A stretch of DNA of 64,000 nucleotides from Prorocentrum cordatum (taxonomy: Eukaryota; Sar; Dinophyceae; Prorocentrales; Prorocentraceae), in contig CAUYUJ010019282.1 of the NCBI GenBank assembly GCA_963575745.1, forward strand, positions 628,712 through 692,711, read 5' to 3'. Within the stretch, counting starts at the first letter, position 1. Every line of letters starts with the position of its first letter. The notes below the pieces were generated by a model. The model was not told the DNA's origin and did no database searches. It was given only the letters and a program-made list of their open reading frames with translations. Positions 1-64,000 of this stretch are shown piece by piece. The translations under genes were made by a program, and so were the position numbers.

Positions 1-156
1 ACCACGCGCCGCGATCTCGAGGTGCCTGCGCAACCCCCGCCCACCCGCGCCACCCATCCCCTGGAGCAGCCCCCCCCGTAAGCCATAACGAATTAATGGG
101 GGGGGCGGGTTCGCCACGATCCCACGCTCCGAACTGGTGCTTGGGCAGGCGCGTCC

Positions 157-1274
157 TCACACTCGGGCTGCACGTGCTGCCGCTGGCGGAGCGTCGCGCC
201 CTTTGCCTTGGGCTGCACGCGCCATAAACTCGCGGCAACCTCCTCTGCAAAAATATACCTCCGCACTCAGGTCCGCGATGTGCTTCTTGTTGGTGGTCGT
301 GGAACCTGTCTTCTTCGCCTGCGCAGAATGCCTTAGCTCTGTCGAGCTCGTGTCCGTGTCAATCGCCAGATTCACTGCTGACAGCTCTGGCCTCGCACCC
401 GCTCCGCGCAAGTCTGCACGGTAAAACTTCAGGAAACTATTCGTGTAGGCGCCCAGCGTGTTGGGGCATTCCTTCGCGAGCTCGTCCAAGAGCCTGGGAT
501 ATTTCAAACCTGCCAGCGCGATGTACGGCGCCTTGGCGCATCTCTGGATGACCAGCTCATGCCCAGCAGCGCCGAGACGGATGCTCATGAGGTAGGCCTT
601 CAACTGCAGCTCCTCGCCACGTCGCTGGATGAGGTCGCACTCGGAACCATTGAACACCATGCTGGCAATGCCATTCATGAACTTCTTATTGTTGTCGCCG
701 TCGAACTGCACGATTGCCTGGTAGTCACGAGCGCCCTCCCGTAGAAAGCGAGCCTGCTGCTCACGCTCGAAGGACGCGTTCGACGACCGCAACTGGCGAA
801 GCACCCACTGCATAGAATGCTGCAGGCACAGTCGGAACATCACCAAATCATCCTGGAACGACCCGCTGGCGAGCCAGCTGGCAGTCCGCGACTTGCGGTC
901 TGAGTCGTCCTCGGTCCACAAGTTCTCGTCGTCGTCGAGGTGGCGCGCGTCCTCCGCGCCCGCGAGACCGTCGGCAGGCCCAGGAAACCCGCCTGGTGGA
1001 AGCATCGCCTTCCGAACCCAGACCGCCCGCACCCGCCGGCCCCCCCCCCCCCCCCCCTAGGGGGCGCTCGGCTCGGGGTCCGAGGGAGGGCGCGGGGGAG
1101 GGCGAGGGGGCGGAGCAAGCAGCGGGGGGGCGAGGGGGTCCTCCGGTAAGAATTAAAGGAGGGGGCGGGCTCGAAGGGGAAGAGGAGGGAGGGCGAGGAC
1201 TGCGAAGGGGGAGAATGGAGGACGGTGCGAATTGGGGCGGAGGGCGATGCTTCCACGGGGGCCGACGTTCGGCA

Positions 1275-1318
<44 letters not shown>

Positions 1319-2773
1319 TAACGACGACGACCTGCAATAACGTCGACGTTCGCGACTTTGCAGTAAGCCGCGGGGAAAATGCCGAACGCCAAGGTCGGCA
1401 GCCACACCTGGTCTACGGTGGCGCCCCTGCCCGTCCAGTTGTTCCTCTGCAGTGCCTTCCACGACCTCCGAGGCATAAGACACTGCAAACCAATCGAGCA
1501 CATCATTTTCACAAGTCTGGACCTCCCGAGACCGCTCTTGTCAACAACTCGAAATACATCGTGCCTCGACCAATCACCAAAAAACAACGTCGAGACAACG
1601 CGCCTGCGATATCGGTCGCACGGCGTAGGTCCACCCATACAGAGAGTCAACGTTTTATCCACGATCTGGAGGGCCTCTGCACTCAAGGACTCGATGGGGA
1701 CGAACACAACTCTTTCTTGAATGATCGACCTGGCAGCTGCTATGACATATCTGCTGTGGGCCACTTGCATTGACAACTCCAACCTGATAAGCTTCGAATC
1801 GATTGGCTTCTGTACTTTATTAAGCTCACCAGTGCACTGTGCTTTTTTGCGAGCGAGACAAAGCAAATAACGTGACTTCCTTGTCGCTGGACTTTTGTCG
1901 AAGGTGCCGCTCTGCTTTCATATTCGGGGCGCCCTCGTCGTGGCACGATGTGTTCACCAGCCTTTCCACAGCATTCGAAAGAGAAACTCCGCCATCGAAC
2001 GGCTGGAGCCTCAAACTCTGGACAACCGTCTCGGAATTGTTGCTGTCGAACGATTGCAAGTGAGACGGCAACCGACCCAACATAGTGAAGTATTGCTGAC
2101 CGTCGCCACCAGCGCGTCGCAGAATCAGAGCCCAGGCAAACTCCGTGACCATAATGTTGTGCTTGCTCTTGATGTCGTCGAGGTGGCCGCGTCGACCCTG
2201 AATCGCCAGGGCGCTCTCACTCTTGCCATCGCCGCTCACTGGAGGCACGGGCACAATGCAGAGCTGCTGGGCTTCGTCGTACTTCCTGCGGCGGATGTAC
2301 ACTGCAGCACGGGTGGAACCAGGCCCCTGGCCGCACCGAAGAACTGCACCCTGCAAAAATCTGGAAATACATTGCCGCAGACTGCGAAAGAGATAAAAGG
2401 CGCTCGCCCGAGCGTGTTCAATCAAACTCCTCGTATCAGTGCCATAACGTGCAGCTCTTGATCTCGTCGTGCTCTGTACACCTAACTGGAACGTGCCACA
2501 CACATCCCGACACATGTCCACACGATGCTGGCGCGCCCTCTCCACCACCGCTTCTGCACGCGAGCGCGCAGCAGGGGCAACAGCGACAGGACCTGCTGCA
2601 ACACATGCTTGGTCAGGAGCTGGCGCCACGATTGCCTCGTTCTGCACAGAGACCTGGCCATCGGAGACGGGCGCGCCAACGTTCCAGTCATCGTCGGACG
2701 CCGCCCTAGCCGCCGCGCAGCCAGGACGATCATCATCATGAGTATCGTTCCAGTCGTCCGACGAAACACTCAT
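157..2773 (-). CDS. Unrecognised two-exon protein, acidic N-terminus
   Basis: I do not recognise this family. The start chosen is the ATG at 2773 (MSVSSDDWNDTHDDD). Exon 1 runs to 1332 and exon 2 from 992 to the stop at 157, giving about 760 residues. Removing the GT-AG intron at 993-1331 keeps the frame (VIAG joined to GFPGPADG). The first ~90 residues are Asp/Ala-rich and look disordered; the rest is mixed helical sequence with a Cys pair near the C-terminus (FCRGGC). One frame change lies in exon 1 near 1830-1866, beside an A6 run, and is either a sequencing indel or early decay. Continuity over 2.6 kb, balanced composition outside the intron and a frame-preserving intron argue for a real gene. 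It could be a host gene or an uncharacterised transposon protein; no catalytic motif was found. Confidence 0.55.
993..1331 (-). other. Intron carrying inverted repeats and a (GTC)n tract
   Basis: On the minus strand the exon ends GCAG and the intron starts GTCGTC; it ends CCACCAG before GCGGG. The splice leaves one base of a codon on the left and two on the right, so the frame is kept. Inside are a (GTC)n microsatellite (about 1275-1330) and an 18-bp inverted repeat, GTGGAAGCATCGCC(T/C)TCC, at 996-1013 and 1239-1256. One copy touches the 3' splice site. Confidence 0.5.
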
Positions 2774-2887
2774 AACAAACCGTTTCAGATATTCACAGAA
2801 AAACAAGGTGATGGAGACAAGGCCGCAAGTCGCATTCGAATCGAAACGGCGGCGGAAAGCATAGCTGTGGAGGGGGGGGGAGAGCCA

Positions 2888-3180
2888 ATATGACCCTTTG
2901 GAGGACCTCTTGGAAGCCGATTGGGCCGTCTTGGAGAACCTCTTGGACCGTCTTGGACACTCTGTTGGGGGCCTCTTGGGCAGTCTTGAAGGCCATCTTG
3001 GGGCCTCTTGGGGCCCTCTTGGGAACCCTGGAGGACCCCCTTGGTCTCCTGGAACCCTGGAGGCCCCTGGAGTCCATCTTGGGGCCCTCTTGGGAACCCT
3101 GGGGTCTTGGGGCTTCTTGGGGTCTTGGGGCCTTAAGAGGGCCTCTTGGAGAACCTGTTGGGGCCTCTTGGATGTTTCTC
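2888..3180 (+). repeat. CTTGG/GGGCCTCTTGG minisatellite
   Basis: Short imperfect units such as GGGGCCTCTTGGGG repeat through the block with 9-24 bp spacing. It is the reverse complement of the array at 14320-14540 (CCCCAAGAGGCCCCC). Open frames here encode only Leu/Gly/Pro repeats and are not treated as genes. Confidence 0.75.
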
Positions 3181-4129
3181 GGAGGCCTCTCGTGCCCTCA
3201 GACTGGGGGGAGGGGAGGAGCAGGGGCGAGGACATGAGTGAAAAGCGTGATGAGGACGGGGAGGATGATGAGGGGGATAGCCTTCAAGGAGTGGGGAGGA
3301 CAGGGAGGAATGTGAAGTAGGGGTGGAGCACGAGGGGAGGGATGAGGGAGGGCAAGAAGATATGTAAGGATTTTTGCTGCATTGAGAAGTGAGGGGCACG
3401 GGAATGGAGGAGATACTGGCTCTGCGCTTGAATACCTTTACTGTGCCAAAATCGCACGTCCTGCATCCACCCCGCTGAAAACGAGAATCGCGCTGCCGTC
3501 AACAATTGCAAATCCGCCGAGCTCGATTTCGAGCTCGCCAGGCGCCGAAGAAAAACAAGGTTCCAGGAACCATACTGGGGCCCATATCTCAGAAAAACCA
3601 GATGTGCGATCCACCAAGGACCAGCGTTTCGGGGCCACCTCGGAAACCATCTCCCGACCATATCTTCGGAAACCCCTCTTAGCTTGATTCCCGTTCTTCT
3701 ACTTTAGACTTCGGGGGGGGAGGCAGCGGTTGAACATCTCCCGACTGAATGGTGGCTAGACGCTCTGAGACGAGTCGCATCTCCGCGTCCTCGACATCAA
3801 TCTGCTCGATTACCGCTTCTGGGAGCTGAATTCTCGGTAGCTTCTTCGGTTACCCTGTCAGCAAAACTGTTGGCGAACAAGGCTCATGCATGGCTGGATA
3901 TTAGTGTTGTCCCAGTCGTCATATGTATGATGGGACTTAGCTGTGTGAAACTCAATGTGTCCATCGCGGGCCTGAAGCGGCCAAGAGAACGGCCCAAAGT
4001 CAGCATTGCTCCGGGGTGCCCACCTCGGCCCACGGCTCACCCCACGATGGCCGCACAGCTCTCCTCGATTGGCGGTCCGCTTTCCTGGCCGGCAGCCTTC
4101 ACGCGCGCCGACAAACTAGCAGCCAGCGT
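3181..4129. other. Stretch with no supported gene
   Basis: GA-rich sequence to about 3370, then unique-looking sequence. A short minus-strand frame at 3650-3438 (WAPVWFLEPCFSSAPGELE) is protein-like but too short to place. Around 3860-4040 the minus strand could hold a degraded continuation of the LINE remnant just upstream on that strand. Nothing firmer is visible. Confidence 0.4.
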
Positions 4130-4579
4130 CTAGGACCCCGACTCTTCATCAATCGCGGCGCTTTCTGGGACCTTGACGGCGGGGCCCCCCACTGGCATCG
4201 GACCCCACAAGGTTCCCGGGGCCCGATGAACAGGGACAGGAGGGCCTTCTTCCAGGAGTCCTAGGGTGCACTCAGCGGGCAGGAGCGCTCTGCCCCACTT
4301 GATGGGACAGGGGGAATTCTGGCACGCTGCGCGGCTGACCAAATGTGCTGAGTCCAAGATCGCTGGTTTGGTACTGTCGGCCAACTTGGGGCATGTCCAC
4401 AAACGGCGTAGCTCGTCCTCGTCTCCTCGTCCAGACCGCGGGCATGCTGCTGGAACGCGAGGCTTGCATGCATGCACACGGGCGGATGTCCACACTGTTA
4501 TCCTCCATCCCTGCTCCTTCTGAAAACTCCCCCGTGTTGCACAACCAGACGTGTCGATAGGCCCGTCCGAGCGTGTCAC
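4130..4579 (-). pseudogene. LINE-type retrotransposon remnant (post-RT region)
   Basis: The minus frame contains DEDELRRLWTCP, followed by an Ala/Leu-rich segment (ILDSAHLVSRAA) and W-G-R-x-L-L-P. As I recall the family, dinoflagellate LINE polyproteins carry a segment between RT and RNase H of the form (E/D)TELHRxWxCP...S..L...A...P..W.RGL.P, which this matches in order. There is no RT palm upstream and no RNase H that I can read downstream, so it is a short fragment. The assignment rests on recalled family patterns and has no database support. Confidence 0.45.
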
Positions 4580-4599
4580 CTGAACACTCTCATCACTTA

Positions 4600-5105
4600 T
4601 GTCCCTGAAGCGTCCAACTGTTACAAAAATGAGGAGTGCTTGCTTTTCAAAAAGTGGATCTACGGTTGCCTCAACTGTTGCAACAGCTTCAAGGATGGAG
4701 GGGGGTCAAATTGGAGCTCTCGCCGCAGCGACGCGCATAGTCGTGTTCTGAGTTTGCAATAGTCACATGGATGGAGAACGGTTCCACTTCAACATGGCGC
4801 TCTTCTGATACTGCATTGAAACACAATCCAACAAAACAACTTAAACACCTGTAGCAGCTGTTCGGATGGAGGGCGGCTCCTTATTGAGATGGGCATCTCG
4901 CTTGAGACGTCTTTGAAGTTCATGCCCAGAAGAGTAAACTCTTGAAACAATTGCACGGATTGAGGGACGGGTCCCTTTTCGAAACGTGGATCTCGCTGGA
5001 CACCTCGTTGAACTGCATGATCATACCTTTCGCATTCCTCTCTGATTCGCTAGCGGATGCAAGGCAGTTCCTCTTCAAAACGCGGCTCTCGCAAGAAAGA
5101 CAGAC
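4600..5105 (+). repeat. Diverged tandem repeat, about 93-bp unit
   Basis: Five degenerate copies share the core CGGATGGAGGGCGGCTCC followed about 10 bases later by GATCTCGC. Cores start near 4690, 4771, 4865, 4957 and 5054, so spacing is roughly 80-97 bp. Identity between copies is low. No coding frame follows the periodicity. Confidence 0.5.
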
Positions 5106-5399
5106 CAATAGGGCGCTGGTCTTCCAGAGGGGCGCTACTTGTGGTGATAAGGCTGGCCTCCAGGGACACGTGGAGAAGGAAAGGGAGGGTTGATTGCAGC
5201 ATCGTTGACGCACCTTGGTTTGCTATGGCCCTCCTCCACCTCCCTCGCCCTTCCCGCCCGGGTCTGGGGCAGGTCTGGCCCCGCTGGCCCGGGCCGTCGC
5301 CAATCCTCCACGGAGGTTTCGCCGGAGCCGTCCTCAGCGGCCGCGCCGCAACTGGCTCCCTTGCCTCGCCCTGATCCTGCCCCTGCTGAGCGACGACTG

Positions 5400-5690
5400 A
5401 GCACGACGAAGACGCAGACGACGACGGCGACCTCGACGAGGACCACGACCACGACCACGACGGAGACGGCGACAGAGACGGCGACGGCAACGGCGACCAC
5501 GACGACCCCGACGGCGACGACGACGACGGCGAAGGTGACGGCAGCGACGATAACGACAAGGACCACGACCACGACCACGAGACCACGAGACCACGACTCC
5601 GACCACGACGACGACGACGACGACGACAAAGATCACGGCCACGACCACGACCCCGAGGACGACCACGACGACGTCCTCATCCTCCACCTC
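5400..5690 (+). repeat. GAC/ACC-rich microsatellite tract
   Basis: Dense ACGACCACGACC, GACGGCGAC and (GAC)n units. All long frames across it are Thr, Asp/His or Val runs, so none is annotated. The flanking 5181-5399 holds no supported gene. Confidence 0.8.
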
Positions 5691-5944
5691 CCCTGGAAAC
5701 TTTCCCGCAGGGCCAGACACTCCCTTCCCCTACCAAACAAGGAAACAATGAGTTAACAATCACAATTGGAAATGTGTGTGCGCGCAGTCCGCCTCAATAC
5801 GAACCAACTTGCAAATCCATTACGGAAGGGATAACCCGAAATCGGGTCATGCAAGCAATAGGAATCACTATGTCCATCCGCCACAGGAGAATTCAATCTA
5901 ACGTAAGTTGCCCGCGCATTCTGAAACATGCACACGGACCGAAA

Positions 5945-6545
5945 AAAAGGGAGAATAGGGAGAGAGAGAGAGAGACAGAGAGAACGAGGGAGAGAGACAG
6001 AGAGGGAGAGAGAGAGAGAGAGAGAGAGAGCGAGAAGAGAGGGACAGAGAGAGAGAAGAGAGATAGAGAGAGAGAGAGAGAAAAAAAAAAAAAAGGAAAC
6101 ATTAGGAAATCCGCCGACACTGTCGGCGTGTGTGAGGGGCTGTGCCGTTCGTCGTCGTCGTCGTCGTCGTCGCTGCAATGCTTTAGCGGGCTTAAGGGAA
6201 ATCGATCAATGTCGTAACCACGTCAAAGAGAAGCCCCTTCCCTTTCTCCCTTCCCCGGCGGGGGGGGGGTCCCAGGGGGGGTCCCGGGGGGGGGTCGCCA
6301 CCCAGATACGCTTTCACTCCCCGCCTGTCCGGCGCGGTCCCCGCGCGGTTCTGGATCCCCGCGCGGCTTCCCGGTTCCCACAATGGCCCCTGGACGCCGA
6401 AAATGACGAAAGACTGAACATGTAGAACAACTCCCCCTCCTCCTCCTCCTCCTCCTCCTCCTCCTCCTCCTCCTCCTCCTCCTCCTCTTCCTCCTCCTCG
6501 TCCTCCTCCTCCTCCTCCTCCTCCTCCTCCCTCTCCTCCTCCTGC
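5945..6545 (+). repeat. (GA)n, (GTC)n and (TCC)n microsatellites
   Basis: (GA)n with an A-rich end at 5955-6095, (GTC)n at 6147-6172 and (TCC)n at 6430-6540. G- and C-homopolymers lie at 6258-6300. No gene is supported in 5690-6775. Confidence 0.85.
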
Positions 6546-6775
6546 TCACTCTGCGGACTTCAAACCCCATGCTCGAGGATCGAGGCTTTCTGGCGCCGCC
6601 GGAGCCCTCTCTTCGGCCATCCTCCTGCTCCTCGTCCTCCTCTTCCTCGTTTCGTTTGAGGCAGCTTAAGGCGAGCGCTTCGGGTTTCATGCACATGCGA
6701 GTGTGAATTTACACGCACGTTCCATCATAGCAGACGGGCCTTGTGCAATACCTCCTTAAGGGGGGCACTGGCTGC

Positions 6776-7425
6776 TCAACCCGATTCCTTGGAGAGACGG
6801 GTGGAGAGGAGGGACTTGTGGTCAAGACCGGCTTCGAACGCCTCCTTCATCAGCGGGCCAGCCAGGCGCGTGGCCCGGGTGTCGGCATGGTGCCGCCTCC
6901 GCCCGATTCGGCCGAGCGTTCTTGCTTCTTCAGCGCCTCGTTCGTCGAGGACGGCCACGCTGTCTTCGGGGAGTTGTCGGAAACGCTCCAGGACAACTCG
7001 CAGACACCTCTGTGATTTCTCCTCCAAGTGCACAATCACACGCGTGCGCGTTCCGAACCATTGCATGCACACAGGGCAATGGTCGGTGTCAGTGAAAGCA
7101 CGCATTTTCCTGCACACTCCATGCACAGTGACAGCATGGGTGGCCAATTGTTGTCGCGTGCTGCACGTGTACACACAGCTCGGGCATTTATAGTCGGCGT
7201 CCACTTCGGCCATCCGGCGGGTCCGCGCCCATGCCTGCACAGAATTGACCCCTCTCTCCCCTTTCGCTTTTCTGAGGGCCGTGCGGAATCGTTTGGGGTT
7301 GTCGCGGACGACAGAAACCCACTCAGCAACCGCTTTTCGCCCCATCTCAGAGAAAGCACCAGCGCGTTCAGACAACATGTCAAGGTCTTCGGCCACAGCT
7401 GTCATCCATGAGCGACGCACGCCTA
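6776..7425 (-). pseudogene. LINE polyprotein C-terminal tail with two zinc fingers
   Basis: About 215 readable residues ending at a TGA. A basic helical segment (RKAVAEWVSVVRDNPKRFR) is followed by two fingers. The first is C-x2-C-x12-H-x4-H (7186-7121: YKCPSCVYTC...LATHAVTVHG). The second starts CPVC (7078) and ends H-x7-C (7004). This order, a C2H2 finger, a short linker and then a CPVC finger, is the form I recall for tails of dinoflagellate non-LTR polyproteins downstream of the RT. No RT or endonuclease is upstream: the frame dissolves into CT-rich repeats by 7690. It is most likely a 5'-truncated insertion. Role if intact: nucleic-acid binding in target-primed reverse transcription. Confidence 0.55.
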
Positions 7426-7469
7426 CTGTGTGGGAAAGGACAACGCAAAGCGTTAGAGGGCCATTCAAA

Positions 7470-8029
7470 CACACTCTGCTGAACAAACACAGCCTCATGT
7501 ACAATTTCATTATGGCCGGAGCTATGAAATCATCATGTGACGATACAACAGCGTGGGAGGGGGCACGGGCACCGTCCTGACTGGAGTGGAAAACGCTGGA
7601 ATATATTTTCATTACAGCAGTGTGTACGCGAGTAAATTCACTGGCGTATAGCTGTGGCCAGGTTCCAGCCTGATGTAAGCCCCGTGTAAACAGGATGCCT
7701 CCTCCTCCTCCTTTTCGTCCCCCTCCTCCTCCTTCCCCTCCTCCTCGCCTCCTCCTCCTCATCATCTTCCACGGCTTCCGTCTCCGCCCACTTCGTCGCC
7801 GACGTCATGGTCCTCTTCAGGGTCGGCGGCACTGGCCGTCAGGCCTTCGCAATAAGGAGGAAATGAGGGGGAGGGAGAGAAAGGAAGGGAGAGACAGAGA
7901 GAGCACCAGCACTATACTTCTCACTCCAGGAGGTGGCGCAGGTGTGAAACATGATACATTTATTTCAGGGAGCAGGATCTGCAACTACATGTGTGACAGT
8001 CGAACGATATGCCTATACATATATAAACA
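7470..8029. other. Stretch with no supported gene
   Basis: Contains a (CCT)n-rich run at 7690-7765 and GA-rich sequence at 7855-7900. No coding signal is visible on either strand. Confidence 0.5.
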
Positions 8030-8462
8030 GATCGGTTGCTCACTCTCCCAATATTTGCCAGGCTCAAAAAAAGGAACCCCAAACGTGACGAGATGCCTCT
8101 TGTCCTTCAATGCGATGAAGCGCGAGGCAGGAAGCTCGGGGCTGCCCAACCGGGCTCGGAGCAAAAAGACGTCAGCGACCCGTTGAGAGCAAGCCCCAGT
8201 TAGGGGAAAGGAAAGACACGGAGAAAGCGAGGGAGGGAGGGAGTGCAAAGCTTGAGACGTAACAAGTACGGCAGAGAACAGACATTGCAAGCATGCAGTC
8301 ATGAAGACCACCGGCTTGCTCACTCCCAATATCTGCCAGGCTCCAAGAAGGAATTCCAGACGTGACGACCTAATGCGATGAAGCCCGAGGCGGGAAACTC
8401 GAGGCTGCCCAGCCGGGCTCGGAGCAAACAGGTGTCACCGATGCGTTGAGAGCAAGCCCACA
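8030..8462 (+). repeat. Direct duplication, two ~150-175 bp copies
   Basis: Copy 1 at about 8033-8203 and copy 2 at about 8312-8462 share, in order, TTGCTCACTC, CAATAT(T/C)TGCCAGGCTC, ACGTGACGA, AATGCGATGAAG, GGGCTCGGAGCAAA and CGTTGAGAGCAAGCCC. Copy 2 lacks a short internal segment. The copies are separated by about 110 bp. Confidence 0.7.
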
Positions 8463-9489
8463 CCCGCAGGAGAGACATGACCTTCAGGCCGCATCACTGC
8501 TGACGGGGTCGCGGTCGACGAATTCCAAATGCGCACAGCCAGCGCGCGAGCATTTGCCTGCAACAGGACAACAACGACGGCCGAGCTCCAGACTCTCGGC
8601 GCCAACGTGCCAGAACGCAATCCTGGCTCGTGCACGCCAAGGCGTGCCATGCCGACAGTAATATAGTACAATTTCACGGCAGCTGGAATGAGTCAACAAT
8701 TTCTTGACAGACGGAACTTGCCATAGCACTGAGGTGCGAGGGTTCTCAAGGGCACCAAGACACTTGTATAAGACAGAGCCGAATAGTCTTGACAGTGACA
8801 TCTTAAAGCTGGTCACCGACGCCCACTGCTGCTTGGTCCTTAGCCGAGAGGCCGGGGAGGCTGAGAGGGAAAAGGAAGGACCGAAGAGGGGGGCGTCTAG
8901 CAGCAGTGAACGCAGCACAGGGCGCGGCAAGCCAGACGCAGCACACCGCATGGGCGAGTATCCACCCTCGGCTGGCAAACGCAGGGGGAAAATGGTTCTT
9001 GGCGGCGCGTTGCAATAGATCTGAGCCAAGAACGCTGCGTCGGCAGCGACGAATCTGCCTGGTCAAATGCGCACTACCGCAGAACAGCTCGAGGAAGACA
9101 CATCGACGGACGTCCTGGCCCCGCTAAGCAGCACGACGATAAACGTTGGTCAAGTGCCTGTCCACGTCCGCCGCGGCGGCGGCTTGGGAAGCGGTTCGCC
9201 TGGGCCTGCCAGCGCCTGCTTCCGACCAGTCCCTTCTCGGCGATCAGAGCGAAGTGAGCCTCCACGCAGCGGCCGAACTCCAGCGTCCAGGGGGGCGCCT
9301 GTTCACCTGCGTCAGCACCCAGGTCTCCATGCCGCACCTCTGTAGGGTCGAAGGCGTCCCCGGCGGTGAAGACGGCGAAGGCGCGCCCCAGGGGTCGCCC
9401 AGGGGAGGGGGTCAGAGGAGGCGGGACAGAAGGTCCTGTTTCGGAAATTGAGGCTCAGGCGGGCTTCGGCCACGAGGTCGAAAGGTTCG
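8463..9489. other. Stretch with no supported gene
   Basis: GC-rich unique-looking sequence. Several frames of 70-180 codons are open, but none has recognisable motifs or protein-like composition. Confidence 0.4.
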
Positions 9490-11095
9490 AGAGAGCGTGA
9501 TCCACCGCCGCTTTACTGTGGAAAATTACCCCCCCTCTTCCTCCAGAACCCGGGGTCCCCCCCCCCTCCAAAAATCCCCCCCCCCTGCTCGAACGCCCCC
9601 CCTGATCCCACCCCCCCCTTCCCCCGGCAGAACCCCCGGCCCCCCCTAACCCCTCACCCCCCCCTTCTCAGGAAAACCCGTGGGGGATCACTACCGGTTT
9701 GAACCCCCCCCTCCAAAAGACCGGGGGGGGTCACTGCCCCCCTCGCCGCCGGCAGAAGACTCCCGGGTCCCCACCACCGTCCTCACCGACGCCCTCACCA
9801 CTGTCCCCACCACCACCACCACCACCGTCCCCACCACTGTCCCACTGACTGTCCCCACTGTTCCCACCACTGTCCCCACTGTCCCCACTGTCCCCACAAA
9901 TGCCCCCGTCGCACTATCCCCACTGTCCGCGCCACTGTCCCCACCGCGGTCCCGCTCTCCCCACTGTCCCCACTGTCCCAGTGTTCCCATGGTCCCCACC
10001 ACTGTCCCACTGTCCTCACTATCCCCGCCGCTGTCCCACTGAGCTGTCCCACTGTTCCCACCTGTCCCCACTGTCCCCACCACTCTCCCCACTGTACCAC
10101 TGTCTCCCACCACCGTCCTCACCACCGCCCTCAGCACTGTCCCCAGCACCAGCGTCCCCACCACTGTCCCCACTGTCCCCACCACTGTCCCAGTGTTTCC
10201 TCACCGGTCCCCACCACCACCGTCCCCACCACTGTCCCACTGTCCCCACTGTCCCCACCAGTGTCCAAATGTCCCCACTGTTCCCACCACTGTCCCCACT
10301 TTCCCCACCAGTGCCCCCAACACTGTCGAACTGTCCCCACTGTCCCCGCCACTGTTCCTACCACGATCCCACTCTCCCCAGTGTCCCACCTGTCCCCACC
10401 ACTGTCCCACTGTCCCAACTGTCCCCACCACTGTCAAACTGTTCCCGCTGTCCCCACCGCTGTCCCACTGTGCTGCCCCACTGTCCACAATGTCACCACC
10501 TCTGTCCCAATGTCCGCACTGTCCCCACCACTCTCCCCACTGTCCCACTGTCCCACTGTCCCACCACCGTCCTAACCACCGCCCTCACCACTGTCCCCAC
10601 CACCACCGTTCCCACCACTGTCCCACAATACTGTCCCCACCACCACCGTCCCCACCACTGTCCAACTGTCTCCATTGTCCCCACCACTGTCCCACTGTCC
10701 CTGGTCCCCACCACTTTCCCCGCTGTCCCCGCCAGTGTCCCCACCACTGTCGCACTGTCCCCACTGTCCCCGCCACTGTCCCCACCACGATCCCACTCTC
10801 CCCAGTGTCCCACCTGTCCCACCTGTCCCCACCACCATCCCCACCACCGTCCCAACCACTGTCCCCACCAGTCCCCCATCCGGAGTGGGAGAGGAGGGGG
10901 AGTCTTTGCGGCGAGGGGGGAGGGGAGGGGGGTGGGTCGAACCGGTATTGACCCCCCTGGTTTTCCAGGATGGGGGGGGAGGGGGAAGGGGGGGGGGGGT
11001 GGAACCCCTTGTGACCCCCCCCCGGTTTTCGAGAGGGGGGGGGCCGGGTTGGAAACCCCTAGTGACCCCCCTCTGTTTTTCTGCCAGCAACGGTA
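9490..11095 (+). repeat. CCCCACCACTGTCC minisatellite with C-rich and G-rich arms
   Basis: The core, about 9776-10870, is built from units such as CCCCACTGTCCC and CCACCACTGTCC, about 9-24 bp each. The left arm (9530-9775) is C-homopolymer rich with ACCGGTTTGAACCCCCCCC. The right arm (10885-11095) is G-homopolymer rich and contains the opposite-strand counterpart CCGGTATTGACCCCCCTGG. The Thr-Val-Pro and Gly-Thr-Val frames across it are translated repeat. Confidence 0.85.
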
Positions 11096-11404
11096 GAACG
11101 CGCTCTTTCCAAGGTTCGAGCTCGTGGTCATCTGTCTGACCTGTAGCGCCTACAGCATCGCGGACGGCCGGAGTCCCAAGCTCGAACGAGAAAGCGCAGA
11201 TTTCCCGCGCGATGCGTGCTCTCCATTCGCGAACAGGCCGCCCACTTGTGCCTGTGTGAGGGCACGCCACACAGCCTCCTCTTGCTGTTGCAGGGGGCGT
11301 CGCGATGCGCTTGAACTGTGCCTTGCTGTCTAATTTGTCCTACAGCTACGCAGTTTCTGTTTCTTCTCAATGAGAGGCGTTTGGTCACCACACGCTCCTT
11401 CATC

Positions 11405-11505
11405 GCTCGGGACCTCCTCTTCCTCCTCCTCCTCCCACTCCCCCTCCCCCTCCTCCCCCTCCTCCTCCTCCTCCTCCTCCTCCTCCTCCTCCTCCTCCTT
11501 CACCA
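11405..11505 (+). repeat. (CTC)n microsatellite
   Basis: CTCCTC and CCCCTC units; the minus strand reads as a Glu run. No gene is supported in 11096-11690. Confidence 0.85.
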
Positions 11506-11687
11506 GCGCCACCATTCGACGGACGCAAAGCGATCGAAAGCAAAGAGTTCCGCCGGCGGGGGCCTCAGTGAAGGGGAGACTGGAAGCTCCACACCGCGTG
11601 GAAAGAGTGTTGGACGCCCGAAATGGGTAGGGCAGGTTCGTGTCATGCCGACTTCCACGTTGGTTTCTGACACCGCGGGGATCGTTC

Positions 11688-11775
11688 GACCTTGAACGAT
11701 CGGCCGTTTCCGAAACGTCTGATCGTTCAGCATCGTTCAACATCGTTCGACATCGTTCAACATTGAACGCCCGCG
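11688..11775 (+). repeat. 10-bp CATCGTTCAA tandem repeat
   Basis: CATCGTTCAA, CATCGTTCGA and CATCGTTCAA are head to tail. They are flanked by inverted versions (TTGAACGATC at about 11692, ATTGAACGC at the right end), so the block can also fold. Confidence 0.65.
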
Positions 11776-12254
11776 GCGGGGTCGCCGCCAGTCGACACGA
11801 CACAAACCTAATGCAAGGAAAAATTGGGTACGATGCCCAATAACCAATCTTGTCCAAAACCGACAGCGGCCGCTGTTGGGCAGGCCGCCATCTGTCTCAA
11901 ATGGGCACGATGTCGCGGCGACGCCGACAGCGAGTCCTGTTCAAACTGAACAAGAAATGCTGAAGTCTTCGTGCCCACTTTTTTCCGTACCCATGCCCAG
12001 CGTCCCGAAGAATCCACGGACGTTTAAAGTTTAGACTTCTGGCTCGCCCCCCGGATCCCTGGCGGCTCGGAAAACCGGGCACGAAGTCTGTAAGCCGCGC
12101 TCGGCGTCTGGAAGCCGTTCCTGGGCCCTGGGACCATGAAAAAACGACCTGGGGCGAAGAAAACAGCCCGGCAGCCAGCGGCGAGAAATCAACAATACGC
12201 TTGGACAGACGCCCCGGAGCAGAAAGCTCCGTCGCGTGCCTCTGAAAAGGAGGC

Positions 12255-12377
12255 GGTTCAAAGACGGGGTCGTGAGGGATGGTGTCCTAAGGACGACGTG
12301 CCTCGAGCAACGTAAATCCACCCTTTGGTCCCTTGCTACCCTTAGGCCCCCATCCCTCAGAACCCCATCTTTGAACC
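12255..12377. repeat. Foldback (hairpin) sequence, possible MITE
   Basis: Left arm 12255-12292 begins GGTTCAAAGACGGGG. The reverse complement of the right arm (12341-12377) begins GGTTCAAAGATGGGG and continues TCTGAGGGATGG, giving about 31 matches over 37 positions by eye. The loop is 48 bp. No convincing target-site duplication abuts it. Confidence 0.6.
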
Positions 12378-13135
12378 ACCGAATGAGGTGCGCTGTCCAT
12401 GTCGACGAGGTCAAACAGCTCGGAGCACATGGTCTGGCGGCGGGAGGAGCGAGGACTCGGCGAGCTGCCAAAAACGTCGCAGGAACAAATGAGTCCCCCC
12501 TCCGCAGGGCCCTGCAGCCCCTGCCCCTCCTTCCCCGGCATCCCTCTTTTCGCTACGCTCCCAAACCCCCGAATAGGGGGGCGGATGAGTGTCCTTCTCA
12601 TTCATCCCCCGTTTCTCCTTTTGCCTCGCCTCTGTGTCTCTTGATTTTTCCCTCCCTCCCTCCCTCTCTCCCTCGTCCCCCTGCTCCACTCCAGCGCGTT
12701 CCCTTCCCCCTCGTCCCTTCTCCTCCATCCGCCCATGACCATTCGCCCTACACTTCCTCCCCAAGCAGGGAGGAGAGACGAGATCGAAGGAGAGAGATGG
12801 AAACGGAGGTGAAGTACGTAGAAGCAGGACGAGGAGAGAGGAGGAAGAGGTGGAGAAAAGGAGCGAGGACGGGGGGAGGAGGGAGAAGGAAAAGGGAAGA
12901 AGGGAGCAGGACAGCGCACAGCGCATGCTGCCCTTTCGTGCCCAATGCAGCTCCGCACACGCCTTCATCGGAGTGCTGACATTGCCGACCCCTGTGCAGA
13001 CAGACGCGTCCTCGTCCGAGCGCACGCCCAAAGCAATGCCGCACTGCGCGTTTGACAGGCCGTGTGCTGTTCGGAAGGTCAGACCCCTCCAAGCGTTCCC
13101 CCCTGAACTGCCGGCGCTGTGTAGAACTTTTCAAG
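12378..13135. other. Stretch with no supported gene
   Basis: Pyrimidine-rich then purine-rich low-complexity sequence (CCCTCC at 12650-12720, GAGGAGAGA at 12765-12910). Open frames are Ser/Pro or Arg/Glu artefacts. Confidence 0.5.
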
Positions 13136-13420
13136 CCGCAGTTGTTCCTCCTACTCCCACATCTGTTCCTCCTCCGCCTGCTCCTCTTCCTTGCCCTCCT
13201 CCTCCTCCTCCTCCTCCTCCTCTTCTTCGCTGCTCGCTCCTGGTTCCCCGCACCCCTTTCCTGGCTCCTCGTTCCTCGCTCCTCCTCCTCCTCCTTCTCC
13301 TCCTCCTCTTCCTCCTGCTTGCCCTCCGCCTTCTCCTCCTCGTCCTGCTCCTCCACTGTCACTCAGCCCCTTCATCCTCCTTCTCCTCCTCCTCCTCCTC
13401 CTCATCCTCCTCCTCCTCCG

Positions 13421-13498
<78 letters not shown>

Positions 13499-13507
13499 CA
13501 CCACCAC

Positions 13508-13539
<32 letters not shown>

Positions 13540-13820
13540 CCATCATGGCCAGCATCATCATCACCACCACCACCATCATCATCATCATCAGCAGCAGCAG
13601 CATCAGCATTATCATCATCATGAACAGCAACATCAACGGCATCAGCATCAACATCAGCATCATGATCATCATCATCATCATCCGCTTCATCATCATCAGC
13701 AGCAGCATCAACATCGGCATCAGCACCACCATCATAACCAACAACAACAGCATTATCTTCAACACTATCATCAACATCATCAGCATCATCATCACCACCA
13801 TCATCATCATATCCTGCTAC
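13136..13820 (+). repeat. (CTC)n followed by (CAT)n microsatellites
   Basis: 13140-13420 is (CTC)n-rich; 13421-13818 is mostly (CAT)n with CAC and CAG interruptions. His, Met, Ile and Asp runs in the various frames are artefacts. 13821-14319 has no supported gene. Confidence 0.9.
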
Positions 13821-14319
13821 ACCCCAGGCCACCCTAACCATTTCTGTGTGGCGGGCGTCCCGGGCGATTCCACCGAAGGCGCAGCAGCGAGCGAACGAGA
13901 CACACAGCAGAGAGAGAAGAGGAGGAGGAGGACCCAACGCACCCACACAGAGAACATGAACTAGAGTACTTATCAGACACAGGACAGGCAAGGGAAACCA
14001 AACGCTTGAAACCTTGGAATCCTGTTTGCCTTGTAATCCCACAAGCCCTTTGGGCGTGAGTGGTTTAGAGAGCCCGCTCTGTTCTCAACCCCCTTTCTTC
14101 CCCTTCGGGGAGGGGTTTACCCCTCCCCCTACCCCCTCCCCCTGGGCCTGGAGAGGGCGCCCCGCGGGTGGTTGGAGGGGTCTTTTTCGACTCCTGGGAG
14201 GGCTAAAATTCGACACCCCTCACGAGGATTCTGGCCCCGACGGGGGGAGGCAGAAAAATGCTCGCCTCATCTGTGATCGATCGCCCGACAGATCGCCCCA
14301 GTATTCATCCCATACCCCT

Positions 14320-14540
14320 CCCCGAGAGCCCCACGAGGCCCCAAGAGGCCTCCAAGAGGCCCCCAAGATGCCCCCAAGAGGCCCCCAAGAGGCCCCAAGA
14401 GGCTCCCCCGAGGCACCCACGACGCTCCTGGAAGCCCCTGGAGCCGCCCAGAGGCCCCCAAGACGCCCCAAACGGCCTCCAAGAGGCTCCCAAGAGGCCC
14501 GAAGAGGCTCTCCCAAAACACCCAAGACGCTCCTAGAGGA
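14320..14540 (+). repeat. CCCAAGAGGCCCC minisatellite
   Basis: Units of 12-24 bp around CCCCAAGAGGCC. Same motif family as 2888-3180, on the opposite strand. Confidence 0.75.
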
Positions 14541-14544
14541 GCCC

Positions 14545-14975
14545 GAACGACTTGCACCAGGACGAAGGGCCCGAACGCCTCACGCCACGAGGAGCCCGAA
14601 CGACTCACACCAGGACGAGGGGCCCGAACGACTCACACCACGAAGAGCCCGAACGACTCACACCAGGAAGGAGGGGCCCGAACGACTCACACCAGGACGA
14701 GGCGCCCGAACGACTCACACCACGAGGAGCCCGAACGACTCACACCACGACGAGGAGCCCGAACGAGTCACACCAGGAGGAGGGGCCCGAACGACTCACA
14801 CCAGGATGAGGGGCCCGAACAACTCACACCACGAGAAGCCCGAACGACTCACACCAGGACGAAGAGCCCGAACGACTCACACCACGAAGAGCCCGAACGA
14901 CTCACACCAGGAAGAAGGGCCCGAACGACTCACACCAGGACGAGAAACCCCAAACGACTCAAACCACGAGGAGCG
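14545..14975 (+). repeat. CCCGAACGACTCACACCA minisatellite, ~30-36 bp unit
   Basis: About 13 copies of GCCCGAACGACTCACACCA(G/C)GA followed by a variable 6-12 bp spacer (CGAGGAG, CGAAGA or GGAGGGG). The frame reads as a Thr/His/Arg/Pro repeat. 14976-15619 has no supported gene. Confidence 0.85.
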
Positions 14976-15622
14976 TTTTCTCTCCCTCCTCCTCCGCCTC
15001 GTCCTTCACCCGCTCCCACCACAAGGAGGACGTGCAAGGAGGCGGGAGGAAGGAGGAACAGGGGAGATATGCGGGGGCAGGCGGAAACACGCCTGAAAAA
15101 CACGACTGTCGGCATGCTTCGCAAGAGTTGCTGTTTTGAGATGGGCTGGTGGGGATACGCGAAGCGTGAAGAATTAATTTGGAAAGGTAGTTACAAAACT
15201 TGACTGGACAAGGTCCGGCCAGGCGGGTCCACAAGATCCCAGAAACAGGGTCAAGGCCAGAGAGGACAATGTGGGGCTTACCAGAAAAAAGAACAGAGGC
15301 CCTTTCTACAACTGCACCGCGGCCTCACGAGAACGCCAGGGCGGTGACGGACCCAGCAGGCCACACGCGTGAACTTCTTCCAGCGGGCCCCAGAAGAGCA
15401 CGTGTCGACGTCGAACGACACGGCGCCGCTGGCCCCCAGCAGGGCCGTCATCCCAGGTGTACTCCAGACCCGTGAGCCTCCTGGGCTCTCGAGGTCGACG
15501 GGAGTCCCGAGAGCGCGACACAGCGAGATCAGGCCCAGGGCGAATCGGAGCTGTAAGTTCCCGAGGTCGACGGCCGCCTGCGGCCTGGCTGCAAGGTTGG
15601 GCAGCCCCCAGACATGGTTCTT

Positions 15623-15880
15623 TCATCGGATAATGCACCAAGAGGAGCCGGACGGCCCGAGCCTGGCCTGGCTCCAGGATGAACACTGCAGACCGATCCA
15701 GACGGCCAAGGCGACCCCGCCTCGCACACACCTTCGCGCGGTCTGGCGAACAACATGATTGTTGAGATCAAACCACAGCTTCGACGCGAAATCCATCGGC
15801 AGCGCGGCGAGCCCGCGGCGACGCAGCGCTGCTGACAGGCGGCCAGAGCCGGCGAACAACTCCAGGACAGCAGTCCGAGG
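15623..15880 (-). pseudogene. SAM-dependent methyltransferase-like module
   Basis: The minus strand reads VLELFAGSGRLSAALRRRG, matching methyltransferase motif I (ELFAGxGxLS). About 45 residues later comes AVWIGLQCSSWSQAR, placed like the Pro-Cys catalytic motif of C5-cytosine methyltransferases but with Gln instead of Pro before Cys. The fragment ends at a stop about 75 residues after motif I, so the target-recognition half is missing. Retroelement-encoded cytosine methyltransferases have been reported in dinoflagellates, which fits. Whether this one is C5-type or another Rossmann methyltransferase cannot be decided from the fragment. Confidence 0.5.
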
Positions 15881-15999
15881 GGGGGGCCCTTGTGACGTCT
15901 GAAGCTTTCGCGAAGCTCGCGGAGGAGGCGACGACGGATCGATTTCGTCGAAGGGCCCCCCCCCCCTCGCATGGACCAGCGAGCTCTACCGCCCGCGCA

Positions 16000-16720
16000 A
16001 GGTCAGGCAGAGCTCGGGCAGCGGCGCAGCCAGCTGGAAGGGCAGCGGCATCGCGGCGTCCATCAGCTGGCCGAAGGAGAGCACGCGCTGGAAGACGCGC
16101 CGCAGCCTGGTGATGATGCGAGCGCGCATGGCGCGCTGCCTAAAGTTCTTGTCTGAGGCCCAGCCGCCGCGCAGCTGGGCGTCGAGGGCGGCTTGACCCT
16201 TCATCGCGCTTATGCCGAGCGAGCATGGATGGAGAGACCAGATCCGCGACGTCTCCGACGGCGCTCGGCGTCTCGGGCCGAGGGGCGCGGGCACCAGGAA
16301 GACAAGGGGGTCGATCACCGCGGTGAAGTCCCGGAGGCCCATATTCCCTGGTCGCCCCAGCTCGCCTGGATACAGCAGCAGCGCGGCGAGCCCCGCGCCC
16401 TCGGCGTCCGCCACGACGGGGGGGGGGGGGGGGCGACCTGCACGGTCGTCAGCCGGTCGCACTCCGACGGCCAGAGGCAGCACGCGACGCTCTGGATCAC
16501 GGCGAAGGCCTGCTCGATCTGGCCGCGGCGCAGCACCGCGCTGGCCGGCGGCGCCGCCAACAGCCACGGCAGCGGCATGCGCACCCCGCGGGGGGCCCCC
16601 CCCCCCCCCCCAGCCCGCCAAACTGCGGGGGGCGCGGCCGAGCGTCGGGTCGCCCCAGCGGCGGAGCCGCGGCAGGAAGAACCTCGGGACAGCCGGTAGA
16701 CGCGAAGCATCGCCGCCGCC
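16000..16720 (-). pseudogene. Candidate tyrosine recombinase of the DIRS-like element
   Basis: A minus frame from 16710 reads PLPWLLAAPPASAVLRRGQ, then SVACCLWPSECDRL and a Pro run. As I recall dinoflagellate YR proteins, the first catalytic Arg lies in L-R-P-S-E followed shortly by a proline-rich turn. Here that position is Trp (TGG at 16473-16471), one C-to-T change from CGG, so the copy would be inactive. Three frames contribute to readable segments. The remaining H-R-Y residues cannot be assigned. Its position downstream of RNase H supports the call. Confidence 0.4.
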
Positions 16721-16999
16721 GGCGTCGTTGAGGTTGAGGTAGTCGAACTAGATGACGCCCCGTTGGGCCCAGCGACTCCAGCCCAGGTGGGGCTGCGAGC
16801 GCCGCCCGACGAAGGCGCCCGCCATCCTCTGGCAGCCCGTCAGCGCGGCCACGCTGGCAGGCCGCGGCCCGAGGTAGGCGACCCCCATCAGGGGCGTCCC
16901 CTTCGAGGCCTCGCGCCGGCATTCGGCTGCCGCCAGCGGGGCAGCAGCCGCCGGGGCCCCAGCGCCAGCAGCCAGGAGGGCGGGCTGGAGCAGAGGGGC

Positions 17000-17868
17000 C
17001 AGCCCCGTCAAAAACGGCGGCCGGGCTGATCGGCCCCGCATCCCCGCAAGGGGTCTCGACGATCACGGAGACGGTCACCAGGAGCCATGGCCATCTCGGC
17101 GTCGACGCCCTCGATGTAGCTGAGGCCGCGCAAGGGCCCGTCGGCGGGGTTGAGTTTGCCGGGGGCCCACCTCGCAATAACGCGCAGTCTGCAGGCCAAG
17201 GATTAGGCGCACATCCCCCGCAGGACGCCGCGCTGCTGGGGCGAGGGCCCGCGGCCCTTGCCGATGGCGAGGACGAGTGGCACATTGTCGACCAGGCACG
17301 CGATCCCCTGACCGAAAGCGTCCGCGGCCCTGAGCTGGCGGCGCAGCGCGGGCGCGACGGCGAGCCCTCAGCGCAGTAGATGTCGAAGGGGCCCCTCCAC
17401 GGGAATGCGCGGGCGATGGCCCAGCCGCCCTCGGTAAGCAGGTTCGGGTCGACTTCGCCGAAGGTCTCGCCCCACTTCTTGGCCTCGGCCGTCGGCAGGC
17501 AGCCAGGGTCACGGAGTACTGCACCAAGAGAGCCGGAGCCCAGCGCGCGGTCACGGGCACGCGCCGACTCCTCGAAAAGGCATCGCCATCTCTCGGCGGC
17601 GCGGCCAATCTCGGCCACGGCCTCGCGATCGCAGCGCCGGCGGCAGACCCCGCATCCCCGGCCTAAGGCGTCGCTGGCAGCGACCTCGCTGCGCCAGTCC
17701 GCGCCCGCGAAGACGACGAAGAGCGGCAGTAGAGAGCGGACGTGCCAGAGCTCGCGGCGCACCGAGGGCCTGAGCGGCATTGCCTCGTCCTTCGCCGCCA
17801 GGATGAAGGCGTGGACAGAGTCGAAGATGGCCAGCGAGCATCAGATGCAGTGGCCGATGACAAGCTCC
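17000..17868 (-). pseudogene. RNase H domain of the DIRS-like element
   Basis: Minus-strand segments in order are: VIGHC then CSLAIFDSVHAFI (the RT-RH connection); VVFAGADWRSEVAASDALG with the first catalytic Asp; an Asp in ACLVDNVPLVLAIGKGRG; and RWAPGKLNPADGPLRG, the PG-x-x-N-x-AD signature ending RNase H in DIRS and LTR elements. The pieces lie in different frames, and there is an in-frame TGA in GHCI-stop-CSL. Role if intact: degradation of the RNA template during reverse transcription. Confidence 0.55.
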
Positions 17869-17873
17869 AGAAT

Positions 17874-18052
17874 TGACTACCTACCAGACCACCCCAACCC
17901 AACCCGAAGACCCGAATTTGACCCGAATTTCGGGTTGGGGGGGGTACGGGTTCCATGTGTTTTTTCAATGTTCCCCGACCCCCCCCCCCCACTGGAAATC
18001 GAGGATAAATTTTGGCCTTCGGGTTGGGTTGGGGTGGTTTGGTGGGTGGTGA
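17874..18052. mobile_element. 179-bp TIR element (MITE-like) with AGAAT target duplication
   Basis: Left end TGACTACCTACCAGACCACC; the right end in reverse complement is TCACCACCCACCAAACCACC. Both continue into CCAACCCAACCCGAAG, so the terminal inverted repeats are about 36 bp with few mismatches. AGAAT flanks it at 17869-17873 and 18053-18057. Collapsing the duplication restores the minus-strand protein reading RRPKVRGPI-LELVIGHC across the junction. There is no coding capacity. It is too short to be autonomous. Confidence 0.75.
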
Positions 18053-18057
18053 AGAAT

Positions 18058-18990
18058 GGGCCCGCGTACCTTCGGGCGTCGGAGGAGCCCTTCAATGGCG
18101 CAGCGAAGGCGCCAGGCTCGCCGTGCAGACACCCGCGCGGAGCGGCGGTGCCCATCGAACACGAGGCCCACGAAGCTGGTAGACCTGGAAGCCCCCACAT
18201 GCTCGTGGACGACAAAGCCGAGGGAGGTGGGCCCCGCTCGACCTCGCGGCCCACGGCCTTAACCTTGGCGCGCCGCGGGCCCGCGACGAGGTAGTTGTCC
18301 ACGTACGCGGCGCCAGCGGCTGGCAGCGTGGGCGCGAGCGCCACGCCGCGGCAGCGGTCGCGGACCTGCTGCGCGGGGCCGACGCGGGCCCGGGAGAGCG
18401 CGGCCTCGGAGACGCACTGGCAGAGGCGCAGGGCCCAGGACCAGCCCATCGGCAGGATCGCGAGCTCGGGGAGCAACCAGACGGACTCGCGCATCGCGAT
18501 ACCGCCCAACTCAGTAACACCAGCGAGCCCGGCGCGCACCGGCGGCAGCGAGAAGTACTCGCACAGGTCATCGGGCACCTGCAAGGCGAAAAACGCGTTG
18601 GACATATCCCCGCTGCTGAACCACGCGTCGCCGCTGCCCTGCGCCCACACGCGAGCGAAAGCGCTACCGGTGGGAAGCTCGGCGCAGGGCGGCGGCTTGA
18701 ATCGCGCGCTGCAGACCCGGGCGGCGAGGGTGAGCCGCTGCGCGCCCGACTTCTTAGCGACCACGAAGACGCCGAGGAGCCCGCGGCGGCTGGGGGCAAG
18801 GGAGAGGCGCAGCATGCCCCTGCCAAGGAGCTCGCTGATGAACTCCACGCAGGTGGCAGGGCGTCGTAGTTTAGGATCAATGTAGGGTTGAGTGAGTCCG
18901 AGATCTCGTCGAAGGGCCGCTGCTTCCTCGGGCGGGCGCCGCACGCGGGCCTTCCAATCCTGCGGCCACCAACGGTCAGCCTCCAGAAGT
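18058..18990 (-). pseudogene. Reverse transcriptase of the DIRS-like element
   Basis: The minus frame from 19373 carries an N-terminal RT region (LRRDLGLTQPYIDPKLRR), a fingers segment (GVFVVAKKSGAQRLTLAAR), motif A with catalytic Asp (SGDMSNAFFALQVPDDL, Asp codon at 18608), a motif B-like LPMGWSWALRLCQ, and motif C YVDN (18305-18294), a variant of YxDD. A frame change follows motif C; a second frame then supplies GLVFDGHRR and RRPKVRG before the MITE insertion. The spacing of A, B and C fits a complete palm. YVDN lacks the second Asp, a variant I believe is common in this dinoflagellate family but cannot verify here. Confidence 0.6.
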
Positions 18991-19699
18991 GCGCCACGAA
19001 GCGCCACTGGCGCAGAGCCGCCAGAAGACCAGGACACGAGGTCCTTGCTGTAGGAGGCCACGTTGCCGCGCCCCGCAGAGTAGAGCGGGCAACTGGAGCA
19101 AATGTCGGAGAGCGAGCTCGAGCGAGAGATGCCAGAGCGGGCCGCCGAACCTGACGCACTGCGCTGCGATGTAGTCGAGCGACCGCTGCTGCAAAACAGT
19201 GGGGCGCCTCCAAATCGGCGGCGCCCCGCCCCCGCCGAGCCAATTGAGCGCCCGATACCGTCGCTGGCCCAGTCGACCCGAGCCAGGGCACCGGCGCGAT
19301 CTTCAGCATCGCGGGAGGCGCCACGAGGAAGAAGTGGAAGAAGGAGGACGCTTCGTTGACGACTGACGGCCACGGCGCGGGGACCACGATGTCAGGAGCG
19401 AGGGGCCAGCAGGAAGCCCTCCAGGATGGCCGAGGCCCTGGCGGCCGCCGCAAGCACGACGAAGAGCGCAGGCAAAGACTTGCCAGCATTGCCCGCGCGG
19501 CAGCCCTGTCCACCGCCTCAGCCACCAGCGGGCGGGTGGGGCAGCTGCCGCTCGCCACGCGCCCTGTGGCGCCCCCTCGCGATGGCTGAGTCGGCGGCAG
19601 GCTGCATGGGAATCCACTCGGACAGGGCAAGCCACGCCATGAGCCCACGGGCGAAGTGAATTCCCGTGAAGAAGAACTGCTCGTGGACCCCGCTGCCGG

Positions 19700-20884
19700 G
19701 GAGTCGCGAGCACACCAGCTAGTCCGTGTTCCTTGTGTCGCAGAGCTGGGGCTGTCGGGCGATGAGCTCCATCGCGGCAGCGTCCGACCCATCAATCTGA
19801 TCTTACGGCAGGGCGACCTGCACGACCCGCGAGAACTCGATGCCCCGAGGCGATGGGGTCGTCCGGTGGCACAGTCGACCCGAAAGCGGCCTTCCAGGCC
19901 AGGTGATGTCCCCTCGGCGAGCCTCCGTTCCCCACCTGGTGCGTCGGGACCCAGTGGTACGTGGCGGGGCCATGCCCGCCCCGAAAGGGAAGGCTCGTCG
20001 GCCGCGCAAGCTGGAGCCAGTCCCTGACATCCAAATGACGTAGCCCCAGCACGTAGCACGCGGTCGCGAGGGCCCGAAGGTCTCCAAGCCTGGCGGCGGC
20101 CCTGCCGTCGACCGCAGGGGGTGCGGCAGCGACAGCACCGTCGCCTCCGACGGCAGACGGGGCAGCAACCAGCGCGGCGGGCCCCGCGCGCCCTCCGCCC
20201 GCGGCGGGAGAGCTCGCCGCACCAGCAGCGGCTGCCGGGGCGGGGGCGGGGGCGGCAGCAGCGGCGCTGCCAGCGGCAGCAGGCGCATACGCGGCGATGC
20301 CACCTCCCATGGGAGCACCGCCTGCAGCCGCGGCGCGGGCAGGAAGGGCACGATGGCCTCCAGCACCACCAGGAGCAGGAGCGGCCGCAGCAGAGCCCGC
20401 ACCATTGTCGCGCACCGGCTCGGCCATCTTCGCGGCTCCGCGGGCGCAGGCCCGCGCCAGCTGGGCGACCGTCGACATCGCGGCGAAGTCAGCGTGCCGC
20501 AGTCCAGCTGGAGCGACGGCGCCCAACGGCGCAGCGGCGGGGCCCCCCTCCTTCCACCAGTTGCGGGTGCCGGCGCCCCCCGCATCGCACTCCTCGGCTT
20601 ACACGTCAAAGTCGGGCGCGAGGACAGCGCAGTGCTCCTGTCCGCGAAACGAGAACGCAACCACGACGCGCTTGTGAGCCAGGCGGGGCCCAGCGGCAGC
20701 CGGCAGGCCGCACCGCGCGGCCACCCCCGCCAAGGACGGCCGAGGCTCGCGGCCCGTCTCGCCCGAGGGGCAGGACGGGCAAGGCGAGGGGCAGACGCAC
20801 GCTGCCTCCCTCGCGCCGAGGGCGGTGGCCAGGCAATCAACCAGCGGCACCAGGAGCTCGGCGGCGTCACCCAGCGCCGGGAGC
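19700..20884 (-). pseudogene. N-terminal protein of the DIRS-like element, downstream piece
   Basis: The frame entering from the copia insertion reads PALGDAAELLVPLVDCLATALG and continues to a TAA-type break near 20599. A second frame gives an Ala/Pro-rich stretch (20526 to about 20100), then LATACYVLGLRHLDVRDWLQ. Further down, HEQFFFTGIHFARGLMAWL is readable near 19650. No domain is recognised; position suggests a Gag-like product. Several stops and shifts show decay. Confidence 0.4.
20880..20884 (+). repeat. Target-site duplication GGAGC (left)
   Basis: GGAGC immediately outside the left LTR equals the GGAGC immediately outside the right LTR. Five bases is the usual copia duplication length. 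Confidence 0.9.
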
Positions 20885-21081
20885 TGTGAATGGGGTTGAA
20901 GTACAAGGGCACAGAACCCCTGATCCGCTGGTAGAGGGAAGGAGGGATAGATGGATGTCTCCCCCTCCTGCACGATCAAAGGTCTGATCGATCTGCCCCA
21001 ATACCTGAGCCCAAACGGCCAGGCGCAGGAGAGGTGAGGATAAAGAGTATATATGAGGGTATCACACGGGTTCTTTTCACA
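20885..21081 (-). repeat. 3' LTR of the copia element
   Basis: 197 bp, TGTGAATGGGGTTG to TTCTTTTCACA on the plus strand. Differs from the other LTR at about eight positions, mostly C/T transitions. A TATA-like GAGTATATATGAGG lies about 50 bp inside one end. Confidence 0.9.
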
Positions 21082-21110
21082 CACCCCGTCCCGAATCCCG
21101 CCCGTGAGGG
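21082..21110 (-). promoter_or_regulatory. Polypurine tract candidate
   Basis: On the minus strand the bases just before the 3' LTR are GGGCGGGATTCGGGACGGGG, purine-rich and correctly placed to prime plus-strand DNA synthesis. Confidence 0.5.
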
Positions 21111-21812
21111 TAGGACTCGGGAACAGAGGAGAAGAATATGTCACCCTTTTACTCCTTTAATCCTCAAGTCTGTCAGGCAGCTGAGCGCAAAGTCTGTATA
21201 GCTTCAGCTGCAAAGTAAGGTAAGAAGAAACACCCAGGGTCCCGATTTCTTCGCCAAACACGCTTTGGTGCCCCCTCGGTGCGCCCCCCAAAACGCTTCG
21301 GCACTCAAAGGCGGAGAAGAATGGGACACGGGTGGGCGGAGAAAGAGGATCTGAGCCAGTTAAAGCAACATCAAAAGCTGCCGCGCTTAAGCGGGGCAGA
21401 TGTTGCCACCAGCTCTCTGTCGAGAGCTGGGCATCATATCATTCCCAACGCAATGTAAGCAAGGTCTAAAGAGTAAGCGAAAAAAATGTATTCTAGGTTC
21501 GTGCTGATGAACACGGTCGTGTTTAGAAACACGGCTAAAATCAAAGCAAATGTCTGGCCAGACGCAAAGTCGCGTTGATAAGCACGAAAAGTTGCACACA
21601 AATATATATATATATATAAATTCTGTATTCGACGACTCCCGTTGGCGTTGCTCCTTAGGAGACTGCCCTGGGCATCGCAAGGATATGTGTATGTGTGTGG
21701 CCACTTGTCTTGGATAGTGAAGTGGCCTAAAATGCTGTAATAGCCACCGCTCGAGGCGAACTTGTATAATGATGAAGTTCAAGCCTTTGAGCGGTGGGCC
21801 CGGCGGCCGACT
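21111..21812 (-). other. Probable 3' untranslated region of the copia element
   Basis: Between the tandem TAGTAG stop (21818-21813) and the polypurine tract. AT-richer than its surroundings, with a (TA)n run at 21602-21618. A 131-codon minus frame at 21782-21387 exists but is not protein-like. Confidence 0.5.
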
Positions 21813-23811
21813 CTACTACGCGTTGCCCCTCTCGTAGAACCTGCGGTCCCACATCCTGTGGCCATCGTACGACGCGTAGCTCGTCTTGAAGGTCTCCCAA
21901 GGCGTCCTCGGGATCCAGTGGCGGAACCACTCATTGTACTGGATGTCGCGGACGTAGACGAACTCGTCGCTGTTGTCCGTGATGTATATCCAGCATTTGA
22001 TGTAGGAACTCCAGCATCTGGGGCCCCACTGGCTGTCCTCCAGGTTGTCGCGCCACCACGTAGCGTAGTCCTCCGTCGTGCGCGCCCTCTTGGCGCGGGG
22101 AGGTGTCGCAGGCCTGCGGCCGTCGTCGCTGTCCTGCCGCTGCTCTGCAGTGCCGCGCGGCCCCGCGGGCATGTAGTCCTGCGCGCCTGAGGCGCTGGAC
22201 CCTGCAGCGCCGCCAGGAGCAGGGCGCGGCGGCGGCGGCGGGTGCCGCGGCATGCGTGGCTCCATGGCATCATCAGAGTGTTGGGAGTATGTATCAGGTT
22301 CGATCGGATCGGCTCTCGCCCCTGAATCAACCCCCCTCTGGTCAGTGGAACCCACGCCGGGTTCAACAGAAGCAAGCGCGGCAAGCTTGCGCTGCGTGAC
22401 TCTCTCACGGGTGCCATCCCCTCTGGGAAGGGCAATCGTGACAAGTCCGCGTGCCTGCCGCGTGCTTCGGTCGAGTCTGCCTGCGTTCAACCACCACTTC
22501 TTCCGACCAGCGTGGCCAGTCCTGATGCTGGTCTCGAGGATTTCACAGGCGTCGCGCATGTCCTCAATGGTATAGGCGTTCCTGCCTTGATCGACACGAG
22601 CTCCTGTCATTTGGTGGTGGAACTTTAAGTCACTGAGAAAGCGCTGAATGAGGTTGGCAAAGGGATGGTATAGAGGTCTGTCGTCCTCACGCTCGCCCAT
22701 CAATCTGCACATGTGCGCAGGAGGGGAGCCAGAGGCGACCCACTTCTCATACCTCTTCCTAGCGGAGTTCACCATTCTCCTCAGCACGTCTTTCTCATGT
22801 GCTGCAATGGAGCGCTTGCCCGTCATGATGACCTGCGCTCCGCCTCATGTACCTCGTGATGTCTTCCTGGGAGAGCGTCGTCTTGATCCAGTGGGTCAGC
22901 TTCTGGAGGCATGCCAGGTCGCTCTCGACAGCGGTACTTTTACCCGTAGCACCTACGGCAACAGTGCACTGCCAGCACATGTCACTCAGGGTACCTTCAT
23001 CTGTAACGATCCCTAAAGATAAGAGACGACCGCAATTCCGACATCGCGCGATATCATGCTGGATATCTTGTGGGGCTCCGTCGATCGCGAGGTGCTCACG
23101 AGATCCCCAGCGAGTGTCCCGACCACGAGCAAGACTGTGGCCGATCTGATCCGTGGCATCGCGGTTGATCTCGGCGGTCGGACGGGAAGCGATCGATCGG
23201 CTCATTCCCTCGATCTCGATCCTAGACAACCTTTCCCCTGGCAGTCCTACGCGCTCGGTCGTGTCGTTGTCCGCGTCGTCCGTATCACCATGGCATACGT
23301 TTTCTGTACGGATGCGGTTAGCCTCTTCCTGCAAGGCGGACTCGTTGTCACCCCCCTCGCGGTCGATTCCCTTCTGCTGGGCTATGATCCGTACCATGGT
23401 TTCCTGATCTGGGGCTGCGGATGCAACGCTGCCTGGATCCTGGGGAATGTCCTGCTCCGCGCCTGGGTCACGTGGCGCGGCAGGTGTTTCCACCAGCTCC
23501 GTCCATACGGGGAAGCCTGGGTTGCCGAATGTCTGGATACAATGTGTAAACATATCACGCAACGTCTTGAGTGCAAGATGTTTCTGGTGAATAGCATCTT
23601 CTGTGAAATCACGAAGTTCCGCAATACTGTCCAGCAGTATGATTTGATACACTCTAGAGATCCATTGGAAGACACCTGTAGTCGACTCCTCAATGACCTC
23701 GGGGTCCAGGTAGTGTACCAACTTTTTGAAGAAGCTATCTGCACTGCAAATCGGTAAGTCACGTGCCCATTTGTGGGTACGATTGTATTCCAAATAGTAT
23801 GTCTCTGCGTT
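21813..23811 (-). pseudogene. Copia 3' block, C-terminal portion with zinc ribbon
   Basis: It continues in frame after a TAG at 23814-23812 (FGSKT-stop-NAETYYLEYN) and has no early ATG of its own, so it is a continuation and not a separate gene. A zinc-ribbon-like C-x2-C-x18-C-x2-C lies at 23043-22966 (CRNCGRLL...MCWQC). A frame change near 22835 leads into a basic helical stretch (EKDVLRRMVNSARKRYEKW), a Pro-rich linker and a Trp/Tyr-rich C-terminus (YATWWRDNLEDSQWG) ending TAGTAG at 21818-21813. No family recognised. The ribbon could bind nucleic acid or protein. Confidence 0.55.
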
Positions 23812-25224
23812 CTAAGTTTTGGATCCAAATTGAATCTCAAATCGTAAGTACGACTGTGTTTTATCCACCACAATCTTGTCCGCGCCAGTGTGCACCTCAA
23901 TGATTTGTTTCACCTTTATCATAGGTGAGTCCACCAACAGCTCCGACGCCCAGCGGTATATGCGGTGGTCATATGATTGCTTGATCCACTTTGAGTCCTC
24001 CTCTGGGTCGTAGTCGGGGTGGTTGAGGAAGTCTTCTGGCGGGTCGATAATATTATCGAGGATGCTCGCGTCGACGTGCTCATCTGCTTGGATCTCTGCT
24101 GGTAAATATGCTCCCATGTTGTCATGTGCTGCTTTCTCCTCGGCAGTGAGTGGGATGTTTGATATATCCACGATGACGGTAACCAGAGGGTCAGCAGATT
24201 GCTCTGCCTTTTGTTGGGGCGCATCGCCTGCGGCAGCAGCATCATCGGCAGGTGTGGCCACCAGCTCCTCGGGATCGGGTGTCCGAGGAGCGGGCCGTCT
24301 GGTCGGCGTACGTGGGATACGTGGCTTGAAAATGCTCGGCATGCCAAGATATGGTAGATCACCAGAAGTTCTATGTTGCTGTATTTGCTCGCGGCATGAA
24401 GATGGGCCGTTCAGCGCAATATTCATATCCCTCGGGTCAATGTCGGCACGTACTGGCAAAGCGAAGATAACACCCTTGAGAGGCATGTTTCTGTCGTTGT
24501 ACCATATGTTTACCCATCGTAAACCGTAGTTGAGGATAGGTACTTGTACCGCAAAGAACTTGTCAAAGACACCGAAATGAATGATTGGGCCGTGTATGTG
24601 GCCCTTGTTCATGAGGACCTTGGCGTTGTGATTGCCCTTGGGGTAGTGATTGTCATAATGATAACAATTGGTAGACCCCCAATTCTTAGTGACAATGAAG
24701 TCTCCCATGCGAACATCATTAAATATAGGCCGACGATTCCAATCTTTCTGTGTATTTTTTGCTGCGATGGGTCGAAGAGCCTCTCGGCAGTATGACATAG
24801 CGACCAACCATTCTTTATCTTCTGTATTGTGCTCGCAATTGTCGATCAGAGCGCGGGCCATTTGTCCATCCAGAGCGTCGGCGTCAGATATGCGGCCAGC
24901 AGGGGCTGCCCCCAGCTGAGGGGCAATCGGTCGTTGAGCCGAAGGTGCTGATGCGGACGGCGTCCTTGGCTGCTGGTCCATGTCGTGATCCATGTCAGCT
25001 GGCGCAATCCCGGGAGGGTTATCGATGAACTCCTGCCCGGGCAGAACGGCACAAATTTCGCACTTGCTCAATGGTTGTCTCGCGGCCAATGGCGGATAGT
25101 CCCAGGCCGGGCCCTCCGGCCATATCTGCCGGCCGTGCTCGTGGCGTGGTTGTAAACGGCGAATTGCAATAACTGCCGATGCGGGAACCACGTCTTCTGT
25201 CATAATAGCGCCTTGGGCACCCAT
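23812..25224 (-). pseudogene. Copia 3' block, segment following the Tpt1 domain
   Basis: Begins right after a TAA at 25227-25225 that falls inside the Tpt1 domain; the first residues (MGAQGAIMTEDVVP) complete that domain. About 440 residues follow with no recognised family: a Pro/Ala linker, a folded-looking part (IIHFGVFDKFFAVQVPILNYGLRW), another linker and an acidic C-terminal part ending FEIQFGSKT. The ATG next to the stop is a coincidence of the domain sequence and is not taken as a true start. Confidence 0.55.
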
Positions 25225-25992
25225 TTAAAATCTGCAACCAGCTTTTGTGGCAATCTCCATGTTGATTACCAACTCCACCTCGTTGTTGTAGCGATTGAAC
25301 TTGTATGATTGCACCGAGGTGTGGGGATTCTTCTGAACATTGTCTATGTATGTGCTGGAACTGAAGAATGCCTCCGCGCGTGGTGATGGTTTATGATACC
25401 TATCTGTCTGAGAAGATGGATCGATATAGCCAGGAACGGTTCCTGGCTTAAGAATGTTGCGCCAAGCACGGAATGTCGTGCCGTGGTGGAGGTATTTCAC
25501 GTCTGTCCATTGTAGGCTCTCCCAGCCCATGTTCCACGGTTTGGAAAGTGGATTGACGCAACTGTGGCCTCCAACACATCGAATGGCAATAACGCTGTTC
25601 CAATCGAAACAACTGGGGTCGCCTCCTTCGGGGATTGGTTTGGCGTATATCTCGATCCGATTCTTCTGCGGGTCAATATGTTTCTGGAACGCACGAATGA
25701 TGAAGATCGGGTAGTAATCATTCCAATCGGGATACCCATCATTTTCACCATCCTTTTTGAAATGCGTCATGGCCGCATCGGTGGATGGTCCGTTGTGGTT
25801 TCTACGACCACTAAATTTCCATTGGGCCATATCCTGAAAAGAGCTCCACTTACTTGGGATCTTCCACTCACGATCCGTTGTCTTCGGCCATATGTTGATA
25901 CGTCGATCGTGAAATTGATTGATGTGGAACTTCTTGTAGTGGATCTCGTGGCGTAACATCGTCGTGATGCCTTTGCTCATGTACTTAGGGTC
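25150..25992 (-). CDS. Tpt1/KptA-like RNA 2'-phosphotransferase domain inside the copia element
   Basis: Tpt1/KptA enzymes remove an RNA 2'-phosphate using NAD+ in tRNA splicing or RNA repair. All landmarks appear in order on the minus strand: SKGITTMLRHEIH (family SKxLSxLLRH; Arg-His pair at codons 25953-25948); KNRIEIYA (family DKxRFxL); AIRCVGGHS (family IRAxQGHS, Arg at 25581); YLHHGTT (family LYHGT); FNRYNNEVELVINMEI (family GxRxxxxVLIxID, fourth catalytic Arg at 25293); GCRF-stop-MGAQGAIMTEDVVP (family FYxSxNGVxLTxGxVPP). All four Arg-His-Arg-Arg residues are present. A TAA at 25227-25225 interrupts the last motif, and an insertion of about 80 residues lies between the first two. The domain is embedded in a larger frame. 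The substrate is unknown. Confidence 0.72.
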
Positions 25993-27129
25993 TCCGAGCC
26001 ACTCGTCAAGTAGTTCTGGACCAAAACGTGTCTCGTCGTAATGTGGTAGCGATATAAATTTCCATTCTGGAAAACAACCCGATTGTGCAATATCGGGAGC
26101 ATGAGCAATCACACAATCGTCGTGTTGCAATTGATCGAACCATTCCTCATCCTGCAGGCAAGCAAATCCATTGGTCGCGGACGTACCGCGCAAAACAGGA
26201 GAGACGTACGGATGGTCACCCACGATGCCTGCTTGAAGCTTGTACTCTCGAATAGTGCATGCGTTGTCGAACGTCCCGATCCGGCTGGTGTCCTCGCACA
26301 TGGAACGCTCGCAGCTGTCCTGCCACGACAATAAGTTCACTGTGTGTGGAGAAGGGTCGTCGTCGGCAGGAGTCGCCTCCAGCTCCATCGCATCTAAGTC
26401 AGTGCCGTCGTCGGGGATCGGGACTGTCTCGGCTTTCGGGAGCTGTTCTGCTAGCGGTTGGTCTGCTGGCGTGCGGTTTGGGAGCGGGCCAGGCGTCGAT
26501 GGCTCTGGCACGGCTATCGGTTGCGGGCCAGGCTGGAGTGGCTCAGGCAGTGGGCCTGGTGGTGCTGGCTGGTCCGCTTCAACCGCCGCGCGCCATACGG
26601 CAGTCGGAACATCAGGATCGTGTCCCAATGCCACTCGATCCAATGCATTCTGTCTGAAGAATGTTTTGCATGCTTCGACGGTCTGTTGGTTCTCGGCAGC
26701 AGAGCCTGCACGGTGAGCGTTCAACCTGTTGCCTTCTGCAATGAGTCGTGATTTGGTCGCCTCATCATCTCCGTCCAAATCGGTAATCTGCTGTAGAAAC
26801 TGCTCAAACACAACCCAATTAACAGCATGCGCATCTTCAACTGTTTTTATGATCTTGGGGTGGAGGAGCTCTTGTTTCTCGACTGAATCCCAGGATGCCC
26901 ATGCCCCAGGGCAGTCGTTGATTAGCTGCAAGAGGTAACTGAATAATTCATCATATGCAGGACCAAATGGATCGTCCTGAGGAATAGCCTTGTTCGGCTC
27001 GCGAGGATCAAGTGCTGGTGGCTGTGTCGGGATTCCAGGAATAGGTATGCCTGGGTCACCTGCGGTAGCAGGCAGTGATGCCGGCAGCGTGCCATCGGCA
27101 CATGATGACATCCAAGCGCAATGGGCCAT
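25225..27129 (-). pseudogene. Copia 3' block, segment containing most of the Tpt1 domain
   Basis: 634 codons from the ATG at 27129 to the TAA at 25227-25225. Residues 1-60 are Pro/Ala-rich, 60-180 helical (LLQLINDCPGAWASWDS), and 180-260 a Pro/Glu linker. Then comes a lead-in (DHPYVSPVLRGTSATNGFACL; LPHYDETRFGPELLDEWLG), and the Tpt1 region from about residue 380 to the end. Upstream in the same frame, codons between 27225 and 27130 (EIMEALDFRERITNEWK) join it to the preceding segment except for one TAG near 27153, so the ATG need not be the true start. Confidence 0.55.
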
Positions 27130-27225
27130 CTCGCCTGCTATCTATGTCATCAGCGTTGTGAGGCTGAGATTTCTTTTCCATTCATTTGTGATCCTCTCTC
27201 TGAAATCAAGAGCCTCCATGATTTC

Positions 27226-28335
27226 TTAGGCCCGTCTGTAGGCCTGCTCGTCCGTGACGGGAGTCATGATAGGAGGTCTGAATGGATACGGCTGAGAAGG
27301 CAGTGACTGGATCAAAACACAGAAATTAGGATAGCATGCGGCGTCACAGAACTGTGTCGTAAACATCGCCATGTTGTGGTTGTTCTGTTTTGCGTGCCAA
27401 GCCTCAGGCGTAATTCTATCGTACGCTTCTACCCAGTGGTCTGATGGAAGAACTGTAAGACCACGGTTTTGCATCGTCTTGACCAAATCGTCCGCGTGGT
27501 AATCGAAGTTCGGATGCACGCCCCATTGTGCTGCTTTGCCTGGCCCCATAACCGTAGGGCAACGGAAGTACTGCATCACATCAATAAAGCGTGATACATC
27601 CACTTGTACGTGCAATGGCATGAGCGTCGGGACGCCACCTTCGCATTCCATCTTCTGGAGCTCGCACACGGAAGTAGGTGCTCGATCCTCGTGGCGACGC
27701 ATGTCCACGGTATTCTGTCCGTGGCTGGCACACGCGATGTCGTTCGCACTCCATACCACCATGGCATTGAGGCCTCTGCGGCAGTGCCTTTGTTTCACGT
27801 ATGCAGGGAAATCATTTGCCCAGTATTCCCAGATGACCTCGTTTAATTCACGCCTCTTTTTGATTGAGGCATTGTCGCTGTATACCATCAGGCCTCTGGC
27901 CTCGCGGATCATTTTGATCACGTTGCGCTGCTCAAGGGTGGACTCGAACTGGTTGTTGAGAATAGCTGTGGTACGGCTCTCCTGTGTCTGCGTACGCTGT
28001 TCACGGAGATGTGCCATATCACAGCTGGTGTCTCCACCAGCCTCTGGCAATTGAATGCAATCTTGGCCAATCGGCGTGTCGTTCTGTTTGAACCAGTCTT
28101 TGTAATTGCCAAAGGAGAATGCCCACATCATGATGTCGTCGCGGATGATGGTCGACAAATGCTCGAGGGTAGCGCCACCCATGCATTCCGCGCTATTGAG
28201 GCACGGCAGAAATAACGGTACAAGAGCAACGTTTGATAGTTTGGCGAGATGGTCTCGCTTTCGTGGACTGTTGAGCTCGTCAATGCCGTGACTTGGGTAC
28301 TTATTGTGCTTGGCGGCCTTGGATCCTTTCTTGGG
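27226..28335 (-). pseudogene. Copia 3' block, second segment
   Basis: Same frame as the preceding segment, continuing after a TAG at 28338-28336 (STWIM-stop-PKKGSKAAKHNK) and ending at a TAA at 27228-27226 (YRRA-stop-EIMEALDF). Readable sequence includes RDHLAKLSNVALVPLFLP, a helical stretch (LEQRNVIKMIREARG) and a His/Cys-containing C-terminal part (AKQNNHNMAMFTTQFCDAACY). No family recognised. Confidence 0.5.
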
Positions 28336-29604
28336 CTACATAATCCATGTTGAATCGGTGTACAAATTTGTCCATTTGTATGCGTGCCCTGATGGACCGA
28401 AGGCATGATGCAAGAGAAGTCCCAGGTCTTCCTGTACGAGTGAGTACCACCCGTTGTCTGAAAGAAGAGTAGAAGCCAGCCGACCACCACAAAGCGCGCT
28501 GTACTTTGCTTGTTCAAGTTCGAGTGGGTCAAAATCAGGACCAGGAGTAAGACCAGGGTCAACCTCAGTGGGGGCCTCGCCAATGAATACAGAGCCCTCG
28601 TCGTATGGTTGCCAACGATAAGTACTCGTCATAGTTTCGTCGTACTCTGGTAGTGCCTGCCAGCCGTCTGGGTGATCGGATGGTGTTGCCACCGTCTTGG
28701 AGTATGATCCGGTACCTCCAAAGCCTCCGCGTGCAGTCAGCCATGCACTGAACTTGCGGCGGAATTTGCTTGTCTGGTTAATGTCGGAAAATGCCATCAT
28801 TTCGGTGACAAGATTATCTTCGACAACGTGGCCGACGTGTCCCGCAGTATCTGATGTCCTGGCTAAGCCAGGTGGGCGTGTGGGTAACTTGATCTTTCCA
28901 CGATCCAGTTTAGGAGCATAGCTTGGAGTGGTAATTCCATTGCTGTATACATCAGAACGTGCACAAATACCACTGTTATAATAATATTTTGTATCCTGAA
29001 CGCTGTCCTCGGCATATTGTCCCAGTACTGCGCTGCCAATGTTGGACCAATCGTTGTAAATCATAATCCACTCCGTCTTCAATATCACCGTCGTGAGGTC
29101 CATTGGCGGACACCTGCGGTGTCCTGGGATCACTGCGTTCAACTGATCATGTAAGCCACGAACACTTTCTTGTACAGACGAGTTACGAGTGAAGGGGCTG
29201 GAGAACATGCACATGGCCCTCATGAAAGACAGCCATGGTGTAGCCGTAATCGTGCTGTACTCGTAGTTGGCGTCGCCGCCGACTGTTCCACCAGTTTCGC
29301 CGATCCAACTCTTGGCGTCAGCGGACGCAGAGCGGGCAACTTCTCGAATAGAGGATTCGTCGGGTACGCGGAGATCAAAATCTGCACTGCGATCAGCGCG
29401 CCGTTGATGTATGCATAGGTATCCATCATCAGGATCACGAGGACGACCAGTTTGAGCGTGGTATGTGAAGCCCGCGCGGTCGTCGTCCTTGGCGTTCGGG
29501 TCGTACTCGGCGTCGCAGCCGATGGGCCAGCCGACGATGTGGAGCGGCTGCGCCTGATCCATCTCGGGGATGGGGGCATCGGGATTAGAACCGATCTCAC
29601 TCAT
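28336..29604 (-). pseudogene. Copia 3' block, first segment
   Basis: Start taken at the ATG at 29604 (MSEIGSNPDAPIPEMDQ), which opens the first protein-like stretch after the RNase H stop at 29871-29869. The frame is open for about 422 codons to a TAG. It contains an acidic N-terminus, PWLSFMRAMCMFSSPF, WIMIYNDWSNIGSAVLGQY and RKFSAWLTARGGFGGTG. No recognised domain. The upstream 87 codons after the RNase H stop are also open but Arg/Pro-rich, so translation could be by readthrough or by a separate start. Confidence 0.5.
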
Positions 29605-29868
29605 TTGCGCCTCGCACGCGGCGAACAGGATGCTTGTAAGCGTTGTAGATCGAGTCGTAAAATTGCTGCGGCATGAACGCACAATGAAAGTCCTAGACCT
29701 CTCTGTGTCCTGTGGAGGTGAGGGAGGATGGCGGGGTTGTCTACCGTGCGGGGAACGTGCTCTCGAACGACGTGTGCGCGAACCAGTAGCTGCAGCGGGT
29801 GCACCAATGTGGTACATACATGCGCATATGCCCTCGTGATTGGCTCGCCCAACGCACTGCATTCCACA

Positions 29869-31050
29869 TTATGATCCTACCTCGCCCCATCTTTCTTTCT
29901 CTGTGAGTAAGATGTTGCATACTTCCGGACATCCATCCAGTTTTGGTGGTTCAGCAACATGAGGTAAACCATCGGGCCTCCGAGGCCCTTTCAGTGGTTG
30001 CCATGGTTTCTTTGGAGGACATTGTATCGGAGTAACGGGAAAGATGAGCGAGTGTTCCAAGAGGTCCCTCCAGAGGTCTGCTTTATTTGGCTCAAAATGT
30101 TTGGTCATCATATCTGCAATCTGCTCTTTTGTACCTACATTCTTGAGCTCAATATGTTCGAGTTGGCATGTCTTACATATCCAATCCAGGTTGATACGAT
30201 GAGTACGATGAAGATGACGAAGTGCTGGTGTACGTCCCTTTTGGACAATTTTGATCACGGCCGGGGTATCCTCGAGGACGGTAAGACGCACTTTGGGAGA
30301 GCTGATCTCCTGAGCAGGTTCTGGATCCACGTGCAATACGGTACCCTCATGGGATATCGTGCGCCTCTTTGGAGGCGTAGGTAACTCCGTCTTTAGCGGT
30401 AGTTGCCTACGGCTAGGAGAAGATCCCCTTGTGGGGGGCGCCTTGCGAGGCGATGGCTTGCGCCTCTTCTTTTTGGCGGCCAAAGTCGGACACGTCGCCG
30501 TGTCGGCGCGTCCCAGGCAGCCCAGGCAAGTATTCTTCTCTTTGCATGTGTTGGCAACTCCCACCACGGTTTCCCAGAATGAGAGTAGTGGTAGTCCTTC
30601 CAGTCGTAGTGCTGAGTCAAGAGCAACGATCTCGGATTCTGTAGATGAGTGCGATACAACCGTTTGTTTCTTACACACAGCGTTGACCGGGAAGAACGCA
30701 TTGTCCAACAAGCGCGGCGAAGACGCCGGTAGTGGCCTTGGATGATGTAATGCAATCGGCGAACGAGGCGTCAGTGAAGAGCATGATGGATAATTTGTCT
30801 GACGAATCGCCTATCCATCCATGTAAACAATGTGTACGCGTCGTTTTGATGTAGCATATCCATCGATGTAGACGTTTATCACACGTGGTATTCCATTTGG
30901 TAATTTCTCTGGCTAGCATACATACTGGATGTAAAAGATCGAAACGACAGCAACGTGCCAGGTATATAATCTTCATCAGTACACTCGCCGCGTCCTGGCC
31001 AAGGATGCCCTCGTCGGAGTAATCGGAATCGGCGAAGGAGGTGTCCTCGA
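29869..31050 (-). pseudogene. Copia RNase H domain
   Basis: Two frames supply the domain. MKIIYLARCCRFDLLHPV leads to the first catalytic Asp in LFTDASFADCITSSKATTG (Asp at 30772). After a frame change come VSHSSTESEIVALDSALR (catalytic Glu), EDTPAVIKIVQKGRT with the next acidic residue, and IELKNVGTKEQIADMMTKHF, the classic copia ending. It removes template RNA during reverse transcription. An SR/Pro-rich insert (about 31260-31010) lies between RT and RNase H, which is unusual. The domain ends at TAA 29871-29869. Confidence 0.8.
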
Positions 31051-31439
31051 TGCCAGGGGTCTCGGCGTCAGGTAGGTCATCGTATGTGACTGGTATGGAT
31101 TCTGTTGTAGTAGATGGTGTATCGACCGATCTTGCTGGGCTGGATGATCGCGGCCGTGCGTTGAGCACGCTAGTAGGTCTGGCGACCGACCCGGAGGGGA
31201 CAGGCGATTTGGATCGCGAAGTCCTCGGCGAGTCGGACCGTTTCCGACGTGACCCTGGTCCCTGGGCGCGCTTGGAAGCGCATTCCAGGTACCGCTCAAT
31301 GCACTGATCAGTAAAGCCAAGCATGTCATGTCGAATTCCACGAATTTGTTTGGCTGCATGGTAATCTTTCTCACTGTGCACGGGCAACATATGTCGCATG
31401 GTAGACATTATTTGTCGAAGATGTTCTGCGGTACATCGT

Positions 31440-32138
31440 ATGCCTATTGTCCACAGCCAAGATATTGTGAGTATGGAGTAGGTGGCTCCAAGTCAGTACC
31501 GCTTTTGCGGATATAATCCCAGCCAACTTGTAGATTGTTAGCTGGTCCGGCTAATTTGAAGTCGTCCACATATACAGAAAGTATCAGTCCCAGTTGTGTC
31601 TCCATACGCATTCCCATCCTGGAATAGGCCCGAAACCACCACTTTCCAAGCATGTGCGACACTTTCGTTCCCAAAAGACACCTGCAAGAGGGTGTCCGTA
31701 TAGTGCCAATCGTAGTCGGCACACTGGATTCTTGCATTTTGACCAGGATGCCGGTTGTCGCCATTTGGGCATGGTAATCCAAGTATCAACTGGATCGATT
31801 CGTCCGTCGCCGTATAATAATGCCTGCGTGTAGGCTCCAGGTGCATCACTTTGTTCGCCCGCATATTGTGGCACTAATGCAATAGCGTCGCAAAGTTTGG
31901 AAGCCTCAATATGCGAAGCACTGGAAGCGGCGTCGGCGAATATGGCGGCCAAACCAGTTTCATCTTTGCCTGTGTTGCCCTGAACCACCACTCGGCCCTT
32001 GAATTTACGTAGACCGGGCGGAAGTTCCTCGTGTTTGGCTGAAGATAGATCCAAGATATTGAAGAAATGAACTTTCGTCCCAGTGCGAATAGCTTGTGAC
32101 TCTATATCAGCTTTTCTGCAACGGTCTCCAACATCCAT
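31440..32138 (-). pseudogene. Copia reverse transcriptase domain
   Basis: Motifs in order: GLRKFKGRVVVQGN (copia KxRLVxxG-type strand), SDAPGAYTQALL (motif A region, Asp present), WSKCKNPVCRLRLALYGHPLAG (copia L-x-x-LYGLkQ equivalent), then after a frame change SVYVDDFKLAG with the YVDD active site at 31572-31561. A missing A in a short A-run near 32108 separates it from the preceding linker frame (VAEK joined to ADIESQAI). Copies the element RNA into DNA in the particle. Confidence 0.8.
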
Positions 32139-33510
32139 GTTTGTTTCTTCTCAAGTCGCTCGTATTCTTTTCGTGGGGCTTCCTGTGCACGTGGTTCTGC
32201 GGCAACTTCTTTCTTACTCAGATTTCTGGCAACTAGGGCCGGGCGCGCCCGCGAGGAATCGGGAATGTTATCACTGTGTGCCGGTGTATATGTCGTCTCA
32301 CGTGGAGTAGTGGGTATTGCTACCGACTGGGTGAACTGGCGCATGAGCGGGTTCATGGTCCCAAAGTCGGTTCCCTCACTATCCACAAAGACCAGAGCAC
32401 GTTCGTCTCCAGCATGCTGTTGTGGGGTTTGACGGTAGTACAGTACCGTAGTAATGTCACGTGGCCCACCAGGTATTTTGGCACACAGGGTCTCTTTGTT
32501 CGTCACGCCCTTGACGTTTTCGTCGCGGATGACCGCGCCGTTGTCGGTGTCGTACGTAATCCTTCGTTCCACAGCATTCCATGTGGGTCCGCCAGCTGTA
32601 GTGGTACGGAAATTGTTGGCCTGTTTGTCCTGTCTTGTCCACACTCGAAGTGCAGCTCGGTCGCGAATCTCACGAGCTCGCTTAACATCTTCGGCGCACT
32701 CGATTTCTTTCTTTTGTTGTCCACGAGATAAGGTTTTCCAACGCTCGGGAAGAATGTGATCAGGACGCGTAGTAGTCTGTGCACGTGTCTCGCGGCCACG
32801 GACCACCATTTTGCCATCTGGCGTTATTTTTGGAAGCTCATAGAATCGAACCAAGCCTGTCCATGGCTCGCTCAGTTCCCTGTAGTCGTTGGCGCTGACA
32901 CCGTCCCAAACATCGCGAAAGGCACTTTCTCCTTCAAAGGTAGAAGTTGTCTCGAAATCTCGTGTCACGTCGAGCTGATCAACAGGTACAGGTATGTTCA
33001 TGACGTCATTCGTCGGTATGATCAATTTCTTGCGTGGAGTACGTATATGTCTGATGACGCAATATCCGCGCTGTCCCCAGTAGTCGGGCTCCGGCGCTGG
33101 TGCAGCAACTTCAGAGGCCGATGCGTGGATATCAGCGATGTTGTCTTCCATTGTCATCATAGACGGATCATCCCATGCTTTAGGGTAGGAAAGTGGAGGA
33201 TCGGGCATTGGTTTGTCGCCCAAGGGGCGGGAGGTAGATGCCTTGACCTCGTCGTGTGCCTCAGGGTTGTGGTGTCGCAGAGTACCTTCTTGCACTGGGT
33301 AGGTGAACTTGCCATCTGGGATGATGATGTCTTTGACTCTGTGCGCGTGACACAGTTCCCCATCGGGCTTCTTGGCGTATGTAGCCGTGTCCAAGACAAG
33401 ATAATCGCCTGGCCATCGTCCACCAGAGTGTAAATGGTAACCCATGAATAACCCTTCCCGAGTGTTTTCTTTGAACTTTGCAGTCTCGTTATTAATCTCG
33501 GGGTCGAGGC
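32102..33510 (-). pseudogene. Copia integrase C-terminal region and linker to RT
   Basis: Starts with ETAKFKENTREGLFMGYHL, the copia integrase C-terminal signature (K...TxxGxFxGYxxxSGG), followed by WPGDYLVLDTATY. A long variable linker follows (about 33200-32150) with ITPDGKMVVRGRETRAQ and SRGQQKKEIECAEDVKR. The linker is of the usual kind between copia integrase and RT and has no separate function that I can recognise. Confidence 0.7.
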
Positions 33511-34134
33511 ATCGCAGTGCCCGGGAAAACTTTCTCCAAAGCGCATTTCATGAGCTGTCTTGTCGACGTGCTCCTCGCTCAGGGCAGCAGCGCCCGCGGA
33601 TGGATGCACAAAATTATGTCCACAGCAAAAGGCTTGCATGGCCTCTTTCCACCATTCATGTCCCAGACCAAACATATGCAACACAGCTCTCGTACCGAGA
33701 ATGACAATCTTGACAATGCGCTCGATCAATCCATCCGTTTGCGGACGATGCGGCGTACCAGTGTCATGTCTCCATCCCAGCTGGCGGCAAGCCTTCTGAA
33801 GCTCTCCAGAATTGTCTGTGTAGATATGCTTCACCTCATCGTTCGCGGCGATGAACTGTTGAAAGGATGCCTTTGTGGTAGCTGCGTCTTTGTGTAGTGC
33901 TGGGTAAGCCATGAAGATGCCGGTGTATCTATCCAGGACGACAAGTGCATACTTGTCGCCGTGCTTGTCGGCGGCATCGTCTTTGGCCAAGACGATATGG
34001 TCGGCAGTTAAAGCTTCCCCAAACTCCTTCGGGACAAAAGCCTCGTAGGCTGTGTCCTCGTCAGTGGGTCTGACAGTGGATGTGGTTTGCGCTGTCGGCG
34101 ACACGGAGCATTCTGCGCCATCGTGCGAGAACAA
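33510..34134 (-). pseudogene. Copia integrase catalytic core
   Basis: The DDE core is complete: LTADHIVLAKDD (first Asp at 34002), HIYTDNSGELQKACR (second Asp), and TPHRPQTDGLIERIV (Glu at 33723, in the retroviral N/T-D-G-x-x-E context). LVVLDRYTGIFMAYPAL is the expected strand between the first two. A frame change near 34090 separates it from the preceding zinc-binding GAG-pre-integrase and another near 33500 from its C-terminal domain. It inserts element DNA into the host genome with 5-bp staggered cuts, matching the 5-bp duplications seen here. Confidence 0.82.
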
Positions 34135-34990
34135 ATCTCACAGTCTGGGTGTTTTGGCCTGCGGGTCATATAATGCATAGGGTCAATCGGTTTCTTCTGT
34201 CTATTTGGAAGAACGCGATCATTGTTGTGGTGCACTAGTGTGAGCGTCTCCGTCGGTATGTCGGTATCTGCATGAACTATATCTGCTAGACCCCCGCATG
34301 CTGGAGGAGAACACTGCGTCTGAGACATAAGCGAGTCGGTGGGTGTGTCCACGTTAGGCTCGGCAATGTTTGTGTCGGGAGGTTCTTCGACCGTAACGGC
34401 CCGTGCTCCTCCTCCCTCGCCGACATGTGGTCTCTTGGGGCAGGTCCCTATGTGGGGCCGCAGCTTATCTGCAGTCGTTGACTGCTCTGTAGTTTTGCAG
34501 CACCAACATATGTCGTTGCAGCGGGCGGATGAACGCTTGCGCTGACGACGTCGGGGTGCTGACGAAGTGCATAGACGTGGTGGCGGTATCAGTATCAGGT
34601 CGTCGAGTCGTAATTCTGGAACTCTATTGTTGACTGGAATCTTATACCATTGGCCCCCCGGATCCTGAAGCAAGTAGCCCAGCTCGGGATCCCAAAGCTG
34701 CCGAAAGCCATCAACCTCAATCAATTTGCCAACTGATAGTAATGATGGACAGTCTGGCAAGGCAAGGGCTGAACTATGTAAGCCAACCTCGGGTAGCCGT
34801 ATGTCGTAGTGCTCGTTGACAGTACGATCACCATTGGCAGTTTCCAGAATACGCTCTTCGCGAATAGATATGCGATCCGATTCGGTCTGCGTCAGTTCGT
34901 GTTTACCCTGAATATGATGCGCAGAACCACTGTCGAGAACCCAAGATCGTGTCAATGCAGCAGTCGAGCGTGGTGGGTCGACTGGCATGG
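34100..34990 (-). pseudogene. Copia aspartic protease and GAG-pre-integrase
   Basis: The protease has SWVLDSGSAHHI with catalytic Asp at 34934 in the copia W-x-x-DSG(A/S)-x-x-H context, followed by ILETANGDRTVNEHYDIRLP and CPSLLSVGKLIEVDGFR. Both are typical of copia proteases, which act as dimers to process the polyprotein. About 200 residues later, RPKHPDCEICSRTMAQ (H-x2-C-x2-C at about 34151-34131) is the GAG-pre-integrase zinc-binding end. The frame then shifts into the integrase frame. Confidence 0.78.
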
Positions 34991-36530
34991 TCGTTGTCTT
35001 CGTCTGGGCTGTCTTTGATGACTGCTTGACAGCGTCGTCGTATTCTCGGATCGCAGTTGGTGTGACCACCGACTCCTTGTTGTGTCGGTAGTCGTATAGA
35101 TCTTTGTACCACAGCTGTGCCTCTGTTCGACATTCTCGTAGAGCGTCTGCACCCTGATCCCACCATCGTTGTGGTAGCGGGTCTGGTACATTGACAATGC
35201 CACCCTCGTTCGGCATCTCCTTCCACTTGTCCAATCTGGCCCTGCCAGGTACTGCGTGTAGGTTGTAATCCACGTTACGTGTGTCGAAGCGTATCCGACG
35301 GCGTGGTTTGGTAGATGTCGTAGCGACCTTAGTGTTGGCCATGAGGGTCTTGTCACGAATGACGTAACTGCGGTCGGAACGGCGTGAACGTCGATAGTTG
35401 GCTGGAGAACGTGCTCTGGCGTGGGGAGGACCACGGGACGAACCACGGCTCGTGGAACGTCTGCCACGTCCTCTGTCACTACCGTATGACCTATCACGGC
35501 CGCGTGGGCTGCCACGTCCGCCGCCACGGTTGTCTCGTCCTCGGGAGGTAGATCTCGAAGATCTGTCGCAATGACTTCTCGACTGACTGCGAGAGTCTGG
35601 GGGCCTCCTGGAGGATGAACGAGATCGGTCGTAGCGGCGTCGGTTGTCGCGTCCATGGCGCGAGTCGCTTGTGCAGCGGAACCCCCCGCGTTGTGAAGAA
35701 CGTTGGCTTCCTGATCCGCGGGATGGTGGTCGGCCACGACTATCCTGACTGGAGGTCCGTGGTCGGCTCGGGCTTCGCCCGGGAGTCTTCGCACCAGGTG
35801 TAAGATGAGCGTATTTGCATTTGTCGCCCTTGGCAAGCACTTGTTCTGTGCGAAGTCTTTACACTGTGCAACGTGTGGGAAGGTGCACTTGTCGCCTCTG
35901 TTGCATGTGTTGCGCTTGGCGAAATCGAAGCAAAATGGTTTCGATGATGGCTTCGTGTGATTCGCAGGGGTTGACGCGCTGCGGCGGGAGTTGCCACCAG
36001 CGGTCGATGATCTGGACGATCTGTTGTTCTTCCAATCCCTGGAATAGGTATACAAAGCCTTGCATCGTTCACCATTGCGACAGTTGCCTTTCTTCCAGGC
36101 AGCGCACACATTGACTTCAGAATGTGTCTCATGTTGGTACCGTAACTTAGTTTGACGATTCTCCAATTGTTTGAGCTCCAATACGTCCAGGACGCGCTGT
36201 CGGAACCAATCATAGGTACGATTCGGGTCGCTGATCTTCATGCGCTGGTACTCGTACATGTCTTGTTTCATCCAGGCATGTCTCCGAATCTGTGCACGAA
36301 ACAAAGATTCCAAGATCTTTGGGTCGGGTGCTTCTCGGCACTCCAATAGTAAAGCGCCCCAGTCAGTAATGAAACGTTGCAAATCTTCATCTCTCATCCT
36401 CAGTTCTTTAAGGCGCTTAAAGTCGTGCAGGTCGTCATCAACCTCTGTCACTGTGTAGGACTGTATGATGTGCCAGTAGATCTGGCGTCCTCTGAGCATG
36501 CGTCCTGCTTTGTGCTCTGGTTTCGGTGAG
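34990..36530 (-). pseudogene. Copia Gag: capsid-like region, CCCH zinc fingers and RS-rich tail
   Basis: A helical capsid-like segment (GRQIYWHIIQSYTV; ITDWGALLLECREAPD) precedes three Cys-rich repeats. The first is degenerate (C-x7-C-x5-C, 36106-36062). The second is a full C-x8-C-x5-C-x3-H (35932-35873). The third is split by a one-base frame change at about 35838 (CKDFAQNKC then KGDKCKYAH). A tail of about 120 residues rich in Arg-Ser, Arg-Gly and Arg-Asp follows (35790-35400). CCCH fingers plus RS repeats resemble RNA-processing proteins; copia Gag normally has a CCHC knuckle instead. Expected role: packaging of element RNA. Confidence 0.65.
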
Positions 36531-38581
36531 CCTGATTTGGTAGCGCAAGTCTGAGGATAAGATGTCGCTCAGAGCGGTCGCGACTTTGCAATCGATGCTC
36601 TCAAAGTCTCCACTGTCTTGTAAGTCCTCGAAGGTACACCCGGGCTGTTCAGCCACGCATAGGAAGGCATATGCTTTGGGTGGTCGCCCTGAGGCGGCGC
36701 CAAAGTCCTTCCGTACCTTTTGCTGCCACTCGAGCAGCTGCGTGATTTTAGGCAAGACAGGGACTCGGACGGTGTCTGACTCCTTGATAGGAGTAGTAGT
36801 ATGGACCGAAGCCGCAGACAATGGTTGTGAGGGTATCAGTACACCGTCAGTAATCGGTTCTGTGCGCACAGGAGACACATGGCGTGTCTGAGCTGAAGCT
36901 GCCACGGAGGCTGCGCCTGGTGACGTACGTCGTTGATGTCCTGCAGAAGCTTGTGGTGCTTCGGCGGACGCTGCCGCCTGCCTGTGCAGGTCGGTTGCAG
37001 GTCGAAGGTGAAGACTGGTGTCGTTTGTGTGGTCGACCAGCTGATTTGTCCAGCTCGTCCTGTCTTCCTGTATCTGTGCCACCTTTTGGCGTGTGTACTC
37101 ATCAGTATCCCGAGAACGTTGTGAGTACCGATCAAGTCGTTGCTCGTAGGCTCGGAGACGGGCGCCGTGCGCCTCCAGCTCGCTTTCCAGACGTGCGAGG
37201 CGCCCCTCAACACGTACTTTCTCAGTATCTCTCTCACGAATAACCTGGGAGAGCTCCAACTGCGTGTGGTCAGCCGCCTTCTCAACCTCCTGCAACCTGT
37301 CAGTGAGGCGGGCGAAATCGTAAACCGTGGGAGGAGAATCCAGCTGGCCAGTCTGGGCTCGTCCGACACGCAACTCTGCCAGGGCGTCCTGTACGCCAGG
37401 AAAACGCCGCTCGATTTCAGAGATCCTGTTAGCGAGTGGCTGCACGACAGCGTTGGTCGCATCAAGCCTTTGAGTGATGACTCTCTCAGTACGCTGCAAC
37501 ATGTCGATCAGGTTCGACGAGTTGGCGTGTGCTTCGTTGCGAAGCGTCGCCGTAGTGTGGTCTATGTGGGATCGAAGATCATTGATCTGAGACTGAACGT
37601 CGCCAAGGTCGGTGGCCTCGGCTGGTGGTGGTCGGTTGCGGAGCTGGTCGTGGATCTCATCGTGGAGGATCCTGACTGCTGAAACGCCTGTGTCGCGTAC
37701 GAGCACAAGCTGTTGCTCCATCTGCGCTAGGTAGTTGCGCAGATTCTCGACCATCGCCGTTCGTTCACCTGAGTATGACACCTCACGATCAGCCTGGCAC
37801 TGCAGTTCACCTATGATGCGTCGATCTTCGGCAATCCTGGAATCGATGATCCCTAAGGCGCCGTCAAGATCTTGGCGCATGGCTGCAGTATTGGCAGCGT
37901 TCGTCTGAACGCTCTGCAGTAGTCCAGAGTATTGCCTGGACACGAAGTTTTCATACTGGTCTCTGAGCTCAGCTATTTCACCTGCGGCGGACGCTTCCGC
38001 CAGCTGGTCGTCTGAGATGGAGAGGTGGGGAGCATAGGCTTCCCTCTGCCCCCTCTCGCGAGGAGTGCTTGGCCTCTGAGAGGCAGTACGCGGGCTCGAC
38101 CTACTCTCGCCGCATGGGCCTGGGGCCCCACGACGGTTGCGCGCGGACGAGCTGCGACTAGGACCGTGTGTGTGTGTGGTGTCTCATCCGATGATACCTT
38201 GGGGTACTGCGTCTGCGGCTGCGCCGCCACTGGTCTACTGAGTTCCTCGAGGGTGGCGCCGTGCTCCGCAACAGGAACGGTCGCAGGGCTGGGGGTACCA
38301 GCACCTGAGGTCCATCGGCGGTTAGCGCGAAAGCGCCCTGGAGTATCAGGACCAGTGAGGCTTTCGCCTGACGCAGTTGGGATTGCTCCCGACTGAGGAG
38401 GAGATGGAGGATCGAAGGTAGGCGTGTGAAACTCCTTCCTGCCTGTTCCTACTCCTTCTCCTGTCCCCCCGCGGGCGGCGCTGCGGTGAAGTTCAGCAGC
38501 TAGCCGCGCCTCGGGTCCGTCGGAGCTGGGGGGGGGCACCTGGGACACCAACACAGTCCACACTAAGGCTCTCCAACTCAT
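36530..38581 (-). pseudogene. Copia Gag N-terminal region with coiled coil
   Basis: Start taken at the ATG at 38581 (MSWRALVWTVLVSQ); the frame could open earlier, inside the LTR. The first ~130 residues are Pro/Ser-rich. At about 38165, in a GTGTGTGTGT tract, the frame changes, after which a long heptad-rich helix follows (AELRDQYENFVSRQYSGLLQ; RDLDGALGIIDSRIAEDRR; RLEEVEKAADHTQLE-type repeats to about 37050). A linker and a helical domain (LEWQQKVRKDFGAASG) complete it before another frame change at about 36530. A coiled-coil N-terminus suits particle assembly. Confidence 0.6.
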
Positions 38582-38707
38582 CACCGAACCGTCGCGCCGT
38601 CGGAGAGCTCGGACGCGAGGCCCCGATGGACCCCTTACGGCGCATGCGCCGCTTGGGTTCCATCGAGGCCGCGTGCGAGATCGCGACGCGGGGTTCGATG
38701 AACGGTG

Positions 38708-38730
38708 AGCTTTACAGGGCTGATGTAACC
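38708..38730 (-). promoter_or_regulatory. Primer-binding-site region
   Basis: On the minus strand the bases after the 5' LTR are GGTTACATCAGCCCTG. They lack the TGG complementary to a tRNA 3' CCA end. Drosophila copia is primed by a half-tRNA on a PBS that starts GGTTA, so an internal tRNA site is possible. The tRNA is not identified. Confidence 0.35.
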
Positions 38731-38927
38731 TGTGAATGGGGTTGAAGTACAAGGGCACAGAACCCCTGATCCGTTGGTAGAGGGAAGGAGGGATAGATGG
38801 ATGTCTTTCCCTCCTGCACGATCAAAGGTCTGATCGATATGTCCCAATACCTGAGCCCAAACGGCCAGGCGCAGGAGAGGTGAGGATAAGGAGTATATAT
38901 GAGGGTATTACACGGGTTCTATTCACA
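38731..38927 (-). repeat. 5' LTR of the copia element
   Basis: 197 bp, TGTGAATGGGGTTG to TTCTATTCACA; the first and last 7 bases are perfect inverted repeats. Contains GAGTATATATGAGG about 35 bp from the outer end. Confidence 0.9.
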
Positions 38928-39180
38928 GGAGCGGGCCCGCCTTGAGCAGCGGGAAGAGCGCGGCCGCCGACGCGGCCGCCGCGGGCGCGCCTGGGATCGC
39001 GGGCTCGGAGGGCGGCAGCCACCAGCGAGCCAGGAGCAGCAGGATATCGCGGCTAGCGAGCGGGAGGCCGATCCTGGAACCAGTGAAGCGCATCCGGGCG
39101 GAGGCCTCGCCTTCCAGCAAAAGACTTGAACCGGCGACGCGGTCGCGGCGAAGTGCGTGATCACGACGGCCTTCAGTTCC
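38928..39180 (-). pseudogene. DIRS-like element, upstream piece beyond the copia insertion
   Basis: Starts with GGAGC, the second target duplication (38928-38932). The minus frame reads RMRFTGSRIGLPLASRDI, LLLLARWWLPPSEP and ALFPLLKAGPL, and runs without shift into PALGDAAELLVPL at 20879 once the copia element and one GGAGC are removed. It is therefore the interrupted 5' part of the element at 15620-20884. Beyond 39190 it dissolves into (CAT)n. Confidence 0.65.
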
Positions 39181-39194
39181 ACCTGAGATGAAAT

Positions 39195-39289
39195 GTGCAA
39201 ACACGGCCATCATCATCATCATCATCGCCATCATCATCATCCGCAGCAGCAGCATCATCATTACCACCACCACCACCACGACCACCACC

Positions 39290-39344
<55 letters not shown>

Positions 39345-39463
39345 GCATCATCATCATCAGCATCATCATCATCATGATCATCATCATCGTCGTCATCATC
39401 ATCATCATCAACATCATAATCATCCTAATCATCATCATGATCATGATCATGATCATGATCAGG

Positions 39464-39498
<35 letters not shown>

Positions 39499-39534
39499 AT
39501 CAATCATCACCTCCATTATCCTGATCACACTCAC

Positions 39535-39590
<56 letters not shown>

Positions 39591-39594
39591 GCAT

Positions 39595-39626
<32 letters not shown>

Positions 39627-39695
39627 GCGTCATCCTCATCATCCCAAACATCGTCACCATAATTATCATCATCATCAGCATCATTACCACACGTA
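39195..39695 (+). repeat. (CAT)n microsatellite
   Basis: Nearly pure CAT/CAC/CAG triplets with GATCAT interruptions at 39430-39465. Frames of 200-250 codons across it are His, Ile, Ser or Met runs. Confidence 0.95.
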
Positions 39696-39714
39696 TGTGC
39701 TCAGCATATGCGCC

Positions 39715-41060
39715 CTTGGGCGATCAGAACGTCCACGACGGCCCAAGAAGCCCCCGATATGCTTCCAAAACGCAAAACGGCTTCAGAAAACCAAGACGGG
39801 GCAAGACACCCCCTAGACGGGCCCTAAGGAGCCCCGGGACCGCTATAGCTGGGGGCCCCGAGGGGGAATCCGAACGAAAGCCTTGGGCCCCAAAACCTTC
39901 CCAGACTGCTCTTCCAAGACGCCAAAAATGACCCCCAGACTGCCCACGATTCCCTCCTAGACGCCCGGCCCCCAAGTGGTTTCTAAAGAAGGCTTTCTGA
40001 AGCAAGACTCATCCCATTCCCTCAGAGCAACGTATACTTTTTGCATATGCGCCTCTTGAAATATCACAAAGCCCACGACGATCCAAGAGGCCCCCAAGAG
40101 GACCCCAAGACGACCCGATAGAGAGAACTCTCCAAGATGGGCCAAAACAACCCCTGGACGGCCCGAAAAAGCCCCGGGACGGCCCGAGCTGAACGCGTTC
40201 CCAAATTGAACTTCCAAGACGCCTCAAATCCACCGACACCCGCTTGCCAGGCGTGAAAAGGCGCGTGAAACATTTGACTGTCCCCCTCTCCGCTTCCCCT
40301 TTCCCCTGGGGTCCAAAATGCCTCTCTAAGAGGGGGGGGCGAGCTCGTCAACGCACCCCGGGGGGGCCCGACCATCCAAAAAGCCCCGCGACAGCCCAAC
40401 AGGGCTCAGACAGAGCGCCAAAACAGCCGAAGAAAGCGTCATGACTGCCCAGAGTAGCCCCGCGACGATCCAAGATGGCTTCAAGATGGCCCACGAGGCA
40501 CCCAAGACAGCCAAAAAACGCCTCCAGAGGATCGACGAGATGGCCCCCAGAAGCCAAAATCATCCCACTCTCTCGAACAAGCGCATATTGCCTGCACATT
40601 CGCATTGTACGTTTTGGCAACGAAAACGACGGCCCAACTGGCACCCAATATCGTCTCAAAACGGCCCATGACGCCTCCAAGATGGCCCCAAAACGACCCA
40701 ACAGGGCCCAAAGACAGCCCCAGGGCCCTCCAAGACGGCCCAAAACAACACCTGGAGGGTTTTAGGGGGGTTCCTAGAGAAAGCGGCGGAACACAAACTG
40801 TTATGTCGAGCCTTCCTCACCGAGATGGCCCCATCAAGCCCCGAAAGTTTCCTAGACGGAGCGGCGCCCCAAAAGACCCTCAGGTTCATCCAGGAGGGTT
40901 ACACTTTCCTCGATCGTCTCAAACACGCACTCCCTGTGGAGGTCGGGGGAATGGCGCAAGCCACTGGAACAGCCCCCAGACAGCCCACAATGCCTCTAAG
41001 GCGCCCGAAGAGGCCCCCAAGAGGCTCCCAAAAAGGGCCCCCATAAACAATAGCTCCGAC
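39715..41060 (+). repeat. CCCAAGACGGCCC dispersed minisatellite block
   Basis: Irregular repetition of CCAAGANGGCCC, CCCCAAAACG and CCCGGGACGGCCC with unique spacers. Related 280-330 bp blocks start near 39970, 40250, 40560 and 40800, each containing a segment like GCATATGCGCC or GCACATTCGC. It reads as an inverted, diverged relative of the 42.7-44.6 kb satellite. No gene supported. Confidence 0.6.
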
Positions 41061-41099
41061 GGGATGACCCCACATGACAATCTGTTCGGCGACCCTGGA

Positions 41100-41570
41100 A
41101 ATAACCTCCACTGTCGCGAGGACCCCATGGGGGAAGGGCTCCCGCCTGAGACTTCCTCACAATTTACTCACAGACGAGACTCCCGCCTGATATTCCCTGC
41201 ATATTTTGGCCTCAGGAACCCAATAATGACGACAATTACAGGTTCGAGGATGACCCGCTCAAATTAAGAACATCACTGCGGTCCCCATATGGAGGGGTCT
41301 CCCGCCTGAGCCTTCCTCACAGTTCACTCACAGACGAGCCTCCCGCCTGATACTTCCCCCACGTTCAGGCCTCGGGAGCCCAAAAGTGACGACAATTACA
41401 GGTTCGAGGATGACCCGCCCGGGTTAAAACAGGAAGTGCGGGCCTCATAAAAAGGGGTCTCCCGCCTGAGACTTCCCCGCAATTCGACGAGCCTCCCGCC
41501 TGATACCTCCCCCATATTCAGGAGCCCAAAAGTGACGACAGGCACAGGCTCGAGGATGACACGCTCGGAT
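41100..41570 (+). repeat. 161-bp satellite, left array
   Basis: Three diverged copies containing CTCCCGCCTGAGACTTCC, CAGACGAGCCTCCCGCCTGATA and AATTACAGGTTCGAGGATGA. It stops at CTCGGAT (41570). Confidence 0.8.
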
Positions 41571-41585
41571 GTTGTTATATGTTAT

Positions 41586-41660
<75 letters not shown>

Positions 41661-42699
41661 TACTAGCGTGGACCCGTGATTTGAATCCACGGAGTTGCGC
41701 CGTCGCAGTCGTCGGTGCCGTCATCGTCGCAACCGTCGGCGTCGGCGGCAGCGGCGTCGGCGTGTTCTTCGGCGTCGGCGTCGCCATCGCCGTCGTTGTC
41801 GGCGCCGTCGTTTTGCGAAGCGTCGTCGTCGTGGTCGTATGCCGTGTCGTTGTCGCGGGCGGCGTCATTGTCATCGTTGTCGTCGTCGTCGTCTGGGTTG
41901 CGGTGGTCGTCGCTGGCGTCGTCGTCGTCTCGTCGTTGTCGTCGTCGTCGTCGGCGTCTCGTTTGCGTCGTTGGCGTCGTCTGCGGTTGCGGGTCGGCGG
42001 CGCTGGCCGTCGGGTGCAGGCGTCCTTCACGCCGTGCGGGCCCGCTTCTGAGAGGCGTTGCTTGCGGGCGCCAGCGTCAGGTTCCAACACGGTGGCAGAG
42101 CACGAGCGAGGTGCCATTCCCTGTGTAGGTCGCGAATCTCAGCCAGATCCGCCACTGTGCCGGCAAACGCGTGCAGTGGTTCGTCAGATCTCATGCAATC
42201 ACTACTCTGTGGATCGGGTTTCATTACAAAACGCTGAGCGGATCATTACTCTAATGCAGATCTCCTCCTCCTCCTTCTCCTCCTCCTCCTCCTCCTCCAA
42301 ATCCTCCTCCTCCTCCTCCACCGCCCTCTCCTCCGCCTCCGCCTCATCCGCCTCCTCCTCCTCTGCGTACCTTGTAGGGCATCTGTTTCATTCCCTTTGG
42401 AAGCTGTCCTGAGGCTCGCTTGTTGAAGCCCTCGTGGACATTTTTGGGGTCATTTTAGATCGTCTTGGCGCTCTTTTGGGCGTCCTTGCTCCTCGTCCTC
42501 CTCCTCCTCCTCCTCCTCCTCCTCCTCCTCCTCGTCCTGTTCCTCCTCCTCCAACTCCTTTTCTTCCTCCTCTTCCTCCTCCTCCTCCTCCTCCTCCTCC
42601 TCCTCCTCCTGCTCCCCCTCTGCGGCCGTCTGAGGACCCTCCTGGGCCGTCGTGTTGCTCTCTTGGGCCGTCAGAGAGCCGTCGTGGCGGCGGCTGGGG

Positions 42700-44620
42700 T
42701 CGTCTTGGATCCATTAGTGGGGCCTTTGGGCCTCTCTTGGGCCGTGTTGGGGCGGTCTTGAAAGCGTCTGAGGCCGTCGTGGAGCGTCGGAAGGCCGAAC
42801 AGTCGTACATGCCAAAAATGTACGGTGTTCCAAGTGAAGGTGGCGAGTTTGGCCTCCTGGGGCTCTGTGTGGAAGGCTTTGAAAATCGTTTCAAGGGATG
42901 TTGAGGGTCTCTTGGACCGTGGTGGAGGCCGCCGAGGAGCTCTGGCGCCGTTTCGGGCGTCTCGAGGTGTCTTGCGGTTCCATTTCAGGACGCCTTGGAG
43001 GCTCCTGGAGGCTCGGAGAGGCGTCGTGGGGCTCTCTTGGGCCGTCGTGGGAGCCTCTTGGAGCACTCCCGGGCTGTCTTGCGGCGGTCTAGGAAGCGTA
43101 GTGGGGTGTCTTGGAGGCTCGGGAAGCGGAAAATTCGCACATGCCAAAAATGCACGTTTTCCCAATGGAATTTGACGATTTGGGCCTCCTGGGGCTCTGT
43201 GCGGACGGCCTCGGGGGCCGTCTTAGGGGATCTTGGCGGTCTCTTGGACCGTGGTGGGGGCCTCTGAGGCAGTCTGGCGCCGTGTCGGGGCTCTGTGGGT
43301 GCCTTCCAGAGCCGTTTCTCGGTTCCGAGGACGCCCCCGGAGGGTCGTGGAGCCGTCTTGGAGCGCTCTTGGGCCGTCGTGGGAGCCTCTTGGAGTCCTG
43401 TTGGGCCGTCTTTGGGCGGTCTATGAAGCGTCTGGGGCCGTCGTGGAGCATCGGCATGCGAAAACTCGCACATGCCCAAAATGCACGTTTTCCAAAGGAA
43501 ATTTGACGATGTTGGCTTCCTGGGGTTCTGTGCCGAAGGTTTGGGGGCCGTCTTACGGGATCTTGGAGGTCTCTTGGGCCGTGTTTGCGGTCTCTCAGAT
43601 GCTCCGGCGCCGTTTCGGGCCTCTGCGGGCGTCTTCCGGAGCCGTTTCATGGCCTCTGGGATGCCCTCGTGGGCCGTCGTGGGAGCCTCTTCGAGTTCTG
43701 TTAGGCCGTCCTGGGGCGGTCTATGAAGCGTCTTGGGCCGTCGTGGAACCTCGGGATGCGAAAACTCGTACACGCCCAAAATGCACGTTTTCCCGAAGGA
43801 ATTTGAAGATTGTGGCTTCCTTGGGCTCTGTGCGGAAGGCTTTGGGGGCCGTCTCACGGGATCTTGGAGGTCTCTAGGGCCGTGTTTATGGTCTGTCAGA
43901 AACTCCGGCGCCGTTTCGGGCCTCTGCGGGTGTCTTCCGGAGCCGTGTCAGGGCCCCTGGGATGCTCTCTTGGGCCGTCGTGGGAGCCTCTTGGAGTCCT
44001 GTTTGGCCGTCTTGGGGCGGTGTATGAAGCGTCTTGGGCCGTCGTGGAGCTTTGGGATGCGAAAACTCGTACATGCCCAAAATGCACGTTTTCCCAAAGG
44101 AATTTGACAATTGTAGCTTCCTGGGGCTCTGTGCGGAAGGCTTTGGGGGCCGTCTCACGGGATCTTGGAGGTCTCTTGGGCCGTGTTGGGGGTCTCTCAA
44201 GAGCTCCGGCGCCGTTTCGGGCCGCTCCGGGTGTCTTCCGGAGCCGTTTCGGGGCCCCTGGGATGCCCTCTGGGGCCGTCGTGGGAGCCTATTGGAGTCC
44301 TGTTGGGCCGTCTTGGGGCGGTCTATGAAGCGTCTTGGGCCGTCGTGAAGCATCGGGATTTGAAAAGTCGCACATGCCCAAAATGTATATTCCCCCAATG
44401 GAATTCGACGATTTTGGCTTCCCGGGGCTCTGTGCAGAAGGCTTTGGGGGCCGTCTTACGGGATCTTGGAGGTCTCTTGGGCCGTGTTGGGGGTCTTTCA
44501 GGAGCTCCCGCACCTGCTCGGGCCTTTTGCCGGGTGTCTTCCGGAGCCGTTTCACGGCCCCTGGGAGGCTCCGGGAGGCTCGGGGAGCCGGGGGCCAACG
44601 CAAACCCACAAAGCATCTTA
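42700..44620 (+). repeat. 300/331-bp tandem satellite, six copies
   Basis: The marker CATGCC(C)AAAA recurs at 42808, 43140, 43471, 43771, 44072 and 44373, giving spacings of 332, 331, 300, 301 and 301. Each copy also has TTTGACGATTTTGGCTTCCT-like and GGGGCTCTGTGCGGAAGGCT-like segments, then many GGGCCGTC(T/G)TGG units. All long frames on both strands are translated repeat. Confidence 0.9.
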
Positions 44621-44689
44621 CGGATTTATTTGAGTGGATACATGTATGTGTAGTTTTATTGTATGTGTTACTTTATGTTTATATAATAA

Positions 44690-44786
44690 GAATACTGGTA
44701 ATAATAGTAGTAACAACACTAATAACACTAATAATACTAATAATACTACTAATAATAATAAGAATAAGAATAAGAATAAGAATTAT

Positions 44787-44842
<56 letters not shown>

Positions 44843-44861
44843 GAATCATAATCATAATCAT

Positions 44862-44892
<31 letters not shown>

Positions 44893-44897
44893 AGCAG

Positions 44898-44966
<69 letters not shown>

Positions 44967-45018
44967 GGTGAGAATAATTCTTACTAGTTATATATACACA
45001 TCTTTATATAGAGAGAGG

Positions 45019-45045
<27 letters not shown>
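44690..45045 (+). repeat. AAT, CAT and GA microsatellites
   Basis: AATACTAATA-type repeats at 44690-44790, (CAT)n at 44790-44965 and (GA)n at 45010-45045. Confidence 0.95.
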
Positions 45046-45049
<4 letters not shown>

Positions 45050-45074
45050 TGAAACAACAACAACAACAAAAAAT

Positions 45075-46262
45075 CCCATAGGGAGAGGGCTCCAGCCTGA
45101 GACTTCCTCGCCGTTCACTCACACATTCAGGCCTCAGGAGCCCAAAAATGACGACGGTTGCAGGCTCGAGGATGACCCGCTCGGACTATAAACTTGAAAT
45201 GCGGGTTCCATAGGGAGAGGGTTCCCGCCTGATACTTCCTCGCAATTCACTAACAGACGAGCCTCCCGCCTGATACCTCCCCCACGTTCAGGCCTCAGAA
45301 CCCCAAAGGCGACGACAATTACAGGTTCGAGGATGACCCACTTGGATTATAAACTTGAAATGCGGGTTCCATAGGGAGAGGGCTCCCGCCTGATACTTCC
45401 TCGCAATTCACTTACTGACGAGCCTCCCGCCTGATACTTCCCCCACGTTCACGCCTCAAAAACCAAAATGTGACTACAATTACAAGTTCAAGGATGACCC
45501 GCCCGGATTAAAAACATAAGGTGCGGGCCCCATAAGGAGAGGGTTCCCGCCTGAGGCTTTCCCGCAATTCACTAACAGACGAGCCTCCCGCCTGATACTT
45601 CCCCCATATTCCGGCCTTAGGAGCCCAAAAGTAACGACATTTATACGTTCCAAGACGACACGCTCGGATCACAAACAAAAAGCGCGAGCCCCATACGGAG
45701 AGGGCTCCCGCCTGAGACTTCCTCGCAATTCACTAACAGACGAGCCTCCCGCCTCATATTTCCACCACGCTCACGCCTCAAAGACCAAAATGTGAAGACA
45801 GTTGCAGGTTCGAGGGTGACCCGCCCGGATTAAAAACATAAAATGCGGGCCTCATAAGGAGAGGGCTCCCGCCTGAGACCCCCTCGCAATTTACTCACAG
45901 ACGAACCTCCCGCCGGATACTTCCCCCATATTTAGGCCTCAGGAACCCAACAGTGACGACAATTACACGTTCGAGGATGACACGGTTGGATTAATAACAT
46001 GAAGCGCGGTCCCCATAGAGAGAGGGCTCCAGCCCGAGATTTCCTCGCAATTCACTAACAAACGAGCCTCCCGCCTGATACTTCCCCCACGTTCAGGCCT
46101 CAGGAGCCCAAGAATGACGACAATTACAGGTTCGAGGATGACCCGCTCGGATTAGAAACATAACATGCGAGCCCCATAGGAGAGGGCTGCCGCGTGAGAC
46201 GCCCTCGCAATTCACTCACGGACGAGCTTCCCGCCTGCTACTTCCCCCATATTCAGACCTCC
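45075..46262 (+). repeat. 161-bp satellite, right array
   Basis: CGCAATTCAC or its variants fall at 45241, 45402, 45563, 45724, 45885, 46046 and 46206, spaced 161 bp (the last 160). The unit runs from CCCATAGGGAGAGGGCTCC to GAGGATGACCCGCTCGGAT with an A-rich spacer. Confidence 0.95.
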
Positions 46263-46299
46263 GGAAAATCATGCTGAGTGATGAGCAAAAATGCGTGTG

Positions 46300-46355
46300 A
46301 TGTGCACCTGAATATGATGATGATGGCGGTGGTGGCGATGCTGAAGATGATGGTG

Positions 46356-46390
<35 letters not shown>

Positions 46391-46930
46391 CACGATGACG
46401 AGAACCGACGGCCAATGCTGATGGTGATCGATGGTGACTGACTGAGTATGATGATGATGGTGGTGGTGATGATGACCGATGGTGATGATGACCGATGACG
46501 GGGTGAATGCGCGAGCGACGCGGAGAGTGCGAGGGAGACGTTCCTGCGCGGAGGGTGACCAGAGAAAACAAGAACCCAACTTTGGATGTGGGGAGAAACG
46601 ACATCACCCCCTAAAAACAACGCATACGATTCGCACGTGTGCCTCTCAAATTACCACAACGTCCAAGACGGCCCAATAATCGCCCAAGGTGCCCCCAAAA
46701 CGGCCCAAGAGAACCCCAAGACGGGCCAAAACACCCCGCACTCGATCAACTCCGCCATCCCCTGCGCCGCATGAGGCGCCGCCCCAGCACGGCCCAAGAC
46801 GGCCCCGGAAAACCCCCAGGAGGCCTCCCAAAATGACCACAGGAGCCCCCCATGGCCCAAGAGGCCCCCAGACGACTGGATTGCAAATGCTCCGGCACTA
46901 CTCGGAACAGCCCAAAGGGCCCCCCAAAAG
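46300..46930. repeat. (GAT)n then CCCAAGACGGCCC repeat
   Basis: (GAT)n with GGTGGT interruptions at 46310-46495; CCCAAGACGGCC and CCCCAAGACGGGCC repeats at 46660-46930 on the same strand as the 39.7-41.06 kb block. No gene supported. Confidence 0.75.
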
Positions 46931-46933
46931 GCC

Positions 46934-47920
46934 CTAGAAGCGCCTGACGACTTCCACGACGCGCGCAACAGACACTCTGGACGACGCCGAGACAGACGAA
47001 CAGCGCGCGAAACTCACGCGGCGGCAGACGAGCAGGTCAAACCATCTCACGCCGACGCACTGCGCCAAGTGCATTTTGCCTGCAGCCGCAAACGAGAAGC
47101 CACTCTGGCACGGACTGAGACTTCCAGGGCACGCCAAGCCTGCGTTGCCGCGGTTGGGCGATGGCACTGCTTCTCGGGGAATCGAATCTCGGCCGCGCAC
47201 TTGCCGCGCTTCAACATCGCGCTCGGGCGGCGCGCCGGGCACGTCCAGCCCCACTTCTTCCCGGCAAAAATATCGCTCATATTCGGCCGAGGCGTCTACC
47301 CGCAGGCCGAGCACGGCGGGCGCCCGCGGCCCTCGCACCAGTCGCAGCTGCTCTTCAAACGCTCGGGGGGCCTCGATCCGCATTCGCCACCTTTTCCTTT
47401 GAAGAGGGGCCTCGTCTTCCTGCCCGGGCACTCGGTGCACGCGGCGTCTTTCAAACCTCGGTGCTTCTTAAAGGGCCATTCGTCGAACAGCCGCGGCGGC
47501 TTCTCGTGCTCGCTCGCGCGACGCCTCAACGAGCGGTCGTCGGGCTGCCCGATGAAGCAAATGCTGCCGCTCGGGAGCGCGAGCTGCGCGCGCTGCGAGG
47601 TCGAGGGCCCCGCGCTCATTCAGGTCGTTCACCTCGCTCCGCGCGAAGGCTTTCAGCTGCTTTGTCTCGCTGCAGCGACTGCGCTGCAGAACGCCCCCCC
47701 CCCCCCCCCCCCCACGCCCCACCCCGCCCAGCCGTGCCCGCGTGGCGCGGCAGGCGCGGCCGATGCGCCAGGGGGCCGCTAATGCGCGCAGAGGGCGCCC
47801 CTCCTCCACGCGCCCTGGCCCAGCGCCGCCACGGCGTGCTCCGCGGGGTCGCTCGTTCGCGCGTCACTGCCCGGGAACTCGCCCGATCTTCCGCCGGCGG
47901 CAGTCGCCGCGCTAGAACGC
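46934..47920 (-). pseudogene. Cys-rich modules downstream of the helicase remnant
   Basis: Minus-strand pieces in different frames show repeated C-x2-C pairs in a similar context: RSRCSETKQLKAFARSEV, DAACTECPGRKTRPLFKG and LKSSCDWCEGRGRPPCSACG. Repeats of the form C-x2-C-x3-K-x(A/F)F followed by a second C-x2-C resemble zinc-binding Stc1-like modules that I recall next to helicase genes in dinoflagellates. The frames are badly broken. Confidence in the family is low; confidence that this was Cys-rich coding sequence is moderate. Confidence 0.35.
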
Positions 47921-48472
47921 GGCGGCGCCCACCAACTTCGCGGGCAACCAGGTAGCCGCTTCCTCCTCAGCCTTGACCCACTCGGCCCTCGCCCGCTCGG
48001 TCGCCATCTCTCTGGCCGCGGGGGCGCGCAGGGGCCGCGGGCCAGTCCGACGCCGCAGGCGGAAAAGCACGGGCGAAAAGGGGCGCGCGGCGATTAGATC
48101 GCCTGCTCTCCCGGCGCGGCGGATGGCCGCGTAGCCCGCGGGAACCGTCGACGAACGGGGCGTCGCCCGCGCGCCCAGGAGGTCGAGGATGGCCCGCGGC
48201 AGCGCGGCGCCAGCGACAGTGGGCCGCGGCGGCAAAGCGCGGGGCCAATGGGAAACCCGCGCGCTCCACCGCGGCCTTGAAACTGGGACTACGGTCCCAG
48301 GGCGCCCCCTTCAAGCTCCACGGGAAGACGCCCGCGGGCTGCTTCCCAAAGCGGGGCGCCGTGCCCCCGGGGGGGTCTCGCCGCGATCGCCTCGGGCACG
48401 CGCTGCAGCGCCAGCTCCGGCTCGGACCTGCGCTCGATCGCCAACTTAGATTCGCCCGGGTGACCCGGCCCG

Positions 48473-49260
48473 TCACGGCCCCCCAGGAAGCCTGCAAGCT
48501 CCCGCCCCCGCAGTCTCCGCGATGGTGAACCGAGCTCGCATGCCTTCCTTCGACCCGCACGCGTCGCCCCGAGTCAGGGGGGCGTCGCGCGCCACCGCCC
48601 AGGGGAGCTGCCCCCCAGCATTGGCTGCCACGTTCGCCGCTCGGAGAATCACTCTCTTCGGGGCGTCGCAAGGGCGCGCGAGCAGCGCGTCCGCGAACGC
48701 CGCGCACGCCTCCCGCCGCCTGCCATCGGTCTGCGAGGCGACGCGGCAGCGTCGACGGCGATCCGCGCGACAATCAGCGCGCGTCAGACACCTCCCGGCC
48801 CCCCGGGGTCGACCCTCCAGGAACGCGCGCGGCCGCTCGTCTGCCCAGAGCGCCCAGCGCGTCGCCTTGCCGCGGCCGAGGCACCCCTGCGAGGCCCCAG
48901 CGCTGCCGGGAGCTGCAGGCGCCAAGGAGCCAGGCACGTCAGCGGGGAAACCGCGGACGAATTTGCACGTCCTGTCCGACAGATCCCCCGGGCGCGCTGC
49001 CGCGAGGAAATCTCTCCACCATGGGTCCGAGCAGCGGCGCGGCTGAGCCAGAGCGCAGCGGCGAAACGCTGAGCGCAGCAAGCCCTCCGCCCAGAACATC
49101 TCGAGCACGCGGCCGACGTTGGCGGGCCGCTTCAGGCAAGGGTTGGCAGCTATACTGAGAGCCCTCACGGGCGGGATTCGCCACGGATCCCCGAGCAGCA
49201 CAAAATTGAGCCCTCCGAACATGGCGAACTGTTTGGGCGCCCGTGCGCCCACTGCCCAGG
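48473..49260 (-). pseudogene. PIF1-type helicase remnant
   Basis: The frame starting at 49252 reads FGGLNFVLLGDPWRIPPVRA, the PIF1/Helitron helicase motif III region (FGGxxxVLxGDxxQLPPV), with Arg in place of the usual Gln. NVGRVLEMFWAEG and CSDPWWRDFLAAARPGDLS follow, matching the segment after motif III in dinoflagellate PIF1-like proteins. Then ANVAANAGGQLPWAVARDAP, and the frame shifts below 48480. Walker A and motif II are not found upstream (49260-49700). It differs from the helicase at 53.6-59.5 kb and represents another family. Confidence 0.55.
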
Positions 49261-49779
49261 GGCCCCCCTTGCCTCGCGTCGAGTCCTTCAGTGGCAGCCC
49301 GCCCCCCAGGTCTCCCGGATTGTTCGCCCCTCCGCCCTCTCCGCCACCCGTCGACGCAGCCGGTGAGGCGCGCGCTGCCGGGGCGCAACTTCTCGCGCCC
49401 TTTCTGGCGCAGCGCCTCCGCGGCGGCCCCTTGGCACCCGGCGAGCGCCCGCGGGCATCGCACTGGAAAGCATCAAAACAGACTGGCGTCGGGGCCGCCG
49501 CGACGCGGGCTCGCTGTTCGGCGACCCCCAGAAGGGCGCGTTCTGCTCCAGCGCCTTGTGCGCTGAATGAAAGGGATTCCCAATGCCCTCGCCGGCGCCA
49601 TCTGGCCCGGCGCCGCGGTCGACTCTGCGCAGCTCCGACACGGCGCTGCTGTGACCGAGGCGCGGGAGCGCTTCCTCCGTCAGCGCCTCCACTGGCTTCG
49701 AGTCATGGTCGTCGTTCTCTGGCGTCGTCGTCACTGCGCGAAGCGCGTTCGCCCACGGGGCGCGGTTGGAGCTCTACGC

Positions 49780-50065
49780 GATGTGGCCGCGCAGGTACAC
49801 AACCACTGGGGCCTTCGGTGGAGCTCCCTTTGGGGCCACGGAAACGCCGTACTGGGTGGCGCGGGGCGCATGCGCACACAGCCACTGGGACTTTCGGTGG
49901 GGCCGCCTATAAGGCAACAGAACGCCTACAGCCACTGGGGCCTTCGGTGGAGCTCCGTGTGGGGCCACGAAGCGCGGTGCTGGATAACGCGGGGCGCATG
50001 CGTACACAGCCAGTGGGGCATTCGGTGGAGCTGCCTGCGGGGCCTTCGGTGGAGCCCCCTATGGG
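49780..50065 (+). repeat. GGGGCCTTCGGTGGAGCTCC tandem repeat, ~130-bp unit
   Basis: CACTGGGGCCTTCGGTGGAGCTCC appears at about 49803 and 49934, with partial copies at 49900, 50012 and 50040. GCGGGGCGCATGCG(C/T)ACACAGCCA recurs between them. Confidence 0.65.
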
Positions 50066-50326
50066 GCCGAGGGATGGGAGGAGGCGAGGCGAAGCGAGGC
50101 GAGGTGCCAGAAATCGTCCCGGGGGCGGCCCTATAAGAGCGCAGCGGTGGCGCCGGAGCGCTGGAGCTCACTTGATGAAGTGCTGCTCCCGATCTGACTC
50201 TCTTTCCCGTCGAAATCACGCTTCTAGAAATCTGCGTAATTCCCACACTGCGTAAAGAAGGTCATCATTTTTGGATATTGGGTCACGCGCTCCTCCACAA
50301 TTCGTTGAATACGTCCGTCCACTAAG

Positions 50327-50430
50327 AGCGGGAGGAGGGGGAGGCATGAGGGGAAGAAGAAACGAGCGACGCGGGGCGCTCTCTTCAAAACGAGGACCCA
50401 ACACCACAGGATGGTTGGGAAAAACGGGAG
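50327..50430 (+). repeat. Dispersed repeat, copy A
   Basis: GCGGGAGGAG, a variable part, then CTCTTCAAAACGAGGACC and CCACAGGATGGTTGGGAAA. Copy B is at 53307-53390. Confidence 0.65.
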
Positions 50431-50639
50431 GCGGACAGGCACCCCAGGCAGCGGAAGCAAGGCGGCACGAGAGTGGCTGCCTGTCTGGCGAGCGCACTCA
50501 TCTCGGTCGCGAAGGCCTGGCCGTGGCCGACAGCGCAGAGCACCATCATGCTACTCCTGATTACTAGCGAGACAGGCGGCCTCAGGAGCCTCGGCTTCCT
50601 TCCCCGGCCTCAGGAGCCTCGGCTTCCTTCCCGAGATCG

Positions 50640-51894
50640 CCAGGGCCTGGGAGGACATCAGGATGCCCGTCACGAGGAAGTGGGAGGCAGCAAACAAGCG
50701 GGCCTACGACTGGGCGAGCAAGGGGCGATCCAGCGAGCGTGCCGCCTGGATCCCAGCCCCTGTGCTGCGAGGCGACGGGGGCGGAGGGCCACGAGCACGG
50801 CGTCACACACTTACATTGACTTGGCCAAGTACTTCGAGTACCTGACAAATGAGATGGTCTGGCGAGACTTCAACAAAAGCATCATGCCAGACATCTTGCG
50901 CGTGTGCAGAATGATGAGGCGCATCGTGTTGGACGGGTGCTACACCTGGAGACTGCGCTGGGGATACGGCATCGCGCTGGTGTGCCTCAAGATGGCTATA
51001 TATATATATATATTTATGTGTGTGTGTGCTTGAAGCTTGACCAGCTCATAGTGCAGGTCTCGTGAGCAGACGTGATTGTTCTTCGACGGTTTCGCCACAG
51101 CAGCGCACTGGCTCCGCATGTTCGTTCTGCACAGGGGTCGGGTGCTGGTGCAGGCCGTCATCGTTACGTTTCGATGTACCACGGAAACCAAAATCCCCAC
51201 GGTCAGCAAAGAAAAGACAGTGTCACTCCCTTCTACAACACCACTGGCCGAAGGTGCCAGCAGGCGAATCCCGCCCTACGTCGTGCGCATGGTGGACAGC
51301 GAGAAGAACCTTGGCGTGACCACGGCAGCGGACAGCAGGAGGGTGAGTGCCTTTAGCACGGGGGCCGTCAAGCAGGCCGCCAGGAAAAATCGTGTCCAAC
51401 GAATGCGGCGAGCTGGAGGCCAGGCGCACGAGGTGGTGCGACACGGCAAGGTACCCTTTCTCCTGTATGACACCGAGGTGACGGGCATGGGCGACCAGGC
51501 CCGTGGCGAGCTGCGCCAGAGCGTGGTGACAGCCGTGCTAGGGTCGAAGGCAGGGTATTACACATTCATGACCCTGGTGTGCGACGACATGGACCCTGGC
51601 GTGCTGGTCACCACGGGTCCGATCGCTTCCTGGGCTCGGCAGAAGGTTGCCGAGGACCCCAGCATGGGCGAGCGGCTGCAGATGGCGTGGCAGCGATGGA
51701 TCATTCGTATCAGCCAGGCCAACTCCCCATGTCAAATGGTGCGTGGGCCAGCGGCAACCTTCATCACGACGGTGCACAGGCCAGGCTGGATGACGCAGCC
51801 GACTTGCGCGATCACTGTCAACGGCTTCGTGATGGGCCTAAGGACGGTGCCGCTTTACGTGCTGCACCGCGCGAGGCCGCGCTGCAAGGTCTGA
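50640..51894 (+). pseudogene. LINE-type reverse transcriptase remnant
   Basis: One frame reads TRKWEAANKRAYDWASKGR and SSERAAWIP (50663 onward). A second then gives IDLAKYFEYLTNEMVWRDF (50815-50871), equivalent to RT motif A (DLxKAFExV...VW) with Asp at 50818. After a (TA)n tract at 50996-51014, a long frame (51076-51894) carries KNLGVTTAADSRR, RKNRVQRMRRAGG and FLLYDTEVTGMGDQARGELR, a post-palm region of the kind I recall in dinoflagellate LINE RTs. Motif C with its two Asp residues is not readable, so a central part is missing. Non-functional. Confidence 0.5.
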
Positions 51895-53300
51895 AGGAGG
51901 CCTGGCTTACGCGATGGAGCCTCGAGCTCGGCATGAATTCCATATAAGTATGGACCCCGTCCGCACCTTCCTCGAGCGTCCCCTCCGTGGCCGGCGCACG
52001 CGAACACCAGACCCGAGCGCGTGTGTTCTGGAAAGGCGGCATGTGGTCGCATGAGAGGCTGCTCAAGAAGTGGCCTGCCAGGCGGGCCACGCGGCCGTCG
52101 GCACCGACAGGGGTCGGAACTTCGTCTGCGCGGCGAGGCAGGCACGTTGGCAAGTGGTCGGAGGGAGGCACATTGTCACATTGTACATCTAGGGGTCAAC
52201 CCTTGCGACCCCGCAGTCAATCCTGCCCTGTGAAGCCTGCAGTCGTCCCACGCCATGGACTTCGAGGGCGGCTGTTCCTCACGGGTGACGTGCACGCAGG
52301 CGATAGCCTGCTATACGGCAACGGCGAGCCCTCCGCAGAGGGGGGGGCAAGCCTGGCATAAGGAAGCTTACACCTAGCTAGTATCCGATATTCTAGAGTT
52401 TTTGGCCGAGATCGGAATGTTAGGCCGTGAGATACTAGACCCTTCTGAGGGCTCGATTCCGACACTCGAAACCACCCACCGCTCCCGAACCCCCGCCTGG
52501 TGGGTGAGACGGGGGGCCGAGCAGCCACCCTCCCAGCACCGACGGGCGCTTGCCCCGCCATGGGTGTGGGGATGCGACGGGGATGAAACTCGAGCGGTCG
52601 CAGCAGTCGGGACACCAGCCAGGCCCAATTTCGTGTTCTGCGGCTGGTGCGCGAGCGACGCATGCTTCCGATGGGCCAGCTTTCAGCCCTGCGCACATCC
52701 CACAGGAACCACGGAGTCTTAGGGGGGAGGCTTCGGATTTTGCGGGAAGCCAAGCACCCAACGACAGGTAGGCAGCTCTGACCCAGTGCGCACGCCCAGG
52801 ACTGTCTGGGGGTCACGACGCTCGGTTTTGTTTCCTGCCCTACCTCGCGTATCGCCACCTAGATAGATAACCCTAGGAGGGCCGTGAGCTTACGCACGCA
52901 CGTTCTGACTCACTTGGAGTGCTCACTCGTCAAGGACCATCGGCCAGCTACATCCAAACTACCTCATCCTGCCATTATGTGTCCTCCCTCCTCCCCCAAA
53001 TCCTCCTCCTACTTCTGACCCGCTCAACCCCCCTTCCTCCCGTCCTCTTCCTTCCTCAGTCGTCGGATTAGACCGTGCCGTCAAAAGAACGTCCACTGCC
53101 GCGGGGGCAGCGCCGGCTGCAGTGGATCCTGAGTCAGGGCGTCGGCGCCCACGTTCATGCCGTTCAGGAGGTTAACGAATTCCACGCGGTCCATAGCCCC
53201 GCTCCTCTTGCAGGGAAGGAGGAGAAGAACCAGTGAAAATGCAATACGCGTCCACGATGTTGCTATAAACCCTTCCTACGAAGTCCCTCTTGATAGGTCC
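51895..53300. other. Stretch with no supported gene
   Basis: GC-moderate sequence with only short or composition-biased frames on either strand. An isolated GATAGATAA lies at 52861. Confidence 0.45.
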
Positions 53301-53306
53301 CTACAA

Positions 53307-53447
53307 CGGCAGCGGGAGGAGAAGGAAGGAGGACGCGAACGCTGTCTCTTCAAAACGAGGACCCAACGCCACAGGATGGTTGGGAAACAAAAGCAGTAGT
53401 AGTAGTAGCAGTGGCAGTGGCAGTAGCAGTAGCATTAGTAGTAGTAA

Positions 53448-53480
<33 letters not shown>
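53307..53480 (+). repeat. Dispersed repeat copy B and (AGT)n microsatellite
   Basis: Copy B (53307-53390) matches 50327-50430, with CTCTTCAAAACGAGGACC and CCACAGGATGGTTGGGAAA. (AGT)n with AGC interruptions runs from 53395 into the assembly gap. Confidence 0.8.
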
Positions 53481-53580
53481 NNNNNNNNNNNNNNNNNNNN
53501 NNNNNNNNNNNNNNNNNNNNNNNNNNNNNNNNNNNNNNNNNNNNNNNNNNNNNNNNNNNNNNNNNNNNNNNNNNNNNNNN
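53481..53580. other. Assembly gap of 100 N
   Basis: Exactly 100 N, the size usually used for gaps of unknown length. It lies between an (AGT)n tract and the 3' end of the Helitron-like gene, so Helitron terminal features may be lost in it. Confidence 1.
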
Positions 53581-53607
53581 CGCGGCTGGGGCGGGCCGCT
53601 CCTCAGG

Positions 53608-56600
53608 TCAGGCCTCGCGGATAAACTCTGTGAAGCCGAGCTCCCTGGCGAGGGCCGTCGCCTCCCTCCTGCGCCGCTTCGTGCGCGCCGCAAACTGCTC
53701 CAGCTGCTTGCGCAAGCCCTCCGGCGGCCCGGCCAGGAAGAACTCGATGCGCGGCGCCCGCATGAGCAGGAGGTCCTCGTGGCGCGTGGCGCGCGAGAGC
53801 AGCACGTAGAGCTCCAGCCACCAGTCGTCGTCCTCCTTCTTGCCGTTCCCGACCTCGTGGCGGCCGCAATCCAGGATCACGCCTGGGCGACGTCGGCCGA
53901 GGGAGCAGTGCGCCGGGCAGCCGACGGCCCAGGGCGAGAGTCCACAAGACCGAAGGATGGCTGCGGACTGCTCGCGCCTCGGAGGTCTGGCCGCCCCCGG
54001 AGCGCCGTTCCCCCGCCCCGTCGCCTTCTCGCATGGTGCGCCCCTGGCACGCCACCGTGGTGATGACCCTGCCGTGCGAGAACGGGAAGCCCGTCCGGGT
54101 GACCTTGGAGGTGCGGAAGGTGAACGGCTCCGACGTGCGGGGCTCGATGAACACCAGCGGGCCCGTGAGGTCCCCCGTGAGGCTCTCGTCGTGGCGCTCG
54201 AGGTCATCCACGAAGGGCGCGCTCGCGTACTTCTCCATGCGCACCCAGAACCCCAGCGGCAAGTGCTTTAGATAGATCCTCTTCTCCCCGTCTCTCTCGG
54301 CCTTGTCGACGTCGCCCCGATCTCGAGGGCCCACGACGATGTGCACGATCTGCCCCTCGGCATCCTTGACGAGGCCGTTCTTGAGGTCCAGCGCCTCCAG
54401 GAGCCGGATCCGCATGCCCACGTGCACCGGGAGCAGTCCGTGCATGCCACCGGTGTTCTTCGGGTTGGCACAGTTCATCATCTTGGCGGCGTCCTTCCTG
54501 CTCATCGTCGGGGCAGACCTGTCGGCGGCCTGCACGAGGAAGAGAGGCTTCTTCAGGACGCCCGCGTCCCGCTGGGCACGCATGTTCATCCAGCGCGCCA
54601 CGGTGTCCCAATAGGACCCGATCATGTGGCCGTTCTGGAACCTGTCCTCCCGGAGTCTACGATCATCGGGTTTCAGCTGCATGGCGTTCCACGTGGCCCG
54701 GATGGCCGGCGGGACCTGCTTCCCCGGCTTGCGCAGGAACGCCATGAGGTCCCTGAGTTTCGGGTCCTTGAAGCGGTTGGACGCCTGGAGCTCGAAGCAC
54801 AGCGGCGTGTTGCAGAAGAGCTTCATCACTGCCTGGCACTCTGGTGCGAGGTTGATGCCCGCCGCCGCCAGTTCCTCGAAGCTGGAGATGAGCGACACCT
54901 TGCCTCCCGTCGGCTTCGACTGCAGGAAGTCCCCCAGGTGGATCACGATGGGCATCCGGCCGAAGGCGCCGCAGACCTGGTCGTACTCCCGCTCCTCCGC
55001 GCCCCACTCGGCCTTGCGTCCCAGGTAGGACCGGAACGCCAGCATGTTGTACAGGTTGGGCGAGATCATGCTCACCTCCTCCAGGATCAAGCACCTGACC
55101 GCCTCCCACGTGTCCTGCAGCGCTTTCAGCTTGCCCCCCGCGGGTATGTCCTTGTTCCTGAAGGACTGCACTCCTATGACGCCCGCCCGGTGGCAACTGA
55201 CGGCCTTGTGAGCGTCCGTGGAGATGTTCGCGGCCTGAGACCACTTCGCGCAGACTATCAGCGTGGACTTCGCCTTGCCCGTTTCCACAGGGAACAGCGC
55301 GTCCATGGCCGGCAGCACGATCTCCTGCACCATGGCGGTCTTCCCGCTGCCGCCCTGGCCCAGGAGCAGGAACTGGAACGTCTTCCGCTTCGCGTGCTTG
55401 GCCATGCTGCCGTCCTCGATCTTCTGCTCCTCGTCCCAGACCACGTTGCAGGCGTTCGCGAACGCCGTGACGAACAGGGCCTGGTCGGGCTTCAGAGGGC
55501 GGCGCTCCTGCTTCCCCGTGCTCGGGTTGACCACGCCGTCCTCGAACTTTTTGACGAGGCGCTTGACGAAGTCGCTGGGCCGCTGCAACTCCTCCGACGG
55601 CTCCCACCGCGCCTGCGCCGCCTCGGCCGGCATCGCGCCAGCGCCCGCTGCCCCGACGTCGTCCCGCGCGGGGGCGTCGGCCACGGGCACGTCCGCATCC
55701 TTCGTGCCCCCCTTGGCGAACCTCTTCCGCTGGGTCTCCACCAGGCTCTTCAGCTCGTCTGCGTCGAGGTCGCGCAGGGCCCTGAACGGAGCGAGGACGT
55801 TGTCCTTCAGGGCGCGGGCAGCGCGCCGCGACGCGTCGGCGTCAGTCGGCCCGGGCAGCGCGCCGTTCTCCATCATCGTGGCGGCCTTCTTGAGCTCCTT
55901 CACGAAGGCCTGCGTGCGCTCGGCGGTGTCGAAGCGCAAGATCTGCCCGAGCGTCTCGGGGTCGAAGTGATGCTCCAGGACCGCGTTGGCGCCCAGCTTC
56001 GCGAAGCCGCCCTGAGCGCGGATGGCCTGGGCCTCCACCTGCGCGGCGCCCGCCCCCGAGTCCTCGGCGCCCTCCCGGAACACGGGGGCCTCCGCGACAT
56101 GCACGTCGTCCTTCTGCGGCCTCTTCGGCTTCGAAGCCTTCGCCTTGGAGATGCCGTCGAAGTTGGCCGCGGTCTTCGTGGTCTCCAGGGCCAGGTACTC
56201 CTGCACCGTCAGCAAGCTGTCCAGCCAGCTGCCCAGCTCCGTGCACTGGGCGCACCGGAACGGAGGCTGCACGTCCTCGCCGCTGTCGCTGCGCTTCTCG
56301 CGCAGCGCGGACTCGACCTTCTCCGTGTTCCAGATGCTGGGGGTCGCCCAAGACCCTGCGTCATTCCTGAGGCACTTCGCCCGGGCCGTCTTCGCCAGCT
56401 GCTCCTGGGCGGTGGCGAACGACTCCCAGCCGCGCTGGAACGGGCCCGAGACGCCCTCCCCCGCCGGCTGCGCCGGCCACTCCGGCTCGCCCTCCGGCGC
56501 CGCGCACAGGTGCTCGTACGCGCGGACGTAGCGCAGCTCCTTCGTGTCGTTGGGGCCGTCGGCGTCCGGCAGGTGCACTGGCCGGAGCAGCACCGACTTC

Positions 56601-59440
56601 ATGAGGTAGTGCGTCTCCACGTTCGACTCCGCGCTCACGAACTGGAAGCCGTCCGGCTTCGGGATGCGCGGCTCGACGGCCAGCCTCTGAGTCCAGTTCC
56701 GCGCCGCCGAGTAGGACGAGTCGAAGGCGATGTCGACGTGCAGGGTGCGACCTCCGCTGCCCTCGGGATCCAGCTCCCCGGCCGGAAGGGCATGCAGCGG
56801 CAGTTCCACGCGGTACACCCAGATGCTGTAGACGTACAAGCTCATGTCTCGGACAGTAGGGTGGTCTCCGCGGTGCATCCAATCGTCGTGCTGGCTCAGC
56901 ACTGCGCCCCTGAACTTGCCCTGCGCGAGGCCCTCGACAGTCGGCCCTTGTGTCTCGGGCACCTCTTCGGCCTCGCCTTCCCGCAACTTGTTCAGCGCCT
57001 TCGTCACGTCGCGCAGCGAGCCGCCGCTGGCGCTCGCGATCTGGAACGCCTGGTGCGCGTACTCGAACGTGTCGAACTCCTCGCCGTCGGGGCTGACGTA
57101 CACCGCCTCGCCCTCGCGCTGCACCTCGCGCCACCCCGGCATCGCGACCTGCTGTCCAGTGCCGGGGACCGCGCACGTGATCGAGGCGGCGGGTGCGCTT
57201 TCCGCGGCGTCGGCCTGGCCGCACCGCCTGCGCCAGGACTCCGCGGCGAGGTAGATGGATTTCCGCATGAACACCTTCCAGCAACGGTGCGTCATGAAGG
57301 AGAGGTGCCCAAAGAGCATGGGGAAGACCATCTCGCTGCCGCTTTTCCAGGAGGCCCTGCGGAAGCAGGTCTCGAAGCAGGCCAACACCTGCGGCGTGCG
57401 CTTGAAATCCTCCTTGTGCTTTCCTGCGGCGGTCGACTGGGCCTCGTCGCCGGCGTCGCCCGCGGCCTGCGCCTCCCTGTCGTCCCACTGGCTCTTCAGG
57501 CGGCGCACGCCGTCGAGGAGCTTGCAGAGCACGTCGTCCATGCTGGGGTTCACCTTCGCGGTGTACGAGTTGACGTAGTAGCTCGTGTTGTGGGCGTCCA
57601 CGAAGGTGGCCAGCGCGTGCCGCTCCAGGTCGCGCTGGAGATCGGCGCGCGCAGCGTCGCCACCGTCCACGGCGGGGCTGTCGCGGTTCGCGAGCTCCCT
57701 GAAGATCTCGTGCCAGTCGGTGACTACGACAAGGTCCCATTTCTCCGCGGACGTGGTGTTCAGATGCTGGAACCATCCCCAGTCCTCCCGGGCGCCCACC
57801 GAGAAGTCGGCGTAGCGCTGAGGGTAGAGGCCATGGTTGTAGCTCTTGCGGTCCTTCTCGTCCGGCTCCGGTTCCAGCTCCGACGCATCCATCCACAGGC
57901 GCGGGGGCAGCACCCGTCTCATGTCCTGCACGTCCACGTTGCACCGCGCCGAGACGACCGCCGCGCACTTCGTGGAGGTCTCCCCGGGGTGAAGCTGGAA
58001 GGTGACGATGCGCCCGGCCATGCCGTAGTCCGTCTCCCGGAAGATGCCGATGCAGCCGCGCAGCGCCTTCCCGCGCGTGCGGAAACGGCACTCTTGGGAG
58101 TCCGCATCCTCGGGCCACGCGCACAATGTCACCAGGTTGTAGAAGTTGTGGCGGCAGATCTGCGAGCCGCGCGCCTTGTCCGAATGGTACTTGTAGCAAG
58201 AGGGGCTGCAGACGCGAATGCCGCAGCCGATGACTAGCTCGCGCGCGTCGCGGCACATCTCGCGAATCCACTCCTCGCTCGGGAGAGACTCCGCCAGGGT
58301 GCCCCCGCCGCGGTACCTCGGGAAAATGCCGGAGGCGCTGCTGGAGAGCGGCTGCCGCCAGTACCCCTTGTTCTCCGCGGCGTTCTTCTCCACCCACGCC
58401 GCCTCGTCGTCCGCTCCCGCGCCGCCCTTGTGGCGCAGCGGCAGATTGGGGCGATGCGCCTCGTGGTAGACCTCGTCGCCTTGGGTTTCGGACTTTTGGG
58501 GGTCGTAGAACCACAGCTCCTGTTCACCCGTGTCGTCCCCGACCCCGAGCTGCTCTGCCGTCGCCGTCTCCCTGCGCCCGTCGGCTCTGAAGTACCGCCT
58601 CTCGTTGGGCCCGAACGGCAGCGGCGGCACCGCGACCCCGCACTTGTTCTCGCCCCCCTGCAGCTGCAAGGGCAGCAGCTCCACGGCGCTCTGCTGAGTG
58701 GCGACCACGGCCTGCACCACCTGCCGCATCCACAGGTTCAAGCGCTCCTCGAAGCTCGCCTGGTCGCGCTGCATCATGTCCAGGAGCACTTGCAGCTGGC
58801 CCTGCAGCAGCCAGATGAGGATATGCGGGTGAAGCGAGCCGCGGCCCTGAGCCTCGACAGGACCGAAGGCCGCCGCGAGGGGGCCGAACACCGCGGGCAC
58901 GCCCATGAGGTCGGCCGCCACGCCGTCGGAGACCCAGTGCTCCGAAGCCTTTCGAACTTCTCCTCGCCGCCACCCGACGGTCTCTGGGCGCAGGCCGAGG
59001 ACGTGGACGAAGAACAGCCTCATCATCAGCTCGAACACCACGGCCTGGCCCACGGGGTCCGCGGCGACGCGCTGCGACATCTCGCTGAACGTGACTTGCC
59101 CCGCCTCGGTCAGGTCGTTGTCGAAGGTGTATTCCTCCCCCTGCACGATGAGGATCAGGGGCTGCTTGGTGTCTGCCAGATTCGGGGTAACGAACTGGAC
59201 GGGCGGGCCGAAGCGCAGGGCATACGCCTCGCCCTCTCCGCGCAGCTCCCGCCTGTGTCCGTCGGACCCGACTTGGCCGGCAGTGGCCTGGCCCAGGGTG
59301 GCGAAGGCCTTGCGCACCTCGTTCGGGGTGTCCTTGTCCTTGAGGATGCCGTGCAGCGTGGCCTTCCCGCCCGTCTGCTGCGCCCTGAGCTGCACCTCCT
59401 CGATCATCTCCGGCGTGATGTCCGCGCAGGCGCGAGCGGC
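53608..59440 (-). CDS. Helitron Rep (HUH endonuclease) and PIF1-type helicase
   Basis: Open for about 1,800 codons, then a 142-bp intron and a final exon ending in TGA at 53610-53608. Rep: EAQGRGSLHPHILIWLL holds the HUH motif (58831-58823), and NTSYYVNSYTAKV (about 57590-57550) holds the candidate catalytic tyrosines. A Cys/His cluster (CGIRVCSPSCYKYH to ICRHNF) lies between. Helicase: LLLGQGGSGKT (Walker A, about 55360), CLILEEVSM (motif II), HLGDFLQSKP (III), LQASNRFKD (IV), then FPFSHGRVITTVACQGRT (motifs V/VI) just before the intron. After it come GVILDCGRH and LELYVLLSRATRHEDLLLM. Rep nicks and joins DNA for rolling-circle transposition; the helicase unwinds. All key residues look intact. 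Confidence 0.8.
53883..54024 (-). other. 142-bp GC-AG intron inside helicase motif VI
   Basis: Minus strand: CGAGAAG then GCGACGG, and CGCCCAG then GCGTGATC. Splicing joins QGRTMRE to GVILDCGRH, keeping the PIF1 C-terminal motif in frame; without it the frame is lost. Both junctions read AG followed by GCG. Confidence 0.6.
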
Positions 59441-60560
59441 CCGAACGCCCCGGGCGTCTTCATGAACGTGTAGGTGCTGTTGGTCGTCTCCGTGACTCTC
59501 CAGAAGGAACACAGCAGGTGCACGTCGTACCAGGAGCTGCGGAAACGACTGATGGGCCTGGCCACGTATCTCTCCTCGTCGGCGGGCACGTCATACTCCA
59601 TCTCCTCCCGCGTGAGTAGATTCTTGATGAAGTGCGCCACGCTGAAGCAGAGCCGAGCCTCCTTCTGCTTCTGCGGGTCCTCATCTCCGTCCGGGGGGAG
59701 CTGGCCGAGGCCCCAGGCGCAGTCCCCGTAGCAGAAGTCCGTGGGCCTGGCAATCGACCAGTATTTCGGATTCCACCAGCTCTCCGCCTTCCTCGAAGTG
59801 GGCACCCGAAGCCTCGCCTTCCGCTGGCCGTCTGGGACGGGCGGTTCCTGCAAGGAGCGCGGATCGTCCTCGGCGGGAGTCCCCGCGACTCCTGCAGATC
59901 GCGCCAGGTCGCCCGCGCCCTCCCCCGCCTGGCAGTTGTTGGTCTCCAGCGCCTGGACGCGCCAGCGCAGCTTCGCCATGTCCTCCCCTGGGGAGATCTT
60001 CCGACAGCGCGCGTGGAACTCCTGGCAGAGGTCCCGCAGGCGGTGACGCCCGATCTCGCCCAGCTGCAGCGCCCTATCCTCGCCTCCCTGGTCCTCGAGT
60101 CTGGACATCAGCTCGTTGGCCACCACGCGCCCCGCCTGACTCTCCATCCTCTCGAGCATGCCCTGGAGCGCCGGCAGGGACGTGAGCTCGCTGACGTCGT
60201 CCATGTGGTCCTCAAGGACGGACAGCCACTTGGTCAGCTCCTGCGCGTCCTCGGCAGCCGCGCTCATCTCTGCCTGCGCGCCAATGGTGGCCGAGGCGGG
60301 CCCCTGCGCCTGCGCGACGTCGTCCAACGCCGCGTCCGTGGGGACATACTTCGCGCAGGCCAACATGAAGTCGGGCACGCCCGGCCGCAGGGGGAATCGG
60401 TCCACGAGGTCCGATCGGTACTGGACGCCCGGGTCATTGCACACGTAGTTGTGCTGCTTCAACAACCGCGCCTGGGCGTCGTACTCCGCCTCGTCGACGT
60501 GCAGCGCCACCTCCTCCCTCATGGCTCTGAGGGCCCTCTCCTGCTTCTGCTCCTCGGTCA
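59404..60560 (-). CDS. Helitron-like polyprotein, region upstream of Rep
   Basis: Continues the DUF6570-like region: ALRAMREEVALHVDEAEYDA, helical segments (LEDHMDDVSELTSLPALQG; MESQAGRVVANELMSRL; CQEFHARCRKISPGEDMAKL) and then SWWNPKYWSIARPTDFCYGD and RFRSSWYDVHLLCSFWRVTE, which I recall as a conserved lead-in to Helitron-like Rep in dinoflagellates. A one-base change near 59420 (FGPLA versus RACADITPEM) links it to the Rep frame, and another in a C6 run near 60568 links it to the region upstream. Confidence 0.6.
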
Positions 60561-61560
60561 GGGGGGATGCCCTCCTCGTCGTTGTCGGCGCCTGCGAAAA
60601 CGGCCACGAACGTGTCCCTGAGCATGTCGGGCTCCGGCGGGAAGCTCCGCATCGCGTGGTCCACGTTCCCGTTCCCGAACACGATGGCGGTGCCCTGCAT
60701 GGCGCACTGCAAGAACTTCTGCCTCCACGACTGCTGCTCCTGCCGGACGGCCTTGTCGGCGCCCTTGCTGGACAGGTAGATCTTCGTGGACACGACGCGG
60801 CCGAGCGCGAGCAGCATCTGGTGTGCGAGAGCGGCCTTCCTGAGCAGCGGGTGGTGGCGGCCCAACCAGAGGTCGTTCACCAACGCCATCAGCGGCACCT
60901 TGGGGTGATCAGACCACAGGTCTCTCCGGCAATCCTCGCAGACTTTCACTGGCACATTCCCTTCGAGCGCCTCCGGGGGCACGCGCCTCTTGTGCAAGAG
61001 CATCTTCGTGGACGTCGGCGAGCCCTCGCAGTCGTTGTGGGGGAAGTCCACGGCCGACGACATCAGCTCGTCGCGCGGTATGAGGGGCCATCGTTGGTGA
61101 TACCACTCGGCCGACAGGCAGTCCGCGAACTGGGCCCGGTCCCTTTATGGTGCACTTGTCGCCGACGAGGTACTCCGAGTGGAGGTTCTCGGACCACTGC
61201 TGCATGGCGCAGCAGACGCATGCCTGGAAAGCGCGGGGCTCCCTCGCCTGGCACGCCGCCTGAGCGCGGGCTGCCGACTCCGCCGCGTCGGCCGCCTGCC
61301 GGGAAACCTCTTCCGCGGGGGGGGCCTGCCCGATCTTGCCGGCGATCCTGCCGACGATCTCCGCGTGGACGAGCTGCTTCTGCATCTCCGAGTCGAGCTT
61401 CGGGACGAACGGCTCGTCGACGGGATCGACGGTGGCGCAGCACTGGGAGATGTGGAACCTGGCAACCACCTGCAGCGAGGGCGGGGAGCGCCGCCCGACC
61501 CCCAGCGCTCTCGATGCCCTTATCGCTGGCGCCGGGGGCGCCAGCGCTAAGGGCACGTCT
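60560..61560 (-). CDS. Helitron-like polyprotein, Cys-rich DUF6570-like region
   Basis: Starts with RFHISQCCATVDPVDEPF and a helical Ala/Glu segment, then FQACVCCAMQQWSEN (C-x2-C). After a one-base shift near 61140 come QFADCLSAEWYHQRWPLIP, a long spacer, VCEDCRRDL (C-x2-C), MALVNDLWLGRHHPLLRK and LQCAMQGTAIVFGNGNVDH. A Cys pair, then N-x-L-(W/Y)-x-G, then an Arg/Lys-rich helix and a G-N strand is the layout of the DUF6570-type region preceding Helitron helicase-like domains. The domain name is given from memory. Confidence 0.5.
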
Positions 61561-61683
61561 CCGAGGGCTGGGCGCAGTTCCCCGCCGCCCGCTCGCCTGG
61601 CGCTCCTCGGTCGGCGACGGCTGGTAGGGCTCCAGCTCGCACCGCGCCACATACGGCTGGTAGGGCTCCAGCTCGCACTGCGA

Positions 61684-64000
61684 CTACCACCGCTGCCCCC
61701 CGTGGACTCTGCCCTGGTGCGCCTTGAACGCCCCCCTGTTGGGGAACTCGGCCTCGCACATGCGGCAGGCATAATGCAGGGCGGGCGCGGGGCACTGGAA
61801 CCACTCAGAGCGATCCCGAAGGCGCGCAGGCATGGCGGCGTGCCGGGGCGGGCCGCGGTTGCGGGGTCTGCGCTGCCACGCCTCCGCCAGGTGCGCCCTC
61901 AGCGGGTTGCCGTCGCCCAGCGCGGCCGACGCGTCGCTCGCCGCCAGGCGGACCGCGGCCGCCACGGAGTGGGCGCCGTGGGCGAAGCCCAGGCGCTCGT
62001 CCAGGAGCTCCGCGACGCGGTGCAAGTGCCACTCCCCGCTCTCCAGTCGGCGCTCGGCGTCGGAAATCTCCTCCTCCGTCACCCCGAGCGCCTCCCGCAG
62101 CCTGCCGGCCAACTTGTCAGGCCGATCGACGGCGCGCAGGAACGTCGCCCATCGGTTGGCGCAGTCGTCGCCCGCGTAGACGAAGAAGTCAGGGTAGCGC
62201 TTCAGCAGATCATCGGCAGCGGCCAGCGGCTCCAGCAAGTGCAAGAGCAAGAACAGGTCGCCGCACTCCCGGCGCGCGTCGCACGCCGCCTGCAAGCTCT
62301 TCGCCTCCCTGCTGCTGCGGAGGACCGGGGTGGCGGCGTTGTTCTGGGCGTCCTGCCTGGACCCGTCGGCGTTGTCGCCCTTGCTCTTCGGCTTCCGCCC
62401 CTGCCGCAGCACCTCCTCCGGCTTGCAACCGCGCTTCTGATCCTCCCGGTTCTGCTGCCTCCCCTCTCGGTTTCGGCTCTGCTGCCTCCCCTCCTGGTTT
62501 CGGCTCTGCTGCCTCCCAGCGCGGCTCTGCTGCCTCCCGGCGCGGCTCTGCTGCCTCCCGGCGCGGCTCTGCTGCCTCCCAGCCACGCTCTGCTTCCCTC
62601 GGAGGCGGAGCCGCTTCCTGGCAGGGGCGCCGCTCCTCGCTGACGCCGCGGGTCGCTTCCGCGCGCCCAGCGCGCCAGCGTCGCCGGCCCCGCCACCCTC
62701 CTCCTCCTGCTTCTCGGGCGCTCCGTCGAGGCCAGGGCTGTCCTCGCCGTCCGTGTCGACATCGCCGTCGTCGCCCGCGCCCTCCGCGCCGTCGACGACC
62801 GGCCCGAGCGGCCACGGGCACGCCTCGGCGCGGGCCGCCCTGGAGCCCACCTTCTCAAGGAAGATGATGCAAGGTATCTTGTGCTGGGTGCCAGGCGCCC
62901 ACTGGACCACGTGCGGCCGATCGCCCAGGTCGTCTGCAGTGTACCAGCTCCCGTCCTCCTCGAAGTGGGCCACGAAGTGGCCCTGGGGGTCATTCAGAAC
63001 GTGGGATGGGACGGCTTCCGACCCCTCGGGCAGGATGTACTGCACGTAGGCGCGCAGGCGGTACGCGACGTCTTCCTCCCCCGCCCTCAGAGCCACCTCC
63101 GGGAGCTCGCCCCAGTAGGGCACGACGTCGCAGCCGCCGAGGAAGAGCGCCGCGCCGTCGCCCCGCTCCCACCTCTGGGGCACGTGGACCGCCAGCAACT
63201 CGGGCTTCGATCGCAGTCGCCCGCCCATGGAGGCGCCGCGGCGGAGCAGCTCTCGCACGTCCAGTCGCTGCGCGCCCCCGTCGAGGAGGAAGTCCTGCGG
63301 CGACAGGGCGTCGTCGCCTTCGTCTGCCTCGCCCACGAACGCCGGGGGCCTCATCATGGCCTCCTCGTCGCATCCTGTCTGGAAGAGGCTGGCGAGACCG
63401 GGCGCGTCTTCCAGGATGAAGGACAGCGCCTCACTCGCGTCCGCGTACTTCCCCAGCCTGAAGTCCACCCAGTGCTTCGCGAGGAACGCGTCCACGAAGG
63501 CGTGCGGGGACCAGCGGTCCAAGCGGACTGGCGCTGGCGCGGCGCCGCCGACGTCCTCCGCGGGCGGCGGCGCCCCGCGCACGCAGGCGGCCGCCAGGGC
63601 GCGCAGCTCCTTGAGGGGGGGGCGTGAAACACATGCCGATTGCCCCCTACCCCCCGCCCTGGCGACGCGCCAATCGCCTCCCCTCCCCGGCGGAGGGAAG
63701 GAACCTAAAGTCAACCAGGGGCCGTGCCGGAGCGAAGACATCGACGAGATTCCCCCCGCCCCGCGCCCTGCACGACCAGCGGCTCACCCTCGCGCTCCGC
63801 CCCCAGGAGCGCGGCGCACGCGGCGGGGCAGTGGAGGAGGCACTGCAGGGGCGCGTTGAGGTAGCAGGTGTTGCACAGGTTCGAGAGGCCCGGGTACGGG
63901 TGCTGGCCGCCGCGCGACCGATGCAGGGCGGGATGCCTCCAACGGTCCTCGTCGCGGACGTCGTTCCCCTCGCACCAGTGCTGGCGCAGCATCCGCAGTG
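61684..64000 (-). CDS. USP-family ubiquitin hydrolase domain at the start of the Helitron polyprotein
   Basis: USP enzymes cleave ubiquitin from proteins. The Cys box is GLSNLCNTCYLNAPLQCLL (catalytic Cys codon 63866-63864; family GLxNLGNTCYMNAxLQxL, with Cys replacing Gly). The His box is GHFVAHFEEDGSWYTADD (His at 62979, family GHYxAxxxxxxxWYxxDD), followed by HKIPCIIFLEKVG where USPs have their final Y-x-LFY-like strand. Splicing a 164-bp GT-AG intron joins EPLV to ELRALAAA. About 330 residues separate Cys and His, normal for USPs. Next come an acidic linker, a GRQQSRA repeat (about 62595-62450), a helical region and a C2H2 finger (CRMCEAEFPNRGAFKAHQGRVH) before TAG at 61686-61684. The N-terminus lies outside the window. 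Confidence 0.72.
62450..62600 (-). repeat. 21-bp coding repeat (GRQQSRA)n
   Basis: CTGCCTCCCGGCGCGGCTCTG repeats head to tail four times, then 30- and 27-bp variants with an NQE or NRE insertion. On the minus strand it encodes GRQQSRA heptads. Confidence 0.85.
63610..63773 (-). other. 164-bp GT-AG intron in the USP domain
   Basis: Minus strand CTGGTC then GTGCAG; ends CCCTCAAG before GAGCTG. Joins the Cys-box exon to the rest of the USP in frame. Alternative donors a few bases away cannot be excluded. Confidence 0.5.

What the first reader, a model, noticed from the sequence alone, without database searches (positions are those of the whole stretch)
25150..25992. A copia retrotransposon encodes a Tpt1/KptA-type RNA 2'-phosphotransferase
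Seen: SKGITTMLRHEIH, KNRIEIYA, AIRCVGGHS, YLHHGTT, FNRYNNEVELVINMEI and QGAIMTEDVVP in family order, with the Arg-His-Arg-Arg tetrad intact. Known: Tpt1/KptA removes an internal 2'-phosphate from RNA left by plant/fungal-type tRNA ligation. Inference: the element may repair ligated or nicked RNA (its own genome, or a cleaved tRNA primer), or counter a host RNA-cutting or 2'-phosphate defence. I know of no LTR retrotransposon described with this cargo.
Basis: partly seen in the sequence, partly recalled or inferred. Interest (0 to 1): 0.88.

Follow-up and report, generated by a model that had tools for sequence, protein, structure and literature searches.

The report
Algal LTR retrotransposon carrying Tpt1 enzyme
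A very large jumping gene, in what looks like a dinoflagellate genome, carries an RNA-mending enzyme domain related to Tpt1 that is kept in working order in many other copies, which is an unexpected cargo for such an element.

Summary
Confirmed and extended. Window 25110-25998 (-) encodes a divergent Tpt1/KptA (PF01885) domain: Pfam E 3.6e-6, 27.6 bits (cut-off 26) with its one in-frame TAA read through. It lies in an 18.0-kb LTR element (20885-38927; 197-bp LTRs 96% alike, TSD GGAGC), copia-type by a near-cut-off integrase upstream of a weak RVT_2 match. The stop is copy-specific: 131 further scored copies, 82-92% alike; 96 of all 132 without a stop in the domain. In 53 of 58 testable cases the domain sits 3.7-3.9 kb behind the ORF I read as RNase H. 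A second copia family (~16 kb, no detectable pol or domain similarity to the first) carries a clear Tpt1 domain (E 3e-24) on the gag side, beside a RING finger. Both domains show purifying selection (dN/dS 0.24, 0.17) and keep the published catalytic tetrad, whose fourth Arg is not the FNRYNN one. AlphaFold models were too poor to test the fold. Function is inferred: NAD+-dependent removal of 2'-phosphates from, or ADP-ribosylation of, RNA during retrotransposition.

The parts
20880..20884 (.). Target-site duplication, left copy (GGAGC)
   Evidence: GGAGC directly outside both LTR ends
20885..21081 (-). 3' LTR (197 bp)
   Evidence: 190 of 198 positions identical to the other LTR (the alignment includes one flanking base)
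22797..29868 (-). Long 3' extension in the same minus frame as the ORF before it; stops at 29871, 28338, 27228, 27144, 25227, 23814, ending at TGA 22797; apart from PTS_2-RNA only sub-threshold Pfam matches (DZR E 0.18, CHORD E 0.12)
25110..25998 (-). Tpt1/KptA-like (PTS_2-RNA) domain; Pfam match at about 25195-25590
   Evidence: E 3.6e-6, 27.6 bits with TAA read as Q
25225..25227 (-). In-frame TAA that breaks the domain in this copy
   Evidence: in 30 loci compared, 10 have a stop in the domain, all at different positions
25948..25953 (-). Tetrad Arg16-His17 (LRH)
   Evidence: 29 of 29 copies compared; mapping by alignment
25657..25659 (-). Tetrad Arg114 (KNR; CthTpt1 Arg68)
   Evidence: 28 of 29 copies
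25477..25485 (-). HGT motif (NAD contact in CthTpt1)
   Evidence: HGT in 26 of 29 copies; role from PMC6333775 passages
25378..25380 (-). Probable tetrad Arg207 (SPRAEAFFSS; CthTpt1 Arg121)
   Evidence: 28 of 29 copies; alignments
29869..30810 (-). ORF read as copia-type RNase H from recalled motifs
   Evidence: no Pfam family at E<=1 and no BLASTP similarity to the pol ORF of the second family; linkage to the Tpt1 domain
31584..32150 (-). Reverse transcriptase piece (RVT_2, weak)
   Evidence: E 0.0032, 17.5 bits, below cut-off 31.6
33157..34137 (-). Integrase core (rve), match at about 33742-33969
   Evidence: E 1.2e-7, 32.3 bits (cut-off 32.6)
36438..38183 (-). 581-aa open frame in gag position; not tested against Pfam
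   Evidence: position only
38731..38927 (-). 5' LTR (197 bp)
38928..38932 (.). Target-site duplication, right copy (GGAGC)

Best explanation
The window holds a decayed copy of a large copia-type LTR retrotransposon whose Pol reading frame is extended at its 3' end by several kb that include a Tpt1/KptA-type RNA 2'-phosphotransferase domain. Better-kept relatives encode this domain behind Pol (this family) or in the gag-side polyprotein (second family), so it is probably packed into the retrotransposon particle. Most likely it is an active NAD+-dependent enzyme on RNA: it takes 2'-phosphates off element RNA (or off the tRNA primer), left when host nucleases cut the RNA and a host ligase of the fungal/plant type reseals it, so that reverse transcription can read through. 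Shown: the element, the domain, its linkage in many copies, catalytic residues, purifying selection. Inferred: packing, catalysis, substrate, and the block to reverse transcription.
For: Element: LTRs and TSD, rve and RVT_2. Domain: Pfam E 3.6e-6; 17 of 22 members of a family alignment match PTS_2-RNA and no other family at E<=0.01, best E 1.1e-7 (5 of the 22 were short fragments); hhalign to canonical Tpt1s E 4e-6, probability 87%, NAD lobe only. Linkage: 53 of 58 RNase H-ORF hits on a contig with a scored domain have it 3678-3905 nt downstream on the same strand; in one (C16263) the two matches are in phase and both reported in a 2849-aa open frame. Second family: E 6.1e-23 and 3.4e-24 over profile 4-177; 14 of 18 RT hits with the domain 8060-8091 nt upstream. 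Selection: dN/dS 0.237 (404 of 406 pairs) and 0.168 (288 of 325 pairs); wrong-frame controls 1.76 and 1.04. Tetrad 29, 29, 28, 28 of 29 and 26, 26, 26, 25 of 26.
Against: The window copy itself is broken. In its family the RNA lobe is supported by motif only, and a profile search of PDB sequences found nothing at E<=1; stop-free member L054 scores 23.3 bits, under the Pfam cut-off. Arg139 (NAD arch in CthTpt1) is not Arg in 26 of 29 copies of this family and is Asp or Gly in 26 of 26 of the second, so the chemistry may be altered. No fungal/plant-type ligase was shown in the genome: PF09511 found nothing, but its 14 control genomes gave nothing either. No expression data. Pfam found no integrase in the second family's pol stretches. 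The copies compared were among the best-scoring, which favours conserved residues.
Confidence: 0.45

Rival explanations
1. The domain is an RNA ADP-ribosyltransferase rather than a 2'-phosphate remover: it caps or marks phosphorylated RNA ends of the element, or host RNA, to block exonucleases or a host defence.
For: Human TRPT1 is said to ADP-ribosylate RNA in vitro (PMC9458441, search listing and start of abstract; for KptA recalled). Both element families lack Arg at the CthTpt1 Arg139 position in most or all copies compared, so the balance of the two reaction steps may differ.
Against: The tetrad residues, which contact the junction phosphates in CthTpt1, are kept in nearly all copies compared.
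Confidence: 0.27
2. The domain no longer catalyses and serves as an RNA-binding or structural module of the polyprotein.
For: The window family is very divergent, with an insert in the RNA lobe and Arg139 lost in most copies.
Against: The catalytic positions are invariant or nearly so in both families.
Confidence: 0.15
3. The window domain is another ADP-ribosyltransferase-like or unrelated fold, not Tpt1.
For: Weak scores for single members; no PDB sequence match; unusable AlphaFold models; no profile similarity between the domains of the two element families (hhalign E 0.053, probability 1%).
Against: PTS_2-RNA is the only Pfam family among members at E<=0.01; the motif order SK-LRH, KNR, IRxxGGHS, HGT, R...FFS, ELVI, AIMTEDVVP follows the family.
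Confidence: 0.08
4. Chance capture: a piece of a host Tpt1 gene hitch-hikes in the element without function.
For: Host-gene pieces inside LTR elements are known (recalled).
Against: 131 other scored copies, dN/dS well below 1 with wrong-frame controls, and a second family with the same kind of domain.
Confidence: 0.03

Closest known systems
Tpt1/KptA/TRPT1 family (PF01885), e.g. CthTpt1 6e3a, tRNA 2'-phosphotransferase 1 chains 7yw2/7yw3
   Same: Motif order, tetrad, HGT motif; the second family also matches over the whole profile and hits 7yw3 by sequence (E 1.3e-8)
   Different: Fused inside LTR-retrotransposon polyproteins; extra inserts; Arg139 position changed; known members are stand-alone proteins as far as recalled
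Ty1/copia LTR retrotransposons
   Same: LTRs, 5-bp TSD, integrase upstream of an RVT_2 match in the window element; RVT_2 above cut-off in the second family
   Different: 16-18 kb long, with several kb of extra coding sequence including a Tpt1 domain
DNMT-carrying retrotransposons: LINE and DIRS of Symbiodinium, Gypsy of a charophyte (PMC5890265, passages)
   Same: Algal retrotransposons that took up a nucleic-acid modifying enzyme; Ka/Ks below 0.2 reported there for the Gypsy case
   Different: Other enzyme, other element classes; the paper says Symbiodinium Copia lacks any DNMT domain
AlkB (m6A RNA demethylase) Gypsy elements of Phalaenopsis orchids (PMC9289625, abstract and section 12)
   Same: Giant LTR element with an RNA-repair type enzyme as cargo
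   Different: Gypsy, plant, other chemistry; that screen of 121 angiosperm genomes found its 15 unusual domains all in Gypsy-type, not Copia-type, elements
Burro giant Gypsy elements of planarians (PMC6431247, passages)
   Same: Giant polyproteins with extra domains, some linked to ubiquitination, as the RING finger of the second family suggests here
   Different: Gypsy; the words phosphotransferase and copia do not occur in the main text

Membership tests
Tpt1/KptA (PF01885) | Significant profile match | tested here: met
   27.6 bits against cut-off 26 with the stop read through; below cut-off for the truncated ORF (16 bits) and for stop-free member L054 (23.3 bits, E 7.5e-5); second family 82.2 and 86.3 bits
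Tpt1/KptA (PF01885) | Arg-His-Arg-Arg tetrad and HGT motif | tested here: met
   the fourth Arg of the window family rests on alignment
Tpt1/KptA (PF01885) | Two lobes: winged-helix RNA lobe and ART-like NAD lobe | tested here: inconclusive
   AlphaFold2 mean pLDDT 42.1 (whole domain) and 45.7 (NAD lobe); Foldseek not run
Tpt1/KptA (PF01885) | NAD+-dependent 2'-phosphate removal from RNA | not testable with these tools
   Needs an enzyme assay
Ty1/copia LTR retrotransposon | LTR pair with target-site duplication | tested here: met
   second family: LTR pair in 3 of 5 fetched copies, 5-bp duplication seen in 2
Ty1/copia LTR retrotransposon | Integrase upstream of an RVT_2-type RT and RNase H | tested here: inconclusive
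   Window: order rve (32.3 bits, cut-off 32.6) then RVT_2 (17.5 bits, cut-off 31.6) in a decayed pol; RNase H by recalled motif, no Pfam match. Second family: RVT_2 above cut-off, no integrase found. BLASTP finds no similarity between the two families' pol pieces
Ty1/copia LTR retrotransposon | tRNA primer-binding site behind the 5' LTR | tested here: inconclusive
   Second family has TGGTAGCGGAGCTGG, like a tRNA 3' end (recalled); the window element has GGTTACATCAGCCC, no tRNA identified

The most novel reading that the evidence does not exclude
Two copia-type lineages of one dinoflagellate each took up a Tpt1 RNA-repair enzyme, one behind Pol and one on the gag side, because their RNA passes through a cut-and-religated state that leaves 2'-phosphates (host attack on the RNA, or a cleaved and resealed tRNA primer) which must be removed before reverse transcription: retrotransposons that carry their own RNA end-repair step.
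Probability: 0.3. Interest if true: 0.9.

Novelty: new variant of a known kind. Interest (0 to 1): 0.78.

Why it matters
I saw no description of a Tpt1/KptA domain in a retrotransposon. The basis is limited: open-access full-text searches with Tpt1-type words and with dinoflagellate, copia or cargo words, of which only capped listings were seen; a few listed papers hold both kinds of word and were not opened (e.g. PMC3549820, PMC4053983, PMC11313146, PMC4901365). What Tpt1 does in organisms without a fungal-type ligase is not obvious (PMC6333775, passages). Selfish elements that keep the domain under selection in two lineages point to a real RNA 2'-phosphate or RNA ADP-ribosylation event that matters for reverse transcription or host defence, and give a concrete system in which to test it.

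Tried and rejected
Searches that gave nothing: protein search with the window domain region (209 candidates, none at E<=0.01) and with a segment of the second family (808 candidates, none at E<=1e-3); IMG/VR; phage tblastn; PDB phmmer with the read-through ORF; PDB profile search with the window family. An 11-sequence alignment found 18 proteins: by my reading 10 fragments of the window type and 7 of the second type, all 17 labelled Pyramimonas sp. in EukProt, and 1 KptA-like protein of unnamed origin (P0006). The label may hide contamination and I draw no host range from it.

Ribozyme/circular-RNA model (as in retrozymes, PMC4918200, passages): no ribozyme family was found in the window element (one match, SNORD46, far below its threshold, on the other strand) or in five loci of the second family (five matches, all below threshold).

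Host ligase pathway: PF09511 search empty with an empty control, no conclusion; RtcB (PF01139) did not complete.

Tree of 15 domains: both element types sit on long branches, origin unresolved. BLASTP of window pol pieces against the second family's pol ORF: no similarity.

Stop read as recoded sense codon: stops fall at different positions in 10 of 30 loci, so decay is the better reading. AlphaFold models too poor to use.

Full report
Observation. The truncated 638-aa ORF gives PTS_2-RNA at E 0.013, under the cut-off; with the stop read as a residue the domain passes it, E 3.6e-6, 27.6 bits, profile 73-176. No other Pfam family appears there up to E 10. PHROGs agrees weakly (E 0.0092); NCBIfam is silent on the domain.

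Element. LTRs of 197 bp (20885-21081 and 38731-38927, 96% alike) with TGTGAA...TTCACA ends and a GGAGC duplication on both sides bound an 18.0-kb insertion on the minus strand. Inside are an integrase core (E 1.2e-7, 32.3 bits against a cut-off of 32.6), a weak RVT_2 piece (E 0.0032) and an ORF (29869-30810) that I read as copia RNase H from recalled motifs, Pfam having found no family in it. The open frames of pol shift several times. From 30810 to 22797 one minus frame is kept over 8 kb with six stops before its end. The Tpt1 domain is in that extension.

Genome. The window lies in a 4.128-Gb assembly of 21,875 contigs; the size fits Prorocentrum cordatum (about 4.15 Gb in PMC10449503, passages), an inference only. 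The window domain gave 132 scored matches of 1591 candidates, itself included; the 131 others are 82-92% identical, and by hand count 96 of 132 have no stop in the domain. The RNase H ORF gave 127 scored matches of 9740 candidates. Of these, 58 lie on a contig with a scored Tpt1 match: 53 have it 3678-3905 nt downstream on the same strand, 1 at 5091 nt, and 4 are not so placed (two far away, one in the opposite order, one on the other strand). In contig C16263 the two matches are in phase (4707 nt apart) and both are reported in a 2849-aa open frame without stops in the matches. So the domain belongs to the element and, in at least that copy, appears continuous with the ORF before it.

Second family. 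The PF01885 search of the genome scored 150 of 2877 candidates, all over the cut-off; its control rang in 3 of 14 named genomes. Seven look like stand-alone genes on inspection (L002-L008; L004 has a TAG). I take the other 143 for a second type from score and extent; 26 of them were read (25 without a stop in the domain plus 20 residues on either side), and by hand count 6 of 143 contain a stop in the match. Of five copies fetched at length, three show an LTR pair (252-320 bp, 97.8-99.0% alike, elements of about 16.0 kb) and two do not within the stretch fetched; two have a clear 5-bp duplication. ORF1 (2926-2940 aa) carries a zinc knuckle (E 0.001-0.002, slightly below cut-off), the full Tpt1 domain (E 6.1e-23 and 3.4e-24) and a RING finger (E 1.7e-8); the pol part carries RVT_2 (E 6.9e-10 to 2.5e-8); no integrase was found. 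An in-frame TGA with identical surroundings divides ORF1 and ORF2 in 4 of 5 copies (in the fifth the junction was not found). 20 of 71 scored pol matches (13,440 candidates) lie in an open frame of 2163-2169 aa, one of them with a stop inside, which suggests stop read-through as in gag-pol. Of 18 pol matches on a contig with a scored Tpt1 match, 14 have it 8060-8091 nt upstream on the same strand and 4 do not. The two families are not detectably alike in the domain (hhalign probability 1%) or in the pol pieces compared (BLASTP) and have the domain at opposite sides of pol, so I read them as separate captures or very old divergence; the tree cannot decide.

Selection and catalytic residues. Window family: 29 of 30 loci of equal domain length (L071 dropped), dN/dS 0.237 over 404 of 406 pairs; RH 29/29, KNR 28/29, HGT 26/29, Arg of the SPRTEA position 28/29; Arg of FNRYNN 3/29. 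Control on 28 loci (two of other length dropped): 0.243 in frame, 1.76 and 1.04 out of frame; differences from the majority by codon position 177, 185, 529. Second family: 26 copies, 0.168 over 288 of 325 pairs; tetrad 26, 26, 26 and 25 of 26; Arg139 position Asp 23, Gly 3. The copies came from the best-scoring matches, a bias towards conservation. The tetrad definition is from PMC6333775 (passages).

How sure is membership. The second family is Tpt1 by sequence: Pfam, PDB chains named tRNA 2'-phosphotransferase 1 (7yw3, E 1.3e-8) and hhalign (E 1.8e-17). The window family is a divergent member: NAD lobe by Pfam (17 of 22 alignment members at E<=0.01, best 1.1e-7) and hhalign (E 4e-6, 87%), RNA lobe by motif alone, PDB profile search empty, fold untested because both models were poor.

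Mechanism. Placement in polyproteins suggests packing into the particle (inference). Tpt1 moves the 2'-phosphate of RNA to NAD+ (PMC6333775). In yeast a 2'-phosphate left on ligated HAC1 RNA inhibits Xrn1 and alters the RNA's fate (PMC6456296, passages); that it blocks a copia reverse transcriptase is my inference. The simplest use is clean-up of cut and religated element RNA or primer. RNA ADP-ribosylation as a cap or counter-defence is the main rival. Known ribozyme families that would create such ends in cis were not found.

Novelty. Retrotransposons with captured DNA- or RNA-modifying enzymes are known, and giant LTR elements with ubiquitin-linked domains too. A Tpt1 domain in a retrotransposon was not seen in the searches named under Why it matters, whose listings were capped. 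I file it as a new variant of a known kind.

Noticed in passing
window 53603-59590 (-): 1995-aa open frame with Helitron_like_N (E 1.8e-13): a Helitron-type remnant; its downstream end lies near a stretch of N at about 53.5 kb.
   Followed up: partly
window 38690-38730 (-): Behind the 5' LTR the element has GGTTACATCAGCCCTGTAAAGC instead of a TGG... site; it holds a 5-bp inverted repeat and I could match it to no tRNA. The primer of this family is open.
   Followed up: partly
L006, L007, L008: A divergent stand-alone Tpt1-like ORF (316 aa in L006 and L007) occurs in three near-identical places of the genome, perhaps also amplified.
   Followed up: no
L010, L011-L012, L013-L014, L015-L017: In-frame TGA with identical context between ORF1 and ORF2 of the second family in 4 copies: candidate stop read-through signal.
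   Followed up: partly
L013 (residues 2269-2323 of the translation of 1289-10000, -): RING finger in the same polyprotein as the Tpt1 domain in the second family (E 1.7e-8): possible ubiquitin ligase carried by the element.
   Followed up: no
P0003-P0005, P0007-P0020: 17 EukProt fragments of both families are labelled Pyramimonas sp.; contamination or real presence in a green alga.
   Followed up: no
window 13150-13800 and 39150-39700: Long trinucleotide arrays (CAT/CAG-like), seen in the translations and, for the second, as a repeat family.
   Followed up: no
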